Part shown: in pieces, positions 1 through 64,000 of the stretch
How positions within the stretch are numbered: position 1 is the stretch's first letter
How the letters are laid out: every line of letters begins with the position of its first letter
NCBI RefSeq assembly: GCF_019429625.1
Contig: NZ_JAHXRW010000014.1
Coordinates: 19,243 to 83,242 of the forward strand
Reading direction: 5' to 3'
Length of the DNA stretch: 64,000 nucleotides
From: Celeribacter sp. PS-C1
GTDB taxonomy: Bacteria > Pseudomonadota > Alphaproteobacteria > Rhodobacterales > Rhodobacteraceae
Notes under the pieces: generated by a model
What the model saw: the letters and a program-made list of their open reading frames with translations, nothing else
Told to the model about the DNA's origin: nothing
The model's database searches: none
Made by a program: the position numbers and the translations under genes

Positions 1-1
1 A

Positions 2-2527
2 GATCACTACGGTGAACAGACGTTGCAGACCCATGTCATGGCGACTTATGCGGAAACTGGCCTTCGGACGATGATCGACGCGGCGCGTTTGTCAGAGGAT
101 TACTTCCTGCTCAATAAGGAGCAGTTCATGAAGCGGTGGATGCCGGGCATGGGCCGGGAGGTCCGGCGTCAGACCACCAGCAAATCTTGGGATACGATTG
201 TCGAGAAGCTTGGCAATAAAATCCAGCAGGAGATCGTGACAGATGATCGGGACCGAACGAACGTCCTCGTTCTGGCCGGGCCGGGGTCAGGCAAAACGCG
301 GGTGTTGGTCCATCGGATTGCCTATCTGCTCAGGATGAAACGCGAGGATTCACGTGGGATTCTTGTTCTCGCCTACAATAGGCATGCTGCCGCCGAAATT
401 CGCGTGCGGCTGCGGGCACTTGTGGGGGATGACGCCAATGGTGTTACGATTTCCACCTGCCATGCTCTTGCGATGAAGCTGGTGGGCGCAAGTTTTGTCG
501 GGCAGCGTGCCGACACCGAAGACTTTGATGACATCGTTATGGAGGCCGTGCGTCAACTCGAGGGAGATGGACTGACGAAATCTGAGGCCGAGGCGCAGCG
601 GGACACTTTGTTGCAAGGCTATCGTTGGATTTTGGTTGATGAATATCAGGATATCGGACCGGAGGAGTATCAGCTTATCTCTGCTGTGGCGGGGCGGTCT
701 CTGGAGGATGCCGACCTGAAGCTGAGCCTGTTCGCTGTCGGCGATGACGATCAGAATATCTATGCCTTCAACGGGGCCTCAATCGAGTTTATCCGCAAAT
801 TCGAAGAGGACTACAAGGCGCGGCCAGCTTTCTTGGTCGAAAACTATCGCTCGACAGGTCATATCATCACAGCTGCGAATTCGGTAATCTCCGTTGCACA
901 GGAGCGGATGAAAGTTGATCATGAAATCAGGATCAACACTGACCGGAAGCGCAACCCGCAAGGAGGAATTCTTGAGCAAGAGGATAGTGTCGCTCAAGGC
1001 AGGGTGCAGCTTTTGGACGTCCCCGGTGGAGATGTCCCTCAGGCCGTCGCGGCAGTCGACGAGTTGATGCGCCTGTCACGGCTCGACCCGAACTGGTCCT
1101 GGTCGCGCACTGCCATCATCTCTCGTGATTGGAGAAAACTGGGGGCGGTCCGGTCCTATGCCGAACAACAAGGCCTTGATGTTGAGATGGCCAACGAGGA
1201 CCTGCCAAATATATGGCGGCTTCGGGAGACCCAGACGTTGATGGCAGGTCTCAGGAAGCGCCAAGGAGAGTTGTTGGGGATACATGACATCCTCACAGTT
1301 CTGAATGAGCAGGAGGTCAACAAATGGGTCGAGCTTCTTGCGGAAGGTGTAGCGGAGCTGGCGCGCGAGTTGAAAGCAAAGACCATGCCCGTGCCGGATA
1401 TCATTGAGTGGTTTGCCGAGTGGTCGCGCGATACGCGTGGTGAACAGCGCGGATTGCTTTTGCTGACTGCACACCGGGCTAAGGGGCTTGAGTTCGACCA
1501 TGTGGTTATTCTCAACGGCGGATGGGATAAACCGTCGAAGAATGAAGACCGCGATGCACCGCGACGCCTGTTCTATGTGGCGATGACACGGGCTCAACAG
1601 AGCCTCGTTGTTATCACATCTGGGGAACACGCTCTGCTCAAGGTAGGCTCTTCTTCGGTCCTGCGGCGTCTGGTCAGGCCGGATCCTGAGCTTGGGACGC
1701 CACGCCCAAGTGTCTACCAGTTACCTGATTTGAAATATTCCGATTTGTCTTTTGCGGGTCGCCAGACTGAACGCAATGAGGCCCATGCCGCGATCCGCGC
1801 GTGCAAAGTCGGAGATCCCTTAACGCTGGAATTCCGTGATCCTCACTGGGAACTGATTGATCGGTTCGGGCATGTCATCGGCCGGATGTCGAAGTCTTGG
1901 CAATATCCTCACGGATTTGCCTTAACCTCCGGTGCAGTTGGCGCCATTGTCCATTGGCGCAAGTCGGATGGTAACGATAAATATGCCCACTACGCGCGTC
2001 GCGATGCTTGGGAGACCGTCCTGCCTGAATTGGTGTTCTCGCCTGAAGGCGGCCAGTTGGTTTCGGAGAACAACTCGGTGCGGCCTGAAACAAAGGTCGC
2101 TCCTGAGACAATGTCTCCGGCAGATAAAGGTGCGATGTCGTCAGACACAACGGTTACCCAAGCGGTGTGGGATTTGGAAGCGCTTGGCGAGTTCGCGAAG
2201 GACGCCTATGCGACATGTCGATCCTGGGACGAGTTGATCACCGCCTTCAGCGAACATGGGGTCGAAATCGTGCCCAAGTCAGGTGGACTTGTTCTGAAGG
2301 ATCGATCCGACGGCAATCAGATCTGCAAGATGTCCGCAGTGGGGCTGAGATACAGGGCGATGATCCGACACTATGGAGTGGGCTTTCCTGATCACCCAAA
2401 TCCTTCCTTAACCGAGATGGCTTTGGCGAAGAAGGGGAGCTCCGCCTCTGGATCAAAGGGGCGTTCGAGAAAGAAAGGGCGTGAGCCTTTGAGGGATGAA
2501 GGCGATTTCGACCTCATTGAGGAGTGA
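2..2527 (+). CDS. RecQ/UvrD-type ATP-dependent DNA helicase, C-terminal part (5' partial)
   Basis: The frame is open from the first bases of the window with no stop before the TTG at 23, so the gene very probably starts outside. The visible 834+ residues form a UvrD-type superfamily 1 helicase: Walker A AGPGSGKTR (about residue 86 from position 23), motif II DEYQDI, motif III GDDDQNIYAF, motif V TAHRAKGLEFD and motif VI FYVAMTRAQ. The segment before Walker A resembles the linker of the long RecQ-family proteins that carry an N-terminal RecQ helicase and a C-terminal UvrD module, common in defence islands; that assignment is from memory of the family. The tail after motif VI (residues 560-834) has no domain I can name. 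It probably unwinds DNA. The N-terminal module cannot be seen. Confidence 0.8.
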   Translation, partial: DHYGEQTLQTHVMATYAETGLRTMIDAARLSEDYFLLNKEQFMKRWMPGMGREVRRQTTSKSWDTIVEKLGNKIQQEIVTDDRDRTNVLVLAGPGSGKTRVLVHRIAYLLRMKREDSRGILVLAYNRHAAAEIRVRLRALVGDDANGVTISTCHALAMKLVGASFVGQRADTEDFDDIVMEAVRQLEGDGLTKSEAEAQRDTLLQGYRWILVDEYQDIGPEEYQLISAVAGRSLEDADLKLSLFAVGDDDQNIYAFNGASIEFIRKFEEDYKARPAFLVENYRSTGHIITAANSVISVAQERMKVDHEIRINTDRKRNPQGGILEQEDSVAQGRVQLLDVPGGDVPQAVAAVDELMRLSRLDPNWSWSRTAIISRDWRKLGAVRSYAEQQGLDVEMANEDLPNIWRLRETQTLMAGLRKRQGELLGIHDILTVLNEQEVNKWVELLAEGVAELARELKAKTMPVPDIIEWFAEWSRDTRGEQRGLLLLTAHRAKGLEFDHVVILNGGWDKPSKNEDRDAPRRLFYVAMTRAQQSLVVITSGEHALLKVGSSSVLRRLVRPDPELGTPRPSVYQLPDLKYSDLSFAGRQTERNEAHAAIRACKVGDPLTLEFRDPHWELIDRFGHVIGRMSKSWQYPHGFALTSGAVGAIVHWRKSDGNDKYAHYARRDAWETVLPELVFSPEGGQLVSENNSVRPETKVAPETMSPADKGAMSSDTTVTQAVWDLEALGEFAKDAYATCRSWDELITAFSEHGVEIVPKSGGLVLKDRSDGNQICKMSAVGLRYRAMIRHYGVGFPDHPNPSLTEMALAKKGSSASGSKGRSRKKGREPLRDEGDFDLIEE

Positions 2528-2967
2528 ATAAACTTAACCTTGACAGAAAAGCGAGGACAGCTGCATCAGTTCGGGCCACAAATGACGAAGTAGATTGCGA
2601 CGTCATCGAAGCTCTTCCCTCCGTTGGTGCATCAAAGCCGAAGGAAACTGCCCCAAATTCGCTCCAAACAGCCAAGATTCTGGCAGCAAAAAAATCGGAA
2701 GTTTCTCGGGGTCGCAACGCTGACGCAAGGCAACATTAACAACCATCACGTCTACCATCCGGAACTCTTCCATATGGTATGGTAGCCTACTCTACCATAT
2801 GGTTCCCGACTGTCCTCCGGCCTCACACACCTAAGAAAAGTATGGTTCTACTGGGGACTCAACTCCCCTCCCTATAGAAAACTGCGGCAGAAATTTCGCA
2901 ATCAAACCTGTTTCAGCGTTTTTTATGACGAACCCACTTCCTGACCTCCTAAAGCCGGAGGTCAGGA
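2528..2967. other. Non-coding stretch with palindromes
   Basis: No convincing gene. A GTG-started 71-codon frame (2524-2739) overlaps the helicase stop as GTGA but has no recognisable domain. From 2751 to 2968 the DNA is rich in inverted repeats, listed separately. Confidence 0.6.
2751..2802. promoter_or_regulatory. Cluster of CTACCAT/CCATATGG palindromes
   Basis: CTACCAT occurs at 2752-2758 and again at 2792-2798. CCATATGG occurs at 2770-2777 and 2795-2802. TATGGTAG (2778-2785) and CTACCATA (2792-2799) form an 8-bp hairpin with a 6-base loop. Such stacked dyads usually mark an operator or a short structured RNA. No cognate regulator is identified. Confidence 0.4.
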
Positions 2968-2968
2968 A
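2938..2968 (+). promoter_or_regulatory. Perfect 12-bp hairpin hiding the ribosome binding site
   Basis: TTCCTGACCTCC (2938-2949) and GGAGGTCAGGAA (2957-2968) are exact reverse complements around a 7-base loop. The right arm contains the GGAGG Shine-Dalgarno and the first base of the ATG at 2968. In RNA the fold would block initiation of the following small gene. As DNA it could also be an operator. Confidence 0.6.
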
Positions 2969-3192
2969 TGACGGGAGTTTATCGTACTCTTTCACGTGAC
3001 AAAAAAATTGACGAACTCGAGCGCGCGCTCGACTACATCGGGACGATGATAACAGAACGGAGCGACGGCGAAACGTATACCGGCCTATATGAAACGCTCG
3101 AAGCAGAACTCGAAGGATTGCGCGCCCAAGACAATGTGAAAGAGCGTGTTCGTCAACGTCTTGCCGCGAGAACTATGCCTCTCGCGGCGTAA
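2968..3192 (+). CDS. Small charged helical protein, unknown function
   Basis: 74 residues, highly charged and probably helical (regular acidic and basic residues from about residue 10 to 66); no family recognised. The start is supported by a strong GGAGG at 2957-2961, seven bases before ATG, although that site lies inside a perfect hairpin. The 3' end overlaps the convergent integrase gene by 20 bases, which is unusual but tolerated in compact mobile elements. It could be an element-encoded regulator such as an excisionase; nothing in the sequence proves that. Confidence 0.5.
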   Translation: MTGVYRTLSRDKKIDELERALDYIGTMITERSDGETYTGLYETLEAELEGLRAQDNVKERVRQRLAARTMPLAA

Positions 3193-4531
3193 ACATTATC
3201 TTTTCATGAATGGCGAGTTTTTTCTCCAAAGGCATATCATCTCCATACTGCTCGCGGCCCCGAGCTTTTTTAACCGAATGGCCCATCATCTCTGCGCACT
3301 TATCGTTCGGAAGATCGATATTTCCCATCCGGGTTTCGAACGCATGTCGGAGACCACCAATGGTGACGTTTTCCGGTAGTATGTTGTTCTCATGTAGCAC
3401 CTTATTCGCCGCAGCTGAATAAGTACCCTTGTAGCGATATCTCGGGAAACCCTCGGGATGCCGTCGAAAGGCTTCTAACGCGACTCCAACCAACGGGATT
3501 TTTCGCTTGCTTGGCTTATTCTTTACTTCTCGGGCCCACTCGCCTGTCTCCTTACCGATCCAGATGTGGGGGATTGGATCGTCGAGGAATATGGAATGGG
3601 GCGGAATATCCGTGATTTCAGACTGTCGGGCCCCTGTTTCGACCAAGACGTATGTTATGTCCCGCAATTCATCATTCATGAAGTGGAGTGCCCCAGGAGC
3701 AACAATCTTATCCATGATAATCTCAACTGGAACTTCGAGTTTCCTGCCATCTTCATCGTCGAGCGCCCCAAACCCTTTGCCCAAATTATAGAAAGGAGAT
3801 GGGGGCATTTCTCTCTCATCTACGCCCAAATGGTCATGGAATCTCTCCCACAGAGTATTCAGTAGTCGCAGCTCTTTTTGCGCAGACTTCCCCAACATAT
3901 CTTCATCAATAACCCGATCCTTCAAAGCGTCGCGGAGAGCAACAGCTTCTGAACGCGAGATTTCGTGAAAAACGGGATCGTATCCCAAGAGGCTGACAAC
4001 CTTGGATGCTGGCCTTGTCCATTGTGCTTTCCAGGTCTTCTTCGCTTTTGCCGCCTTGTTTTTGATCTTTTCCGGATACCACTCGTGCATCTTCTCCGCG
4101 ACTTCTGAGATTGTCAGGCTCGGCCTTTCGACCCCGCCCAAAAGGGCCGTTGCCGCCGCAGAAACATGAGTGTCCTTATTGCTGATTAAGTGGAGCACGC
4201 GATCCATGATTGCGTCTGCTCCAGCGGCCTGAATTTCGTCGGCTGTCCAATACGAAAAGTTCCGTGACGTGGCCAATTCAGCCATTGCTTCGAAGTGATT
4301 TGCAGACCCTGGGTTTCTGCCGGCGAGCTTTGCATCCAGTTCGGCAAGAATTTTCTGCTTCACGGCGCCCATGCGCGCGATGGCTCCATCCAAGTCACCA
4401 GTCCCAAGGGTACGATGGATTTCGTTTTTCGTCTCGATAGCCTTATAGCGTGCGGGAACCCTCATTCGAAGGTGCCAGATGCCATTTCGGAGGATCATGT
4501 TCGACGGAATCTTTTTCTTGGATACAGCCAA
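3173..4531 (-). CDS. Tyrosine recombinase/integrase of element A
   Basis: 452 residues. The N-terminal region (1-60) resembles the DUF6538 arm-binding domain of phage-type integrases. The C-terminal catalytic domain shows the first Arg in ETGARQSEI, a basic region with the expected Lys, the second Arg in GGLRHAF, the His of MMGHS and the nucleophile Tyr in REQYGD. The His of the usual HxxR box reads Gly (GGLR), a substitution worth checking. Its start faces the tRNA-like 20-mer about 100 bases away, and two TTTGCTAC repeats lie in its leader, as expected for an island integrase that binds its own attachment region. Function: site-specific integration and excision of element A. Confidence 0.9.
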   Translation of the reverse strand: MAVSKKKIPSNMILRNGIWHLRMRVPARYKAIETKNEIHRTLGTGDLDGAIARMGAVKQKILAELDAKLAGRNPGSANHFEAMAELATSRNFSYWTADEIQAAGADAIMDRVLHLISNKDTHVSAAATALLGGVERPSLTISEVAEKMHEWYPEKIKNKAAKAKKTWKAQWTRPASKVVSLLGYDPVFHEISRSEAVALRDALKDRVIDEDMLGKSAQKELRLLNTLWERFHDHLGVDEREMPPSPFYNLGKGFGALDDEDGRKLEVPVEIIMDKIVAPGALHFMNDELRDITYVLVETGARQSEITDIPPHSIFLDDPIPHIWIGKETGEWAREVKNKPSKRKIPLVGVALEAFRRHPEGFPRYRYKGTYSAAANKVLHENNILPENVTIGGLRHAFETRMGNIDLPNDKCAEMMGHSVKKARGREQYGDDMPLEKKLAIHEKIMFTPREA

Positions 4532-4544
4532 TGGCGCTCCTCCG

Positions 4545-4564
4545 TTTGCTACTCACTTTGCTAC
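4545..4564. repeat. Paired TTTGCTAC repeats, candidate integrase A arm sites
   Basis: TTTGCTAC occurs at 4545-4552 and 4557-4564, a 12-bp period, just upstream of the integrase A start and close to the att core. Tandem short repeats at this place are typical arm-type integrase binding sites. The matching left-arm copy would be outside the window. Confidence 0.4.
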
Positions 4565-4635
4565 ACAATGCCTTGCTCGTAGAAATCATAAAACATACAA
4601 AAACAAAGAGTTAAATGGGTTTTGAAAAATAAACA

Positions 4636-4655
4636 GATTCCGCCCCCGGGCACCA
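4636..4655 (+). repeat. tRNA 3'-end copy: att junction of A and B
   Basis: The 20-mer reads as T-loop, T-stem 3' strand, acceptor 3' strand and CCA of a tRNA ending CCCCCGGGCACCA. Its first 15 bases (GATTCCGCCCCCGGG) recur at 28273-28287. No tRNA body precedes it, so it is a displaced 3' end, as left when an element integrates at a tRNA gene. Confidence 0.7.
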
Positions 4656-4724
4656 TTTAAACTCTTCAAGATATTGAATATTTTACAGAACGCACTTTCG
4701 AGCGCATTCTGCTGTAACTCTTCC

Positions 4725-4747
4725 AGGCTACACCTAGGCTACATTTT
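4725..4747. repeat. Left arm-type repeats of element B
   Basis: AGGCTACA (4725-4732) is followed after two bases by TAGGCTACATTTT (4735-4747), an 11-bp period. The same pair with the same spacing and orientation occurs at 28086-28108, beside integrase B. This fits binding sites of the element B integrase at both ends. Confidence 0.6.
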
Positions 4748-4889
4748 CGCGCCCATAGCGCAGGCGGTCGATATTTACTCGCCCCTCCGAAAACGCGGCT
4801 TCAGAAAATTTTTCGGCGTTCCCATGCGACGATCAGCTGCCTCCGCTGTATAACTAAGCACGATAAAATTCCCGAGAAGGATAATCAGC

Positions 4890-5123
4890 TTGTTTACGGC
4901 AGAACCACATTCCCACCAATTCTTGAACGTCGACGAAGTCGCGGAGCGCTACAGCACAAGCAAAGCGTCAATCTGGCGCTGGTGCAAGACCGTCGCGCAC
5001 TTTCCCAAACCTCTGAAGATCGGACCGAACTGCACGCGCTGGAGAACAGCCGATCTCGAGAAATACGAGCAGCACCTTCACGACATCAGCATGACCGCCT
5101 TTCCGTCACCCTATAATGATTGA
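4890..5123 (+). CDS. AlpA-family HTH regulator / excisionase-like protein
   Basis: 77 residues with a MerR-like winged helix: FLNVDEVAERYSTSKASIW, then RWCKTVAHFPKPLKIGPNC and a WRTADLEKYEQ wing, the classic AlpA/Xis pattern. The TTG start at 4890 is preceded by GAGAAGG at good distance. It is the first gene inside element B, next to the att junction, so it probably controls the integrase or acts as a directionality factor. No other start fits the HTH better. Confidence 0.8.
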   Translation: MFTAEPHSHQFLNVDEVAERYSTSKASIWRWCKTVAHFPKPLKIGPNCTRWRTADLEKYEQHLHDISMTAFPSPYND

Positions 5124-5165
5124 GTCAGTGCGCGCAGGAATGGCTCAAGTTTCGCGATCGACGCC

Positions 5166-5336
5166 TCATCCCTCGTCAAGCAGCTCTCTCAGCTTACGAA
5201 CGCGGTCAGGTGTCGGACGTGGATCACGACCAGCGGAAATCACACGGATGAACTCGACCCATGTCTGCTCGTTCTCTGAAAGCTGATCCCATTCGCCGGT
5301 CGGAGACGTTGGCAAAGTAATAAGTGATGTCGTCAT
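5166..5336 (-). CDS. 56-residue protein coupled to the XRE regulator
   Basis: Reading the minus strand from the ATG at 5336 gives 56 residues, starting MTTSLITLPTSPTGEWDQLS and ending in a charged helix RVRKLRELLDEG. The start overlaps the XRE gene stop in an ATGA, so translation is probably coupled. Central residues (NEQTWVEFIRVISAGRDPRP) suggest a small soluble partner of the regulator, but I recognise no family. The arrangement, a repressor followed by a tiny coupled gene, is common in phages and islands. Confidence 0.55.
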   Translation of the reverse strand: MTTSLITLPTSPTGEWDQLSENEQTWVEFIRVISAGRDPRPTPDRVRKLRELLDEG

Positions 5337-5731
5337 TTCCCAAAAATTCTCCTCAGTGCCGCTCTGGATCGCGTTGTGAGACGCGGGTCGGAATCTTCCG
5401 ATGCATCTCTGATCTCATCGATCCACTGCTTCTCTCGCTCTGTAACCGGCGTGCCGCAGACATCGATGATCGCTTTCGCCGCGGTCGCGCCGACCGATTG
5501 TTCAAGTGCGAGCCGCATCAAGTATGCCGGATCGACTTCGAGCGCTTTTGCAAGCGCAGGGACGCGATCAATCGGGATCTTATTGGTCCCTGCCTTCAGA
5601 TAGCTCAGCATGTTCGGGTTCGGAAAACCCGCCTCATGTGCGATTTGCTTTTGCGTCTTACGCCGACGAAGTGTGTTGATCCTGTCCGTCAAAAATTTTG
5701 CTGCGGGTGTGTTTGCGTGAGGTTCAGCCAT
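5333..5731 (-). CDS. XRE-family transcriptional repressor
   Basis: 132 residues. A Cro/C1-type helix-turn-helix spans about residues 12-72: FLTDRINTLRRRKTQKQIAH, then AGFPNPNMLSYLKAGTNKIP and the LAKALEVDPAYLMRLAL tail. The C-terminal part (90-132) is charged and unassigned. It diverges from the serine recombinase gene across a 265-base region, which probably contains its operator. The downstream 56-residue gene is coupled by ATGA. Likely an element-borne repressor of recombination or transfer functions. Confidence 0.8.
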   Translation of the reverse strand: MAEPHANTPAAKFLTDRINTLRRRKTQKQIAHEAGFPNPNMLSYLKAGTNKIPIDRVPALAKALEVDPAYLMRLALEQSVGATAAKAIIDVCGTPVTEREKQWIDEIRDASEDSDPRLTTRSRAALRRIFGK

Positions 5732-5996
5732 CTCTGCTCCTGGTCATGGTCACTGTGTCACCTTGATACCAGTGCGCACCTGACGAAGCGGGTGGGATCT
5801 AAATCACGAACATCCGAAACGACCGAAGTCCTAGAAAAATTCGCTCAGGTCAAAGGGGATGCGTTATGCGCTCGAGCGCCTCCGACAATTCAACCCTCCA
5901 CCCTAAGCGCTAACAAAGCCCCCTCAATACAAATGATACATTACGGGGTCATTTCTATTTGTTCAGACCCACAAATTCTGATAAAATCGTATACAA

Positions 5997-6890
5997 ATGA
6001 CCCACCCTAAAAACACATCAGATATGACGATTATACCTAAAGAAACAAAGGCTATCGGCTACATTCGCGTCTCCACAGAGAAACAGGGGAAACAAGGAGC
6101 AGGATTGGAGAGGCAAACCGAGGCAATCCGTAACTGGTGCAGGAAGAAAGGCATGCAACTTCTCAGCATTCATCAGGACATCGCTTCTGCTGTAGATACA
6201 CATAACTACGAGAAACGCTCCGGCCTGTCTGAAGCTCACAGGCAAGCCCTCAGAGAGAACGCCATCATGGTTGTCTATGAGCCGACACGCCTGTTTCGCA
6301 ACATCGATGCCGCGCAGGAATTTCTCGAAAATCTTCCGGTCGGCGTCTTTTCTATCAGGAACAATCGCTACCTTGGAAAACCAGGCCTGACATCTGCGAT
6401 CCTCAGAGGAGCTGAAGCTGCCAAGAATATTGCAGCAGGAACCCAGCACGCACTTCAAGATTTGAAAGACAACCAGAAGAAATCGCTCGGCTCGCCGAAA
6501 GGATTGGACAGATCGCGTGTCGCAGCGCTGAAATCACGAAAGATCCGTGCCCAGGATGTCGTTGAATCTGTCGCGGCTGTCCTTGAGCGAGATGAAGCTT
6601 ACAGGGATCTGAGCAACCGAGCGCTGGCGGACCTGCTGAACAGAGAAGGCATCCTGACCGGCTGGAACCGCCCTTGGACAAGAGATGCCATCAAGAAGAC
6701 CAGAAAGAAAGCTGAGGAGCATATTCGCGAGCGCGATGCTCTTGAAGCCGAACTGGATGCTGAAGAAGCCGTGAAGCAGCCTCTCCCGGCAGAACCGACA
6801 TCGCCACCTGATGAATCACATCCAAAACTTGAAGAAGCAAATCCAGAACAAGCCGAGCTGGAGAAGAACCCGAATTTCGGCATGTTCTGA
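5997..6890 (+). CDS. Serine recombinase (resolvase family)
   Basis: 297 residues. The N-terminal resolvase domain (about 17-140) begins AIGYIRVSTEKQ, with the catalytic Ser in YIRVS; GLERQTEAI and the EPTRLFRNID stretch with its conserved Arg follow. A short Recombinase-type DNA-binding part (about 165-235) ends in NREGILTGWNRPWTRDAIKK. The tail is Glu/Pro rich. It is shorter than large serine integrases (450+ residues) and longer than simple resolvases. ATG at 5997 or 6024 is possible. Function: DNA inversion, resolution or transposition within the island; no target site was found. Confidence 0.8.
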   Translation: MTHPKNTSDMTIIPKETKAIGYIRVSTEKQGKQGAGLERQTEAIRNWCRKKGMQLLSIHQDIASAVDTHNYEKRSGLSEAHRQALRENAIMVVYEPTRLFRNIDAAQEFLENLPVGVFSIRNNRYLGKPGLTSAILRGAEAAKNIAAGTQHALQDLKDNQKKSLGSPKGLDRSRVAALKSRKIRAQDVVESVAAVLERDEAYRDLSNRALADLLNREGILTGWNRPWTRDAIKKTRKKAEEHIRERDALEAELDAEEAVKQPLPAEPTSPPDESHPKLEEANPEQAELEKNPNFGMF

Positions 6891-6921
6891 GCGGAACAGG
6901 CAATCGCACGTCTGGCGTGCA

Positions 6922-8160
6922 TCACCATGTCAGTGCGATCTTGATCTCCTCGGCGATCTGCTTTCGCAGCACAGAGGGCACGTCGCGAACATCCGCGTAG
7001 CCTGACCAGTCACGCACAACGCCATCAATCTCCTCGACGATCTCTGCAGCGCGCTTTTCCTTGATACCCGCTTTCTTCGCGGCCTCAAGGAAATGCTCTC
7101 TACCCGGTCTGCGCCCTTCACCTGCGATGAGAAGTGTATGTTCACCACCGGGGCCGAGACTGAAGCTGACATCATAGGCAGGCGCCAATCGCCATTCTCC
7201 GGACGCATCCATCAAGAAGGCATGGTTCTTGAGGTGATCGTCGCGGTTCATGACGCGCGCATTGAATACCATCCGGCGAAACATCTGTTCGACCTCTCGG
7301 TAGTCACGCGTCATCATTCGCACGACCTTAAGGAGCTCGATGTAATCTAACTGCGCCGTTCTGAAATCGACATCCAACAAAGCTGCGACGGTCTGCATGT
7401 GCAGCCGCTCATTCTCCTGTCGGTCAAACCGATCTGTAATGAAATATGGCTCACCTTCAGAGGCGCGCAGAACGGCCACAGGAGTCATCTCGACACCCGC
7501 AGCGCGGGCGAGGTCGGAGTAAGCCGCTTCGGCCTCCACAGCGCCCTCTACGTCGCCCTGCGCGCGTCTCTTCGCGAGAACATGTCGCCATCCATCTTCG
7601 AGCGGCATCCGGTGATCATGCAGCCGCTCATTCGCCTCATCAAGGATCGCGACGAACTTCGGCCTCGCACCCTGTGAGCCGCCAGCAATTCCACGAAGTC
7701 GCTCCAGATCTTCGGCGGCGACATCGTTACCAATCTCCGGCACCAATCCATCGAACCAATCGAGGTCCAGGTCATCCTCGATGGGATAGTCATCCTCCGG
7801 TCGATAACACAGTGCACCCATGCCATGCGAGCCGACCATCGCAAGACGATCCAGATCAGTGATCTCCGAGCGAGACTTTCCGCGAGACGTTAATGTCCGG
7901 TCGATCAGGAGACGCCCCCAACCATCTGGCAGACTATCACCGAATAGACCTGGCAATTCTCCGAATGCTCGTGCTTTCGGACGCAAGAGGCCGGAATAGG
8001 ACTTCACGAGCAATGGGCTGACATTCAGACCCGCCTGCGGAAAGTCAGCGTCCCATTCTGCCACGACTTCGCGCTGCGTCCGATCCCATCCGAGCTGACC
8101 GACAGCAATCCCTTCTCCTACGCCGCTAAAATCCAGCGTGACATTCAAACGTCCGGTCAT
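6922..8160 (-). CDS. hipA: HipA-family serine/threonine kinase toxin
   Basis: 412 residues. The HipA N-terminal subdomain (1-100) includes LPGLFGDSLPDGWGRLLIDR. The kinase core shows a GGSQGARPK phosphate-binding segment (near residue 160), the catalytic block FNARVMNRDDHLKNHAF with the N-x-D-DH-KN pattern, and LAPAYDVS as the DFG-like metal site. HipA kinases phosphorylate translation factors such as glutamyl-tRNA synthetase and induce dormancy. The start overlaps the upstream antitoxin stop in ATGA. The region corresponding to the usual I-V-K strand reads HVLAKRRAQGD, slightly unusual. It stabilises or defends the island. Confidence 0.9.
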   Translation of the reverse strand: MTGRLNVTLDFSGVGEGIAVGQLGWDRTQREVVAEWDADFPQAGLNVSPLLVKSYSGLLRPKARAFGELPGLFGDSLPDGWGRLLIDRTLTSRGKSRSEITDLDRLAMVGSHGMGALCYRPEDDYPIEDDLDLDWFDGLVPEIGNDVAAEDLERLRGIAGGSQGARPKFVAILDEANERLHDHRMPLEDGWRHVLAKRRAQGDVEGAVEAEAAYSDLARAAGVEMTPVAVLRASEGEPYFITDRFDRQENERLHMQTVAALLDVDFRTAQLDYIELLKVVRMMTRDYREVEQMFRRMVFNARVMNRDDHLKNHAFLMDASGEWRLAPAYDVSFSLGPGGEHTLLIAGEGRRPGREHFLEAAKKAGIKEKRAAEIVEEIDGVVRDWSGYADVRDVPSVLRKQIAEEIKIALTW

Positions 8161-8474
8161 GATCTGCGTCCTTTCGAACTCGCACGCTGTCTCGGCTTCG
8201 AACGTTTTTCTAATTCATCCAGAGACGCGATCTCTGGGGACGGAAACAGGCGCGAAAACTCTTCCAGCGCATCGAGCGCCTCGGCCAAAGCAAGAAGGCT
8301 CGCGAAGGAGATCTCGCCTGTCCGTTCGAAACGCTTCAATGTCCCAAGCGCCACACCAGAGCGTTCGGACAACTCCGCCTGCGTCAGATCAAGTGCCATA
8401 CGACGCCCACGCGCCGCATCTCGCACTCGCTCTTGAATTTCCGTTGCGGTCTCTAGAATTGGAATCAAAGCCAA
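8157..8474 (-). CDS. hipB: HipB-like XRE antitoxin
   Basis: 105 residues with an XRE helix-turn-helix at about 15-70 (RRMALDLTQAELSERSGVAL, then GTLKRFERTGEISFASLLAL) and a basic C-terminal tail. It binds and neutralises HipA and normally represses its own promoter. It is first in the two-gene operon and coupled to hipA by ATGA. The upstream AT-rich region and the inverted repeats beyond it are the likely autoregulatory operator. Confidence 0.85.
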   Translation of the reverse strand: MALIPILETATEIQERVRDAARGRRMALDLTQAELSERSGVALGTLKRFERTGEISFASLLALAEALDALEEFSRLFPSPEIASLDELEKRSKPRQRASSKGRRS

Positions 8475-9150
8475 TCTCCACGAAGAGATAACATAATGCC
8501 CCTTATACTACGAAAATCACACATAAGGACAAAATATTAACCCTTAAAGTATAAACCGACGTTGCGGAACGTTGACAGACCTTTACATAGCGGCGCGCGA
8601 CGTAAACGTTTCAGGCACGAACGGAAACATTCGAGGCCTAAATGTAAAGGTCAGACACTTGCTTCGTCACGCAGATGCAACATCTGAGAACGCGCCAAAC
8701 CCCTTATTTCATGGACGTTTGGAGACCGACGTTTACATGACGTTGACAGAAAGGGCTGTTTTGCGAGTTTTTCGCACGACGGGGGTATAACGAGCGAAAC
8801 GAAATTCGGTTGCTCGCGAACCGGTTGCTGTCAACGCTGGATGACCTCACAGGCTCCATTTGGTTTCTACATTGCGCATTTCGATCCTTCGAAGATGAAC
8901 TCCTAAGGGCAAGTGGTGACGGATGAGCGAGAGCGAAACGACCGCTCCAAGATCGAAAGGGTGGAGCAAAAAGGAGCGGCTGGCGATCATTCTTCGATCC
9001 ATTCTCCGGCACAACCCTCCACCTCTTCCCACAATCTGCAGATGATCTGTTGCATCGAGGCGCCACTGACCGATACTTTGGCCGCGACATCGTATTTCAT
9101 ACAAATCACCAAAGGCGCATTACGGCGCTCAAAACAGGCATTTGGAAGAC
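8475..9150. other. Non-coding region between hipBA and the hsd operon
   Basis: It carries the divergent promoters of hipBA (minus) and hsdM (plus). The part at 8540-8750 contains many related AT-rich words (ACGTAAACGTT, GACGTTTACAT, GACCTTTACAT). A 40-codon ATG frame at 8923-9045 (starting MSESETTAPRSKGW) is possible but has no strong ribosome site. I see no other gene. Confidence 0.55.
8578..8652. promoter_or_regulatory. 11-bp inverted repeat upstream of hipBA/hsdM
   Basis: GACCTTTACAT (8578-8588) and ATGTAAAGGTC (8642-8652) are exact reverse complements about 53 bases apart. Between and beyond them are related words: GACGTAAACGTTT (8599-8611) and GACGTTTACATGACGTT (8728-8744). They may be sites of a DNA-looping repressor such as HipB, or part of a structured RNA. 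Confidence 0.4.
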
Positions 9151-10701
9151 ATGACGGAAGAGCAGAAGAAATCTCTGGAGCGCAAACTCTGGAGCATTGC
9201 GAATGAGTTGCGTGGGCGGATGGATGCGGATGAGTTTCGCGACTACATCCTCGGCTTCATCTTCTACAAATACCTCTCCGAGCGTCTGAACCTCTATGCC
9301 GACGACGCGCTCAAGCACGACGGGCTGAAGTTCGCCGCATTGGACGACACCAAAGACGCTGAAATTCTCGCTGCCGTCGAAGACGCCTGTCTCGAGGCGC
9401 TCGGCTACTTCCTCAAACCGTCCGAGCTTTTCTCCGCCATCGCCACCAAAGGCGCGCAGCCTGGTCAGTTCATCCTCGAAGACCTCACCCAGATTCTGAA
9501 CAACATCCAGAAATCGACGATGGGCACCGAGTCCGAGGACGATTTCGACAACCTGTTCGAAGACCTCGACCTCACCTCCACCAAACTCGGGCGCACGGTC
9601 GAGGCGCGCAATACACTCATTGGCAAGGTGCTCGGTCACCTCGATAGCATCGACTTCGAGATTTCGAATTCCAACTCCGACGTGCTCGGCGATGCCTATG
9701 AATATCTGATCGGGCAGTTCGCCTCTGGCGCGGGTAAAAAGGCTGGCGAGTTTTACACGCCGCAGCAGGTCTCGACCATTCTCGCGCGCATCGTGACCAC
9801 CGGCAGAGACCGCCTGCGCTCTGTCTATGATCCCACCTGTGGCTCCGGCTCTTTGTTGCTGCGCGTCTCTCGCGAGGTCTCGCACGTTGGCGACTTCTTT
9901 GGACAGGAGATGAACCGCACGACTTACAACCTCGCGCGGATGAACATGATTCTGCACGGGGTCCACTACCGCAACTTCGACATCAAACAGGACGACACGC
10001 TCGAACATCCGCAACACGACGGGCAAAAGTTCGAGGCCATCGTCGCCAACCCGCCCTTCTCGGCGAAATGGTCCGCGAACAAGCTGTTCGAGTCGGATGA
10101 CCGTTTTTCAGAATTCGGGAAACTCGCACCGAGCTCCAAGGCCGACTTCGCTTTCGTGCAGCACATGCTGCATCACCTCGACGAGGACGGCACAATGGCT
10201 GTGGTGCTGCCGCATGGCGTTCTGTTCCGTGGCGGGGCGGAGGGCGCGATCCGGCAGTTCATTGTCGAGAGCAAGAACTGGCTCGATGCGATCATCGGCC
10301 TTCCGGCCAACATCTTCTACGGCACGTCCATTCCGACCTGTATCCTCGTGTTCAAGAAATGCCGTGAGGCCGATGACGTGTTGTTCATCGATGCATCAAG
10401 CTGTTTCGAGAAGGGAAAGAACCAGAACAACCTGCGGGACGAGGACGTGGACCGCATCGTCACCACCTACCGCACGCGGACCGAGGAAGAGCGGTTCTCG
10501 CACAAAGCCACGCGCGCGGAGATCGCTGAGAACGATCACAATCTCAACATTCCGCGCTACGTCGACACGTTCGAGCCAGAGCCGGAAGTTGACCTGTCTG
10601 TGGTCACGGCCAACCTCAAACGGATCGAGACAGAGATGGGCGACATCGACGAGGTTATTCGCGGGTTCTGCGCGGAACTCGGCCTGGAGGCTCCGGTATG
10701 A
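9151..10701 (+). CDS. hsdM: Type I restriction-modification methyltransferase HsdM
   Basis: 516 residues. The N-terminal HsdM bundle (MTEEQKKSLERKLWSIANEL) precedes an N6-adenine methylase domain: S-adenosylmethionine motif I YDPTCGSGSLLLRV (about residue 226) and catalytic motif IV NPPF (about 300). With HsdS it methylates adenine in a bipartite target and, with HsdR, forms the restriction complex. I prefer the ATG at 9151 over the TTG at 9142, because family members begin at this Met and GGAAG lies just upstream. It is first of a four-gene operon; its stop overlaps the next gene in ATGA. Confidence 0.95.
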   Translation: MTEEQKKSLERKLWSIANELRGRMDADEFRDYILGFIFYKYLSERLNLYADDALKHDGLKFAALDDTKDAEILAAVEDACLEALGYFLKPSELFSAIATKGAQPGQFILEDLTQILNNIQKSTMGTESEDDFDNLFEDLDLTSTKLGRTVEARNTLIGKVLGHLDSIDFEISNSNSDVLGDAYEYLIGQFASGAGKKAGEFYTPQQVSTILARIVTTGRDRLRSVYDPTCGSGSLLLRVSREVSHVGDFFGQEMNRTTYNLARMNMILHGVHYRNFDIKQDDTLEHPQHDGQKFEAIVANPPFSAKWSANKLFESDDRFSEFGKLAPSSKADFAFVQHMLHHLDEDGTMAVVLPHGVLFRGGAEGAIRQFIVESKNWLDAIIGLPANIFYGTSIPTCILVFKKCREADDVLFIDASSCFEKGKNQNNLRDEDVDRIVTTYRTRTEEERFSHKATRAEIAENDHNLNIPRYVDTFEPEPEVDLSVVTANLKRIETEMGDIDEVIRGFCAELGLEAPV

Positions 10702-11636
10702 GCAAGCAATACAAACGCATCATGTTGGGACGCAAATCGGTTCATGCTGCTGAAGGCATTGCTGGTAATTACATCGGTGCGGGCTTTCTGCCTGAGATCG
10801 ATCTGAGCGACAAACTCCCGGACGAATGGCGCGTCTTCAACAAAGCTATGATCCCCGTCTTTCTCGCAGAAAACCCAGGCAAATCCAAAGTCGCGGCCGG
10901 TCTCGCCTGTGGCATGTTGCATACGATCTGCAAGGGGATGAAAAAGGGCGACGTGGTGATGACGCCGGATCAGGACGGGAATTACCACTTTGGTGAGATT
11001 ACAGGTGATTACTACTACGACTCAGGCGCACCACTCCCTCATAAACGTCCGGTCCATTGGTTCGACACGGTGGTGCATCGCAATGACCTGAGTGACCCAC
11101 TCCAATACTCGATTGGTTCAATCGGCACGGTCAGCTCGGTCGAGAAGCACCAAGACGAAATCGAGGCAATCATCGGGAACCGGAAAGCTCCGGTTTTGAT
11201 GGTTGCGGATGAGACGATTGAGGACCCGTCGGTCTTCGCGCTCGAGAAGCACCTCGAAGACTTCCTCGTCGCCAACTGGCCGAATACACCGCTCGGGCGG
11301 ACGCATGACATTTATACTGTGGACGGTGAAATCGTCGGACAGCAGTTTCCCTCTGACACCGGTCCCATCGACATTCTGGCGATTAGCAAAGACGGGAGCG
11401 AACTGCTTATCGTCGAGCTCAAGAAAGGCCGTGCGAGCGATAGCGTTGTTGGACAAATCCAACGTTACATGGGTTACGTCCTCTCGGAGCTCGCGGAAAA
11501 CACCCAGACCGTGCGCGGCGCGATTATCGCGCTCGACAATGACAAACGGATCGAACACGCGCTCCGCGTCGCCCCCAACATTGACTTCTATCGCTACCAG
11601 ATCCGGTTCGATCTTGAGAAGGTGACAGGCGCATGA
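10698..11636 (+). CDS. NucS/DUF91-like PD-(D/E)xK nuclease inside the hsd operon
   Basis: 312 residues. The C-terminal half (about 195-305) has a NucS-like nuclease core: ALEKHLEDFLVANW, then TGPIDILAI with the metal-binding Asp, LLIVELKKGRASDSV with the E-x-K pair, and GQIQRYMGYV. The N-terminal half contains a small beta domain (GDVVMTPDQDGNYHFGEITG, then PLPHKRPVHWF) that resembles PUA/EVE-like or Mrr-associated recognition modules; this is inference. It overlaps hsdM and hsdS by ATGA/GTGA-type four-base overlaps, so it is made together with the R-M enzyme. It could be an accessory restriction nuclease sensing modified DNA. It is not a standard hsd subunit. Confidence 0.75.
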   Translation: MSKQYKRIMLGRKSVHAAEGIAGNYIGAGFLPEIDLSDKLPDEWRVFNKAMIPVFLAENPGKSKVAAGLACGMLHTICKGMKKGDVVMTPDQDGNYHFGEITGDYYYDSGAPLPHKRPVHWFDTVVHRNDLSDPLQYSIGSIGTVSSVEKHQDEIEAIIGNRKAPVLMVADETIEDPSVFALEKHLEDFLVANWPNTPLGRTHDIYTVDGEIVGQQFPSDTGPIDILAISKDGSELLIVELKKGRASDSVVGQIQRYMGYVLSELAENTQTVRGAIIALDNDKRIEHALRVAPNIDFYRYQIRFDLEKVTGA

Positions 11637-12823
11637 GCGGAGGAAAGGCTTTGGAGCCGAAGCTACGATTTCCGGAGTTTGAGGGAAATTGGGAAGCAAC
11701 AAAATTTGGCGAATTAATCGACATAGCAAATGGACAGGTTGATCCGAAAGTCGAACCCTATGCGTCCATGCCACACATTGCGCCAGACAACATTGAAAGT
11801 CGGACAGGCAAACTGAAAAATGTGCGGTCGGCTTGCGAAGATGGCGTAATCTCCGGAAAATATGAGTTCGACGAAAAAGCTTTGGTTTATTCAAAAATCC
11901 GCCCGAACCTCAGCAAGGTCGCCAAACCTGGCTACCGCGGAATCTGCAGTGCTGACATGTATCCGATTTGGGCGAAGGCAGACAGATCAGACACCGGCTT
12001 CTTGTTTCATCTTATGCTTGGCGAGAAATTTGTCTCCGATGCCATAGCCGTTTCGATGAGAACGGGCCTTCCAAAGATTAATCGTCCGGATCTGAACGCA
12101 ATTCGCACTCACGTTCCGAAAACTATTCCAGAACAACAAAAAATCGCCGCCTTTCTCGATGCGGCGTCGAAGAAGATCGCGCTGTTGACAGAGAAGCGGG
12201 ACGGGCTTGTGGCGTATAAGCGCGGGGTGATGCAGCGGCTGTTCTCCGGCGCGCTGCGCTTCACCCGCCCCGACGGCTCTGCTTTTCCGGATTGGGAATA
12301 TTTCAGCTTAGACGATCTTGAAGCCCAAGGAAATGTCGAGCTTGGTCGCGGTCAAGTTATCTCAAAGGCGGACCTGCGCGCACATCCAGGAAACTATCCC
12401 GTATATTCATCTTCTGGCGTCGATGATGGAGAATTCGGACGCTATGGAAAGTGGATGTTTGATGAAGAGCTCATCACTTGGTCCATTGACGGTGGCGGTC
12501 GTTTTTTCCATCGAAAGTGTGGGAAATTTTCAATAACAAACGTCTCAGGTTTTCTTCGGATATTAAACTCGGAGCCAAACTATGGATACCTATACTCAGC
12601 ACTTTCATTTCTTCATCAACGTCTTGTCTTTGATTACCAGCTCAAAGCTCACCCGAGTGTAATAAGAAAGTTGTATAAGAGGATTCCGATCCCACACCCC
12701 GACGAACAAACCAAAATTGCCGAAGCCCTTTCCGCTCTCGACGCCAAAATCGACGCGGTGAGCGCCGAAAATTCCCAGATGGAGACCTTCAAGAAAGGCC
12801 TCCTGCAAAAGATGTTCGTTTAA
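11633..12823 (+). CDS. hsdS: Type I restriction specificity subunit HsdS
   Basis: 396 residues with two target-recognition domains, about 15-170 and 215-345. Each is followed by the conserved helical spacer, seen as PEQQKIAAFLDAASKKIALL and DEQTKIAEALSALDAKIDAV. Each TRD recognises one half of the split DNA target. The two TRDs are more AT-rich than the spacers and neighbours, as expected for parts exchanged by recombination. The start overlaps the preceding nuclease gene by four bases. Target sequence cannot be predicted by eye. Confidence 0.92.
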   Translation: MSGGKALEPKLRFPEFEGNWEATKFGELIDIANGQVDPKVEPYASMPHIAPDNIESRTGKLKNVRSACEDGVISGKYEFDEKALVYSKIRPNLSKVAKPGYRGICSADMYPIWAKADRSDTGFLFHLMLGEKFVSDAIAVSMRTGLPKINRPDLNAIRTHVPKTIPEQQKIAAFLDAASKKIALLTEKRDGLVAYKRGVMQRLFSGALRFTRPDGSAFPDWEYFSLDDLEAQGNVELGRGQVISKADLRAHPGNYPVYSSSGVDDGEFGRYGKWMFDEELITWSIDGGGRFFHRKCGKFSITNVSGFLRILNSEPNYGYLYSALSFLHQRLVFDYQLKAHPSVIRKLYKRIPIPHPDEQTKIAEALSALDAKIDAVSAENSQMETFKKGLLQKMFV

Positions 12824-12841
12824 GAGTTCTAAAGGAAGTCC

Positions 12842-15727
12842 ATGTCCATTCAGTCCGAAGCGCAGCTTGAGAAAGAACTGATCCAGCGGCTCACGGGGCT
12901 TGGCTGGGTCGAGGTGTCGGTGCCGGATGTCGCGACGCTCCACTCCAATCTCAAGGCGCAGTTGGAGGCGCATAACGGGCTGACCTTCTCCGATGAAGAG
13001 TTCAAGCGCATCCTGAACCGTCTCGAAAAAGGCTCTGTGTTCGACAAGGCCAAGGCACTGCGCGACCGCATGGTGCTTCACCGTGATGACGGGACGGTCA
13101 CGCATATCGAGTTTTTCAACAAAGAGGAGTGGTGCAAGAACCGCTATCAGGTCACGAGCCAGGTGACGGTCGAAGGGAGCTACAAGACCCGCTACGACGT
13201 GACGCTGCTCGTGAACGGGTTGCCACTTATTCAGATTGAGTTGAAGCGCCGAGGCCTCGGCCTCAAGGAAGCATTCAACCAGATCAACCGCTATCAGCGG
13301 CACAGCTTCTGGGCGGGATCGGCGCTGTTTCAATACGTCCAGATTTTCGTGATCTCGAACGGCGAGAACACGAAATACTACGCGAACAACCGCAATCAGA
13401 GTTTCAAGCAGACGTTCTACTGGGCAAAAGAGAACAACGACACGATCCAGCCGCTCGAGAAATTCGCGGACGCGTTTCTGGAGAAGTGTTTCGTCTCCAA
13501 GATGATCGCGAAATACATCGTGCTGCATGAGGGCGACAAGATCCCGATGATCTTGCGCCCGTATCAGTATTACGCGGTGGAGGCGATTGTGGACCGCGTG
13601 CAGAAGGGTCGAAAGAACGGCTATATCTGGCACACGACCGGATCGGGGAAGACGCTGACCTCGTTCAAGGCGAGCCAGATCATTGTCGAGAACCCGAAGG
13701 TGGCAAAGGTGGTCTTTGTCGTGGACCGCGCCGATCTCGATTACCAGACCACGAAAGAGTTCAACGCCTTCTCCGAAGGGTCGGTGGACGGCACGGACAA
13801 CACGAACAATCTTGTGAAGCAGCTCGCCGAACCGAAGGTGAAGTTGGTCGTGACGACGATCCAGAAGCTGAACACCGCGATCACCCGCGAACGTCACGAC
13901 GCGGCGATGGCGTTGATCAAGGACGAGCGCGTGGTGTTCGTGTTCGACGAATGCCACCGCAGCCAGTTTGGCGAGACGCACAAGAATATCGTGAACGCGT
14001 TCTCAAAGGCGCAGATGTTAGGGTTCACCGGCACGCCGATCCTGGCAGAGAACGCGGTGGGTAAGAAGACGACGACCGATCTGTTCGGCGAGTGCCTGCA
14101 TAAATACGTCATCACGGATGCAATCCGCGATGAGAACGTGCTCCGGTTCTCCGTCGAGTATTGGGGTCGTCTGAAGAAAAAAGACGGGTCGCTTTTGACC
14201 GACGAGGAAGTCGGCGGGATCGATCTCAAGGAGTTCTTCGAGAGTGATCAACGTGTCGAAGGCGTCGTCGATTGGGTGATCGAGAACCACAAGTCGAAGA
14301 CGCATGATCGGGACTTTTCGGCGATCATGTGCTGCAGCTCTGTCGATGCGTTGACGAAGACGTATGAGGCGTTCGCGAAACGCAAGGCCGAGGGTGCGCA
14401 CGATCTCAGAGTGGCGACGATTTTCACGTTTCAGGCCAATGAGGAGGATCAGGACGCGGATGGCCTGATCGGTGAGCCGGATGTGACGGGCGGACCTGTG
14501 AATGCGCAAACGATGCATAGCAGAGACAAGCTGGGAGGCTTCGTAGACGACTACAACACGATGTTTGGCACCAACCAGTCGGTGAAAGACGGAAAGGCCT
14601 TCTACGCCTACTACAAGGCCGTGGCGAAGCGGATGAAATGGCGTGACAAGAAGGACTTCGTGCCGGAGAAAGGCATCGATATCCTGCTCGTCGTTAACAT
14701 GTTCCTGACGGGGTTCGACGCGAAGACCTGCAACACGCTCTACGTCGACAAGAACCTCAAATACCACGGGCTGATCCAGGCATTCTCACGGACCAATCGC
14801 ATCCTCGGACAGAAGAAGTCGCAGGGGAATATTGTCTGCTTCCGGAACCTGAAGACGAAGGTCGACGAGGCGATCGCGCTGTTCTCGAACAAGGACGCGA
14901 ATGATAAGATCCTGATCGAGCCCTATCAAGTCTATGTGGACCACTTCAACGAGGCCGTGAGAGCGCTTCTGGACGTCGCGGAGACGCCCGGAGCAGTAGA
15001 CCGACTGGAAAGCGAAGAATACACTCTGGCGTTCGTCCAGGCGTTCAGAGAGCTCATGCGCATCCGCAATGTGCTGACGACGTTCGCCGAGTTCAGCGAT
15101 GATGATCTCTCGATGGAGGAGCAGAGGTTCGAGAAATACAAGAGCAAGTATCTCGACATCTATGACCAGCTAAAATCAGACCGCGACGGTCAACCGAAAG
15201 CCTCGATCATAGACGAGGTGGATTTCGAACTCGAACTGATCCGGCGCGACAAGATCAACGTGGCTTATATCCTCGCCCTACTCGCCTCCATTGGCGACGA
15301 AGAGGACGATGAGGCCGGGCGAGCCACAGCGGATGCGAAGAAGAAAGCGGTGCTCGATCTTCTCGGATCGGAGGCGCGCCTTCGCAGCAAGCGGGAGCTG
15401 ATCGAAGAGTTCATTGCTTCGTATCTGACGACGCGCCGCGGAGGTGATGAGACGCGAGACGCGTTCAACGAATTCTGGGACGAGAAACGCGAGCAGGCCT
15501 TCAAAGACCTTTGCGCAGAAGAAGGTCTCGATCCTGACGGGTTTGCGAAACTGATGCAATCTTACCAGTTCACCCAGAAAGAACCGCTTGCCGACGACGT
15601 TCTGCCTGTCCTGAAGAAGCCTGTCGGCATTCTACAGCGGAAGTCCGTGATCTCTCGAATTGTGGAACGGCTGAAGGGTTTCATCGAGACATTCGATGAG
15701 AATATGGGGGATGTGGAGGGGTTATAA
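12842..15727 (+). CDS. hsdR: Type I restriction endonuclease subunit HsdR
   Basis: 961 residues. The N-terminal nuclease domain shows YDVTLLVNGLPLIQIELKRR with the Asp and E-x-K catalytic residues (about 118-135). A superfamily 2 translocase follows: Walker A TTGSGKTLTSF (about 264), DECHRSQFGE (about 369), FTGTPI, and motif VI QAFSRTNRI. The C-terminal helical part (700-961) binds the methylase core. It translocates unmethylated DNA and cuts at a distance. It lies 18 bases after hsdS, in the same operon. All catalytic motifs look intact. Confidence 0.95.
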   Translation: MSIQSEAQLEKELIQRLTGLGWVEVSVPDVATLHSNLKAQLEAHNGLTFSDEEFKRILNRLEKGSVFDKAKALRDRMVLHRDDGTVTHIEFFNKEEWCKNRYQVTSQVTVEGSYKTRYDVTLLVNGLPLIQIELKRRGLGLKEAFNQINRYQRHSFWAGSALFQYVQIFVISNGENTKYYANNRNQSFKQTFYWAKENNDTIQPLEKFADAFLEKCFVSKMIAKYIVLHEGDKIPMILRPYQYYAVEAIVDRVQKGRKNGYIWHTTGSGKTLTSFKASQIIVENPKVAKVVFVVDRADLDYQTTKEFNAFSEGSVDGTDNTNNLVKQLAEPKVKLVVTTIQKLNTAITRERHDAAMALIKDERVVFVFDECHRSQFGETHKNIVNAFSKAQMLGFTGTPILAENAVGKKTTTDLFGECLHKYVITDAIRDENVLRFSVEYWGRLKKKDGSLLTDEEVGGIDLKEFFESDQRVEGVVDWVIENHKSKTHDRDFSAIMCCSSVDALTKTYEAFAKRKAEGAHDLRVATIFTFQANEEDQDADGLIGEPDVTGGPVNAQTMHSRDKLGGFVDDYNTMFGTNQSVKDGKAFYAYYKAVAKRMKWRDKKDFVPEKGIDILLVVNMFLTGFDAKTCNTLYVDKNLKYHGLIQAFSRTNRILGQKKSQGNIVCFRNLKTKVDEAIALFSNKDANDKILIEPYQVYVDHFNEAVRALLDVAETPGAVDRLESEEYTLAFVQAFRELMRIRNVLTTFAEFSDDDLSMEEQRFEKYKSKYLDIYDQLKSDRDGQPKASIIDEVDFELELIRRDKINVAYILALLASIGDEEDDEAGRATADAKKKAVLDLLGSEARLRSKRELIEEFIASYLTTRRGGDETRDAFNEFWDEKREQAFKDLCAEEGLDPDGFAKLMQSYQFTQKEPLADDVLPVLKKPVGILQRKSVISRIVERLKGFIETFDENMGDVEGL

Positions 15728-16034
15728 AGAATTGGTCAACGCGATCTTCTCGTATTTCAGTTTGCGAAGGCGGGGCGATGCCAGAACAAGCCGAGGAGGC
15801 TTCCAAACGAAATTCATTTACGGTGACGATAGCGGATCGCGAACTGAAGGAGTCTCCTTCAACAATCGTCGCATTTCCTTTCCGCGGCCACACTCTTTGA
15901 TATCATGACGACATTATTCACATTCAGCTTGTATTGAAGTCAGCAATTTGAAAGCCTCTCTTCTAGACAGACCAAAAATCAGATTCCGAACCATTCTCTG
16001 CGGAACTAAACATTTTTGAAAATTTCGAGTTAGA
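15728..16034. other. Gap between hsdR and the five-gene operon
   Basis: No gene recognised. A 17-bp palindrome is present (15845-15861). The 3' half is AT-rich and probably holds the promoter of the following operon. Confidence 0.5.
15845..15861. promoter_or_regulatory. 17-bp palindrome TGAAGGAG-T-CTCCTTCA
   Basis: Exact 8-bp arms around a single T, about 170 bases upstream of the helicase gene. The short single-base centre suits a dimeric DNA-binding repressor better than an RNA hairpin. No T-run follows, so it is not a terminator. Confidence 0.4.
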
Positions 16035-19000
16035 ATGTCCGCACTAGTAAGAACATTGGAAGCATTTCCCCGTGGTCGCACAACGGAAGAGCTTCTTGTC
16101 TTGATGGGGGCAGCATTCAGCCACTCGAAACGCATGCAATGCTTGGCGGAATTAGATGAGCTCGTGCGCTCGGGGCGAGCAGTGCGTGGCCATGATGGGA
16201 AGTGGCGATCCACGAAAACATACTTCTCGAATGAGAAGAACTCTTCCAGTCGCAACAGAGCGAGCACGGATAGCGCAGATGAAAACTTGCTTCACGCCGC
16301 ACGAGCGGAATTCTTCCTTTCGAAGATAAGTGAGGATGAACAACCCGAGCGTGGAGATCACAGCATCAAGCCCAGTGCCCTTTTGCGGTATTGGCAGTCA
16401 GCGCTTCGATCTGATCCGCGCGGCGCTACGACAGCTATCGCAGACCAACATGGCGTGGACTGGCATCTTGTCTCGGGCAAAGGGCCCGTTGTGCCGATGG
16501 AGGACGGCGTTGTCCGGCTGTTGATCGATCTGGATCAATTGAACGGCGAGTTCCGCCAGGCGCTTTTGCGTCGAGAGGCAAATGAGAATGCACTTGCGCT
16601 CGGTTGGCCGCTTGCTGTGGGGCGGCGTGGCGGCGTGCCTGTCGTCTGGCCTGTCGGTCTGCTGTCCGCATCGTGGCGCAGAACCGAAACCCATCTTGAA
16701 ATCCATATCGAAGCCGATGACGTGCTCGTTAACTCTGACTGGATCCACGGAGCAGCCCGCGCCACCTCTTGGTCCAGAACCGAGCTCGGGGAACTCTTTT
16801 CAGACGGCGACACGGTCGGACATCGCGCCGAAGATTTCTTGTTGAAACTCCGCGAAGCGGTCAGCACTCAGATCCGTGGTAAAGTGACTGGCGAAGCGCT
16901 AGTCACACAAGTAGATATGAACGCTCACGGCGTATACGATGTGGCCGCGCTTTTCCTGCCGGGAGAGTCGAGCTTTACCGCGGGAGCGAGCAAGGATCTA
17001 GATAGGCTTGCAACCTGGCCGGAGGAGAGGCTTGCGCGGTCAGCACTCGCGCCTGTGCTTGGCCTGAAACCGGATCTAGAGCTCAACACTACTGCAGCGA
17101 TAAACCTCGGGCCGCTAAACGGTGAGCAGCTTCAGGCCGTTCGTAATGCCGTCGAGGCACCTTTATCAGTTGTAACGGGGCCACCCGGCACGGGCAAAAG
17201 CCAGGCAATTGTCTCCATGGCTGCCTCAGTAATACTGAACGGTGGCAGCGTAATGGTCGCATCCAAGAACCATCAGGCACTCGACGCGGTGGAGGAACGT
17301 CTCGGAAGCATGGCGCCTGACGTGCCTTTTGTGGTGAGAACCCTTGACCCAGCGCGGGAAATAGACAGATCTTTCGCGGATATCCTTGGCGAATTGATTG
17401 TCGCTGAATCTGCTGTATCACAGCTACTCCCAGATGGGCTGATCCGTGACAAAATTCGTGCTCTGGCCGCTGAACGCGCAGGGGCGCTTGATGCGTCGTT
17501 AGAAAAAGCACGCCTAGAGTGCGAGATAGCAGATATCCTTGATAGGATCGAAGCTAGAGAACAACACAGAGCCGCGAACTCGGAAGAGGCTTCTGTTACA
17601 AAAAGGGCAAAGCAATCGAACTTCTGGGAGCGCGTTCTGGAAATGGTCACCGCGCTCTTCGGCAAACGCAGTGATGCGTCTCCTAGCGAGGAAGTGTCGC
17701 CCACGACGCTATCCGAAATGTCGCTTTCTGAGCTGAAAGTCTATCTTGAACAACTCAGAGCGAAGAGCCGCGCGCTTGTTCTCGAGACAGACACCATCGC
17801 GCTGGCAGCAGAAATCCAAGCACTCGTCGTAAAATATCTACCTGAAGAGATGAAGCGCCGTGTCAAGTTAAGTGAAGATCGTCGTCTTGCTCTGACTGAT
17901 GCAAAGGACGAAAGCGATTTTCAGGGGAAAGGGCCACTTCCTTCCGAAATCGCGCACAAGATACTTGAGCATCGTCCGCTTTGGCTCGTGTCGGTGCTCG
18001 GCGCCCCCAAGAGAATTCCACTCGACGATGGTATGTTCGATCTGGTGATCTTCGACGAGGCCAGCCAATGCGACATCGCCTCAGCAATGCCGCTGTTCGC
18101 ACGAGCCAAGCGGGCTGTCGTAGTGGGCGATGACCGCCAATTGTCGTTCATCCCACAATTGGGACGCGCACAGGATCGCAATCTGATGCAAGCGCAGGGT
18201 CTACCGTCCAAAGGTATGGCAAGGTTTTCTCAGAGCCGCCGGTCCCTCTTCGATTTCGCCCTCCGTGTGCCTGATGTGCCGCGTGTCACACTGCGCCATC
18301 AATATCGGTCCGCAGGCCAGATTGTGGATTACATCAGCGGTGAATTCTACGGCGGGGAGCTAATCGTCGCCCAACCACCCGTCGGCGTCAAAGTGCCAAA
18401 TAATGCGAAACCCGGAATCGCCTGGACCCATGTGCCCGCTCCCGCCATTCCGTCGAAAGGCAACATCAACAAGGCTGAGGCGCAAGCCATCGCGCGCGAA
18501 GTCAAAACGCTGCTGGTGGATCAAGGATATGATGGTTCCATAGGAGTAATCACGCCATTCCGTGCGCAGATCGAGGCAATCAGCGCTGCTGTCGAGGGCA
18601 ACATCCCGCAGCGCCTCTTGGAAAAAGCCGAGTTCCGGATAGGAACGGTGGATGGCTTTCAGGGACAAGAACGGGACCTGATCCTCTTTTCGCCTGTGCT
18701 AGGAGCCAGCAGCGCAGTGACGAGCCTATCTTTTGTCCAGAAAGACCCACGCCGCTTGAATGTGGCGATCTCCCGTGCTCGAGCTGTTGCCCACGTTTTC
18801 GGGGATCTCGACTTTGCCCGTAGCGGTAAGGTGCGTGCATTGGCCCGCCTCGCTGCAACCGCCACCGAGCCCCGAAAGCGCAGCGGCGAAGGTCGCTTTG
18901 ACAGCGAATGGGAGAGCCGCGTGTTTTATGCGCTGAAAGACCGTGGCATGGAGCCTTTCCCTCAACACGAGATTGCCGGTCGCTACCTTGATTTTGCGCT

Positions 19001-19205
19001 TTTCGGTAAGAACGGGGTCAAACTCGATCTCGAGGTGGACGGACGCCGCTGGCATCAGACCGCTGACGGGCGACGGAAGACCTCAGATCTCTGGCGCGAT
19101 GAACAATTAAAATCACTCGGCTGGCGGGTGCGCCGGTTCTGGGTGGACGAACTTTCTCAAGATATGGATGCCTGCCTTGACCTCGTCGAACAAGACCTTT
19201 CCTAA
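16035..19205 (+). CDS. SF1 (UPF1-like) helicase with C-terminal DUF559-type nuclease
   Basis: 1056 residues. Order: a winged-helix-like N-terminus (about 1-60); an uncharacterised region (to about 350) that may include an OB-like barrel; a UPF1/DNA2-type helicase with Walker A TGPPGTGKSQ (about 380), DEASQCD (about 672), GDDRQL (about 696), RHQYRS (about 753), VDGFQGQERD (about 872) and VAISRAR (about 909); and a C-terminal PD-(D/E)xK domain of the DUF559/MTES_1575 type (YLDFALFG, LDLEVDGRRWH, RDEQLKSLGWRVRRFW). A charged, partly coiled insert sits at 465-620. It is first gene of a five-gene operon with McrB/McrC-like proteins, matching the helicase-nuclease of CoCoNuT systems. Likely unwinds and cuts foreign nucleic acid; DNA or RNA is not resolvable. 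Confidence 0.85.
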   Translation: MSALVRTLEAFPRGRTTEELLVLMGAAFSHSKRMQCLAELDELVRSGRAVRGHDGKWRSTKTYFSNEKNSSSRNRASTDSADENLLHAARAEFFLSKISEDEQPERGDHSIKPSALLRYWQSALRSDPRGATTAIADQHGVDWHLVSGKGPVVPMEDGVVRLLIDLDQLNGEFRQALLRREANENALALGWPLAVGRRGGVPVVWPVGLLSASWRRTETHLEIHIEADDVLVNSDWIHGAARATSWSRTELGELFSDGDTVGHRAEDFLLKLREAVSTQIRGKVTGEALVTQVDMNAHGVYDVAALFLPGESSFTAGASKDLDRLATWPEERLARSALAPVLGLKPDLELNTTAAINLGPLNGEQLQAVRNAVEAPLSVVTGPPGTGKSQAIVSMAASVILNGGSVMVASKNHQALDAVEERLGSMAPDVPFVVRTLDPAREIDRSFADILGELIVAESAVSQLLPDGLIRDKIRALAAERAGALDASLEKARLECEIADILDRIEAREQHRAANSEEASVTKRAKQSNFWERVLEMVTALFGKRSDASPSEEVSPTTLSEMSLSELKVYLEQLRAKSRALVLETDTIALAAEIQALVVKYLPEEMKRRVKLSEDRRLALTDAKDESDFQGKGPLPSEIAHKILEHRPLWLVSVLGAPKRIPLDDGMFDLVIFDEASQCDIASAMPLFARAKRAVVVGDDRQLSFIPQLGRAQDRNLMQAQGLPSKGMARFSQSRRSLFDFALRVPDVPRVTLRHQYRSAGQIVDYISGEFYGGELIVAQPPVGVKVPNNAKPGIAWTHVPAPAIPSKGNINKAEAQAIAREVKTLLVDQGYDGSIGVITPFRAQIEAISAAVEGNIPQRLLEKAEFRIGTVDGFQGQERDLILFSPVLGASSAVTSLSFVQKDPRRLNVAISRARAVAHVFGDLDFARSGKVRALARLAATATEPRKRSGEGRFDSEWESRVFYALKDRGMEPFPQHEIAGRYLDFALFGKNGVKLDLEVDGRRWHQTADGRRKTSDLWRDEQLKSLGWRVRRFWVDELSQDMDACLDLVEQDLS

Positions 19206-20682
19206 GTCAAACAAACACTCCCTGATCGCTGGCATCCTTGCCACGACCGCACTCGTCAGTGTCGGGATTCTGGGCTTCAGTGTGAGCAAGCTTGACCGTG
19301 AATTCGGGAACATTATTCGCGATCGTGCGAGCTATGAAAAGCGCCTCTCCGAGATAACGACAGAAGTCGACGATCAGGAAACCCGCCGTGAGGCCGCATG
19401 GCAAGAACGCCAAAATATCAATTCGGAAATCACGTCGCTGATATCGCAAAAGGCGGATATCCAGCAGGACGTTGACGACTTGGTGTCCGATCGGGACAAT
19501 CTACTTTCGCGCATCGACGGCATGAAAACGGATTTGGCCGAAGCGAATGAGACATTGAAAGAGGCCGCTCAGCTGGAAGCTCTCGTTGCGGACCGCCGTG
19601 AAGCGCTCGACGAGCTCTTAGGTAGCGTAATCAAAAAGACGCAAGAACTCGATGATCTGAACAGTAAGCTCAGCGACGCCCGTGTAGCCCTCTCGGATGC
19701 CGAGTCTGCCGCTCAAACCGCCGAGCAGAGGCTAGCTACCCTGCGATCTGATATCTCAAACGAGAGCGACAAGCTTGAAGCCCTACTGACACAAGTGCGT
19801 GGCTTGGAGGCAGACCGCACGGAAAAGAATAGGCTCCAGGACGAACTGGTGGCCTTGAAACTTGATCGTGACAACCTCCTCAACGACACGGAAAACTTGG
19901 TAGCGCGTCAAATCGCTGCGGAAGAGAAACTCGGACAGACGCAGAGTGCACTGACCGTCGCCAGCGCAGAGCTGAAGAGCGCGGAGGACGCCTTATCCGA
20001 CGTGCGAAGCGAGGCGGAGCGCGTGCGAGCCGAGCGTGAACTTGCAGTGCGTGCGCGGGCTGATGCCGAAGCTCGCACCGCTGAAATGACGCGCCAGATT
20101 ACAGATTTGGAAGCCCGGAAATCAGGCCTTGAACGCGAAGTCGCAGATCTCAACAGCCGTCGCGCGGCGCTTGCCGTGGAGGTCGAGGGCTTCAATGAGA
20201 CGAAGCAGCGTTTGGATGCCTTACTCCGTCAGGAGGCTGCGCTTTCCGAACGCGTAACGACTCTGACACAAGAACAGGAACGGCTCACGCCCGTCCTAAC
20301 CGACCTAGAACAGCAGAACGCGACGCTCCGCTCTGAGCAGGCCGATGCCGAAGCAGACTTGCAGAAGTTGCGAGAGACGCTACAGGCGCTCAACGGGCGG
20401 CGTGGCACTCTGACACAATCCATTGAGGACCTCGAGGCGCGTGAAACAGACGCCCGTGCGACTGCAGAACAAGCACAAAGCGAGTCTGCGGCACGCCAAA
20501 CTGAACTTGAAGACTTGCGATCAAAACAGGTGACATTGGAGAGAGAGATTTCTGCGCTGCGCAGCATACTGGAATCGCTCCAGAGCCAAGTTCAAGCCGA
20601 GCCCGACGCTTTAGCCTCCGCACAGCAACCTTCGGCCATCCAACCAACCCAAGAGACGCCCGTCGAAGCTGCGGCAGAGTGA
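19168..20682 (+). CDS. Membrane-anchored long coiled-coil protein
   Basis: 504 residues. A single hydrophobic helix at about 17-39 (LIAGILATTALVSVGILGFS) is followed by almost unbroken heptad-rich coiled coil to about 480, then a Pro/Gln/Glu-rich tail. No enzymatic motif is visible. The start overlaps the helicase 3' end by 38 bases, indicating co-translation. Extensive coiled coils encoded next to an McrB-like ATPase are a hallmark of CoCoNuT systems; its partner is probably the next gene's product, which also has an N-terminal membrane helix and coiled coil. Probably a scaffold or sensor at the inner membrane (inference). Confidence 0.75.
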   Translation: MPALTSSNKTFPKSNKHSLIAGILATTALVSVGILGFSVSKLDREFGNIIRDRASYEKRLSEITTEVDDQETRREAAWQERQNINSEITSLISQKADIQQDVDDLVSDRDNLLSRIDGMKTDLAEANETLKEAAQLEALVADRREALDELLGSVIKKTQELDDLNSKLSDARVALSDAESAAQTAEQRLATLRSDISNESDKLEALLTQVRGLEADRTEKNRLQDELVALKLDRDNLLNDTENLVARQIAAEEKLGQTQSALTVASAELKSAEDALSDVRSEAERVRAERELAVRARADAEARTAEMTRQITDLEARKSGLEREVADLNSRRAALAVEVEGFNETKQRLDALLRQEAALSERVTTLTQEQERLTPVLTDLEQQNATLRSEQADAEADLQKLRETLQALNGRRGTLTQSIEDLEARETDARATAEQAQSESAARQTELEDLRSKQVTLEREISALRSILESLQSQVQAEPDALASAQQPSAIQPTQETPVEAAAE

Positions 20683-20694
20683 GGATCATAGACC

Positions 20695-22722
20695 ATGTTG
20701 ACCAATCTAACTTTGATCGTGCTGATCGTTGCCGCCGCTCTTGCTCTGTTTACCATCGTTCTCTTCGTGCTCGCACTCAATCACGACAAAGTGGTGACAG
20801 CTCAAGGCCCTCTTGCCACGCTTGAAGCACTCATGCAGCAAATCTCGCAGAAAGAGGAACTTAAGGCGGATCTCGAGGGTGAGTTGGAAAAGCGGCGTGA
20901 GGCGCTTGCCAATGTCGGCAATATCCAGGCCGAGGTCGATGCACTAGTGCGTCAGAAGGATGAACTTCTCTCGGAATGGGCAACACTCGAGGAGCGTCGT
21001 TCCGAGGTGCAAGCGGTGCGCTCAGAGATGGAGGAAGCGATGATCGAGCGTCAGAACCTCGACGCAGAGCTTGCACAAAGGCGCGAAGAGTATCTGGCAG
21101 TTAAGGAGCGGCTGGACAAGGCAGAAGGACTGGTCTCACGCATCGAAGCTCTCAAGTCCGAACATGAGGAACTGGCACATCGCACCGAAGAGATGCGGAA
21201 TGAGGTGAGACGCCTCGAAGATGCCGAGAAACGCGTTGCAGATCTCGACGCGAAAACTGCAGGGCTCGAAGCAGAATCTGCACGACTGGACGGTCGTATC
21301 GCAGCCAAAGAGGCCGAGCTAGAAGAAAGCAAAGCCCGCATTGTAACTGAGCGCGAGGCCTTGGTCGCGGGCCAAGTAGAACTGTCACGCGTTCAGTCCA
21401 CTCTCGCCGCATCTGAACTTGAAGCTGCAAGTATGCAAGGAGAAATCAACAGCCTTTCGGAAAAACGTGAGACAATGCAAGCACGCCTAACCTATCTCGA
21501 AGGAGAGATTCAAAGGGCCGAAGGTGCCGTGTCGGGCACGGGCGGTGCTGAGGCAGTTGATCCGCTCAAAGAACTCAAAGAAGCACCGAAAGTCATCACA
21601 GAACTCCGTAAGCTACCCGAACGCCCTTCTCAATTGCCAGAGGCTGAGGCCATTCTAAACGTTCAGCGACAGCTCAAAGCTAGCGGGCTCGAATATCCGC
21701 GCCGCATCATTCGCGCTTTCCATACGGCGATGAAAGTGAATGAAAGCACACAAATGGCCGTGCTGGCCGGGATTTCCGGCACGGGAAAGAGCCAATTGCC
21801 GCGGCAATATGCCAAAGCGATGGGGATCGGCTTTCTACAGGTTCCCGTTCAGCCGCGTTGGGACAGCCCGCAGGACCTCATGGGCTTCTACAACTACATC
21901 GAGGGCAAATTTCGTCCGACGGATATGGCACGAGCTCTCTGGGCGCTTGATCCGCTCAACAATGACGAGGCGCTTGAGGATCGCATGATGATGGTCCTTC
22001 TCGATGAAATGAACCTCGCTCGAGTCGAGTATTATTTCTCCGATTTCCTTAGTCGCCTCGAAAGCCGCCCTAGCCCATCCAACGTCTCGGACGAAACCCT
22101 GCGTAAGGACGCCGAGATTGAGCTGGAGATCCCTAAACTCCTCAACCCTCCCCGTATTTTCCCAGGCTATAACCTGTTGTTCGCCGGAACAATGAATGAA
22201 GACGAGAGCACCCAATCGCTATCTGACAAGGTAGTGGACCGCGCTAATATCCTGCGCTTCTCCGCCCCTCAAAAGATCAAGAGCGGTAAGGCGGAAGGCA
22301 CTGCGCCCGAACCTGCGGCGCTGTCGCAGACCGATTGGCAGCGTTGGCTTCGCCCTGTGTCCCAAGTCGAAAGCGATCGCACACTGCAATCAGGGCTGGA
22401 GACCATGGTCGATATTATGAAAGAGTTCAAACGTCCCTTCGGTCACCGTCTCGGCCGTGCCATCATGGCCTACGCTGCAAATTATCCAGAACTGGAAGGC
22501 TCCAACGGCATTCGTGACGCATTGGCTGATCAGGTTGAGATGCGCCTTTTGCCGAAACTTCGCGGTGTCGAGGTCGATAACACCGACCCGCAGTTCTCGA
22601 AGCTGCGGAGTTTTGTAGAACAAGAGCTCGGCGATCATGCGCTGGCCGAAGCAATCGCTCATGCTCGCATGGAAGCGGAGGACTCGACTGGCCAGTTCGT
22701 CTGGACCGGGGTCACACGCTGA
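20695..22722 (+). CDS. Membrane-anchored coiled-coil McrB-type AAA+ ATPase
   Basis: 675 residues: one membrane helix (about 5-27, LTLIVLIVAAALALFTIVLF), a long coiled coil (about 40-285), then an McrB-type AAA+ domain. Walker A is GISGTGKSQLP (about 359), Walker B VLLDEMNLARVEYYFSDFL (about 433) and the sensor strand LLFAGTMNED (about 493), followed by DKVVDRANILRF. McrB normally hydrolyses GTP to drive the McrC nuclease; here the DNA-recognition domain of classical McrB is replaced by coiled coil and a membrane anchor. ATG at 20695 follows a GAGG. The stop overlaps the next start (TGATG). Closest known organisation is the CnuB-like ATPase of CoCoNuTs. Confidence 0.85.
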   Translation: MLTNLTLIVLIVAAALALFTIVLFVLALNHDKVVTAQGPLATLEALMQQISQKEELKADLEGELEKRREALANVGNIQAEVDALVRQKDELLSEWATLEERRSEVQAVRSEMEEAMIERQNLDAELAQRREEYLAVKERLDKAEGLVSRIEALKSEHEELAHRTEEMRNEVRRLEDAEKRVADLDAKTAGLEAESARLDGRIAAKEAELEESKARIVTEREALVAGQVELSRVQSTLAASELEAASMQGEINSLSEKRETMQARLTYLEGEIQRAEGAVSGTGGAEAVDPLKELKEAPKVITELRKLPERPSQLPEAEAILNVQRQLKASGLEYPRRIIRAFHTAMKVNESTQMAVLAGISGTGKSQLPRQYAKAMGIGFLQVPVQPRWDSPQDLMGFYNYIEGKFRPTDMARALWALDPLNNDEALEDRMMMVLLDEMNLARVEYYFSDFLSRLESRPSPSNVSDETLRKDAEIELEIPKLLNPPRIFPGYNLLFAGTMNEDESTQSLSDKVVDRANILRFSAPQKIKSGKAEGTAPEPAALSQTDWQRWLRPVSQVESDRTLQSGLETMVDIMKEFKRPFGHRLGRAIMAYAANYPELEGSNGIRDALADQVEMRLLPKLRGVEVDNTDPQFSKLRSFVEQELGDHALAEAIAHARMEAEDSTGQFVWTGVTR

Positions 22723-24227
22723 TGTCGAAACTCGGGCGACCATGGTCCGGCTCTTACATTCCTGACACGCAAGGTTTTTCACGCAAAGACTGCCTGTTGA
22801 GTGAATACGCGCCCGCGCCTCTAGACCGCGAAGAACGGGTCCTCCTGATGAAGGGCGAATTCCTTCGTCAGGACCGCTCTCTCTACCTACATCCCTACCC
22901 GAAACGCGCTGATGCAGCTGCTCCTATTCGAATGGGGTTTCCTGTGCGGCCAAAGCTCGGAAACGAACCTCGCGATGATGAGGAGCGCTTCGCTCATGCC
23001 TCGCTGACGCGGATGAACGAGGTGCTCGCACGTATTCAGGAGCTTGAGGAAGCGCTTGATGACCCTGAAAACGTCTGGTCGCGGTTACGCGAGGCGTGGC
23101 GGAGAGCTGAAAACGAGGAAGACCCTCGTATGGCCGAAATCGTCAAACAGGCGCGTGATCTCACACCTGTGTTGAAGAGCCTTGAAGCGCGCATCCGTCG
23201 AGTGCTGCGCCGCAATCGAGAACTTACCCCGATTGACCGGGTGCAGGAAATGGATCGAGCCTCTATGGTTTGGCTCTCCCGTCAGCCTGGACGGACCGTT
23301 GTGGAGCGGGCTGGAGCATCGCAGCGTATTCTTTCCACAGTCCGTCGTGAGAACTTTGACACTCTTGAGAACCGCGTCCTTCACGCATACACAAAGCTCG
23401 CAGAGGCTGTGGCACGGGAATGGCTCCGCGAGCACCCCAGAGCCCGTGAGAGTGCCCGCTACAAATCCGTCCATACCTATCGCAAACTCCTACGAGCTTT
23501 CTCTCGGATGCTCGCTGAAATTGATGTCGGTATTGCTGCTCCTCCCGTCACACCCAACTATGTTTTGATGCAGGACAGAGGCTACAGGCAAACTTTCAAG
23601 GCTTGGGAACGACTTCTGAGGCGCGAAAAGACCCTCGATGAGCTTTGGGCCTGGCAAGCTCAGGCTTGGACCGATTTTGCAGTCCTAGCCATCGTTCTCG
23701 CGCTTGACGAGCTTGATGAGTCTGAACTCATCGCACAGTCCCCTGTCGTCTGGAACGAAGAGGCTGTAACCGGACGTTGGTTTCATCAAGACAGACCACT
23801 CGCCGTCTTTTGGCTCAAACAGACGGGCAGAATTGTGGAGGTCCAATCGCGTCCAGAAACTCCGGGCTCACTTTTAACCGCAGCTCGCGCCCATGTGGCT
23901 CTACGTATTACCGACCCACAGCGAGAAGATGTCTCTCGCCGCGTAGCCGTCTGGACACCTCATGCAATGGAGGAGATCAATCTAACCGAAGCTGTCGACG
24001 AATGCTTCGGTCTAGTAAACCAGATTCAGCAGGTGCGAATTGGCGAGGTGCTTCGCCACGGAGTGATCATCGCACCCGCCCATGCGCGAGCCGGAAGCGA
24101 AAGTAGAAACAGCGGAGGAATGCGTGTCGACGGGATTGCCCTCGGCGCCTCGGGCGAAAGTCTGGCCCGAGGAATGGAAGCAATACGGTCATTTGCCCGC
24201 AGCGAGATCTATCGGGAGGCGCAATGA
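22722..24227 (+). CDS. DUF2357/McrC-like partner of the AAA+ ATPase
   Basis: 501 residues. The central helical block with NFDTLENRVLHAYTKLAEAV (near residue 212) matches the D-T-x-E-N-R signature of DUF2357/McrC-type proteins, which dock on McrB-like ATPases. A charged helical segment lies at 90-180. At the C-terminal side the motif where the PD-(D/E)xK nuclease would be expected reads GRIVEVQSRP, with Gln instead of the catalytic Lys, so the nuclease may be degenerate or my alignment wrong. It overlaps the preceding gene by one base and the next by ATGA. It probably forms the effector or bridge of the complex. Confidence 0.6.
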   Translation: MSKLGRPWSGSYIPDTQGFSRKDCLLSEYAPAPLDREERVLLMKGEFLRQDRSLYLHPYPKRADAAAPIRMGFPVRPKLGNEPRDDEERFAHASLTRMNEVLARIQELEEALDDPENVWSRLREAWRRAENEEDPRMAEIVKQARDLTPVLKSLEARIRRVLRRNRELTPIDRVQEMDRASMVWLSRQPGRTVVERAGASQRILSTVRRENFDTLENRVLHAYTKLAEAVAREWLREHPRARESARYKSVHTYRKLLRAFSRMLAEIDVGIAAPPVTPNYVLMQDRGYRQTFKAWERLLRREKTLDELWAWQAQAWTDFAVLAIVLALDELDESELIAQSPVVWNEEAVTGRWFHQDRPLAVFWLKQTGRIVEVQSRPETPGSLLTAARAHVALRITDPQREDVSRRVAVWTPHAMEEINLTEAVDECFGLVNQIQQVRIGEVLRHGVIIAPAHARAGSESRNSGGMRVDGIALGASGESLARGMEAIRSFARSEIYREAQ

Positions 24228-26599
24228 GAAGAATCCGTCTTTGCGGCTATGACGTTAACGGCGTGCGCGACATGTCCGCGCGCAACTGGATGATCCTTCC
24301 AGGAGATGAGGAGGTCTTCGACTCCAGCTTTCTGAGTCACGGGGATCGATTTGGTGGCGTCGTGCGCGTTGGCGCTGAAGCAGGGGTGAATTGGATTGGC
24401 GGTCGTCAGGCCGCGCTTGCCCCTCATGGAAGAGGTAACGGATGGGGGAAGGTCGGGGCGGAAGGGCTTCGCGTTCCTATTCTTGATCTCTTACATGGGC
24501 GAACAGACGATGCCATCGCCCTCGGAAGTGCCTTCACTGGGCTTGTAAGTGGCGCACGCTTTAACGCTGTAGCGATTGACGAGATCGCCGAGGATGTAGA
24601 GATATATCAAGAGCGCCTGCTCGCCGCTCTGAGCGCCGAACGAATCTCCAATCCGATGCTAGTCTGGCGCTCGGTTCTCGCAGTCCTACACCATATGCGA
24701 AACACCCAGGTCCGAGAAAGGTCTGTTATTGGCGTAGTGTCTCACGGGTTCGATGGGCTCCGACTGCAAAAGCTACGGATTCTCAAACAGGCCGGAAACG
24801 CGAAAGAGGTGCTTGCACCCGAACGACGCCGCACAGCTATTCATGTGCCGTTCACTCTGAGCTACAGGCAGCTCGTGTCTAGCGCGCGGGAGCGCCTTCT
24901 TGGTGGCGAGGCACTGTCAGCCCGCAACGCGCATATGGCCCAGGCGCGATCTGCTGCAAATCTTGCGCTTGGCGAGACCTGCGAAGCGGAGGTTCTTAGA
25001 AAGAGCAACGGTGATTGGGATGTTCTTCGAGCGCAGGCACCGCTGGACTTGGAAATACCGAAATTACCGCACAAGGAATTCGACTGGCTATCTGACTGTG
25101 ACGAAATTCTGTTCGAAAGCCTCACGACGGGAGATGTGCGTCGGACTGTTCTCTCGGCTTGCGAACACGCGATAGGCCGAAAAATCACGGCATTACCACA
25201 GGAAGCTGTCGCGCTTGGCGCGTTAGAGGCGGCCAAACGCGTCTCAGAGGGCGACCCGGTCTTTTTCGACTTCTTGCCCAAAATTTCAACCATCGTATAT
25301 GCTGACGGCGAGGCGGCCAGTTACGATCTTATTGAAGACAGCGAGACACTTGTGGCAGGTCAGCTCTACCGCAGTCCCAAGCCCGCACGTCTCGGCCTGC
25401 CTGGAGGACAGTCCGAAATTTCCATCTACCTTCGCAAAGAGGCGCAAACTTGGCCGCGTAAGGCGACCGTCAGCATTGGCGCTTCCTTGAAGGACGACAC
25501 GCCCGTTTCTCTCTATGTCGAACAGAAGCCTGCGGCTGGACGTGCACGTATCGTGATGCACGCTGACACTATCAGCCACCAGTTCGTCGTCGACTGGGAT
25601 CTAGCAGAGGAAATTAAGATGGACTGGGATGCGCTTATCGCCTCCCTGGAGGTTCAAAAACCGTCCATCCCGAACAAACTGGTGCTCCCATGCTCTTCAC
25701 TTGCATGGGATGAAAGTAATCGAGGACCATCTCTCTATGAGCTTCTGGAGCAGAACGTTGATCGGCATAGAGTGGACTGGGCATCTTTGGCTGTAAAGCT
25801 GGCCTCTCGGCCGAACCAAACCTATTGCATTTCGAGTGAGGGCGCGCTCCCAACCGAAGTGAGCGACGAGGCAGAAATGCAGCTCAATCGGCTCACCGAA
25901 CGGGCGATCGCCGAAACACGCGAACGGCTTTCAGGCCGCAGGGACGACGACAATGAAGCTCTCAAGTTCCTGACTTGGCAATTCAAGCGAGCTCCTGATG
26001 AAGTTGCAGACTATCTGCTGGAGTGTATTTCCGCCCGAGATCTGAGGATGTTCAAGCACCCGTTTGTAATGAATCATATGAGCTGGGTTCTGGTGTATTA
26101 CGGCGCGGGGCGGATCATTAGTGACCCGGATCGCGAGCGCAAACTCATGGATGCAATCTATTCTCGGCCATGGCAGGAATGGAACTGGAGGGTTGAGGTT
26201 GCGGCTCTTGCAGTGCTTCTGTCTCGTTCCGACAGCGCGCCCCTATTTCTGACCCCTGAGCGGGTAGAGATTGCTTTTCTGCGCCTTAGACACGAACTGA
26301 AAGAGGCAATCGGCTCCGCTTACACAAAGTTCTCCTACACCCCTTTCCTGCTCGTTGGTCTGCTAAGATACAGAATGAAAGAGCCTTGGGCACTGGTGCT
26401 CGGACGAGATCAGAAAGCCGCAGTCCTGGCAGAAGATGTGAAAGCCGTTCTAAAGGATCTGGAACGCCGCGCACGACGCAACGAGAAGATCAAGCGAACC
26501 TACGAGAAACGCGCTTCTCAACTTTCCCAAGTTCTCGAAGAGCTTGAAGGAAGCGGCACCAACCCTGATTTGCTGCTGGATCTTTTCCATTCAACATAA
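24224..26599 (+). CDS. Large putative Hsp70-like protein of the CoCoNuT-like operon
   Basis: 791 residues, soluble. The N-terminus RLCGYDVNGVRDMSARNW resembles a divergent phosphate-1 loop of actin/Hsp70-fold ATPases, and VIGVVSHGFDGLRLQKLRIL (about 168) sits where Hsp70s have their PAYFNDAQR helix. The canonical DLGGGT phosphate-2 motif is not visible, so the call is tentative. A beta-rich middle (380-520) could be a substrate-binding-like domain, and the C-terminus (620-791) is helical. It is last in the operon, started by GGGAGG and ATGA-coupled. Published CoCoNuT loci include RNA-binding Hsp70 homologues in this position, which supports the reading. It could also be an unrelated large defence protein. 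Confidence 0.5.
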   Translation: MRRIRLCGYDVNGVRDMSARNWMILPGDEEVFDSSFLSHGDRFGGVVRVGAEAGVNWIGGRQAALAPHGRGNGWGKVGAEGLRVPILDLLHGRTDDAIALGSAFTGLVSGARFNAVAIDEIAEDVEIYQERLLAALSAERISNPMLVWRSVLAVLHHMRNTQVRERSVIGVVSHGFDGLRLQKLRILKQAGNAKEVLAPERRRTAIHVPFTLSYRQLVSSARERLLGGEALSARNAHMAQARSAANLALGETCEAEVLRKSNGDWDVLRAQAPLDLEIPKLPHKEFDWLSDCDEILFESLTTGDVRRTVLSACEHAIGRKITALPQEAVALGALEAAKRVSEGDPVFFDFLPKISTIVYADGEAASYDLIEDSETLVAGQLYRSPKPARLGLPGGQSEISIYLRKEAQTWPRKATVSIGASLKDDTPVSLYVEQKPAAGRARIVMHADTISHQFVVDWDLAEEIKMDWDALIASLEVQKPSIPNKLVLPCSSLAWDESNRGPSLYELLEQNVDRHRVDWASLAVKLASRPNQTYCISSEGALPTEVSDEAEMQLNRLTERAIAETRERLSGRRDDDNEALKFLTWQFKRAPDEVADYLLECISARDLRMFKHPFVMNHMSWVLVYYGAGRIISDPDRERKLMDAIYSRPWQEWNWRVEVAALAVLLSRSDSAPLFLTPERVEIAFLRLRHELKEAIGSAYTKFSYTPFLLVGLLRYRMKEPWALVLGRDQKAAVLAEDVKAVLKDLERRARRNEKIKRTYEKRASQLSQVLEELEGSGTNPDLLLDLFHST

Positions 26600-26701
26600 A
26601 GCCTCCTGAGCGGATCACAGGTGAATTAGCATCGCCAGATGGAAGTAGACCCAGTGACAGGTAAAGACATGAAAAAGCAAGCCGAAGGAGCCAAGTGCTC
26701 G

Positions 26702-28075
26702 TCAAGGAACATCTGAAGCGGTCTCAGCGCCTGCTTCGATCAGCTCGAAAGCGTCGGCCAGACGTGAAAGCGCTTCTTCTTGAGGATCTCTCGAATTTGT
26801 CATGATCTTCGTGACATGAAGATAGTGAGAAGCCGCGCCGCCGAGGTTCTCAGCCTGCAGAGGTTCTTTGTGAGCAAGAATGCGTTCGACCTCTGACAGC
26901 GGGACGTGGAGTTCTTTCATCAAAGTTGCTGCAGTCCGTCTCAGGTCATGCCTATTCCAGTCGCTCGTTCCAGTCTCTTCGTAAATCGCTGTCTGAATAC
27001 GCGTCCAGTTCCCGAGTTTACCGCCCACACTGTTTGGAAAGACCAGCTCTTCGGGTTTCCCCTGATCCCAACCTGGCAGCGAACGCAAGATATCAATGGC
27101 TGCGCCCGACAGTGGAAGATCTTGGCCTCGCGCACCTCCTTTCGTCGATTTCACGCTGGGCTTTCGCCAAACACAGTTTTTCCGATCTAGATCACGCCAA
27201 CGCATGGCAACGACCTCCTCGCGACGCGCAGCAGTGTAGAGCATGAAGCGCAAAGCGATCGGGCGAAAATCTTGGGCAGCGTCGATCTTCATTCCTCCGA
27301 TTTGTGGCGCGGGATATTTCAGCAGAGGTAGAATTTTTTCCAACTCGACTTGGGTCAGAACGCGCTTCCGCATTCCGGTGATCGACGGATCAGTCGTGGC
27401 GGGGTCATGCACGGCATCAAGGCTCGCAACCTCCAGCTTGGGAACTCGACCAGCCCCAAGCTTTGCATATGACTTCCGTCCAGCCGCCCAATCGAGCAAA
27501 GGCGCAAGATAAGCACGGGCTTTCGACGCTTGTCCATTTGCGGATTTCTTCTCTTCGGTCAGGCGAACCGGCTTGTAATTGTTCACACACTTCGCGAACG
27601 CTTCCACTTTGATTGTCAAAACAGGCTTATCAAGCAGCGGTTCGAAGACGCGTTCCACAACTCGTCCCGCTTGTGTCCGCTCAGTCTTCGGCCCAGCTGG
27701 AGCCCAAACCTTCTTTTCACCAAAGGCGGCTTCATATTCGCGAAGCAACTCTCGAAGTGTCGGCGCATCCTTCGCACCTTGCACTGCAGCGCGCTTACGT
27801 CGCTTCTCTGCAGTAACGTCCACGCCCGCCTTCAACTCAAGACGCCTCCGCGCCGCCTCATCTCGCGCCTGCTTGAGAGACATCTCTGGATATTGACCGA
27901 GGGTAACGGTTTTCAGTTCGTTGCTGGCGTCTCGTGCTTGGAGAGCGAAAGAGATTTTGCCCTTTGCTGAAATTCTCGCGCGGAGGCCGGTCATCGCGGC
28001 ATCGCTGATTGTCTGGGACTTTCCAGTGGGTTTCAGTTTTCGAAGGTAGGCATCGGTAAGGGCAGTCTTGGTCAT
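26702..28075 (-). CDS. P4-type tyrosine integrase of element B
   Basis: 457 residues. The N-terminal DUF4102 arm-binding domain (1-95, ending LGQYPEMSLKQARDEA) and the catalytic domain both look complete: Arg in TAARREEVVAMRW, Lys in KSTKGG, HDLRRT (HxxR), the His of ILAHKE and the Tyr in ASHYLH. This family integrates islands at tRNA genes. Its start faces the tRNA-Phe remnant 170 bases away, and its leader carries the paired AGGCTACA repeats found again at the far end of element B. It is not closely similar to integrase A, so the two elements have independent enzymes. Confidence 0.92.
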   Translation of the reverse strand: MTKTALTDAYLRKLKPTGKSQTISDAAMTGLRARISAKGKISFALQARDASNELKTVTLGQYPEMSLKQARDEAARRRLELKAGVDVTAEKRRKRAAVQGAKDAPTLRELLREYEAAFGEKKVWAPAGPKTERTQAGRVVERVFEPLLDKPVLTIKVEAFAKCVNNYKPVRLTEEKKSANGQASKARAYLAPLLDWAAGRKSYAKLGAGRVPKLEVASLDAVHDPATTDPSITGMRKRVLTQVELEKILPLLKYPAPQIGGMKIDAAQDFRPIALRFMLYTAARREEVVAMRWRDLDRKNCVWRKPSVKSTKGGARGQDLPLSGAAIDILRSLPGWDQGKPEELVFPNSVGGKLGNWTRIQTAIYEETGTSDWNRHDLRRTAATLMKELHVPLSEVERILAHKEPLQAENLGGAASHYLHVTKIMTNSRDPQEEALSRLADAFELIEAGAETASDVP

Positions 28076-28085
28076 TCGCTTTTCT

Positions 28086-28108
28086 AGGCTACATATAGGC
28101 TACATTTT
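28086..28108. repeat. Right arm-type repeats of element B
   Basis: AGGCTACA (28086-28093) and TAGGCTACATTTT (28096-28108), with the same spacing and orientation as the pair at 4725-4747. They sit directly upstream of the integrase B start. Confidence 0.6.
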
Positions 28109-28245
28109 GAGTGATATTCATTGAAATCCACTGCGACGCAGTGCAACACCATGCGACGAGAAAATTATATCAAATATCTGTTTATAAATGACTTTTACAT
28201 GAAGTCGCCCAGACATGAAAGAGCAAAACAACAGGCCGATACAGA

Positions 28246-28287
28246 GATTGAAAATCCTCGTGTCGGTGTTTCGATTCCGCCCCCGGG
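28246..28287 (+). pseudogene. tRNA-Phe(GAA) 3'-half remnant (att site)
   Basis: The stretch reads as a tRNA-Phe 3' half: anticodon loop with GAA (GATTGAAAATCC), variable region and GTGTCGGTG, T-loop TTCGATT, T-stem CCGCC and acceptor CCCGGG. Compared with the usual alphaproteobacterial form there is one T for G in the T-stem. After CCCCCGGG the CACCA is replaced by GGCTCCG. No D-arm or 5' acceptor strand precedes it, so it cannot be a working tRNA. It is the displaced end left by island integration. Confidence 0.7.
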
Positions 28288-28360
28288 GGCTCCGTTTTAA
28301 ACACCCTCACAATTCCGAATAGTATCTCGGTCTTATCGCTTGGGATGTTTTGTGGCTCTA

Positions 28361-28396
28361 AAAAAAGCGCCCCCGCAATGCGAGGGCGTTTTCTTT
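28361..28396. terminator. Rho-independent terminator downstream of katG
   Basis: A GC-rich stem (CGCCC-CGC / GCG-GGGCG with one mismatch, 28368-28388) is flanked by seven A on the left and TTTTCTTTT on the right, so it works in both directions. For katG (minus strand) the A-run supplies the terminal U-tract. Confidence 0.8.
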
Positions 28397-28412
28397 TCAT
28401 GTCTACCAAAGA

Positions 28413-31217
<2,805 letters not shown>

Positions 31218-31406
31218 ATGTCACATGAACACAGCCATCCGCATCTCACGACACATGAGGCCGAGGTGATCGACCGGCTTCTCACCGCCTGCAGCGAATA
31301 TCAGCACAACGGTGAAGACCTGAACTCTGAGCTTGTTGATCGGATTGGGATGAACATGATGCAGGCTTTCATCGCCCGAAATAGTGAAAAATCGGACGAC
31401 AGCTGA
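31218..31406 (+). CDS. Small hypothetical protein upstream of waaA
   Basis: 62 residues from ATG 31218; an earlier ATG at 31182 would add 12. His-rich start MSHEHSHPHLTTHEAEVID, then an amphipathic segment with EYQHNGEDLNSELVDRIG and MMQAFIARN. The later part looks like a folded helical protein, while the upstream frame does not, which is why I take the shorter start. It resembles small uncharacterised proteins near waaA in related genomes, from memory only. Function unknown. Confidence 0.5.
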   Translation: MSHEHSHPHLTTHEAEVIDRLLTACSEYQHNGEDLNSELVDRIGMNMMQAFIARNSEKSDDS

Positions 31407-31575
31407 GCTAAAAGCCCTCCAAAGATCGAAAGCCCCCGAAAGAGACTACAGCGTGCTCTCAGTCCGAGACGGCTAATTTGAGCGCCCACCTCGATCATCA
31501 TCTTGCCTGTCACACAACGCACCGCCCCTCTTGCCAAGACAGGGCTACAGAGCGTAAGCGAATGGGCACTTTTGA

Positions 31576-32892
31576 TTGATCTGGGCGGCTGTCTTGTTTC
31601 TCTATCGTTTCCTTCTGACCCTGCTGAGCCCGCTGTTTGCGCTCGTGTTGTTGCGGCAACTGTTGCGCGGTAGGGAACGCCTATCTGATCTCGTGGAACG
31701 CTTCGGCGCAGACCTAAAGGCGACATCCCGCTCAAGCACGCCGCTTCTATGGATTCACGGCGCCTCGAATGGCGAGCTGACCGCCGCACGCGGCCTGATC
31801 GAAGAGGCGCTGGACCGCGCGCCCTGCCTAGACATCCTCGTCACCGTCAACACGGTTAGTGCACGCAAAATGGTTGCAGGCTGGGCCCTGCCCCGCGTCC
31901 AAACCCGGCTCGCACCGATGGATTTGCAGCCTGTGCTCAAGCGTTTCTTGGCAGCCACCCGCCCCAGCGCGCTGGTCTCTCTGGAAAATGAGATTTGGCC
32001 CAACCGATTTGTCATGCTCGCTCGCCACGACATCCCCGTGATCGTCGCAGGCGCGCGCATGTCGGAACGCACGGCGCGGCGTTGGGGTCAAATGGGCGCG
32101 CTGCTCGGCGGCACAATCCGTCAGACCATCGCCGCGATTACCAAACTCGCAGCACAGGACACCGCCTCTGAACAGCGGCTTTTGCAACTGGGCTTGCCTG
32201 CAAACGCGCTGTTGCCGCGGATGAACCTTAAAAGCACGGTCGAGCTGGCCACCGCACCGGAAGCGGAGCTGACAGATCTGCAAAACATCTTTTCCCGCGA
32301 CAAGACCCTGCTCGCCGCCTCGACCCATGCGGGCGAGGAGCGCCCGATCGTTGAGGCCTTTCAAAGCCTGCAAAAAAGCCACCCCGACGCCAGGTTGATC
32401 CTCGCCCCGCGCCATCCTTCACGCGCCGAGACCATCGCGACAGAGTTGACCCGCGCGGGTTTGAGTTTTGCGCGTCGCTCAAAAGGTGACGCCCCCGAAA
32501 GCGCGCCGATCTACCTCGCCGATACGCTGGGCGAAATGGCGCTTTGGTATCGCCTCGCGGGCATCACTTTCGTTGGCGGCTCTCTGACGGATCACGGCGG
32601 GCACACGCCCTATGAGCCAGTGCAATTCGACACCGCCATCCTGCACGGTCCGCATGTCTCCAACCATGCTGCGGCCTATGACGCGCTTGACCGAGGCAAC
32701 GGCGCGCTTGCATTGGCCGATGCCGCCGCTTTGGCGGAGGCCGTGAGCGCGCTCATGTCGGAGCCAGAGCGCGCGAAAGAGATGGCCGCACAGGCCCATG
32801 TGGCGCTGATCCCGCTGCGTGAGACCCAGCTTCGACAAGAGGCATTTTGGACCGCCTTGGCCGATCTGCCCAAATTACAGGCATTGAAATAG
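31576..32892 (+). CDS. waaA: 3-deoxy-D-manno-octulosonic acid (Kdo) transferase
   Basis: 438 residues, GT30 family. It transfers Kdo from CMP-Kdo to lipid A precursor at the inner membrane. An N-terminal membrane-associated segment (about 3-28) is followed by the acceptor domain with WIHGASNGE, carrying the catalytic Glu. LENEIWPN and a donor domain follow with LAPRHPSRAE and VGGSLTDHGGHTPYEP. Length matches the family. The frame begins at a TTG (31576) with no ATG before the membrane segment, so the start is uncertain by a few codons. Confidence 0.92.
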   Translation: MIWAAVLFLYRFLLTLLSPLFALVLLRQLLRGRERLSDLVERFGADLKATSRSSTPLLWIHGASNGELTAARGLIEEALDRAPCLDILVTVNTVSARKMVAGWALPRVQTRLAPMDLQPVLKRFLAATRPSALVSLENEIWPNRFVMLARHDIPVIVAGARMSERTARRWGQMGALLGGTIRQTIAAITKLAAQDTASEQRLLQLGLPANALLPRMNLKSTVELATAPEAELTDLQNIFSRDKTLLAASTHAGEERPIVEAFQSLQKSHPDARLILAPRHPSRAETIATELTRAGLSFARRSKGDAPESAPIYLADTLGEMALWYRLAGITFVGGSLTDHGGHTPYEPVQFDTAILHGPHVSNHAAAYDALDRGNGALALADAAALAEAVSALMSEPERAKEMAAQAHVALIPLRETQLRQEAFWTALADLPKLQALK

Positions 32893-33064
32893 CCTCACGC
32901 TCGCCGTTTCCGCCCATAAACGGCTCCTGAAACGATTTTTCTTCCCAGCCGTCACAGGGCTTTGATACTCCTGTGTCACTCTGATGCGACAAACCGGGTG
33001 CTGGCGCGATTTTTTCGCGCCACTGAGGAGGACCCGCCGCACTCAGACATTGAGGGAAGAGCAG

Positions 33065-33544
33065 GTGTCATTGATCCGACCCAGACAACATCCGGTGAAA
33101 CTCGGGCGAGGCGGCAAAGACGGCGTGCGCACGCAGTTCGGTGCGTTGATCTGGCGTTGGCGCAAAGACAAACTACAAATCCTTCTGGTCAAATCGCGGC
33201 GCCGGAAACGCTGGATCATCCCGAAAGGCTGGCCGATGGACGGGCAAACGCCCGTACAAGCCGCCGCCACCGAGGCTTGGGAAGAGGCCGGGATCAAAGG
33301 CCGCCCTACCCCAATCTGCATCGGGCTTTATTCCTATCTCAAATACCCGCGCGACGGCAATTTGCCGATGCCCTGCGTTGTCGCGGTGTTTCCACTCAAG
33401 GCGCGCTGGGTCTTTGACAGATACCCCGAGGCCAATGAACGCAAACGCAAATGGGTCTCCGCCAAAAAAGCGGCAAACCTTGTGGATGAGCCCGAGCTGG
33501 CCCAGATCATCCGCCATTTCAACCCGCGCCTCTATCGTCTCTGA
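33065..33544 (+). CDS. Nudix hydrolase
   Basis: 159 residues from GTG 33065, chosen because GAGGGA lies eight bases before it; an ATG at 32984 would add 27 residues of poor composition. The Nudix box reads GWPMDGQTPVQ then AAATEAWEEAGI: the core EAWEEAGI is kept, but the first Glu is Gln and the Arg is Thr, as often in diphosphoinositol-polyphosphate-phosphohydrolase-like members. It hydrolyses a nucleoside or inositol diphosphate; substrate unknown. Followed in the same direction by DUF1178 and an SDR gene. Confidence 0.8.
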   Translation: MSLIRPRQHPVKLGRGGKDGVRTQFGALIWRWRKDKLQILLVKSRRRKRWIIPKGWPMDGQTPVQAAATEAWEEAGIKGRPTPICIGLYSYLKYPRDGNLPMPCVVAVFPLKARWVFDRYPEANERKRKWVSAKKAANLVDEPELAQIIRHFNPRLYRL

Positions 33545-33617
33545 GGGGGAGGGCCGCATTGCAAAGCCCCTGCACAGTCCCTATTCTAAGGGTCTGGTCT
33601 TGGGGAATGCGCAGGTC

Positions 33618-34091
33618 ATGATCCGCTACATGCTCAAATGCTCCGAAGAGCATCAGTTCGAAAGCTGGTTTCGTTCCGCCGAAGCCTTTGAGACACTGCG
33701 CGAAAACGGTCAGTTGAGCTGCCCGACCTGCGGCAAATCTCAGGTGTTCAAAGCCATGATGGCCCCACGTGTCAGCACGGCGCGCAAGGCCGAGAGCCCC
33801 GCCCCCGAGGCGACCACATCCACCCCACCGTCGCAGAACGCCCCAATGGAGCCGCCACGTCCCTCCGCAGAAGAGGTCGAAAAGGCGGTCGCCAAACTCA
33901 GAGCAGAGGTTGAGGCCAATTCCGATTACGTCGGCGTCGAATTCGCCAAGGAGGCGCGCAAAATCCACGAAGGCGAGGCCCCCGCGCGTGCGATCTACGG
34001 CGAGGCGAAACTGGACGACGCCAAGGCCCTTTTGGAAGAGGGTGTGCCGGTCCTTCCGCTGCCCTTCACGCCCAAGCGCAAACTGAACTGA
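33618..34091 (+). CDS. DUF1178 family protein
   Basis: 157 residues starting MIRYMLKCSEEHQFESWFRS, with a CPTCGKS knuckle (about 36-42), a Pro/Ser linker, and the conserved C-terminal block DYVGVEFAKEARKIHEGEAP and EAKLDDAKALLEEGVPVLPL. This is the standard DUF1178 pattern in alphaproteobacteria; the first Cys pair may bind zinc. Role unknown. The ATG at 33618 is used because the upstream in-frame extension overlaps the Nudix gene. Probably co-transcribed with the Nudix and SDR genes. Confidence 0.88.
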   Translation: MIRYMLKCSEEHQFESWFRSAEAFETLRENGQLSCPTCGKSQVFKAMMAPRVSTARKAESPAPEATTSTPPSQNAPMEPPRPSAEEVEKAVAKLRAEVEANSDYVGVEFAKEARKIHEGEAPARAIYGEAKLDDAKALLEEGVPVLPLPFTPKRKLN

Positions 34092-34116
34092 CACCTCCCC
34101 TACAAAGGCAATCGAC

Positions 34117-34764
34117 ATGGACACGGCTCTCATCACCGGCGCCTCGCGCGGCATTGGCGCGGCTCTGAAATCCGAACTCGGCACGCGCGGCTATGAGGTC
34201 ACCGGCACCTCGACGCGCGGCGCAGACGGCCTTTTGCCGCTTGATGTCAAAGACCCGCAGAGCGTTTCGGGTCTGGCCAGCACGTTGAAAGATCGCCCGC
34301 TGGACCTGTTGGTCTGTAACGCCGGGCTTTATCTCGACAAAGGGCAAGCGCTCGAGACCGACTACCCCGCAGACATGTGGGCCGAAGAATTCGCCGTCAA
34401 TGTCACGGGCGTCTTCCTGACGGTGCAGGCCTTTCTCCCCGCCTTGCGCGCCGCGCGCGGCAAGATCGCGATCATTTCGTCCCAGATGGCGTCCCACACC
34501 CGCGCGCCCGGTGGCTCTTACATCTACCGCGCGTCGAAAGCCGCGGCTCTGAACCTGGGCCGCAACCTTGCCTCCGATCTCAAATCGGACGGCATTTCGG
34601 TCGGCATCTACCACCCCGGCTGGGTCCAGACCGATATGGGCGGCGCCTCGGCCGAGATCACGCCGACCATGGCCGCCACAGGATTGGCGGATCGTTTTGC
34701 CGAGCTGTCGCTGACCTCCACCGGTTGTTTCCTGACCTGGGACGGGCATCCACACGCCTATTGA
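34117..34764 (+). CDS. Short-chain dehydrogenase/reductase
   Basis: 215 residues, short for an SDR. Rossmann start TALITGASRGIGAAL (cofactor binding), LLVCNAGL in place of NNAG, active-site Ser region IISSQMASH and catalytic YRASK with Tyr and Lys. The C-terminal TSTGCFLTWDGHPHAY resembles a family of C-factor-like NAD(P)-dependent oxidoreductases. Substrate unknown. It follows DUF1178 by 25 bases. Confidence 0.88.
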   Translation: MDTALITGASRGIGAALKSELGTRGYEVTGTSTRGADGLLPLDVKDPQSVSGLASTLKDRPLDLLVCNAGLYLDKGQALETDYPADMWAEEFAVNVTGVFLTVQAFLPALRAARGKIAIISSQMASHTRAPGGSYIYRASKAAALNLGRNLASDLKSDGISVGIYHPGWVQTDMGGASAEITPTMAATGLADRFAELSLTSTGCFLTWDGHPHAY

Positions 34765-34886
34765 GGCCTCTTTGAAGCAAAAATACTCAGTAAAATATGC
34801 GCTGGCACCGCGCGCCACTCTTGCGCTTGGGCCTTAAGCCACTTAGAGAACCGTGACCACTCTGACGACGGGGGATAAGGCCAGAG

Positions 34887-36122
34887 ATGCCCATTCTCGT
34901 GATGAAATTCGGCGGCACATCCGTCGCCACGCTCGACAAGATCAAACGCGCCGCGAAACGCGTCGGCCGCGAGGTTGCCAATGGCTACGACGTGATCGTC
35001 GTGGTCTCTGCCATGTCCGGCGAGACCAACAAGCTCGTGGGTTACGTGAACGAGACCTCTCCGATGTATGACGCGCGCGAATATGACGCCGTTGTCTCCT
35101 CTGGCGAGAACGTGACCGCGGGCCTCATGGCGCTGACGCTTCAGGAAATGGACGTGCCTGCGCGCAGCTGGCAGGGCTGGCAAGTGCCGCTCAAGACCAA
35201 CTCCGCGCATGGCGCCGCACGGATCGAAGAGATCCCGCCGGAGAACATCCTCGCCAAATTCGGCGAAGGCATGAAAGTCGCCGTCGTGGCGGGCTTCCAG
35301 GGTATTTCGCCCGAAGGCCGCATCACCACGCTGGGCCGGGGTGGTTCCGACACCACCGCCGTGGCCTTCGCCGCCGCTTTTGAGGCCGAGCGTTGCGACA
35401 TCTACACCGACGTGGACGGGGTCTACACCACCGACCCGCGGATCGAGAGCAAGGCGCGCAAACTTGAGAAAGTCGCCTTTGAAGAGATGTTGGAACTCGC
35501 GTCTCTTGGTGCGAAAGTGCTTCAGACCCGTTCGGTCGAGCTGGCGATGCGTTACGGCGTGCGCCTGCGCGTCCTGTCGTCTTTCGAGGAATATGACCCC
35601 AATGCCGGCACGCTGATCTGTGCCGAGGAGGATATCGTGGAAAACAAACCTGTCTCGGGCATTGCCGCCTCCCGCGAAGAAGCCAAAATGACCCTCGTGT
35701 CGGTCGCTGACCGCCCCGGCATCGCCGCCGCCATTTTCGGTCCGCTGGCCGAAGCGGGTGTGAATGTCGATATGATCATTCAGAACATCTCCGAAGAAGG
35801 TCGCACCGACATGACCTTCTCCTGCCCCGTCGATCAGGTGAACCGCGCCAAAGCGGCGCTGGACGCGGCGAAGGACCGTGGAGCCTTCAACTTTGGCGAA
35901 CTGATCTCCGACACCGAAGTGGCGAAGATTTCACTCGTCGGCATCGGCATGCGCTCGCAATCCGGTGTGGCCGCAAAGATGTTCAAAGTGCTCTCCGACG
36001 AAGGCATCAACATCAAGGTCATCGCGACCTCCGAGATCAAGATTTCCGTTCTGATCGACCGCAAATACACCGAGCTGGCCGTGCAGGCGCTCCATGATGC
36101 GTTCGAGCTGAACGTCGCCTGA
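34887..36122 (+). CDS. lysC: Aspartate kinase
   Basis: 411 residues. It phosphorylates aspartate, the first step to lysine, threonine and methionine. Kinase domain begins MPILVMKFGGTSVA, with VVSAMSGETN and the GRGGSDTTAVA ATP site. Two C-terminal ACT repeats (about 265-405), including VSVADRPGIAAAIF and GIGMRSQSGVAAKMF, give feedback control by amino acids. Length is usual for the single-chain alpha form. A strong terminator follows. I see no riboswitch in the 120-base leader. Confidence 0.97.
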   Translation: MPILVMKFGGTSVATLDKIKRAAKRVGREVANGYDVIVVVSAMSGETNKLVGYVNETSPMYDAREYDAVVSSGENVTAGLMALTLQEMDVPARSWQGWQVPLKTNSAHGAARIEEIPPENILAKFGEGMKVAVVAGFQGISPEGRITTLGRGGSDTTAVAFAAAFEAERCDIYTDVDGVYTTDPRIESKARKLEKVAFEEMLELASLGAKVLQTRSVELAMRYGVRLRVLSSFEEYDPNAGTLICAEEDIVENKPVSGIAASREEAKMTLVSVADRPGIAAAIFGPLAEAGVNVDMIIQNISEEGRTDMTFSCPVDQVNRAKAALDAAKDRGAFNFGELISDTEVAKISLVGIGMRSQSGVAAKMFKVLSDEGINIKVIATSEIKISVLIDRKYTELAVQALHDAFELNVA

Positions 36123-36149
36123 GACCCAGGCCTTTTGCAAAACATATGA

Positions 36150-36178
36150 CCCCCGCCACCTGCGGGGGTTTATTTTTT
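36150..36178 (+). terminator. Terminator after lysC
   Basis: CCCCCGC (36150-36156), five-base loop, GCGGGGG (36162-36168), then TTTATTTTTT. Confidence 0.85.
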
Positions 36179-36200
36179 AAAGCATTTTGAAAGTCCGCTT

Positions 36201-36566
36201 ATGATTTTTTGGCAACGCCTCGAGGGCGCCCTCATTTTCGTGACCTGCATGACCGCCCTTTGGGCCATGGGCGTGTCCCTGCCCATTTGGGCCATGGTGC
36301 TTTTGTTCTTCGCCCCCGACTTGTCGTTTGCGGGCTATGCTCTCGGCCCGCGTATGGGCGCGATTGGCTACAACCTGACGCATCTCTATGCCACCGGCGC
36401 GCTCATAGCGCTCTTCGGATGGCTTAGTGGCACGCCTGTCGTTACGTCACTGGGGCTGTTGTGGATCGCGCATGCTGGGTTTGATCGGGCCCTTGGATAT
36501 GGCCTCAAATCCGCGCAGGGCTTTGTGATCACACATCTCGGACGGATCGGCAAAAACACGGCCTAG
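36201..36566 (+). CDS. DUF4260 membrane protein
   Basis: 121 residues with about four hydrophobic helices. The family signature is clear: FFAPDLSFAGYALGPRMGA, IGYNLTHLYA and the C-terminal WIAHAGFDRALGYGLK. Inner-membrane protein of unknown function. It stands alone between the lysC terminator and ptsP. Confidence 0.88.
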   Translation: MIFWQRLEGALIFVTCMTALWAMGVSLPIWAMVLLFFAPDLSFAGYALGPRMGAIGYNLTHLYATGALIALFGWLSGTPVVTSLGLLWIAHAGFDRALGYGLKSAQGFVITHLGRIGKNTA

Positions 36567-36591
36567 TGCGCAGCCGCAGCACTCTCTTTCT

Positions 36592-36618
36592 GCAACTGCA
36601 TCCACAAGTTGCGGATTT
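36592..36618 (+). terminator. Possible weak terminator after the DUF4260 gene
   Basis: GCAACT (36592-36597) pairs with AGTTGC (36607-36612), followed by GGATTTTTC. The stem is short, so termination may be partial. Confidence 0.4.
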
Positions 36619-36761
36619 TTCTGCACTTTTTGCACGCAAATAGCGCGTAAATATTGGACAAGGTGCCGTGCCGAGGTTGATTTTTCTGGGCAAAAGCCAC
36701 ATCTGTGCTCTAAAGAATTTGACGCCCAGAAGAACAGGCGCAAAACAAGACCGACGGGGAC

Positions 36762-39014
36762 ATGGTGCATAATCTGGAAAGCGAAAGCCGGAAGCTTTTG
36801 GGCCGGCTCAGGGACACGCTGGCCGAAGACAGTGCCGGTCAGGCACGTCTCGACCGCATCACCCATCTGATCGCCGACAGCATGCAGACCGAGGTCTGTT
36901 CGATCTATCTCTTCCGCGATGCAGACACGTTGGAGCTCTGCGCCACCGAAGGCCTCAAAGCCGAAGCTGTCCACAAGACGCGCATGCGCATTGGCGAGGG
37001 TCTTGTCGGCCGTGTCGCCCGCACGCGCCTCATGGTCAACGCCGCCGACGCGCCCTCGGAGCGGGGCTTTCGCTACATGCCTGAGACCGGCGAGGAATTA
37101 TTTTCGAGCTTTCTCGGCCTGCCGATCCAACGTCTGGGTGAAATTCTTGGGGTTTTGGTTGTCCAGTCGAAAGAGGCCCGCGCCTTTACCGAGGACGAGG
37201 TCTATGCCCTCGAGGTGGTCGCCATGGTGCTGGCCGAGATGACCGAACTCGGCGCTTTCATCGGTGATGAAGGCGGCATGGCCGCGCTTCACCAGCATCC
37301 GGTGATGTTCCGCGGCGCAACCGGGCAAGAGGGTGTGGCCGAGGGCAATGTCTACCTGCACGAGCCGCGCGTCGTGGTCACAAACCCGGTGGCCGACGAC
37401 CCGGATGCGGAAAAGGAGCGGCTGCGCAAGGCCGTGGATGAGTTGCGGATTTCTGTGGACAGCATGCTGGCCGCCGTCGAGCCCGGCGAGAAAGACCAGC
37501 GCGAGGTGCTTGAAGCCTACCGCATGTTCGCCAATTCCCGTGGCTGGATGCGGCGGATGGAAGAGGACATCGACCGAGGCCTCTCCGCAGAGGCCGCCGT
37601 AGAGAAAGAACAGGGCGCGGCCCGCACGCGACTGGCGCAGGTGCCGGACCCTTACATGCGCGAGCGTCTCCACGATCTTGATGACCTGTCGAACCGGCTG
37701 CTGCGCATTCTCACCGGGCAAGGCAACGAAACAGGCGCGGAAATGCCAGAGAACCCGATTCTCGTCGCCCGCAACATCGGCCCCGGCGAATTGCTCGATT
37801 ACGGCAAGGACCTCAAAGGCATCGTGCTGGAACAAGGTTCCGTCGGCTCGCATGCCGCCGTGGTGGCGCGCGCTTGGGCGATTCCTCTTGTGATTCACGC
37901 CGAGGGCATCACCACCGAGGCGCTGAACGGCAACGCCATTTTGGTCGATGGCGATCAAGGCGTGGTGCATTTGCGCCCGGAGGACTCGGTCGCCGCCGCC
38001 TTTCGCGACAAAATCGCGATGCAGGCCGAGGCCCAGCAACGCTATGCGGGTCTCGTGGGTCTGCCTGCCGAAACGCTTTGCGGCAAGAAAATCGCCATGC
38101 ATATGAACGCGGGATTGATGGCGGATCTGCCGTCTCTGGCCTCGTCGGGCGCCGAAGGCGTTGGCCTGTTCCGCACCGAATTGCAATTTCTCATCCGCAA
38201 CAAAGTGCCCCGCCGGGGCGAGTTGGCGACGCTTTACGCGCGCGTCATGGATGCGGCGCGTGGCAAACGTGTGGTGTTCCGCACCCTCGACATCGGGTCC
38301 GACAAGGTGCTGCCCTATATGAAACCCCAAGACGAGCCGAACCCCGCAATGGGCTGGCGTGCGATCCGTGTGGGGCTCGATAAGCGCGGCGTCATGCGGA
38401 TGCAGCTTCAGGCGCTCATCCGCGCCGCCTCGGGTCGTCCTTTGACGATCATGTTCCCCTTCGTGGCGCAGTTCGACGAATACCGTCAGGCCCGTGCAAT
38501 CTTGGAAGAGGTGCTCGAATCCGAGCAAAAGCTGGGCTATGTGCCGCCCTCCTCCGTAGAGATTGGCGCGATGTTGGAAACACCCTCTCTGGCCTTCGCG
38601 CCCGACCTGTTTTTCCAACAGACCGACTTCATTTCCATCGGCGGCAACGACCTCAAACAGTTCTTTTTCGCCGCTGATCGCGAAAACGAACGGGTGCGCC
38701 GGCGCTATGACACGCTGAACTATTCCTTCCTGAGCTTCATCCGACAGATCGTTGAACGCTGCGATCAGTTCGACACGCCTGTGTCGTTTTGTGGCGAGGA
38801 TGCCGGGCGGCCGTTGGAAGCGGTGGCTCTAGCCGCGATGGGCGTGCGCACGCTGTCGATGCGCCCGGCCTCGATCGGCCCGGTGAAGGCGATGTTGCGG
38901 CGGCTCGACCTCGATGAAGTGGCAAACGTCATTGATCAAGCCGCAGACGCGGGAGCGCAATCGGTGCGCGAAGAGTTGAGTGGCTATCTGGTAAAACAGG
39001 GCTTCATGCTCTGA
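36762..39014 (+). CDS. ptsP: Phosphoenolpyruvate-protein phosphotransferase, EI-Ntr
   Basis: 750 residues. An N-terminal GAF domain (about 20-160) is followed by enzyme I domains. The phospho-accepting His is in GSVGSHAAVVARAW (about residue 364), and PEP-binding motifs include GVGLFRTELQF and RTLDIGSDK. The catalytic Cys is in SFCGEDAGRP (about 677). It starts the nitrogen-related phosphorelay, passing phosphate from PEP to NPr and then PtsN. The GAF domain is thought to sense glutamine in relatives. NPr and PtsN genes are not in the window. Confidence 0.95.
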   Translation: MVHNLESESRKLLGRLRDTLAEDSAGQARLDRITHLIADSMQTEVCSIYLFRDADTLELCATEGLKAEAVHKTRMRIGEGLVGRVARTRLMVNAADAPSERGFRYMPETGEELFSSFLGLPIQRLGEILGVLVVQSKEARAFTEDEVYALEVVAMVLAEMTELGAFIGDEGGMAALHQHPVMFRGATGQEGVAEGNVYLHEPRVVVTNPVADDPDAEKERLRKAVDELRISVDSMLAAVEPGEKDQREVLEAYRMFANSRGWMRRMEEDIDRGLSAEAAVEKEQGAARTRLAQVPDPYMRERLHDLDDLSNRLLRILTGQGNETGAEMPENPILVARNIGPGELLDYGKDLKGIVLEQGSVGSHAAVVARAWAIPLVIHAEGITTEALNGNAILVDGDQGVVHLRPEDSVAAAFRDKIAMQAEAQQRYAGLVGLPAETLCGKKIAMHMNAGLMADLPSLASSGAEGVGLFRTELQFLIRNKVPRRGELATLYARVMDAARGKRVVFRTLDIGSDKVLPYMKPQDEPNPAMGWRAIRVGLDKRGVMRMQLQALIRAASGRPLTIMFPFVAQFDEYRQARAILEEVLESEQKLGYVPPSSVEIGAMLETPSLAFAPDLFFQQTDFISIGGNDLKQFFFAADRENERVRRRYDTLNYSFLSFIRQIVERCDQFDTPVSFCGEDAGRPLEAVALAAMGVRTLSMRPASIGPVKAMLRRLDLDEVANVIDQAADAGAQSVREELSGYLVKQGFML

Positions 39015-39045
39015 ATCCGGCGCCTTGGCGCACGACAGGACCGCA

Positions 39046-39813
39046 TCAGCGCGCCATTTCCGCCCGAAGCAAGTCTTTGAGTTCTTCGAAGGACAGATCG
39101 CTGTCCTCGGCCATGCGGAGCATGCCGAAACTCACATGCGCCATGTCCTGATAATAGGCGGTATAGGCGTAATTCGTCGCCGCCCCCGCCACCGCGCCCA
39201 GCACCGGCACGGTCTGCGCCGCCAGTTTTTGCCCCAGAACCACCGAAAGGCGCGGCGCGACCTTGGCAATAATACCGTTTAGCGTTGCGCCGGTGAGCGT
39301 TGTTCGGGCCGCGATAAAGCCGAGGTCAGCGCCATCGTCGTCTTCCAGAGGCCCCGCGGCGGCAAAGACCTGAATACAGGCTTTGCGCACATCGTCGCGG
39401 GACGGATCAAAGCCGTGATCTTCGGCAACGCCCTGGATCGCATGGAGCAGCACCGTTGTCGTGACCGGCAGTTCCGCAAGAGCCGTCGGCAGACCGCCAA
39501 TGCCACCCACAGCCCCCAGCCCCGAGGTCACCGCGCGCGACATCCAAGTGCTGCCTTTGACCGAGCGCCGCCCACGCGCCGCGCCGTCAAACGCCAGTTC
39601 CAGCGCCGAAAGAGTTGCACCCTCAAGCTGGCCCCTGATTTTATTAGGAAGTTTGTCGAACAGCCCGTCCGCCGTGCCGCCCACAATGTTCAAAAGCTGC
39701 ATGCCGGGATGATTGGCACGTTTCAGCCGCCGCGCCAGCGCGCGGATCGCCTCCGGCGTGGGAGCCTGCAACACGGCATGAGAGCCATCGGTGAGGGTCG
39801 GCAATTTTTCCAT
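39046..39813 (-). CDS. EcsC family protein
   Basis: 255 residues from the Met at 39813 (MEKLPTLTDGSH). Typical EcsC features are a Gly/Ala-rich amphipathic region (SRAVTSGLGAVGGIGGLPTA), ELPVTTTVLLHAIQGVAEDH, and ACIQVFAAAGPLED. A second hydrophobic stretch follows (AQTVPVLGAVAGAATNYAYT). Members are soluble or peripheral, function unknown. An in-frame ATG 20 codons upstream lies past the neighbouring GNAT stop and looks less likely. Confidence 0.85.
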   Translation of the reverse strand: MEKLPTLTDGSHAVLQAPTPEAIRALARRLKRANHPGMQLLNIVGGTADGLFDKLPNKIRGQLEGATLSALELAFDGAARGRRSVKGSTWMSRAVTSGLGAVGGIGGLPTALAELPVTTTVLLHAIQGVAEDHGFDPSRDDVRKACIQVFAAAGPLEDDDGADLGFIAARTTLTGATLNGIIAKVAPRLSVVLGQKLAAQTVPVLGAVAGAATNYAYTAYYQDMAHVSFGMLRMAEDSDLSFEELKDLLRAEMAR

Positions 39814-39829
39814 ACCGATACAGATGGGG

Positions 39830-40321
39830 TCAGTCGTCCTTGTGGACAAGCCCCTCGACCCCGTCCCAAGCACCGGGACGCAGAGCCACGCCCAAAACCC
39901 GTTCGGGGTTGGTCGGTGGCGGCATCTCTACATGGTCGAGCTTTTCAAAGCCGAAACGCGAATAATAGGGCGCATCCCCCACCAACATCACACGCTCCCA
40001 GCCGAGCCGCACGGCCTCGGCCATCGACTCATTCATGAGCAATCCGCCCAGGCCCTCGCCCTGTCGCGTGTGGTGCACGGCAATAGGCCCCAAGAGCAAC
40101 GCGCGATGTTCGCCCGCGCCGATGCGAATGGGCCAATAGCGGATCGCAGCGGCCAGAACGCCATGCTCATCGCGGGCCAAAAGACAGAGATCGGTGACCT
40201 TTTCGACCCCATCACGCAGGCGATAGGAAGACAAAAGCTCGCGCCCCGGCGCGAAACAGGTGTCGTAGAGGGCTTCCACCTCCCAAAGATCGTCCGGTGT
40301 CTCTGTCTCGATCTGATACAC
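39830..40321 (-). CDS. GNAT family N-acetyltransferase
   Basis: 163 residues from a GTG at 40321, preceded by AAAGG; an ATG 11 codons upstream (40354) is also possible. The acetyl-CoA loop appears as HHTRQGEGLGGLLMNESM, with LLLGPIAV before it and PYYSRFGF near the end, the pattern of YhbS-like acetyltransferases. Substrate unknown. It runs towards the EcsC gene, 16 bases apart, likely one transcript. Confidence 0.85.
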   Translation of the reverse strand: MYQIETETPDDLWEVEALYDTCFAPGRELLSSYRLRDGVEKVTDLCLLARDEHGVLAAAIRYWPIRIGAGEHRALLLGPIAVHHTRQGEGLGGLLMNESMAEAVRLGWERVMLVGDAPYYSRFGFEKLDHVEMPPPTNPERVLGVALRPGAWDGVEGLVHKDD

Positions 40322-40426
40322 GCTTATCCCTTTCTCAGCGCACAGATTTTGCACGCGGATTTGGCTCGAAATTCTGCTATCACAGCCCTAAATGGTGAGC
40401 AACGCGAAGAAAAGGACACATCCCAG

Positions 40427-41011
40427 ATGTATTACCGCCCCAGCGATGGCCATAACCTGCCGCACAATCCATTCAACGCCATCGTCTCGCCACGTCCCAT
40501 TGGCTGGATCTCGACGCGGTCCTCCTCAGGGCATGAAAACCTCGCGCCCTACTCGTTTTTCAACGCGGTCGCCTATGTGCCTCCGCAGGTTATGTTTGCC
40601 TCAATCGGCTCTAAAGATACGCTGCGCAAACTGCGCGAGACCGGCGAGTTTTGCGTCAACCTGGTGGGGGCCGACCAGATTGCGGTGATGAATGCCTCCT
40701 CCGCGGCGTTTGAGTTCGAGGAAGACGAGTTCTCCCAATCCGGCGCGCTGCGTGCGGCCTGTCGCGAGATTGCCTGTTCTCGGGTCGAGGACGCGCCGGC
40801 GTCCTTGGAGTGCAAAATGACCCAGATCGTCGAACTTGCAGGCAAGGACAATCACCTCGTGATCGGCGAAGTCGTCGGCATCCACATCCGTCCCGACCTG
40901 ATTGTGGACGGGCGGTTCGATGTGGTGAAAGCCCGCATGCTGTCGCGTCTGGGTTATCGCGATTACGCCGAGGTCACGGAAGTATTTGAGTTGACGCGTC
41001 CGAATGACTAA
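40427..41011 (+). CDS. Flavin reductase-like protein
   Basis: 194 residues starting MYYRPSDGHNLPHNPFNAI. FMN-binding split barrel: VSPRPIGWISTRSSSGHENL, APYSFFNAVAYVPP, LRETGEFCVNL, and the C-terminal RLGYRDYAEV. This belongs to the DIM6/NTAB-type flavin reductase domain family, which binds FMN and may reduce it or act on small aromatic compounds. ATG at 40427 is chosen for its fit to the family; AAAGGAC lies 10 bases before. The long upstream open frame is a chance extension across the GNAT gene. Confidence 0.88.
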   Translation: MYYRPSDGHNLPHNPFNAIVSPRPIGWISTRSSSGHENLAPYSFFNAVAYVPPQVMFASIGSKDTLRKLRETGEFCVNLVGADQIAVMNASSAAFEFEEDEFSQSGALRAACREIACSRVEDAPASLECKMTQIVELAGKDNHLVIGEVVGIHIRPDLIVDGRFDVVKARMLSRLGYRDYAEVTEVFELTRPND

Positions 41012-41177
41012 AGCCTCTGAACGAAGAGTGTCAGGAACCTCTTTCGCGGGCTGACCGTTGTCAGACATTGAACCCGCAAACAGATGCCGCATCACACGGT
41101 CGACTGCAGCACCTGAATGATCATACGAGCCACATCAGTAACACGCCCCGTCCCCAGTCATCCCAAATGGAGAAGTC

Positions 41178-41954
41178 ATGCGCATCCAGATCGACGTCGC
41201 GATGACCTACAGGTTCCCGAACCCGAACACGGTTTTTCTGGCGCTTGAAGCCGCAAAAATTGAAGGGCAAGAGATCGAATACGAAAGTCTTCTGCTGGGC
41301 GATGCGACCGTGAGGCGGATCACGGGAGACTCGGGCGTCGGCGAACGGGTTTTTGCGCTAGTGCCCGGAACCGAAATGATTCTGAACTACAGCGCCCTTG
41401 TGAACATCACCCGACCTCACAACGGGATCGAAAGCCTCGACGCCGCGCCCTTGCATATGATCCCGGGAGAGGTCGTCCCCTATCTGCGACCCTCGCGCTA
41501 TTGTCAGTCCGACAAATTCGTGAGCTTTGTCCGCAAACGCTTCGGCAATCTGCAAGGCGGGGTAAAGGTGGCCGCCATCCGGGACTGGATCGAAAGCAAT
41601 CTCTCCTACGTCCCGGGCAGTTCCGATGCCGACACCAACGTGTTGGAGACGTTCGCCGGACGGCAAGGCGTGTGTCGCGACTACGCGCATTTGATGTGTT
41701 CGATGGTGCGTGCCGCGCAAATTCCGGCGCGAATGGTGGCGGTCTACAGCCCCAATGTCACCCCACAGGATTTCCACGCGGTAGCAGAGGTTTGGCTCGG
41801 CGGGGAATGGGTCCTCGTAGACGCCACGGGCATGTGCAACCCCGATGATATGGCCGTGATCGCAGTTGGGCGGGATGCCTACGACATCGCCTTTATGGAG
41901 TCGCAGGAGCCGGCAGAACTGCTCTACCAATCCGTCATGGCGAAGCCTGTTTAA
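41178..41954 (+). CDS. Transglutaminase-like cysteine protease family protein
   Basis: 258 residues. The transglutaminase core has the Cys-His-Asp triad: GRQGVCRDYAHL (Cys166), DFHAVAEVWL (His200) and VLVDATG (Asp215). The N-terminal part (1-110) is the beta-rich region seen in bacterial transglutaminase-like proteins. No signal peptide, so it is probably cytoplasmic. Likely a peptidase or amidase; substrate unknown. A bidirectional terminator separates it from the convergent transporter gene. Confidence 0.9.
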   Translation: MRIQIDVAMTYRFPNPNTVFLALEAAKIEGQEIEYESLLLGDATVRRITGDSGVGERVFALVPGTEMILNYSALVNITRPHNGIESLDAAPLHMIPGEVVPYLRPSRYCQSDKFVSFVRKRFGNLQGGVKVAAIRDWIESNLSYVPGSSDADTNVLETFAGRQGVCRDYAHLMCSMVRAAQIPARMVAVYSPNVTPQDFHAVAEVWLGGEWVLVDATGMCNPDDMAVIAVGRDAYDIAFMESQEPAELLYQSVMAKPV

Positions 41955-42019
41955 CGACAGGATGCAGGTAGAAAGCCGCCTGCGCTTTCTTTGTCATCAG
42001 AGACGTCGCCCAAACTGAA

Positions 42020-42046
42020 AAAGGCCTCCCTGAAAGGGAGGCCTTT
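42020..42046. terminator. Bidirectional terminator
   Basis: AAAGGCCTCCC (42020-42030) and GGGAGGCCTTT (42036-42046) are an 11-bp perfect stem with a TGAAA loop between convergent genes. Flanking A and T bases suit both directions. Confidence 0.8.
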
Positions 42047-42070
42047 CGCGTTCACATCTTCGGAAAAAGC

Positions 42071-43681
42071 TCAGTGCCCAGCGCCCAAGACACCGGTGCG
42101 CACGACATAATCGGTCGCGATCTGGTAATCCGGGTCATCGTCACTATCGACCATCAAGTGACCGGCGTTGGACAAAAGCCGGTGACAATCGCGGCTCAGG
42201 TGGCGCAGTTGGATTTCCTTGTCCACAGCTTCGTATTTCGCAGCCAGGCTTTCGATCGCGTTGAGCGCGGATTGGTCGGCGACGCGGCTGTCGGCGAAAT
42301 CGACGATCACCATGGAGGGGTCATTCGCTGGATCAAAAAGTTCAAGGAAACCCTCGGCGGAACCGAAGAACAGCGGACCTTGGATTTGGTAGACCTTCGC
42401 GCCCTCGGGGGACTCATAAGTCTTAGCATGGATGCGCGAGGCGTTCTGCCACGCGTAGGCCAGCGCGGAGACGATCACGCCCACGACCACAGCGACCGCA
42501 AGGTCTTCTAGCACGGTGACCACGGTGACGAGCACAATGACGAAAGCGTCGACACGGGGCACTTTGCGCATCACGCGGAAGGAGTTCCAAGCAAAGGTGC
42601 CGATCACCACCATGAACATCACACCGACGAGGGCCGCGAGCGGGATTTGTTCAATGAGCGGCGAGGCCACCACGATGAAAAGGAGCAAAAACAGCGCCGC
42701 CGTGATGCCCGCCAGACGCGTGCGCCCGCCGGATTTCACGTTGATCATCGACTGGCCGATCATGGCGCAGCCGCCCATCGAGCCGAAGAAGCCGGAGATC
42801 ACGTTGCCAGCACCCTGCGCCAGACATTCCTGCGACACACCACCGCGCTCACCTTTGATCTCGCCCACGAGGTTGAGGGTCAGAAGGCTTTCGATCAGGC
42901 CCACAGCGGCACCAATGAGCGCGTAGGGCAGGATGATCTGCATCGTGGCGAGGAAGCTCTCCATGCTATCGAACATCGGCACGGAGGGGATGTGGAAGGT
43001 CGGAAGCCCGCCCTTGATCTGCGCCATATCACCGACGCGCGGCACGTCGATGCCAAAGGCAATCACCACCACGGCGGTGATAAGAATGCCCGCCAGCGGC
43101 GCCGGGATGATGTTGGTCACTTTCGGCAAGAAATGCACGACGGCCATGGTCAGACCGACCAGAGCCAGCATGATGATCAGCGGCATACCGGTCATGTAGC
43201 TGTCGGTGCCCGGCACTTTGAACTGGGTCAGCTGGGCGAGGAAAATCACGATCGCGAGCCCGTTCACAAAGCCCAACATCACCGGATGCGGCACGAGGCG
43301 GATGAACTTGCCAAGGCGGAAGACGCCTGCGAGGATCTGCAAAATCCCCATGAGCACAACGGTGGCGAAGAGATATTCGACGCCATGCTCAACCACGAGG
43401 GCCACAAAGACCACAGCGATCGCCCCGGTCGCCCCAGAGATCATCCCCGGACGGCCCCCAAAGACGGCGGTCACCAGCCCCATGATGAAGGCAGCGTAAA
43501 GACCGACGAGCGGGTGAACATGGGCGACGAAAGCAAAGGCCACAGCCTCGGGCACAAGTGCCAGCGCAACGGTGAGGCCGGAGAGCACATCGGTTTTCGC
43601 CTGCGCCGGCGTCAGTTTGGTCGATGTGGTTCCGGAAATAGACAGGTTCTTCGCGAAAGACGCGAGTGCGGATTGGATCAC
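42071..43681 (-). CDS. SulP family anion transporter with STAS domain
   Basis: 536 residues. About 12 hydrophobic segments occupy 30-410, including the SulP signatures LVPEAVAFAFVAHVHPLVGL, GGRPGMISGATGA, and GSMGGCAMIGQSMINVKSGG. A cytoplasmic STAS domain (about 425-520) has VDFADSRVADQSALNAIESL. Transports sulfate or bicarbonate with Na+ or H+; which one cannot be told from the sequence, though the short STAS and the pattern recall bicarbonate transporters of the BicA kind. Monocistronic. Confidence 0.93.
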   Translation of the reverse strand: MIQSALASFAKNLSISGTTSTKLTPAQAKTDVLSGLTVALALVPEAVAFAFVAHVHPLVGLYAAFIMGLVTAVFGGRPGMISGATGAIAVVFVALVVEHGVEYLFATVVLMGILQILAGVFRLGKFIRLVPHPVMLGFVNGLAIVIFLAQLTQFKVPGTDSYMTGMPLIIMLALVGLTMAVVHFLPKVTNIIPAPLAGILITAVVVIAFGIDVPRVGDMAQIKGGLPTFHIPSVPMFDSMESFLATMQIILPYALIGAAVGLIESLLTLNLVGEIKGERGGVSQECLAQGAGNVISGFFGSMGGCAMIGQSMINVKSGGRTRLAGITAALFLLLFIVVASPLIEQIPLAALVGVMFMVVIGTFAWNSFRVMRKVPRVDAFVIVLVTVVTVLEDLAVAVVVGVIVSALAYAWQNASRIHAKTYESPEGAKVYQIQGPLFFGSAEGFLELFDPANDPSMVIVDFADSRVADQSALNAIESLAAKYEAVDKEIQLRHLSRDCHRLLSNAGHLMVDSDDDPDYQIATDYVVRTGVLGAGH

Positions 43682-43804
43682 GGGTGTCCCCCAGATGTCA
43701 GGAAATGCGTTTGGCCCCTCTTAGCGCGATTGTCGCAGGAGCGCAAAGACAGGCTCCTCGTCTCGAACCGCGTGGAGTGGCCTCTTCGCAACAGATTTGA
43801 CGTC

Positions 43805-44422
43805 TCAACCGACGAATTGCGCAGGAATGAGGCCTCTAAGCGAGTTTCCGACCCATAGACGCTCCGCTGCACGCAGGTCTGTCACGGTCAACACCGCTTC
43901 CTGAGCGCGGCCCGCGGACAGCAACTCTTCGCGCAGCACACCCGGCAAAAGCCCCGAGGACAAGGCGGGGGTCAGTATGTCGCCGTTCCGCTCTAGAAAC
44001 ACGTTTGTGATCGTCCCTTCGCAAAGTTCTCCTCGCGTGTTGAGGAACAACATTTCGTCGATGCCCTCCGGCAAATCGGCGCGCGCTTGGTCGTAGAGGC
44101 TGCGTTCGGTCGTTTTGACCGGAAGCCACGGGTCCGCCGGATCAAGGCGGGTCTCATGCAGTTGCACTCGGAACAGAGGTTTGGACGGCGCGAGAGGGGC
44201 GTCTTGCAGTTCGAGCCCCCCTGCCCGATCCAGCGTCATGCGCATTCGACGCGGGGTCTCGGCGTGAAACTCTGCCATCAGGTGCTCGGCCTGCGCTTGA
44301 TCAAACGCCACGTCCAGCTTTGCGGCCGTACGCGCCATCCGCGCGAGGTGCCGTGCCCCCCGCGTCATGCCTTGCTCCGGCACATAGCCGAAGGTCTCGA
44401 TGATGCGGAAACTTTCGCTCAT
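43805..44422 (-). CDS. pabC: Aminodeoxychorismate lyase-like class IV aminotransferase
   Basis: 205 residues, somewhat short for the fold (usually 250-290). PLP Lys in VKTTERSLYDQAR, with DEMLFLNTRGELCEGTITNV (cofactor phosphate side) and GLLPGVLREELL. It overlaps the pabB stop by ATGA, so it almost certainly converts 4-amino-4-deoxychorismate to p-aminobenzoate for folate synthesis. The N-terminal domain is shortened, but the active-site residues are present. Confidence 0.88.
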   Translation of the reverse strand: MSESFRIIETFGYVPEQGMTRGARHLARMARTAAKLDVAFDQAQAEHLMAEFHAETPRRMRMTLDRAGGLELQDAPLAPSKPLFRVQLHETRLDPADPWLPVKTTERSLYDQARADLPEGIDEMLFLNTRGELCEGTITNVFLERNGDILTPALSSGLLPGVLREELLSAGRAQEAVLTVTDLRAAERLWVGNSLRGLIPAQFVG

Positions 44423-45537
44423 GACAACGGCTCCAAATCGGCAAAGCGGGATTTCAGCAGCGCCTCATCATATTCCGACTGCGCCTCACTATCATACACC
44501 ACACCGCCGCCAACATGCAGCCGCGCGCTGCCTTCCGCCATCTCCAACGTGCGGATCGCCACATTGAACGAAGACCGCCCATCCGGCGCGGCCCAGCCGA
44601 TCGAGCCGCAATAATGTCCGCGCGGCCCCGCTTCCAATTCATGAATAATCTGCATCGCGCGGATTTTCGGCGCGCCCGTCACAGAGCCGCAGGGGAAGAG
44701 GGCACGGAAGCGATCATAGAGGCCGATCTCAGGCAAAAGCTTTGCTGTGACGGTCGAGGTCATCTGATGCACTGTGGCGTAGCTTTCGATCTCGAACAGC
44801 CTCGGCACTTTGACCGATCCCACCTCGGACACCCGCGACAGGTCATTGCGCAGGAGATCGACGATCATCAGGTTCTCGGCCTGATTTTTCTCCGACGCGG
44901 CCAACCACTCTTTTGCGGCGGCATCTTCCTCAGGTGTCGTGCCACGCGGCACGGTGCCTTTCATCGGCCGCACGGTGATGCCGCCTGCCCCGTCTGTCTC
45001 ATAGAACAGCTCTGGAGACCGCGACAGGATCGCCGAGCCATCGGGGCGTTCGATCAGAGCGCCGTGCCCGACCGGCTGGCGCGCCTTGAGCCGGTCATAA
45101 AGCGCGCGCGGCGAGAGATCGGAGGTGAGCGTCAGCGGAAAGGTCAGGTTCGCCTGATAGATGTCCCCCGCCCGAATGTAGCGCGCCACGGCGTCAAAGG
45201 CCTCCGCATAGCGCGGCGCGTCCCAAAGTGCTTCTTTGTCTGTCCGACCGTCATGTGAGACGGGCCGCGCCTCCAGAGGCACAGGCGCCTCGTAAATCCC
45301 GACTTCCAAGAGCGGCACATCGCGTGCCTCGGGCAAAAGCGGCAAAAGGCGCGGTTCGAAACAATAGCCCAGCTCATAGGAAAACGCGCCCGCAATCCAG
45401 AGCCCTTCCGCAAGAGCCGTCTCCAGCCGGGCAAAGGCCTCCGCGACCTCGCCCGGGGTATGGGCAAAGACCGTCTCTTTCGGCTTTTGGAACAGGCTGC
45501 CGCTCTGCAACGGCCCGGTATCAAATTCGATCCGCAT
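44419..45537 (-). CDS. pabB: Aminodeoxychorismate synthase component I
   Basis: 372 residues from Met 45537. Chorismate-binding domain: SRSPELF, RPMKGTVPRGTTPEEDAA, LMIVDLLRNDLSRV, CGSVTGAPKIRAMQIIHELE and HVGGGVVYDSEAQSEYDE. Makes aminodeoxychorismate from chorismate and ammonia; a glutaminase partner (pabA) is not adjacent. The upstream in-frame extension to 45804 is Arg-rich and crosses the divergent mtnP promoter, so it is rejected as coding. Coupled to pabC. Confidence 0.93.
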   Translation of the reverse strand: MRIEFDTGPLQSGSLFQKPKETVFAHTPGEVAEAFARLETALAEGLWIAGAFSYELGYCFEPRLLPLLPEARDVPLLEVGIYEAPVPLEARPVSHDGRTDKEALWDAPRYAEAFDAVARYIRAGDIYQANLTFPLTLTSDLSPRALYDRLKARQPVGHGALIERPDGSAILSRSPELFYETDGAGGITVRPMKGTVPRGTTPEEDAAAKEWLAASEKNQAENLMIVDLLRNDLSRVSEVGSVKVPRLFEIESYATVHQMTSTVTAKLLPEIGLYDRFRALFPCGSVTGAPKIRAMQIIHELEAGPRGHYCGSIGWAAPDGRSSFNVAIRTLEMAEGSARLHVGGGVVYDSEAQSEYDEALLKSRFADLEPLS

Positions 45538-45725
45538 CTCATCCCCGGCATGTTCGGACGCGCAGCGTTCTACGGCGCGGAGCCCCGCTTTGGCAAGTCC
45601 GCCTGCGGCTCGTGTCGCAGTTCTCCTGAACGATAGGCGCCGGCACCTTGACAACGCGTCCAATTGCCCCTTGCGCCCACTTTCCCTCCGCCGCAAGGTT
45701 GGCCCAACCAGCACAGGAGAACAGA

Positions 45726-46610
45726 ATGGCACAGGCACAGCGTGTGATCGGCGTGATGGGCGGCTCTGGCGTCTATGAGATTGACGGTCTCGAAGCCGCA
45801 ACATGGCAGACGCTCGAGACGCCCTGGGGCTCCCCCTCTGACGCTTTGCTCACCGGCACATTGGACGGCGTTAAAATGGTCTTTCTGCCGCGTCACGGAC
45901 GCGGGCATGTACACTCGCCTTCGACCGTCAATTACCGTGCCAATATCGACGCGATGAAACAGATGGGCGTCACCGATCTCGTTTCCGTCTCCGCAGTCGG
46001 TTCATTCCGCGAAGAGATGGCGCCGGGCGATTTTGTCATCATCGATCAGTTCATCGACCGCACCTTTGCGCGGGAGAAATCCTTTTTTGGCACCGGTTGC
46101 GTCGCGCATGTTTCGGTCGCACATCCGGTGTGTGAACGCCTATCGGGGATTGCCTATGAGGCAGCGCGCGCCACAGGTGTTACTGTCCATAAGGGCGGCA
46201 CTTATCTGGCGATGGAAGGACCACAGTTCTCCTCGATGGCAGAGAGCAAAATGTATCGCGAAAGCTGGGGCTGCGATGTGATTGGAATGACCAATATGCC
46301 GGAGGCGAAACTCGCCCGCGAGGCCGAGATTTGCTACGCCTCCATCGCGATGGTCACCGATTACGACAGCTGGCATCCGGATCACGGCGCAGTTCAGATC
46401 ACCGACATTCTCGTTACACTCAAGGCCAACACCGACCACGCCAAATCCTTGGTCGCGGCGCTTCCGGAGCTTTTGGGCGGGGATTATGCGCCCTGCGAAC
46501 ACGGCTGCGACCGGGCGTTGGACTATGCGATCATGACCGCACCAGACAAACGCGACCCGGAGATGATCGCAAAACTGAGCACCGTCGCCGGGCGCGTGCT
46601 GAAGGGGTAA
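45726..46610 (+). CDS. mtnP: S-methyl-5'-thioadenosine phosphorylase
   Basis: 294 residues. Phosphate and nucleoside sites: GVMGGSGVYEID, LPRHGRGHVHSPSTVNYRAN, TYLAMEGPQFSS and MTNMPEAKLAREAEICYA, ending in VTDYDSWHPDHG. Splits methylthioadenosine into adenine and methylthioribose-1-phosphate. AGGAGA precedes the ATG at nine bases. The next gene, apt, begins three bases after the stop and converts the released adenine to AMP, so the pair forms a salvage operon. Confidence 0.96.
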   Translation: MAQAQRVIGVMGGSGVYEIDGLEAATWQTLETPWGSPSDALLTGTLDGVKMVFLPRHGRGHVHSPSTVNYRANIDAMKQMGVTDLVSVSAVGSFREEMAPGDFVIIDQFIDRTFAREKSFFGTGCVAHVSVAHPVCERLSGIAYEAARATGVTVHKGGTYLAMEGPQFSSMAESKMYRESWGCDVIGMTNMPEAKLAREAEICYASIAMVTDYDSWHPDHGAVQITDILVTLKANTDHAKSLVAALPELLGGDYAPCEHGCDRALDYAIMTAPDKRDPEMIAKLSTVAGRVLKG

Positions 46611-46613
46611 CTC

Positions 46614-47144
46614 ATGAAAACCGTTAAGGATTACATCCGCACCATCGTCGATTTCCCGCATGAGGGCATCCTATTTCGCGATGTCACCACGCTATTCGCA
46701 GACGCGCGAGGCATGCGGCTTGCGATTGACCAGTTGCTGGATCCCTATGTTGGCATGCAAATCGACAAGGTGGTGGGGCTTGAGGCGCGCGGGTTTATCA
46801 TCGGTGGCGCCATCGCGCATCAGCTCTCCATCGGTTTCGTTCCGATCCGCAAAAAGGGAAAACTTCCGGGGGCGGTGATCTCCGAAGAGTACAAACTCGA
46901 ATATGGCGAGGCCGTGGTCGAGGTGCATGACGACGCGATCCAACCCGGCGAGAAAATTCTCGTGGTCGACGATCTACTGGCCACAGGCGGCACGGCAGAG
47001 GCCGGGATCAAGCTGGTCGAACGGCTCGGCGGCGAAATCGTTGGTTGCGCGTTTATCGTCGATCTGCCGGAGTTGGGCGGGCACAAGCGGCTGGCCGATC
47101 TGGGCTATGAAATTCATACGCTTTGCGAGTTTGAAGGGCTCTGA
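46614..47144 (+). CDS. apt: Adenine phosphoribosyltransferase
   Basis: 176 residues, normal length. PRPP-binding motif [15 protein letters not shown], with [17 protein letters not shown] and IRKKGKLPG, both typical of APRT. Makes AMP from adenine and PRPP. Operonic with mtnP. A terminator lies 130 bases downstream. Confidence 0.97.
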
Positions 47145-47273
47145 GCCATATTATGGGTGAAACCCCGAAAACGAACCTTTTGCGGCGTGAACGTTTTGGT
47201 AACCACTTGCTCATAACTCTGTGGAGGTCCCTTTCGGGCCGCTGTTTGCACCACATGTGAGCAATCACATTTC

Positions 47274-47309
47274 GCGCCCTGATCGTCCCCCCGGTCAGGG
47301 CGCATTTTT
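47274..47309 (+). terminator. Terminator after apt
   Basis: GCGCCCTGA (47274-47282) pairs with TCAGGGCGC (47295-47303), followed by ATTTTTG. It sits between convergent genes. Confidence 0.8.
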
Positions 47310-47351
47310 GTGCCTCACAGAAGAGTTGTTCCCGTCCGGCCCCGCCCAGAC

Positions 47352-48773
47352 TCAGCCTTGCGACACGCGCAAGACCGCGCCAGGATTCATGATCCCCTTG
47401 GGATCCAGCGCCGCCTTAATCGCCCGCATCGCAGCCAATTTTCCCGGATCGCCATAGTGCTCAAGATCCTCGGCTTTGAGCCGCCCGACGCCATGCTCCG
47501 CGCTGAATGACCCGTCATACTCCGCGACCAGATCATGCACCACGCGCTTCACCTCAAAGCGGATGTTTTCATACTCGGAGCGGTCACGCCCCTTGGCCGG
47601 AAAGACGTTGTAATGCAGGTTGCCATCGCCCAGATGGCCAAAGGCATTCACCCGCACATCGCCGAGTTGTGACAGCCGCGCAATGCCTGCGGGGATGAAC
47701 GCCGCGATACGCGAGAGGGGGATGGAAATATCATGCGACGAGATCGACCCGATGCGTTTGTTGCCCTCGGGGATGGTCTCCCGCAGGGTCCAAAATTCCT
47801 GCCGCTGCGCCTCGCTTTGCGCGATCACCCCATCCGTGACGAGCCCCGCCTCAAACCCGCGCTCAAACAAAGTGGCGAGCATGACGTCCGGGTCGGAGGC
47901 GCCCGACACGCCCAGATCAATCAGCACGCACCATTCGGGGTGATCCGCGAAGGGCTGGCGAATGTCGGGCACGGTCTCAGCGAGGAAATCGAGCCCCATG
48001 CCGGAGATCAGTTCAAAGGCCGAAATGCCCTCCCCCGCGATGCCCTGCGCCATATTCAACAGCTCAAGTGCTGCGGCGGGCGATGGAACGATGAGGATGG
48101 CGGCGGCGTTGTGCTCCGGCTGCGGGAACAGGCGCAGGCTGGCCGCCGTGATCACCCCCAACGTGCCTTCCGCGCCGATCAGCAGGTTGCGAATGTCATA
48201 GCCGGTGTTGTCCTTGCGCAGACGTTTGAGGCCATGGAAAATCTGCCCGTCCGGCAACACGGCCTCAATCCCCAAACAAAGCTCGCGCGCATTGCCGTAG
48301 CGCAGGACATTGAGACCTCCAGCGTTGGTCGACAGATTGCCTCCGATGCGACAGGTGCCTTCAGCCCCCAGAGAAAGAGGAAACAAACGACCCGCCTCTT
48401 CTGCCGCAGTTTGAATGTCCGCGAGGATCGCACCCGCCTCGGCAACGATTACGTTTTCCTGCGGGTAGACCGCGCGGATTTTGGTCATCTTTTCCAGAGA
48501 CAGGACCACCGGCGCAGGGTCGTCATAGGCGATCTGGCCCAGCACCAATCCGGTGCCGCCACCCAGAGGCACGATGCCGACGGAGGCCGCATAACACGCC
48601 CGCACGATGGTCGAGACCTCTTCGACCGTGGCCGGACAGGCGATCACCGCCGCCTGACCATGATAGCGCCCGCGCGGGTCTTCCAACTCGCCGTCACGCC
48701 GTGCCCGCAGGGTGCCGGGGGGCAGAGCCTTTTCAAGATTTTCAAGAAAGTCGGTCGTCGCAGGCTGGGTCAT
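47352..48773 (-). CDS. FAD-linked 2-hydroxyacid dehydrogenase family oxidase
   Basis: 473 residues from Met 48773, with AAAGGAG before it. An FAD-binding PCMH domain (about 35-215: VPLGGGTGLVLGQ, GAEGTCRIGGNLSTNAGG) precedes an FAD-oxidase C domain. Metal and substrate residues are in NAFGHLGDGNLHYNVF and SFSAEHGVGRLK. This family includes D-lactate, glycolate-subunit and D-2-hydroxyglutarate dehydrogenases; the single-chain layout fits D-2-hydroxyglutarate- or D-lactate-type enzymes best. Exact substrate not determined. Confidence 0.9.
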   Translation of the reverse strand: MTQPATTDFLENLEKALPPGTLRARRDGELEDPRGRYHGQAAVIACPATVEEVSTIVRACYAASVGIVPLGGGTGLVLGQIAYDDPAPVVLSLEKMTKIRAVYPQENVIVAEAGAILADIQTAAEEAGRLFPLSLGAEGTCRIGGNLSTNAGGLNVLRYGNARELCLGIEAVLPDGQIFHGLKRLRKDNTGYDIRNLLIGAEGTLGVITAASLRLFPQPEHNAAAILIVPSPAAALELLNMAQGIAGEGISAFELISGMGLDFLAETVPDIRQPFADHPEWCVLIDLGVSGASDPDVMLATLFERGFEAGLVTDGVIAQSEAQRQEFWTLRETIPEGNKRIGSISSHDISIPLSRIAAFIPAGIARLSQLGDVRVNAFGHLGDGNLHYNVFPAKGRDRSEYENIRFEVKRVVHDLVAEYDGSFSAEHGVGRLKAEDLEHYGDPGKLAAMRAIKAALDPKGIMNPGAVLRVSQG

Positions 48774-48817
48774 CGAGAGCTCCTTTGCCCCAGATGTAGC
48801 CCCTGCCCCCCGAGGTC

Positions 48818-49660
48818 TCAATCGGAAAGAAACGCGGGTTCCAATACCATGATCGTCGGCTGCCGCGGCAAACGGTCGAGCGAGACCAAGAGTTCAGAGC
48901 CGTGGGTTTCCACCACCGCAAAGTCCTCTTCCATCCCAGATAGGAAATCATTCAACCCATAGCGCGAAAACCAATGCATCGGGATCACGATGGAGGAGCG
49001 AAAGCGTTCGACAATCCGCATCATGACCTCACGCGGCACGGTGTAACCGCCGTCGACGGGTGCCATGACCACGTCGAGGCGCCCGATGGCGGCATATTGT
49101 TCCTCGGTCGGTTCGTGATGCAAATGACCCAGATGGCCGATGCAGAGCCCGCCCGCCTCGAAGATGAAAATCGAATTGCCGTTGGGTTCGCGCCCGCCTC
49201 CCTCACGATTGCCGAGGCGTATATCGGTTGGCACATTGCGGATGCGCATGGGACCGAGATCAAGATCATGTTCGGCGCCTTCGCCAAAGGCGCCCCAGCC
49301 CTCGAGTATATGCGCCACATCGCCGTGGACGTTGTTGGTGTAATGGCTGGAATGGGCTTGGTTCATTGTCACGACATCGGGCGACCAAAGCGTGTCGCCA
49401 ATATAGCCGTTGTAATCGGTCACCACCGACACATCGCCCGCCTGCACGGCAAACATCGCATGGTTGATAAAACGGATGCGCACGGTGTCCTCGGGAACCG
49501 GCGTGCCGACGGAAGCGCGCCACAAACGCTCGGGCGCTGCGTCGCTCGCGAGAGAGCGACAATGGCTTGGAATGCGCTCGGCCTCTTGGGCGAGCGCGGC
49601 AGTGGACACGATAGAAACAGCAAGGCTGAGGAAAAGAGGCCACCCAAAAATCGTCCGCAT
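48818..49660 (-). CDS. Secreted MBL-fold metallo-hydrolase-like protein
   Basis: 280 residues with a signal peptide (IFGWPLFLSLAVSIVSTAAL, cleavage after ALA at about 24). The fold is seen in RIRFINHAMFAVQ, VVTDYNGY, LCIGHLGHLHHEP and VVMAPVDGGYTVP. The usual HxHxDH motif is changed to QAHSSHYTNN, so zinc binding may be altered. It resembles the ascorbate-6-phosphate-lactonase/UPF0173 branch. Periplasmic; substrate unknown. Confidence 0.85.
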   Translation of the reverse strand: MRTIFGWPLFLSLAVSIVSTAALAQEAERIPSHCRSLASDAAPERLWRASVGTPVPEDTVRIRFINHAMFAVQAGDVSVVTDYNGYIGDTLWSPDVVTMNQAHSSHYTNNVHGDVAHILEGWGAFGEGAEHDLDLGPMRIRNVPTDIRLGNREGGGREPNGNSIFIFEAGGLCIGHLGHLHHEPTEEQYAAIGRLDVVMAPVDGGYTVPREVMMRIVERFRSSIVIPMHWFSRYGLNDFLSGMEEDFAVVETHGSELLVSLDRLPRQPTIMVLEPAFLSD

Positions 49661-49744
49661 GCAAGTCTCCCGATCAAATCAGGAACAGGTTAGGCCCGAA
49701 TCCTCTCAGCGCCTCATCACAGAACCGTGCGCGGCACGATGAGA

Positions 49745-50335
49745 TCAGGCCAAACCGATGGAGGTCGGCCCTCGGCGGTCGGGATGCAGCGCGGAATAGA
49801 GCACATGATTGCGCCAACGGCCGTTGATCTGAAGATAGGCCTGCGCCACGCCTTCGTATTTGAAGCCGGCCTTTTCCAAGGCCCCGCGCGAGGCCGCATT
49901 CTCCGGCAGGCACGCGGCCTCGATGCGGCTTAACTGCATACGGGCAAAGGCGTGGTGCACCACAGCGGCGATGGCCTCTTTCATATAGCCGTGGCGCGCA
50001 TGCCGCGCGCCGATCCAATAGCCGATAGTGCCAGCCTGCGCCGGACCACGGCGGATGTTGTCGAGTGTCAAAGCGCCCAAGAGCACATCGTCTTCGCGCC
50101 GAAACAGAAAAACCGGCAGGCCGCTGTCATTGCGATAGCTCCGCTCGGCCCAGATCACGCGGTTGGTGAAGGCTTTACGTGTGAGGTGATCCGACGACCA
50201 TGTCGGCTCCCAGGGTTGCAGGAAGTCCTTGCTCTCCGCGCGCAAGGCCGCCCAAGCACGATAGTCCGAATGCTGAGGCAGGCGGAGTGTCATACGCTCC
50301 GTCTCAATCCGCACCTTCGGTCGTCGTGACAGCAT
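49745..50335 (-). CDS. GNAT family acetyltransferase (RimJ/RimL-like)
   Basis: 196 residues. Pattern of ribosomal-protein N-acetyltransferases: IETERMTLRLPQHSDYRAW at the start, GYWIGARHARHGYMKEAIAA at the acetyl-CoA loop, and IEAACLPENAASRGALEKAG then FKYEG at the end. Probably acetylates an N-terminus or small amine. Its ATG overlaps the M16 peptidase stop by one base (TGATG), so it belongs to the thrC-peptidase operon. Confidence 0.9.
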   Translation of the reverse strand: MLSRRPKVRIETERMTLRLPQHSDYRAWAALRAESKDFLQPWEPTWSSDHLTRKAFTNRVIWAERSYRNDSGLPVFLFRREDDVLLGALTLDNIRRGPAQAGTIGYWIGARHARHGYMKEAIAAVVHHAFARMQLSRIEAACLPENAASRGALEKAGFKYEGVAQAYLQINGRWRNHVLYSALHPDRRGPTSIGLA

Positions 50336-51594
50336 CAGGCGGCGAACCTTTCGCGCAAACGCTCAAGCTCAGGGGCGGCTTTGACCGGACCGTAAAGCGC
50401 CATCGACGCCTTGCCCATGCCGGTCTTGACCAGAAACTCCCGCACATTCTCAAGCGTCACCGCGTCGATCCGTTCAACGGTCTCATCGAGTGCCGGAATC
50501 CGCCCCCAAATGCCCAGCATCCGCGCGTTGCGTTCCGATCGCGACGAGGGGCTTTCAAGCCCCATCAACAGCCCGGCTTTGATCTGTGCACGTGCCCGAT
50601 CCACCTCGACCATCGTCATCTCGGAGGCCGCGCGCTTCATCTCGTCAATCGTGACCTCGGCCAGTTCCGCGACCTGATCGCCGGAGGTGCCCGCATAAAT
50701 CGTGGTCAGCCCGGTGTCGGAATAGGCGCCGGATTGGGCGTAGATCGTGTAGCAAAGCCCGCGCTTTTCGCGCAACTCCTGGAACAGTCGCGAGGACATG
50801 CCGCCGCCCAGAGCGGTGGTCGCGGTCTGGGCGATGTAGATGTCTTCGTCTCGATACGCCGGTCCCTCGAAAGCCAGCGTGAAATGCGCCTGTTCGAGTT
50901 TCTTGACCTTACGATATTCGCCGCCTTCAAACCGCGCCGGATCCGCGTAGTCGCGGCCATGCGGTTTGAGCCCGCCAAAAATCTCTTCGGCTTCGGCGAC
51001 GATGCGGTCGTGGTCGATATTGCCCGCCGCAGAGAGCACCATGCGCTCGGGGCTATAATGCTCATCAACAAAGCCCGCGAGATCATCACGGCTGAAATTG
51101 CGCACGCGTTCGGCAGGGCCAAGGATGGTGCGGCCGAGCGCCTGTTTCGGGAAGGTCGCCTCTTGCAGCCAGTCGAAAATCACATCGTCCGGCGTGTCCA
51201 GCGCCTGTCCGATCTCAGACAGGATCACACCGCGCTCGACCTCCAGCTCATGCGGATCGAAGATCGGGTTCAACACGATGTCGCCGATCACATCCAAGGC
51301 CAAAGACACATCGTCTTTCAGAACCCGTGCATAATAAGCCGTGGTTTCCCGCGTCGTATAGGCGTTCAGATAACCGCCAACGTTTTCCAGAACTTCCGCG
51401 ATTTCCAAAGGCGTCCGGCGCTCAGTGCCTTTGAACGCCATATGTTCGAGGAAATGCGCGATGCCGTTCTGTTCGATCCGCTCATGACGTCCGCCCGCAA
51501 GCACCCAGACCCCAATCGACGCGCTTTGCATCGAGGGTTGAAGTTCGGTGACGATCCGGAAACCGTTGGACAGAGTGTGGATACGTGGGCTCAA
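50335..51594 (-). CDS. M16 family zinc peptidase
   Basis: 419 residues, the single-chain processing-peptidase-like form. Inverted zinc site HFLEH (His47, Glu50, His51) in GIAHFLEHMAFKG, with a second Glu downstream; glycine-rich loop region near GLTTIYAGTSGD. Relatives include mitochondrial processing peptidase beta. Substrate in bacteria unknown. It overlaps thrC by ATGA, a linkage common in alphaproteobacteria. Confidence 0.95.
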   Translation of the reverse strand: MSPRIHTLSNGFRIVTELQPSMQSASIGVWVLAGGRHERIEQNGIAHFLEHMAFKGTERRTPLEIAEVLENVGGYLNAYTTRETTAYYARVLKDDVSLALDVIGDIVLNPIFDPHELEVERGVILSEIGQALDTPDDVIFDWLQEATFPKQALGRTILGPAERVRNFSRDDLAGFVDEHYSPERMVLSAAGNIDHDRIVAEAEEIFGGLKPHGRDYADPARFEGGEYRKVKKLEQAHFTLAFEGPAYRDEDIYIAQTATTALGGGMSSRLFQELREKRGLCYTIYAQSGAYSDTGLTTIYAGTSGDQVAELAEVTIDEMKRAASEMTMVEVDRARAQIKAGLLMGLESPSSRSERNARMLGIWGRIPALDETVERIDAVTLENVREFLVKTGMGKASMALYGPVKAAPELERLRERFAA

Positions 51595-52973
51595 GCAAGA
51601 CGCTCCTTGATCAGGGTTTTGAGACCATCTAGGTCGTTTGGCACCACGGTAAACCGCTCGTCGCGGTCAAACAGATCGGCCATATGTTCAGGCAGCGCCG
51701 GGTAGACTCCGCAAGCCGCCTCAACAGCCGCCGGGAATTTCGCAGGATGCGCGGTCGAGAGCGAGATCATCGGCACATCACCCAAATGCTCTTCGGCGAC
51801 TTTCACCGCCACCGCCGTATGCGGACAGATCACCTCGCCGGTGCGCTTGTGCATGTCAGTGATGGTGGCGGAGGTTTCCGCCTCGGACGCCCGGCCCGAG
51901 GCAAAGGTATCGCGCAGGCGATCCATCGCCCCTTGGGAGATTTTGAACTCGCCCGATTTGAATTCTTCCATGAGCTGCGCAATCGCGGCGCCTTCACGGT
52001 CATAGACATCAAAGAGCGCGCGCTCAAAGTTGGAACTCACCTGAATGTCCATCGACGGCGAGATTGACGGAACCACGCCCTCTTTGGTGCAGGCGCCGGT
52101 TTCCATCGTGCGGTGCAAAATGTCGTTCTGGTTCGTCGCGATCACCAGCTTGTCGATCGGCAGCCCCATGCGCTTGGCGATATAGCCCGCGAAAATGTCG
52201 CCAAAGTTGCCGGTCGGCACGGTGAACGACACCTTACGGTGCGGCGCACCGAGCGATACGGCGGAGGTGAAGTAATATACGACTTGGGCCAGCACACGCG
52301 CCCAGTTGATCGAGTTCACAGCCGCCAGTTTGACGTGATCGCGGAAGTCGATGTCGGCAAACATGTCCTTGAGCGCGGCTTGGCAATCGTCAAAATCGCC
52401 CTCGACGGCCAGCGCGTGGACGTTGCTCTCAGAGGGCGTGGTCATCTGGCGACGCTGCACATCCGACACCCGGCCATGCGGGAAGAGGATGAAGACGTCG
52501 ACATTCGACAGCCCCTTGAACGCCTCGATCGCGGCAGAGCCTGTGTCACCCGAGGTCGCGCCCACGATGGTCACATGTTCGCCACGACGCGCAAGCGCCG
52601 CTTGGAACAGCTGGCCGATGAGCTGCATGGCGAAATCTTTGAACGCCAGCGTCGGCCCATGGAACAGCTCAAGCAGGAAATGGTTCGGCCCCAGCTGCAC
52701 CAGAGGCGCGCGGGCGTCATGGTTGAAGCCCTGATAAGCCTTCGCAATGATCTCTTTGAACTCGGCGTCCGTGAAGGTGTCGCCGATGAACGGCTTCATC
52801 ACAACGAAGGCCGCCTCTTCATAGCTCATCCCCGCCAGTGCGGCGATTTCCGCCTCGCTCAGCATCGGAATGGTTTCCGGCACATAAAGCCCGCCATCGG
52901 AGGCAAGCCCCGTCAGCATGGCGTCTTCAAAGGTCAGGATCGGCGCTTGGCCGCGGGTCGAGATATAACGCAT
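51591..52973 (-). CDS. thrC: Threonine synthase
   Basis: 460 residues. PLP enzyme making threonine from phosphohomoserine. PLP Lys112 in HGPTLAFKDFAMQ; phosphate cup GATSGDTGSAAIEAF; N-terminal MRYISTRGQAPILTFEDAML is the standard long (fungal/proteobacterial) type. First gene of the thrC-M16-GNAT transcript. It lies 12 bases after surf1 in the same direction. Confidence 0.97.
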   Translation of the reverse strand: MRYISTRGQAPILTFEDAMLTGLASDGGLYVPETIPMLSEAEIAALAGMSYEEAAFVVMKPFIGDTFTDAEFKEIIAKAYQGFNHDARAPLVQLGPNHFLLELFHGPTLAFKDFAMQLIGQLFQAALARRGEHVTIVGATSGDTGSAAIEAFKGLSNVDVFILFPHGRVSDVQRRQMTTPSESNVHALAVEGDFDDCQAALKDMFADIDFRDHVKLAAVNSINWARVLAQVVYYFTSAVSLGAPHRKVSFTVPTGNFGDIFAGYIAKRMGLPIDKLVIATNQNDILHRTMETGACTKEGVVPSISPSMDIQVSSNFERALFDVYDREGAAIAQLMEEFKSGEFKISQGAMDRLRDTFASGRASEAETSATITDMHKRTGEVICPHTAVAVKVAEEHLGDVPMISLSTAHPAKFPAAVEAACGVYPALPEHMADLFDRDERFTVVPNDLDGLKTLIKERLA

Positions 52974-52985
52974 GTCGTCTGCTCT

Positions 52986-53654
52986 TTAGTCCGTTCGCGC
53001 CCTGATACGCCACAGAAGGAAAAGAGTCATCCCAAACCAGACAAGGCAGAGCGAAAACCATGTGATTGCGTATTGAAGATGATCGTTCGGGATGCCCTCA
53101 ATGCCCACCGGCATCGGATCTATCCCCGCGCCTGTGCTATCGCGCGCCACGATCAGCACCGGTTCTGTGCCGAGTGCCTCCGCCATCGCCGGAATATCGC
53201 GTCCGAACCAGATGTTGCGAGTCATGTCGGGCGCAGGTGTCGAGCTGTTCATATCATCGGGCCAATGCAGATTGCCGACGACCGTCACCGAACCACCGGC
53301 ACGTTCCGCGTCCTTCTCCATGTCCCGCACAAAGCCGCGGTCAAGCAACACGCGCCGGCCATCGTCCAACGTCAAAGGCGCGATGATCAGATAGCCCGCA
53401 CCAATCTGTTTACGCGAAACCAGCACATGCAGTTCCTCGTCACCGATTTCGCCGGTCGCCTCGACAGGCAGGTATTTCATCGACGCATCAATCACCTCAG
53501 GCAGAGGCACAGGTTCGGCGCCAATTTCCGCGCGGATCTCTGCTAGGACACCCTCTTTCCACGCGAGGCGCTGGAGCTGCCATGTGCCCAGCCATATCAG
53601 GATCGCGCAGCCCAAGACGCCGATCACGATGGGAAAAATCATCCGCTTGAACAT
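52986..53654 (-). CDS. SURF1-like cytochrome oxidase assembly protein
   Basis: 222 residues with two membrane helices, near the start (IVIGVLGCAILIWLGTWQLQ) and near the end (AITWFSLCLVWFGMTLFLL), and the SURF1 signatures LGTWQLQRLAWKE and RRVLLDRGFV. Helps insert heme a into subunit I of aa3 oxidase. It is separated from ctaE by a terminator, so it may be transcribed with thrC rather than with the cta genes. Confidence 0.92.
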   Translation of the reverse strand: MFKRMIFPIVIGVLGCAILIWLGTWQLQRLAWKEGVLAEIRAEIGAEPVPLPEVIDASMKYLPVEATGEIGDEELHVLVSRKQIGAGYLIIAPLTLDDGRRVLLDRGFVRDMEKDAERAGGSVTVVGNLHWPDDMNSSTPAPDMTRNIWFGRDIPAMAEALGTEPVLIVARDSTGAGIDPMPVGIEGIPNDHLQYAITWFSLCLVWFGMTLFLLWRIRARTD

Positions 53655-53666
53655 AGAGTCTCCAAA

Positions 53667-53693
53667 GAAAAAGGGCGCGTCAGCCGCGCCCTT
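53667..53693 (-). terminator. Terminator of the cta operon (after ctaE)
   Basis: On the minus strand, AAGGGCGCG, five-base loop, CGCGCCCTT, then TTTCTTT (53693 down to 53662). A strong 9-bp stem. Confidence 0.8.
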
Positions 53694-53729
53694 CTATCAG
53701 GTCTTTTTCGTGATCAAAATACTCAAGCC

Positions 53730-54533
53730 TTACTGGCCCCAGATGTACACCACGACGAAAAGGAAGAGCCAGACGACATCCACGAAGTGCCAGTACCACG
53801 CAGCGGCCTCGAAGCCGATGTGATCGTCCGGGGTAAAGTCGCCCTTCATCGAGCGGACCAAACAGATCAACAGAAAGATCGTGCCGATGATCACATGGAA
53901 GCCGTGGAAGCCCGTTGCCATGAAGAAAGAGCCAAAGAAGAAGTCACCGCCGAAGGTCCAGCCTTCGTGCACAACAAGCTCGAAATATTCATAGGCCTGG
54001 AACAGCGTGAACACCGCGCCAAAACCCACACCGATGGCGAGACCGGCGATCAGGTCTTTGCGGATGTTGCCGTGGACCAACGCATGGTGCGCCCAAGTCA
54101 CCGCCGCGCCCGAGCACAGGAGGATCAGAGTGTTGATCAGCGGCAGGTGAAAAGCGTCGACCGGGATGATCTCCGGCTTGACATATTCCGTGCCCTGATA
54201 GGTCCACATCGGGTAAAGCGCGTTCTTGAAAAACGCCCAGAACCATGCAGCAAAGAACATAACTTCGGACATGATGAACATGATGAAGCCGTAGCGCAGA
54301 CCGATCCGTACCACTGGCGTGTGATCGCCCGCTTTGTTCTCTTTGATCGTATCCGACCACCAGCTCCACATCACGTAAAGCACTCCGACAAAGCCGATCA
54401 GGAAGATGTACGGGTTGTCGTTGGCCATCCACATCACAGCGCCAAACAGCATGATGAACGCCGAAAATGCCGCCATCAGCGGCCAGGGCGATGGCGGAAG
54501 GATGTGGTAATCGTGGTTCTTTTCATGCGCCAT
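53730..54533 (-). CDS. ctaE: Cytochrome c oxidase subunit III
   Basis: 267 residues with seven membrane helices, starting [19 protein letters not shown]. Family signatures include [31 protein letters not shown] and the C-terminal [19 protein letters not shown]. Structural subunit of the aa3 proton-pumping oxidase. Last gene of the cta cluster; subunit I (ctaD) is not in the window. Confidence 0.97.
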
Positions 54534-54571
54534 GTTGTGCGTCCCTCTCCCTAAAGGTTGCCCATTCGGGC

Positions 54572-55153
54572 TTAATTCAAACTCGTTCCCGAAGATGTAT
54601 CCGTCTCCAATGCGGCATAATCCTCAGGCAACTCAGTTTCATGGAATGTGTAAGACAGGGTGATGCGATGGATATATTTCGCATCTCTGTCGGTGGTGAT
54701 CTCGGGATCGACGTAGAAGGTCACGGGCATCAGCACGCGCTCCCCCGGTTTCAGCACCTGTTCGGTGAAACAGAAACAGTCGATTTTGGTGAAAAAGCCG
54801 CCGGCCTCGAAGGGCGCGACATTGTAGGACGCCGTGCCCGCGACCACACGGTCGGTCGGATTGTAGGCCTCATAAAACGCCAGCCCTGTCTCACCGATCC
54901 GGACCTCCATCGTGTTTTCCACGGGCTTGAACTCCCACGGCATCGACGGATCAGTGTTGGCGTCAAAGCGAATTTTGATGGTCTCGTCCAGAATGGTGTC
55001 CGAAGCGCCGGAGGCCACGTCCGTGGTGCCACCAAAGCCCGTCACCGCGCAGAACCAGCTGTAGAACGGCACGGACGCCCAAGCCAGACCGCCCATGAGG
55101 AAAACGACCCCCACGAGTTGCACTACGGTCTTCTTCGGGCTGCGGTTGGCCAT
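54572..55153 (-). CDS. ctaG: Cytochrome c oxidase assembly protein CtaG/Cox11
   Basis: 193 residues: an N-terminal membrane helix ([20 protein letters not shown]) and a periplasmic Ig-like domain. The copper-binding Cys pair is in [10 protein letters not shown]. Delivers copper to the CuB site of oxidase subunit I. Its start overlaps the stop of the small membrane gene by one base (TGATG). Confidence 0.95.
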
Positions 55154-55314
55154 CAGTTCTGCGCCTCCTGAGCGGCGATCGACGGGTCCAGAACGGTCAC
55201 TTTGACCACGGTCAGACCGAGCAAAAGCAAAACGAAGGCGCCCAGCGCCAGCCCAAGTCCCACATTGCGGGAACGGCGGCGTGTGTGCATGTCATGGAGT
55301 TTGGTGATCGCCAT
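55153..55314 (-). CDS. Small single-helix membrane protein of the cta operon
   Basis: 53 residues from Met 55314 (MAITKLHDMHTRRRSRNVGL). A basic N-terminus is followed by one hydrophobic helix (LGLALGAFVLLLLGLTVVKV). It sits between ctaB and ctaG, two bases after ctaB-side bases and overlapping ctaG, so it is certainly in the operon. Small proteins of this type are common at this place in alphaproteobacteria and may take part in oxidase assembly; no defined function. Confidence 0.85.
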   Translation of the reverse strand: MAITKLHDMHTRRRSRNVGLGLALGAFVLLLLGLTVVKVTVLDPSIAAQEAQN

Positions 55315-55315
55315 C

Positions 55316-56254
55316 TTAGAACGGGCCTCCAATGCCATAGGCAAAGAGTGCCTTGTCGGCCATCAACGCCATGAAATGCAGGAAGGTGTAGGCCAGCGAC
55401 AGTTTGAAGAACGCGCGCTCGGCCTTGTAGTTGTCGGCCTCGGCCTCTTCCTCATTGCGACGCCAAAGCACCACGGCCCCGCGCAGGAAGGCGGCGTTCA
55501 TCACCACGGCGACGACCAGATAGCTCCAGCCTGCCAGAGGTGTGGCGAACATCGCGGCGGCAAAACCGGCGAGCAAGATGGTGTAGACGAGTATGTGATT
55601 ACGGGTCGAGCGTTTGCCGTGGGTCACGGTCAGCATCGGCACCTTCGCTTTGTCGTAATCGGCGTTCATGAACAAAGCGAGCGACCAGAAATGCGGCGGG
55701 GTCCACATGAAGATCAGCATGAACATCAAGACAGATGACAGGGTGATGTCGCCGGTCACAGCCGCCCAACCGATCATCGGAGGCAGTGCGCCAGAGGCCC
55801 CGCCGATCACGATGTTCTGCGGCGTCGCGCGTTTGAGCCACATGGTATAGACCACGGCATAGAAGAATATCGTGAAGGCCAACAGAGCGGCCGCGACCCA
55901 GTTGGTCGCCAGATAGAGCATCACGACGGAAAAGGCCGAGAGCGTCAGACCAAAACCAAGCGCCTCGCCACGGGTCACCTTGCCCGACGGGATCGGACGC
56001 GACTTGGTGCGTTTCATCACCATATCGATATCGCTGTCATACCACATGTTCAGCGCCCCAGAGGCGCCACCACCGATGGCGATGCAGAGAATAGCGAAGA
56101 AACCAAGGAAGGGATGGATGCCACCCGGCGCCACGATCAGACCCGCAAAAGCGGTGAAGACGACGAGAGACATGACGCGCGGCTTCAACAGGGCGAAATA
56201 ATCGCCAAAGCCCGCTTCATGATTGTCATCCAATACGATCGTCGCGTCAGTCAT
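55316..56254 (-). CDS. ctaB: Protoheme IX farnesyltransferase (heme O synthase)
   Basis: 312 residues with about nine membrane helices. UbiA-type prenyltransferase: the first Asp-rich motif NMWYDSDIDMVMKRTKSRP, and a second around ALFMNADYDKAKVPM. Converts heme B to heme O with farnesyl diphosphate, needed for heme A of aa3 oxidase. Operonic with ctaC upstream and the small membrane gene downstream. Confidence 0.96.
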   Translation of the reverse strand: MTDATIVLDDNHEAGFGDYFALLKPRVMSLVVFTAFAGLIVAPGGIHPFLGFFAILCIAIGGGASGALNMWYDSDIDMVMKRTKSRPIPSGKVTRGEALGFGLTLSAFSVVMLYLATNWVAAALLAFTIFFYAVVYTMWLKRATPQNIVIGGASGALPPMIGWAAVTGDITLSSVLMFMLIFMWTPPHFWSLALFMNADYDKAKVPMLTVTHGKRSTRNHILVYTILLAGFAAAMFATPLAGWSYLVVAVVMNAAFLRGAVVLWRRNEEEAEADNYKAERAFFKLSLAYTFLHFMALMADKALFAYGIGGPF

Positions 56255-56323
56255 CGCGTCACTTCCAGTTATGCGTATGCCCCCCGGGTGGGCTTTGTGC
56301 CTCTTATCGGGGGGCCGTGCGTG

Positions 56324-56351
56324 GGCAAAAAGTGGGGCGGTTGATCCGCCC
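56324..56351 (-). terminator. Attenuating terminator after ctaC
   Basis: On the minus strand GGGCGG-ATCAA-CCGCCC (56351-56335) is followed by CCACTTTTTG. It lies between ctaC and ctaB and could lower expression of the downstream assembly genes relative to the structural subunit. Confidence 0.5.
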
Positions 56352-56362
56352 TCACCCGAAAA

Positions 56363-57307
56363 TTAGTCGGCAGAGGCCAGGCGGATGTTGCTCGGCGCGG
56401 TGTCGTTGGAGGCGTAAAGGTCCTTCGCCTCCAGAAGCCAGGCGTCATATTCGTCCTGCTCCACCACCTGCACGGTGATCGGCATATAGGCGTGGTCCTT
56501 GCCGCAAAGTTCCGAACACTGACCAAAGAAGGTGCCGGTTTTCTCCGCTTTGAACCAAAGCTCTGCCACACGCCCCGGAACGGCATCCTGTTTCACGCCA
56601 AAGGCCGGGATTGTCCAGCTGTGGATCACATCCGCGCCGGTCACACCCATCACAATCGTCTTACCAACCGGCACGACAACCTTGGTGTCGGTCGCCAGAA
56701 GGAACTGATCCTCAGTGTAGCCCGCTTTGACCAGTTTTGCACGCATCGCGTCGTTCAGCACATAGCTGCGACCGCCCGCGGCGATGTCCTCATCGGTCAT
56801 GTTCGCCGGATGGCCCAGAAGGTAGCTGTCAAAGGAGAAACCTTCGTCGACATATTCATAGCCCCAGAACCACTGATAGCCGGTCACCTTGATGTAGATG
56901 TCGCCATCCGGGATTTCCTGTTGCTTGAACAGAACCGGAAGCGAAAACGCCCCGATGACCACAAGGATCAGAATCGGCACGATGGTCCAAGCGACTTCGA
57001 TCGGCGTGTTGTGGGTGAAGGTGGCGGGCGTCTTGTTGACCTTGCGGTTGTAACGCACGATCACCCAGAGGATGAGTGCCGCCACGAAGGCCACGATCAC
57101 CGTGATGATCACCAAAAGCATGTGATCGAGACCTTGAAGGTCACGGGCAAGCTCGGTCGCCGGCGCCTGAAAGCCCATCTTGCCGGGTTCGGGCGCGCCC
57201 AACAGCTCGCCGTCCTGCGCCCAGGCGCCCGTCGCGGCGCTCAAGGCCCCGGACACAGTTGCAAAAAGAGTGGCCGCCCGAGCGGACCCGAAAGATTTTA
57301 TGCGCAT
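56363..57307 (-). CDS. ctaC: Cytochrome c oxidase subunit II
   Basis: 314 residues from Met 57307: signal-like start (about 1-30), two membrane helices (LLVIITVIVAFVAALILWVI and VAWTIVPILILVVIGAFSLP) and the periplasmic cupredoxin with the CuA ligands VIHSW and GQCSELCGKDHAYMP. Accepts electrons from cytochrome c. First gene of the cta cluster; its promoter region is shared with tldD and holds an FNR box. Confidence 0.97.
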   Translation of the reverse strand: MRIKSFGSARAATLFATVSGALSAATGAWAQDGELLGAPEPGKMGFQAPATELARDLQGLDHMLLVIITVIVAFVAALILWVIVRYNRKVNKTPATFTHNTPIEVAWTIVPILILVVIGAFSLPVLFKQQEIPDGDIYIKVTGYQWFWGYEYVDEGFSFDSYLLGHPANMTDEDIAAGGRSYVLNDAMRAKLVKAGYTEDQFLLATDTKVVVPVGKTIVMGVTGADVIHSWTIPAFGVKQDAVPGRVAELWFKAEKTGTFFGQCSELCGKDHAYMPITVQVVEQDEYDAWLLEAKDLYASNDTAPSNIRLASAD

Positions 57308-57450
57308 AGTCTCTTCCCTAGGTTGCAATCAGGGTTGGCTCCCCGACGGCTGCCCCGGTCTTCCGGGTGCATTTTCATTTGAGTCTGCCCTAACAAAAAC
57401 CATATTAGGCGTGATGGGACAAGAATTCCCCATCGTTTTGAGCCGCTTTT

Positions 57451-57464
57451 TTGATCTAGATCAA
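57451..57464. promoter_or_regulatory. Perfect FNR/FnrL box
   Basis: TTGATCTAGATCAA matches the FNR consensus TTGAT-N4-ATCAA in full symmetry. It lies 20 bases before the tldD start and about 145 bases upstream of ctaC, so it could repress tldD and act on ctaC in response to oxygen. FnrL is known to control aa3 oxidase in Rhodobacter relatives. Confidence 0.75.
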
Positions 57465-57483
57465 GCCCAAAGGGAGAAAATCT

Positions 57484-58905
57484 GTGAATTCGAGACGTTT
57501 TGACCCATTTACAAATGCGATCGAATTGGAAAGCTCCCTCGCAATCCTGCGCGATGCGGTTGCAGGCGCCGATGACGGCGAACTTTTCCTCGAACGCCGC
57601 ACCTCTGAAGGTCTGGTTTTGGACGACGGACGGATTCGCACCGCCTCCTATGACGCCTCCGAAGGATTCGGCCTGCGCGCCGTGCGTGGCGAGACGGCGG
57701 GCTATGCCCATTCCACCGAGATTTCCGAACAGGCCATCCGCCGCGCCGCCGAGACCGCCCGTCTCGCCGTTGGCGCGGGCGGCGGCACGCTGGCCGAGGC
57801 GCCGCGGGCCACGAATGTGCATCTTTATACCGACGAAAACCCGCTCGAAGGCGCGGCCTTTGAGGTCAAGATCGACACGCTAAAAGAGATCGACGACTAC
57901 CTGCGGGGCCTCGATTCCCGCGTTGTGCAGGTCACCGCCTCGCTGGCTGCCTCTCACCAAGAAGTCTACATTCTGCGCCCCGAAGGCGGGCTGACCTTCG
58001 ACATCCGCCCGATGGCGCGGCTGTCGATTGCGGTCATCGTCGAACAGAACGGTCGGCGCGAAAGCGGTTCGGCGGGGGGCGGCGGGCGCTTTGGTCTCAC
58101 CGGCCTCATCGCGCCCGACCACTGGCAAGGCGTGGCGCGCGAAGCGCTCCGCATCGCCGTGGTAAACCTCGACGCCGTCCCCGCCCCTGCGGGCGTGATG
58201 GACGTGGCACTTGGGCCGGGCTGGCCGGGCGTGTTGCTGCACGAAGCTGTCGGCCACGGGCTTGAGGGCGATTTCAACCGCAAGAAAACCTCCGCCTTCG
58301 CCGGTCTGATGGGCCAACAGGTCGCAGCCAAGGGCGTCACCGTGTTGGACGACGGCACGATCCCGGATCGGCGCGGGTCAATCTCTGTGGATGATGAGGG
58401 CACGCCTTCCGAGAAAACCACCCTCATCGAGGACGGCATTCTCGTCGGCTATATGCAGGACCGCCAGAACGCGCGTCTCATGGGCGTGCCCCCCACCGGC
58501 AACGGGCGGCGCGAAAGCTATGCCCACGCGCCGATGCCGCGCATGACCAACACTTATATGTTGGGCAGCGATGCGGCGCCGGACGAGATTCTCGCCGATA
58601 TGAAAAACGGCATCTATGCCGTGGGCTTTTCCGGCGGGCAGGTCGACATCACCAACGGCAAATTCGTGTTCAACTGCACCGAGGCCTACCGTGTCGAGAA
58701 TGGCCGCGTCGGAGCGCCGGTGAAAGGTGCCACTTTGATCGGGGATGGCGCCACAGCGATGAAACAGATCCGCGCGGTCGGCAATGACATGGCACTCGAT
58801 CCCGGCGTCGGCAATTGCGGCAAACAAGGTCAATGGGTGCCGGTGGGCGTGGGCCAACCGACTTTGCTGATCGGCGGGCTGACCGTTGGAGGCTCTGCGG
58901 CCTAA
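57484..58905 (+). CDS. tldD: Metalloprotease TldD
   Basis: 473 residues. Zinc protease of the TldD/TldE (PmbA) pair that trims peptides and handles modified peptide products. Metal site LLHEAVGHGLEGDFNRKK, with the HExxxH pattern, near residue 257. GTG start at 57484 follows AAAGGGAG. Partner tldE is not in the window. Transcribed away from ctaC. Confidence 0.95.
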   Translation: MNSRRFDPFTNAIELESSLAILRDAVAGADDGELFLERRTSEGLVLDDGRIRTASYDASEGFGLRAVRGETAGYAHSTEISEQAIRRAAETARLAVGAGGGTLAEAPRATNVHLYTDENPLEGAAFEVKIDTLKEIDDYLRGLDSRVVQVTASLAASHQEVYILRPEGGLTFDIRPMARLSIAVIVEQNGRRESGSAGGGGRFGLTGLIAPDHWQGVAREALRIAVVNLDAVPAPAGVMDVALGPGWPGVLLHEAVGHGLEGDFNRKKTSAFAGLMGQQVAAKGVTVLDDGTIPDRRGSISVDDEGTPSEKTTLIEDGILVGYMQDRQNARLMGVPPTGNGRRESYAHAPMPRMTNTYMLGSDAAPDEILADMKNGIYAVGFSGGQVDITNGKFVFNCTEAYRVENGRVGAPVKGATLIGDGATAMKQIRAVGNDMALDPGVGNCGKQGQWVPVGVGQPTLLIGGLTVGGSAA

Positions 58906-58954
58906 GGGCTTCGAAGGACCATTCTACCCCTATTTCGTATTCTCCGTGATCAAC

Positions 58955-58989
58955 AAAGCGGCCCGAGACCTATTTCTCAGGGCCGCTTT
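58955..58989 (+). terminator. Terminator after tldD
   Basis: AAAGCGGCCC (58955-58964) pairs with GGGCCGCTTT (58980-58989), with a 15-base loop. Confidence 0.75.
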
Positions 58990-59099
58990 CGCATGTGACG
59001 GAGCAAGGTCGGTAAATATTCCGGCAAAAAATCGCCTCGCACTTGGCTAAAATCCAATCTTTCCGATTTGTAGTAACGCCTCATTAACCATTTTGCGCG

Positions 59100-60284
59100 A
59101 TGTTGAGGGAGCAAGAGACGGAGAGAGTTGGTCCATTGGAGTTCATCCCTTCCCACCACCCCCTCACCCCACCCCACACCGTGGAAGATCGGGCCAATTG
59201 GCTCCGGCTCTTGCGCTCCAGGCGCGTCGGCGTCAGCACCTTTTATCGGCTTTTGAGTGAACATGGCGATGCGCAGACGGCCCTTGAGGTCCTGCCGGAC
59301 ATTGCCCGTCAGGCCGGAGTGTCGGACTATCAAATTTGCCCTCACGGCGTGATCGACGCTGAGTTGCGCGCAGGCCGCAAAGATGGCGCGCGGCTGATCC
59401 TGCGTTCCGATCCCGACTACCCGCCGCTTTTGGCCCTCATCGACGACGCCCCGCCTGCGATCTGGGTCAAGGGTAATCTGTCGCTGTTCGAACGTCCCAC
59501 ATTGGCCATCGTCGGCGCCCGAAATGCGTCGTCTTTGGGACATCGCTTCACACGGACTTTGGCGCGTGAGCTGGGTGAGGAAGGCTTCGCCATCGCCTCT
59601 GGCCTTGCACGCGGCATCGACGCCACCGCGCATGAGGCGGCTTTGGACAGCGGCACCCTGGCCGTTCTCGCGGGCGGCCTTGATGAGATTTACCCGACTG
59701 AGAACACGGCGCTCTATCACAGCATCGCAGAGAGCGGCCTGTTGATCTCCGAGCAACCCTTTGGGATGAAGCCCTTTGCCCGGCATTTCCCCATGCGCAA
59801 CCGCATCGTCTCCGGCCTGTCGCGCGCCACCATCGTGATCGAGGCTGCCGCACGCTCCGGTTCTTTGTTGACCGCAGGCAACGCTCTCGATCAGGGGCGC
59901 GAGGTCATGGCGGTGCCGGGACATCCCTTCGATGCGCGCTCAGCGGGCTGCAATATCCTTCTGCGTGACGGGGCAACACTCATTCGTGGCGCGCGCGATG
60001 TCATGGACACGCTGGCCGCCGCATCGCCCTTGGCACAGACCGCGATGGAAACGCCAGAGCACGCGATCCCCGTGCCAGAGGCCCCCGCCGAAATGCGCAG
60101 CCTCAGCGATCACGCTGCCCTTCACACTGAGATTCTCGCCCGTCTCGCCGGCTCTCCGCTGCCCGAGGACGATTTGATCCGCGATCTCGGCGTGACGGCG
60201 GATCGCGCCAGCGCGGAAATCCTCAACCTCGAACTCGACGGCCGCATCGCCCGCAAACCCGGCGGGATGCTGGCGCTTGGGTAG
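59100..60284 (+). CDS. dprA: DNA processing protein DprA
   Basis: 394 residues. Rossmann-like DprA domain (about 120-310): AIVGARNASSLGHRFTRTLA, IASGLARGIDATAHEAAL, VLAGGLDEIYP, RNRIVSGLSRATIVIEAA and GREVMAVPGHPFD. A C-terminal winged helix (about 340-394) follows. Loads RecA on incoming single-stranded DNA in natural transformation; also widely conserved in non-competent species. Stands upstream of topA, a common alphaproteobacterial order. Confidence 0.95.
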   Translation: MLREQETERVGPLEFIPSHHPLTPPHTVEDRANWLRLLRSRRVGVSTFYRLLSEHGDAQTALEVLPDIARQAGVSDYQICPHGVIDAELRAGRKDGARLILRSDPDYPPLLALIDDAPPAIWVKGNLSLFERPTLAIVGARNASSLGHRFTRTLARELGEEGFAIASGLARGIDATAHEAALDSGTLAVLAGGLDEIYPTENTALYHSIAESGLLISEQPFGMKPFARHFPMRNRIVSGLSRATIVIEAAARSGSLLTAGNALDQGREVMAVPGHPFDARSAGCNILLRDGATLIRGARDVMDTLAAASPLAQTAMETPEHAIPVPEAPAEMRSLSDHAALHTEILARLAGSPLPEDDLIRDLGVTADRASAEILNLELDGRIARKPGGMLALG

Positions 60285-60293
60285 GGAATGGGG

Positions 60294-60749
60294 TCAGTTC
60301 AGCGGGCAATAGTCGAACAAAAGCTGCGAAAAAACGGCACAGTACGGCTCGCTCGCGAACCAGACATCCGTCGCGCCAATGCTTTGATCCACCACGGACC
60401 ACTGATCACCCTCGCGGATCAGAAAGGCGATCACGTCAATGCCGCCGACCTCTTCGTAGTAAGAGGCATCATCGCCCCAATAGCGCACGATGGGCGCCTC
60501 GCGGATGTCGATCCGTGCCCCGCCCGGACGCTGTGGCGCGAGGCTGGCGAAAGCCTGCTCCCCCGTTGAGCGCAGCTCATAGACGACAAACTCCACCGGC
60601 GCGCCCAGACGCCATTCGATCACGGGGCGCAGCGCATTCATGATCTGGCTGCGTTCCAGACTCCCGCGTGCAGGTTCATGCCAGCTTTGGGCCAACACCG
60701 AGACGGGCAAGACAAAGCATAAAACGACAGAGAAAATGAGGGCACGCAT
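60294..60749 (-). CDS. Hypothetical exported protein
   Basis: 151 residues from Met 60749 (MRALIFSVVLCFVLPVSVLA, signal peptide). Mature part has PVIEWRLGAPVEFVVYELRS and VGGIDVIAFLIREGDQWSVV, with two Cys near the end. No family recognised. Convergent with dprA, ten bases between stops. Confidence 0.7.
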   Translation of the reverse strand: MRALIFSVVLCFVLPVSVLAQSWHEPARGSLERSQIMNALRPVIEWRLGAPVEFVVYELRSTGEQAFASLAPQRPGGARIDIREAPIVRYWGDDASYYEEVGGIDVIAFLIREGDQWSVVDQSIGATDVWFASEPYCAVFSQLLFDYCPLN

Positions 60750-60913
60750 GGAAATCTCCGCAACTTGGAACACCGGGACAATTCATCGCAACTCTTTCGA
60801 AAACCCATGCTCATTGGAACAATAATCTGTGCAGTCCATTGACATTTCTCATAGCCTGCCCCCATTTTCCGCCGCCATAAGCCCCAGTCATCCGAGAATC
60901 TTAAGGACCGTCC

Positions 60914-63553
60914 ATGCCAGTTGTTGTTGTCGAATCCCCCGCCAAGGCCAAAACGATCAACAAATACCTCGGCAAGGATTACACGGTGCTGGCCTCCTAC
61001 GGGCACGTTCGCGACTTGCCGCCCAAGGATGGCTCGGTCGATCCGGACAACGATTTCGACATGACCTGGGAAGTGGGTGCCGACAGTCGCAAGCACGTCA
61101 AAGCCATCGCAGATGCGCTCAAAGACGATGACGAACTGATCCTCGCGACCGACCCCGATCGCGAGGGCGAAGCAATCTCGTGGCACCTACAGGAAGCGCT
61201 GACCAAACGCCGGGCGATCAAGAAATCGACCGCCGTGTCGCGCGTGACCTTCAATGCCATCACCAAGCCCGCCATTTTGGAAGCAATGAAGAGTCCGCGC
61301 CAAGTGGACGTGCCGCTGGTCGACGCCTATCTGGCGCGCCGGGCTTTGGACTATCTTGTGGGTTTCAATCTTTCGCCGGTTCTGTGGCGCAAACTGCCGG
61401 GCGCGCGCTCTGCGGGCCGTGTGCAATCGGTGTGCCTGCGTCTGATCGTCGAGCGCGAGATGGAGATCGAGGCCTTCAACCCGCAAGAATACTGGTCGGT
61501 GAAGGCGATGCTCGAGACGCCGCGCGGGCAGAGTTTCGAGGCACGTCTCACGCAGCTGTCCGGCAAGAAACTCGACAAATTCGATCTGAAAGACCGGATG
61601 AGCGCCGAAATGGCCGTGCAGGCCGTGTCCTCGCGTGCGCTCAAAGTTGCGTCCGTAGAGGCCAAACCCGGCTCCCGCAACCCGTCGGCGCCCTTCATGA
61701 CCTCAACGCTTCAACAAGAAGCCAGCCGCAAGTTCGGCATGGGCGCGCGTCAGACCATGAACGCGGCGCAGCGGCTCTATGAAGCGGGTCTGATCACCTA
61801 CATGCGGACCGACGGCATCGACATGGCGCCCGAAGCCGTTGCGCAGGCGCGCGACGCGATCAAGGATCGCTATGGCGACAAATACGTGCCGTCCTCGCCT
61901 CGCATTTACAAAAACAAAGCGAAAAACGCGCAGGAAGCTCACGAATGTATCCGCCCGACAGATATGTTCGCCGCCCCCGACAAGGTGAACCTGACCGACA
62001 GCGACCAGCGCAAACTCTATGACCTGATCTGGAAGCGCACGATCGCCTGTCAGATGGAAGGCGCGAAACTCGAGCGCACCACGGTCGACATCATGTCGGA
62101 CGACCAAGAGGTCGTGCTGCGCGCCACCGGTCAGGTCGTGGTCTTCGACGGCTTCATGGCGGTTTACACCGAGGGCCGCGACGATGTGGATGAGGATGAC
62201 GAAGGCCGCCTGCCGCAGATCATGCAGGGCGAGGCTCTGAAGAAAGTCGCGGGTGCTCTGAAAGCCGAAGCCTCGGAGAAAGAGGCCGTGTTGGGCGCGG
62301 AAGACGCCGTTCTGGGGCTTCAACACCACACCAACCCGCCGCCGCGCTACACCGAAGCGACCTTGGTGAAGCGGATGGAGGAGCTGGGCATCGGGCGTCC
62401 GTCCACATATGCCTCAGTGCTCTCGACCATCGTCGACCGCGAATATGTCCGCAAGGAACAGAACCGCCTGATCCCCGAGGACAAGGGCCGGATCGTCACG
62501 ATCTTCCTGATGAATTTCTTCCGCAAATATGTGGGCTATGAATTCACCGCCAATTTGGAGGAGGAACTCGACGAAATTTCAGCGGGGGACTTGGACTATA
62601 AGGAAGTTCTGGCGAAATTCTGGCGCGATTTCCATGCGGCCATCGCGGAGACCTCTGACCTGCGCATCTCCGAAGTGCTTGATAAACTTGACGAAGCCTT
62701 GGCTCCCCAGCTTTATCCGCCGCGCGAAGATGGCACTGATCCGCGCGTCTGTCCGAAATGCGGGCAAGGTTCTCTGCACCTCAAAACCTCGCGCACAGGC
62801 GGCTTTGTCGGCTGTTCGAACTACCCCGAGTGCACCTATACGCGTCCCATTGCAGGCGAAGGCGCCGAGGGCGATGAGCGGCTTTTGGGCGAGGATGCGG
62901 GTGACGAGATTTGGCTGAAATCTGGCCGTTTCGGTCCCTATGTCCAGCGCGGCGAACCGACGCCGGAGAACAAGAAACCGCCGCGGGCATCGCTGCCGAA
63001 GGGCTGGTCGAAGGACGACATGGACCTTGAGAAAGCGCTCACGCTTCTGTCCCTGCCCCGCGAGATCGGCGAGCACCCGGAGGGCGGCATGATCAAGGCC
63101 AACTTTGGCCGCTTCGGGCCGTACCTCATGCACCAGCTGCCCGACGAGGCAAAGCCGGTCTATGCCAACCTCAAGGACCCGAACGACGTGTTTGAATGCG
63201 GCATGAACCGCGCGGTGGAACTGATCACCGACAAGCGCAACAATCCGGGACGCGGGCGCTCTGCCGCAGCGAAACCGCTCAAGGAGCTGGGCGATCACCC
63301 CGATGGCGGGCCGGTGCAGGTCATGGAAGGCCGCTATGGCCCCTATGTGAAATGGGAAAAGGTCAACGCGACGCTGCCGAAGGACGTCAAACCCGAAGAC
63401 CTGACTATGGAACAGGCGGTCGAGTTGATCGCGGAAAAGGCGGCGAAGAGCGGCAAGAAAGCCCCAGCAAAGAAAAAGGCGGCGCCGAAGAAGGCGGCGG
63501 CCAAAAAACCTGCCGCAAAGAAAGCTCCGGCGAAGAAGAAAGCCGCCGAGTAA
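60914..63553 (+). CDS. topA: DNA topoisomerase I
   Basis: 879 residues. Toprim motif starts VVVVESPAKAKTINKYLG, with TDPDREGEA binding metal. Active-site Tyr at about residue 296 in LITYMRTDG. A C-terminal zinc-ribbon (CPKCGQGSLHLK, then GCSNYPEC) is followed by basic repeats and a Lys/Ala/Pro-rich tail (last about 35 residues) that binds DNA. Relaxes negative supercoils. Complete length for the alphaproteobacterial form. Confidence 0.97.
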   Translation: MPVVVVESPAKAKTINKYLGKDYTVLASYGHVRDLPPKDGSVDPDNDFDMTWEVGADSRKHVKAIADALKDDDELILATDPDREGEAISWHLQEALTKRRAIKKSTAVSRVTFNAITKPAILEAMKSPRQVDVPLVDAYLARRALDYLVGFNLSPVLWRKLPGARSAGRVQSVCLRLIVEREMEIEAFNPQEYWSVKAMLETPRGQSFEARLTQLSGKKLDKFDLKDRMSAEMAVQAVSSRALKVASVEAKPGSRNPSAPFMTSTLQQEASRKFGMGARQTMNAAQRLYEAGLITYMRTDGIDMAPEAVAQARDAIKDRYGDKYVPSSPRIYKNKAKNAQEAHECIRPTDMFAAPDKVNLTDSDQRKLYDLIWKRTIACQMEGAKLERTTVDIMSDDQEVVLRATGQVVVFDGFMAVYTEGRDDVDEDDEGRLPQIMQGEALKKVAGALKAEASEKEAVLGAEDAVLGLQHHTNPPPRYTEATLVKRMEELGIGRPSTYASVLSTIVDREYVRKEQNRLIPEDKGRIVTIFLMNFFRKYVGYEFTANLEEELDEISAGDLDYKEVLAKFWRDFHAAIAETSDLRISEVLDKLDEALAPQLYPPREDGTDPRVCPKCGQGSLHLKTSRTGGFVGCSNYPECTYTRPIAGEGAEGDERLLGEDAGDEIWLKSGRFGPYVQRGEPTPENKKPPRASLPKGWSKDDMDLEKALTLLSLPREIGEHPEGGMIKANFGRFGPYLMHQLPDEAKPVYANLKDPNDVFECGMNRAVELITDKRNNPGRGRSAAAKPLKELGDHPDGGPVQVMEGRYGPYVKWEKVNATLPKDVKPEDLTMEQAVELIAEKAAKSGKKAPAKKKAAPKKAAAKKPAAKKAPAKKKAAE

Positions 63554-63578
63554 AGGCAGAGATCCATCAGAGCAAACG

Positions 63579-63606
63579 AAGGGCGTCCAGTGAGGCGCCC
63601 TTTTTC
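63579..63606 (+). terminator. Terminator after topA
   Basis: AAGGGCG (63579-63585) pairs with CGCCCTT (63596-63602), followed by TTTTCG. Confidence 0.75.
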
Positions 63607-63697
63607 GTTCAAAGCTATAGTTCAAACTGATGCGCCGAGAACCGGCGAAACACTTTTAACTTCCATTGATCCATGCCTCAGGCACACGCATATATTG

Positions 63698-63712
63698 GTT
63701 CGCATCGCGAAC
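63698..63712. promoter_or_regulatory. IclR-type palindrome upstream of scoA
   Basis: GTTCGC-ATC-GCGAAC, exact 6-bp arms, about 105 bases before the scoA start. IclR-family regulators bind GTTCG-type palindromes of this size. The regulator gene is not in the window. Confidence 0.45.
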
Positions 63713-63816
63713 AAAATGAGCAAATATCGAACCTAAATTTTGCAACGCAGCAATCAATTGACTTGATGCCCCGGAAGCCGGTTAATCAGGCAAACGGTAT
63801 TCACGGGAGGACTTAG

Positions 63817-64000
63817 ATGAAAAAGGTTTACGCGTCGGCCAAAGAGGCGCTCGACGGGATTTTGGAAGACGGCATGCTGATCGCCGCGGGCGGTTTCGGC
63901 CTTTGCGGCATCCCTGAGCTGTTGATCGACGCCATCGTCGAGAGCGGCGTCAAGGACCTGACCGTGGCCTCTAACAACGCAGGCGTCGACGGGTTCGGTC
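63817..64000 (+). CDS. scoA: 3-oxoacid CoA-transferase subunit A (3' partial)
   Basis: The first 61 residues are visible ([40 protein letters not shown]), the start of the Coenzyme A transferase family I alpha subunit. GGGAGG precedes the ATG by six bases. Transfers CoA from succinyl-CoA to acetoacetate in ketone-body use. The gene is cut by the window end; subunit B should follow. Confidence 0.9.

Follow-up and report, generated by a model that had tools for sequence, protein, structure and literature searches.

What is the compact run of five + strand genes at 16035-26599, and where in the cell would its products act? We addressed both questions within the window, the whole 64 kb stretch of DNA analysed here (57.7% GC, from a genome of 3.87 Mb). 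The genes are consecutive in the order CnuH-CnuA-CnuB-CnuC-CnuD (Table 1). CnuH and CnuA overlap by 38 bases (19168-19205), a 12-base gap separates CnuA from CnuB (20683-20694), and the last two junctions are TGATG at 22720-22724 (CnuB/CnuC) and ATGA at 24224-24227 (CnuC/CnuD). The coordinates of the open reading frames bear out the arrangement described by the initial annotation, namely five same-strand genes that overlap or all but abut. Promoter-like and terminator-like sites occur at about chance level.

Table 1 Coordinates of the five-gene operon, its domains and segments, and its neighbours in the window.
Feature	Coordinates	Strand	Description or basis
CnuH	16035..19205	+	UPF1-like SF1 helicase with C-terminal Vsr-like PD-(D/E)xK nuclease
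Vsr-like nuclease domain of CnuH	18903..19202	+	residues 957-1056; MTES_1575, E 3.4e-12
CnuA	19168..20682	+	long coiled coil; hydrophobic segment at the N-terminus
Predicted transmembrane segment of CnuA	19222..19278	+	residues 19-37; hydropathy peak 2.21
CnuB	20695..22722	+	N-terminal hydrophobic segment, coiled coil, McrB-like NxD AAA+ domain
Predicted transmembrane segment of CnuB	20713..20769	+	residues 7-25; hydropathy peak 3.23
NxD signature of CnuB	22195..22203	+	N501-E502-D503; motif alignment, with the definition from the main text of PMC11090510
CnuC	22722..24227	+	McrC homologue: DUF2357 helices, C-terminal PD-(D/E)xK-like domain without catalytic lysine
CnuD	24224..26599	+	Hsp70-like NBD/SBD, then helical C-terminal part
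Type I R-M operon	9142..15727	+	neighbour, outside the CoCoNuT; profile matches
HsdM	9142-10701	+	
PDC-S02-like gene	10698-11636	+	
HsdS	11633-12823	+	
HsdR	12842-15727	+	
Tyrosine integrase	26702..28075	-	neighbour directly downstream of CnuD; Arm-DNA-bind_3, Phage_integrase

The five products had been read, in gene order, as an SF1 helicase-nuclease, a membrane coiled-coil protein, a membrane coiled-coil McrB AAA+ protein, a DUF2357/McrC-like protein and a possible Hsp70-like protein, and each identity held up in profile searches or in structure models of single proteins. CnuH matches the Pfam helicase families AAA_11 and AAA_12, followed at the C-terminus by MTES_1575 and DUF559, and its nearest PDB chains are those of NAM7/UPF1 (E 3.8e-20). 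An insertion of about 210 residues follows Walker A, visible as a poorly conserved stretch (~445-640) between the helicase motifs, which are themselves conserved in 35 CnuH rows. The N-terminal stretch appears winged-helix-like, as judged from sequence pattern only. Inspection of the nuclease domain reveals that E960, D986, E1000, D1002, H1007 and D1022 are invariant in 35/35 rows, including that of the window. In four Rhizobium loci that closely resemble one another (L017, L018, L019 and L031), the best CnuH frame spans 71% of the window CnuH.

The two coiled-coil proteins differ in the parts they carry. CnuA, at 504 aa, matches SMC/Rad50-type coiled-coil profiles over residues 39-484, and its Pfam matches are to coiled-coil families alone, all below their cut-offs; heptad periodicity is weak, with 32 of 500 shuffles scoring as high. 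In CnuB, matches of the same type cover residues 36-306, and the heptad power is equalled by one shuffle in 500. CnuB also matches the PADLOC profile PDC-M26A (E 1.6e-42) and scores just below the cut-off of Pfam AAA_5 (20.0 bits against 22). The P-loop GISGTGKS (residues 359-366), the TMNEDE motif and the NxD signature are present in 40/40 rows, and comparison of the ATPase with PDB sequences gave no McrB match.

CnuC matches Pfam DUF2357 above the family cut-off (E 8.4e-7), and its AlphaFold2 model (pLDDT 82) finds its best folds among chains of McrBC structures (7vsr, 6hz4 and 6ut6), with a chain length that fits McrC. Comparison with PDB sequences returned no McrC match, and the likeness to McrC comes from the fold comparison alone. 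With regard to an Ig-like domain, the model places strands at residues 2-56, a region that the fold comparison barely covered. The nuclease lysine is lost in all 40 rows, its position being occupied by Q in 35, L in three and M in two; within residues 357-375, E373 is retained in 40/40 rows. CnuC's own nuclease is probably dead. An ExQ active-site pattern is active in BglII, and the same pattern in CnuC may leave residual nuclease activity.

CnuD has no Pfam match, and its structure model adopts an Hsp70 fold with NBD and SBD at about residues 4-475. The helices at about 548-790, examined for HEAT-like repeats, lie outside the fold comparison. When a CnuD profile was run against the long DUF2357 protein encoded in a III-A-like operon, a weak C-terminal match resulted (E 0.011), and the profile did not match the one Synechocystis gene it was compared with; these sequence comparisons thus failed to demonstrate an Hsp70 part common to CnuD and the III-A fusion.

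Taken as a set, these genes answer to a published type. As described in the main text of Bell et al. 2024 (eLife, PMC11090510), Type III-B CoCoNuTs comprise a CnuH fused to a Vsr-like nuclease, a coiled-coil CnuA encoded by its own gene, a CnuB whose McrB-like GTPase has NxD in place of NxxD, a CnuC whose nuclease is inactivated and an Hsp70-like CnuD, again as a gene of its own; they lack TerY-P and occur mainly in Alphaproteobacteria. Further domains ascribed to the type are a wHTH and an OB-fold at the CnuH N-terminus, an Ig-like domain at that of CnuC and HEAT-like repeats in CnuD. The operon shares the gene set, the separate CnuA and CnuD, the NxD CnuB with its fused coiled coil, the UPF1-like CnuH with its insertion and fused Vsr-like nuclease, and the lysine-less DUF2357 CnuC, and a Pfam scan of 27 proteins of the window found no TerY-P triad. 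Gene set, motifs, model folds and the tree position of CnuB support its assignment to Type III-B CoCoNuT. The initial annotation had proposed a CoCoNuT; that reading was right and can now be sharpened to Type III-B, every clearly tested feature of which was found.

The tree comprised 53 ATPase domains and placed the window CnuB within a III-B clade of 35 rows (support 100/99), separate from 12 III-C-like, two III-A-like and two I-B-like rows; the reference rows were typed from gene context and kinship, with no published reference sequences of PMC11090510 and no CoCoPALM rows among them, several branches are long, and Type II is an alternative label for the III-A-like rows. Every tenth III-C-like protein was used. 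Five III-B loci similar to retained rows (L013, L018, L019, L031 and L034) and two control ATPases (L057 and L060) were left out. The III-C clade neighbours that of III-B, and the TMNEDE motif is likewise present in 110/110 III-C-like CnuB proteins drawn from the best 120 of 7738. The Synechocystis example of Type III-C, the type of Cyanobacteriota, has a PLD-type nuclease gene, in contrast to the Vsr fusion seen here.

To learn how far the arrangement recurs, we turned to one GTDB genome scan, which yielded 46 loci. The titles of 44 do not name Gammaproteobacteria and those of two do, and the spread is mostly alphaproteobacterial. The five-gene order recurs at 39 of the 46: a match to CnuH comes first, then an open frame in the CnuA position at all 39, a match to CnuB that includes the P-loop, and finally CnuC and CnuD. 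CnuB and the CnuC match share a single base in 34 of 44 loci, the final base of the CnuB stop being where the CnuC match begins. The recurring order and this one-base overlap indicate that the arrangement is more than chance. For the segment counts given below, L006, L008, L015, L020, L028 and L041 (no CnuH match) and L047 (CnuB not intact) were dropped, leaving 39; contig ends truncate five of these seven loci, and L047 is distant and its CnuB interrupted. At L041, the C-terminal part of CnuC and CnuD alone were matched on a long contig, with neither CnuH nor CnuB, and this is probably a decayed copy. At L006, from a Loktanella MAG, CnuC and CnuD occupy a single open frame (2983-7068), resembling the CnuC-CnuD fusion of Type III-A. 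A divergent H-A-B-C-D operon, L071, sits in a genome that has only the phylum in common with that of the window, with identities in the aligned parts of 43% (CnuH), 37% (CnuB), 36% (CnuC) and 22% (CnuD). L071 takes the type beyond Alphaproteobacteria.

The surroundings of the operon bear on what it is for. The initial annotation had set it beside a type I R-M system; the adjacency is present here, with 307 bases between that upstream operon and CnuH, but it is not conserved. Relatives of the window's HsdR, HsdM or HsdS lie near 4 of the 46 loci (L007, L008, L027 and L029), a count that would miss other type I families. Because Hsd relatives are found near so few loci, we rejected the R-M neighbour as a fixed component of the system. 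The five operon genes have a third-position GC of 0.55-0.61 and the integrase one of 0.54, as against 0.77-0.78 in HsdM and HsdR and 0.7-0.8 in most of the longer open reading frames right of the integrase. These differences make the five genes look acquired, from an origin other than that of the R-M genes. The integrase likely lies close to the mobile end of the island. In an empty-site comparison with one same-genus genome, the right-flank genes were split over two contigs there.

The operon is likely an anti-phage defence system; we count in support of this reading the island context, with its GajB-like helicase, type I R-M genes and recombinases. A non-defensive role is also conceivable, in which an AAA+ protein, an Hsp70-like protein and a helicase would form a membrane machine for quality control or stress that travels on islands. 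The Hsp70 fold and the AAA+ domain are compatible with such a machine, and the main text of PMC11090510 suggests a stress role for Pseudo-Type I-B. The distribution, however, is sporadic (8/295 genomes of the window's family, its own included), the third-position GC is low, the neighbours are an integrase and defence genes, and the nuclease residues are conserved, all of which make a stress machine improbable in our assessment.

Where such a system would act is suggested by its N-terminal segments. Near the N-terminus, a hydropathy peak of at least 1.5 was found at 39/39 loci for CnuA and 38/39 for CnuB, compared with 103 and 177 of 1950 shuffles, respectively, the count covering the frame from stop to stop as far as residue 120 (residue 200 for the CnuB of L004). 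At L009, the only locus without a counted CnuB peak, the segment is encoded ahead of a frame break. This frame change, at 7739-8430 of L009, breaks CnuB after the membrane segment and may reflect either a fault in the assembly or genuine decay. Counted over their whole length, shuffled proteins often reach a peak of 1.6 (336/1950 for CnuA and 691/1950 for CnuB), so the argument rests on the position and conservation of the segments. Both segments are present in the divergent L071 operon as well.

The comparison was extended to relatives of other types. The III-C-like set consisted of the best 120 of 7738 proteins, reduced to 110 by removal of 10 under 600 aa; all that carry an organism name come from cyanobacteria, and the III-C label derives from kinship with the Synechocystis locus. 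Within their first 80 residues, 98 of these 110 CnuB proteins reach a peak of 1.6 or more (shuffles, 67/2200); six more peak at 1.3-1.6 and six have none. None of eight control ATPases (0/8) has the segment, these being three III-A-like proteins (two of them of equal length and scores), two I-B-like and three from other operons; it was likewise found in 0/3 further relatives, and the two I-B-like CnuA proteins have no hydrophobic segment. III-B and III-C-like relatives have the segment on CnuB in common, and the III-A-like and I-B-like relatives that were examined lack it.

A hydrophobic segment and a coiled coil at the N-terminus of the McrB protein are also what the main text of PMC11090510 describes for CoCoPALM, where an FtsB-like membrane segment and a coiled coil are fused to an NxD McrB domain. 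Classification of the operon as CoCoPALM rather than CoCoNuT nonetheless appears very improbable. CoCoPALM has signal-peptidase-family partners, and no signal-peptidase or pilus partner gene was found among the five operon genes and the other proteins scanned. CnuH and CnuD, which its main-text description does not mention, are present here together with CnuA, and CnuB gave no FtsB/DivIC family match in Pfam at E 0.1 despite its segment and coil.

We next considered how the segments compare with the published account of CoCoNuTs. In the main text of PMC11090510, the N-terminus of Type II and III CnuB is described as coiled coils alone, and III-B CnuA as having no recognisable domain other than its coiled coil. 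The word transmembrane occurs six times in that text and four times in a 2025 preprint (PMC12458937), never for III-B or III-C in the text of either. A literature search covering titles and abstract openings, subscription papers excepted, found no further paper on membrane segments of III-B or III-C CoCoNuTs. The locus is a well-formed member of a published type that carries, on both CnuA and CnuB, one conserved property unmentioned in the published main text.

The segments are predicted to anchor both proteins in the inner membrane. The initial annotation had gone from membrane anchoring of two components to a surface-localised sensor; the anchoring is upheld by the conservation of the segments, but the sensor exceeds the evidence, and an inner-membrane tether is the safer reading. 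Flank charges favour an N-out orientation for CnuB, in 34 of 35 unique rows if reading begins at the first Met and in 20 of 35 if the rows are left untrimmed; for CnuA they favour N-in, the N-flank carrying more positive charge in 27 of 37 unique rows. The same measure gave an impossible orientation for III-C CnuB (46 vs 8 of 98), and in 22 of the 37 CnuA rows no Met precedes the segment, which leaves their start unsure. Flank-charge topology is for these reasons a lead only, and the positive-inside rule was dropped as proof of topology after III-C CnuB came out the wrong way round. The coil of III-B CnuA may face the periplasm and act as an envelope-side trigger.

With somewhat better than even confidence, we propose that the operon is a Type III-B CoCoNuT, anchored in the membrane through CnuA and CnuB, that would bind and cut the nucleic acid of a phage as it enters the cell or shortly afterwards. 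CnuB would form an NTP-driven ring, stimulated by CnuC as McrC stimulates McrB, and the coiled coils of CnuA and CnuB would hold the parts together at the membrane. Recognition of the target, be it RNA or an assembly of phage protein and nucleic acid, would fall to the Hsp70-like CnuD; CnuH, as the cutting arm, would unwind and cleave that target through its helicase and Vsr-like nuclease. The complex would in this way attack phage nucleic acid, either RNA or DNA, at the inner membrane, where SNIPE and Zorya also act.

The choice of substrate brings in a second account, RNA restriction or abortive infection directed at a soluble target, in which CnuD and CnuH would act on RNA of the virus or the host, binding and cleaving it, and the membrane segments would do no more than park the complex. 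In the main text of PMC11090510, CoCoNuTs are predicted to target RNA, CnuD, the UPF1-like helicase and the RNA-binding domains of the family are read as RNA-directed, and all effector nucleases, the Vsr-like one included, are said to be able to degrade RNA. The nearest PDB relative of CnuH, the RNA helicase UPF1/NAM7, is in keeping with this. In contrast, the effector here is a Vsr-like PD-(D/E)xK nuclease, which the same text treats as a generally DNA-specific fold, and not a HEPN nuclease, and the retention of both anchors in 38-39 of 39 loci is more than parking alone would account for. We hold soluble-target RNA cleavage to be possible, if rather unlikely.

Action at the membrane during entry finds parallels among other defence systems, in that both SNIPE (Nature 2026, PMC13190303) and Zorya (PMC11890865) are described as meeting phage DNA there. 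SNIPE likewise has an N-terminal membrane anchor and is a DNA-cutting defence at genome injection; it differs, as described, in being an unrelated single protein, DUF4041 with GIY-YIG, whose action is experimentally shown. Zorya resembles the proposed complex in its inner-membrane location, long cytoplasmic tail and nuclease effector, and differs in its ion-driven ZorAB motor, its abstract naming no McrB, Hsp70-like or UPF1-like part. Druantia Types I and II are known anti-phage systems that the 2025 preprint counts as Type IV CoCoNuT. As described there, they have a CoCoNuT-type operon, a helicase with a Vsr-type domain and, in Type II, a CnuB homologue with an extended coiled coil. Their helicase is a YprA-like SF2 enzyme and their CnuB and Vsr domain are inactivated, in contrast to the conserved P-loop and Vsr residues seen here. 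CoCoNuT Types I-III are predicted from sequence, and the literature search, with the coverage given above, found no experimental test of any of them; the locus offers a compact five-gene example of Type III-B. The conserved segments make the site of action testable, namely whether III-B and III-C work at the membrane like SNIPE and Zorya or on bulk cytoplasmic RNA.

Further genes of mobile, toxin or defence type lie to the left of the operon. A UvrD-family helicase of 834 aa (23-2524) has GajB of Gabija as its best PADLOC match (3.4e-57). The stretch 3173-8160 holds a DUF6538 tyrosine recombinase (3173-4531), a resolvase (5997-6887) and a HipA-like kinase (6922-8160). Relatives of the window's integrase, recombinase, resolvase and HipA were sought near the 46 CoCoNuT loci, and none was found at E 1e-6. 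Inside the type I R-M operon, the PDC-S02-like gene (312 aa) overlaps both HsdM and HsdS; its match to the PADLOC candidate PDC-S02 reaches 2e-147, and it carries a NucS_C endonuclease domain.
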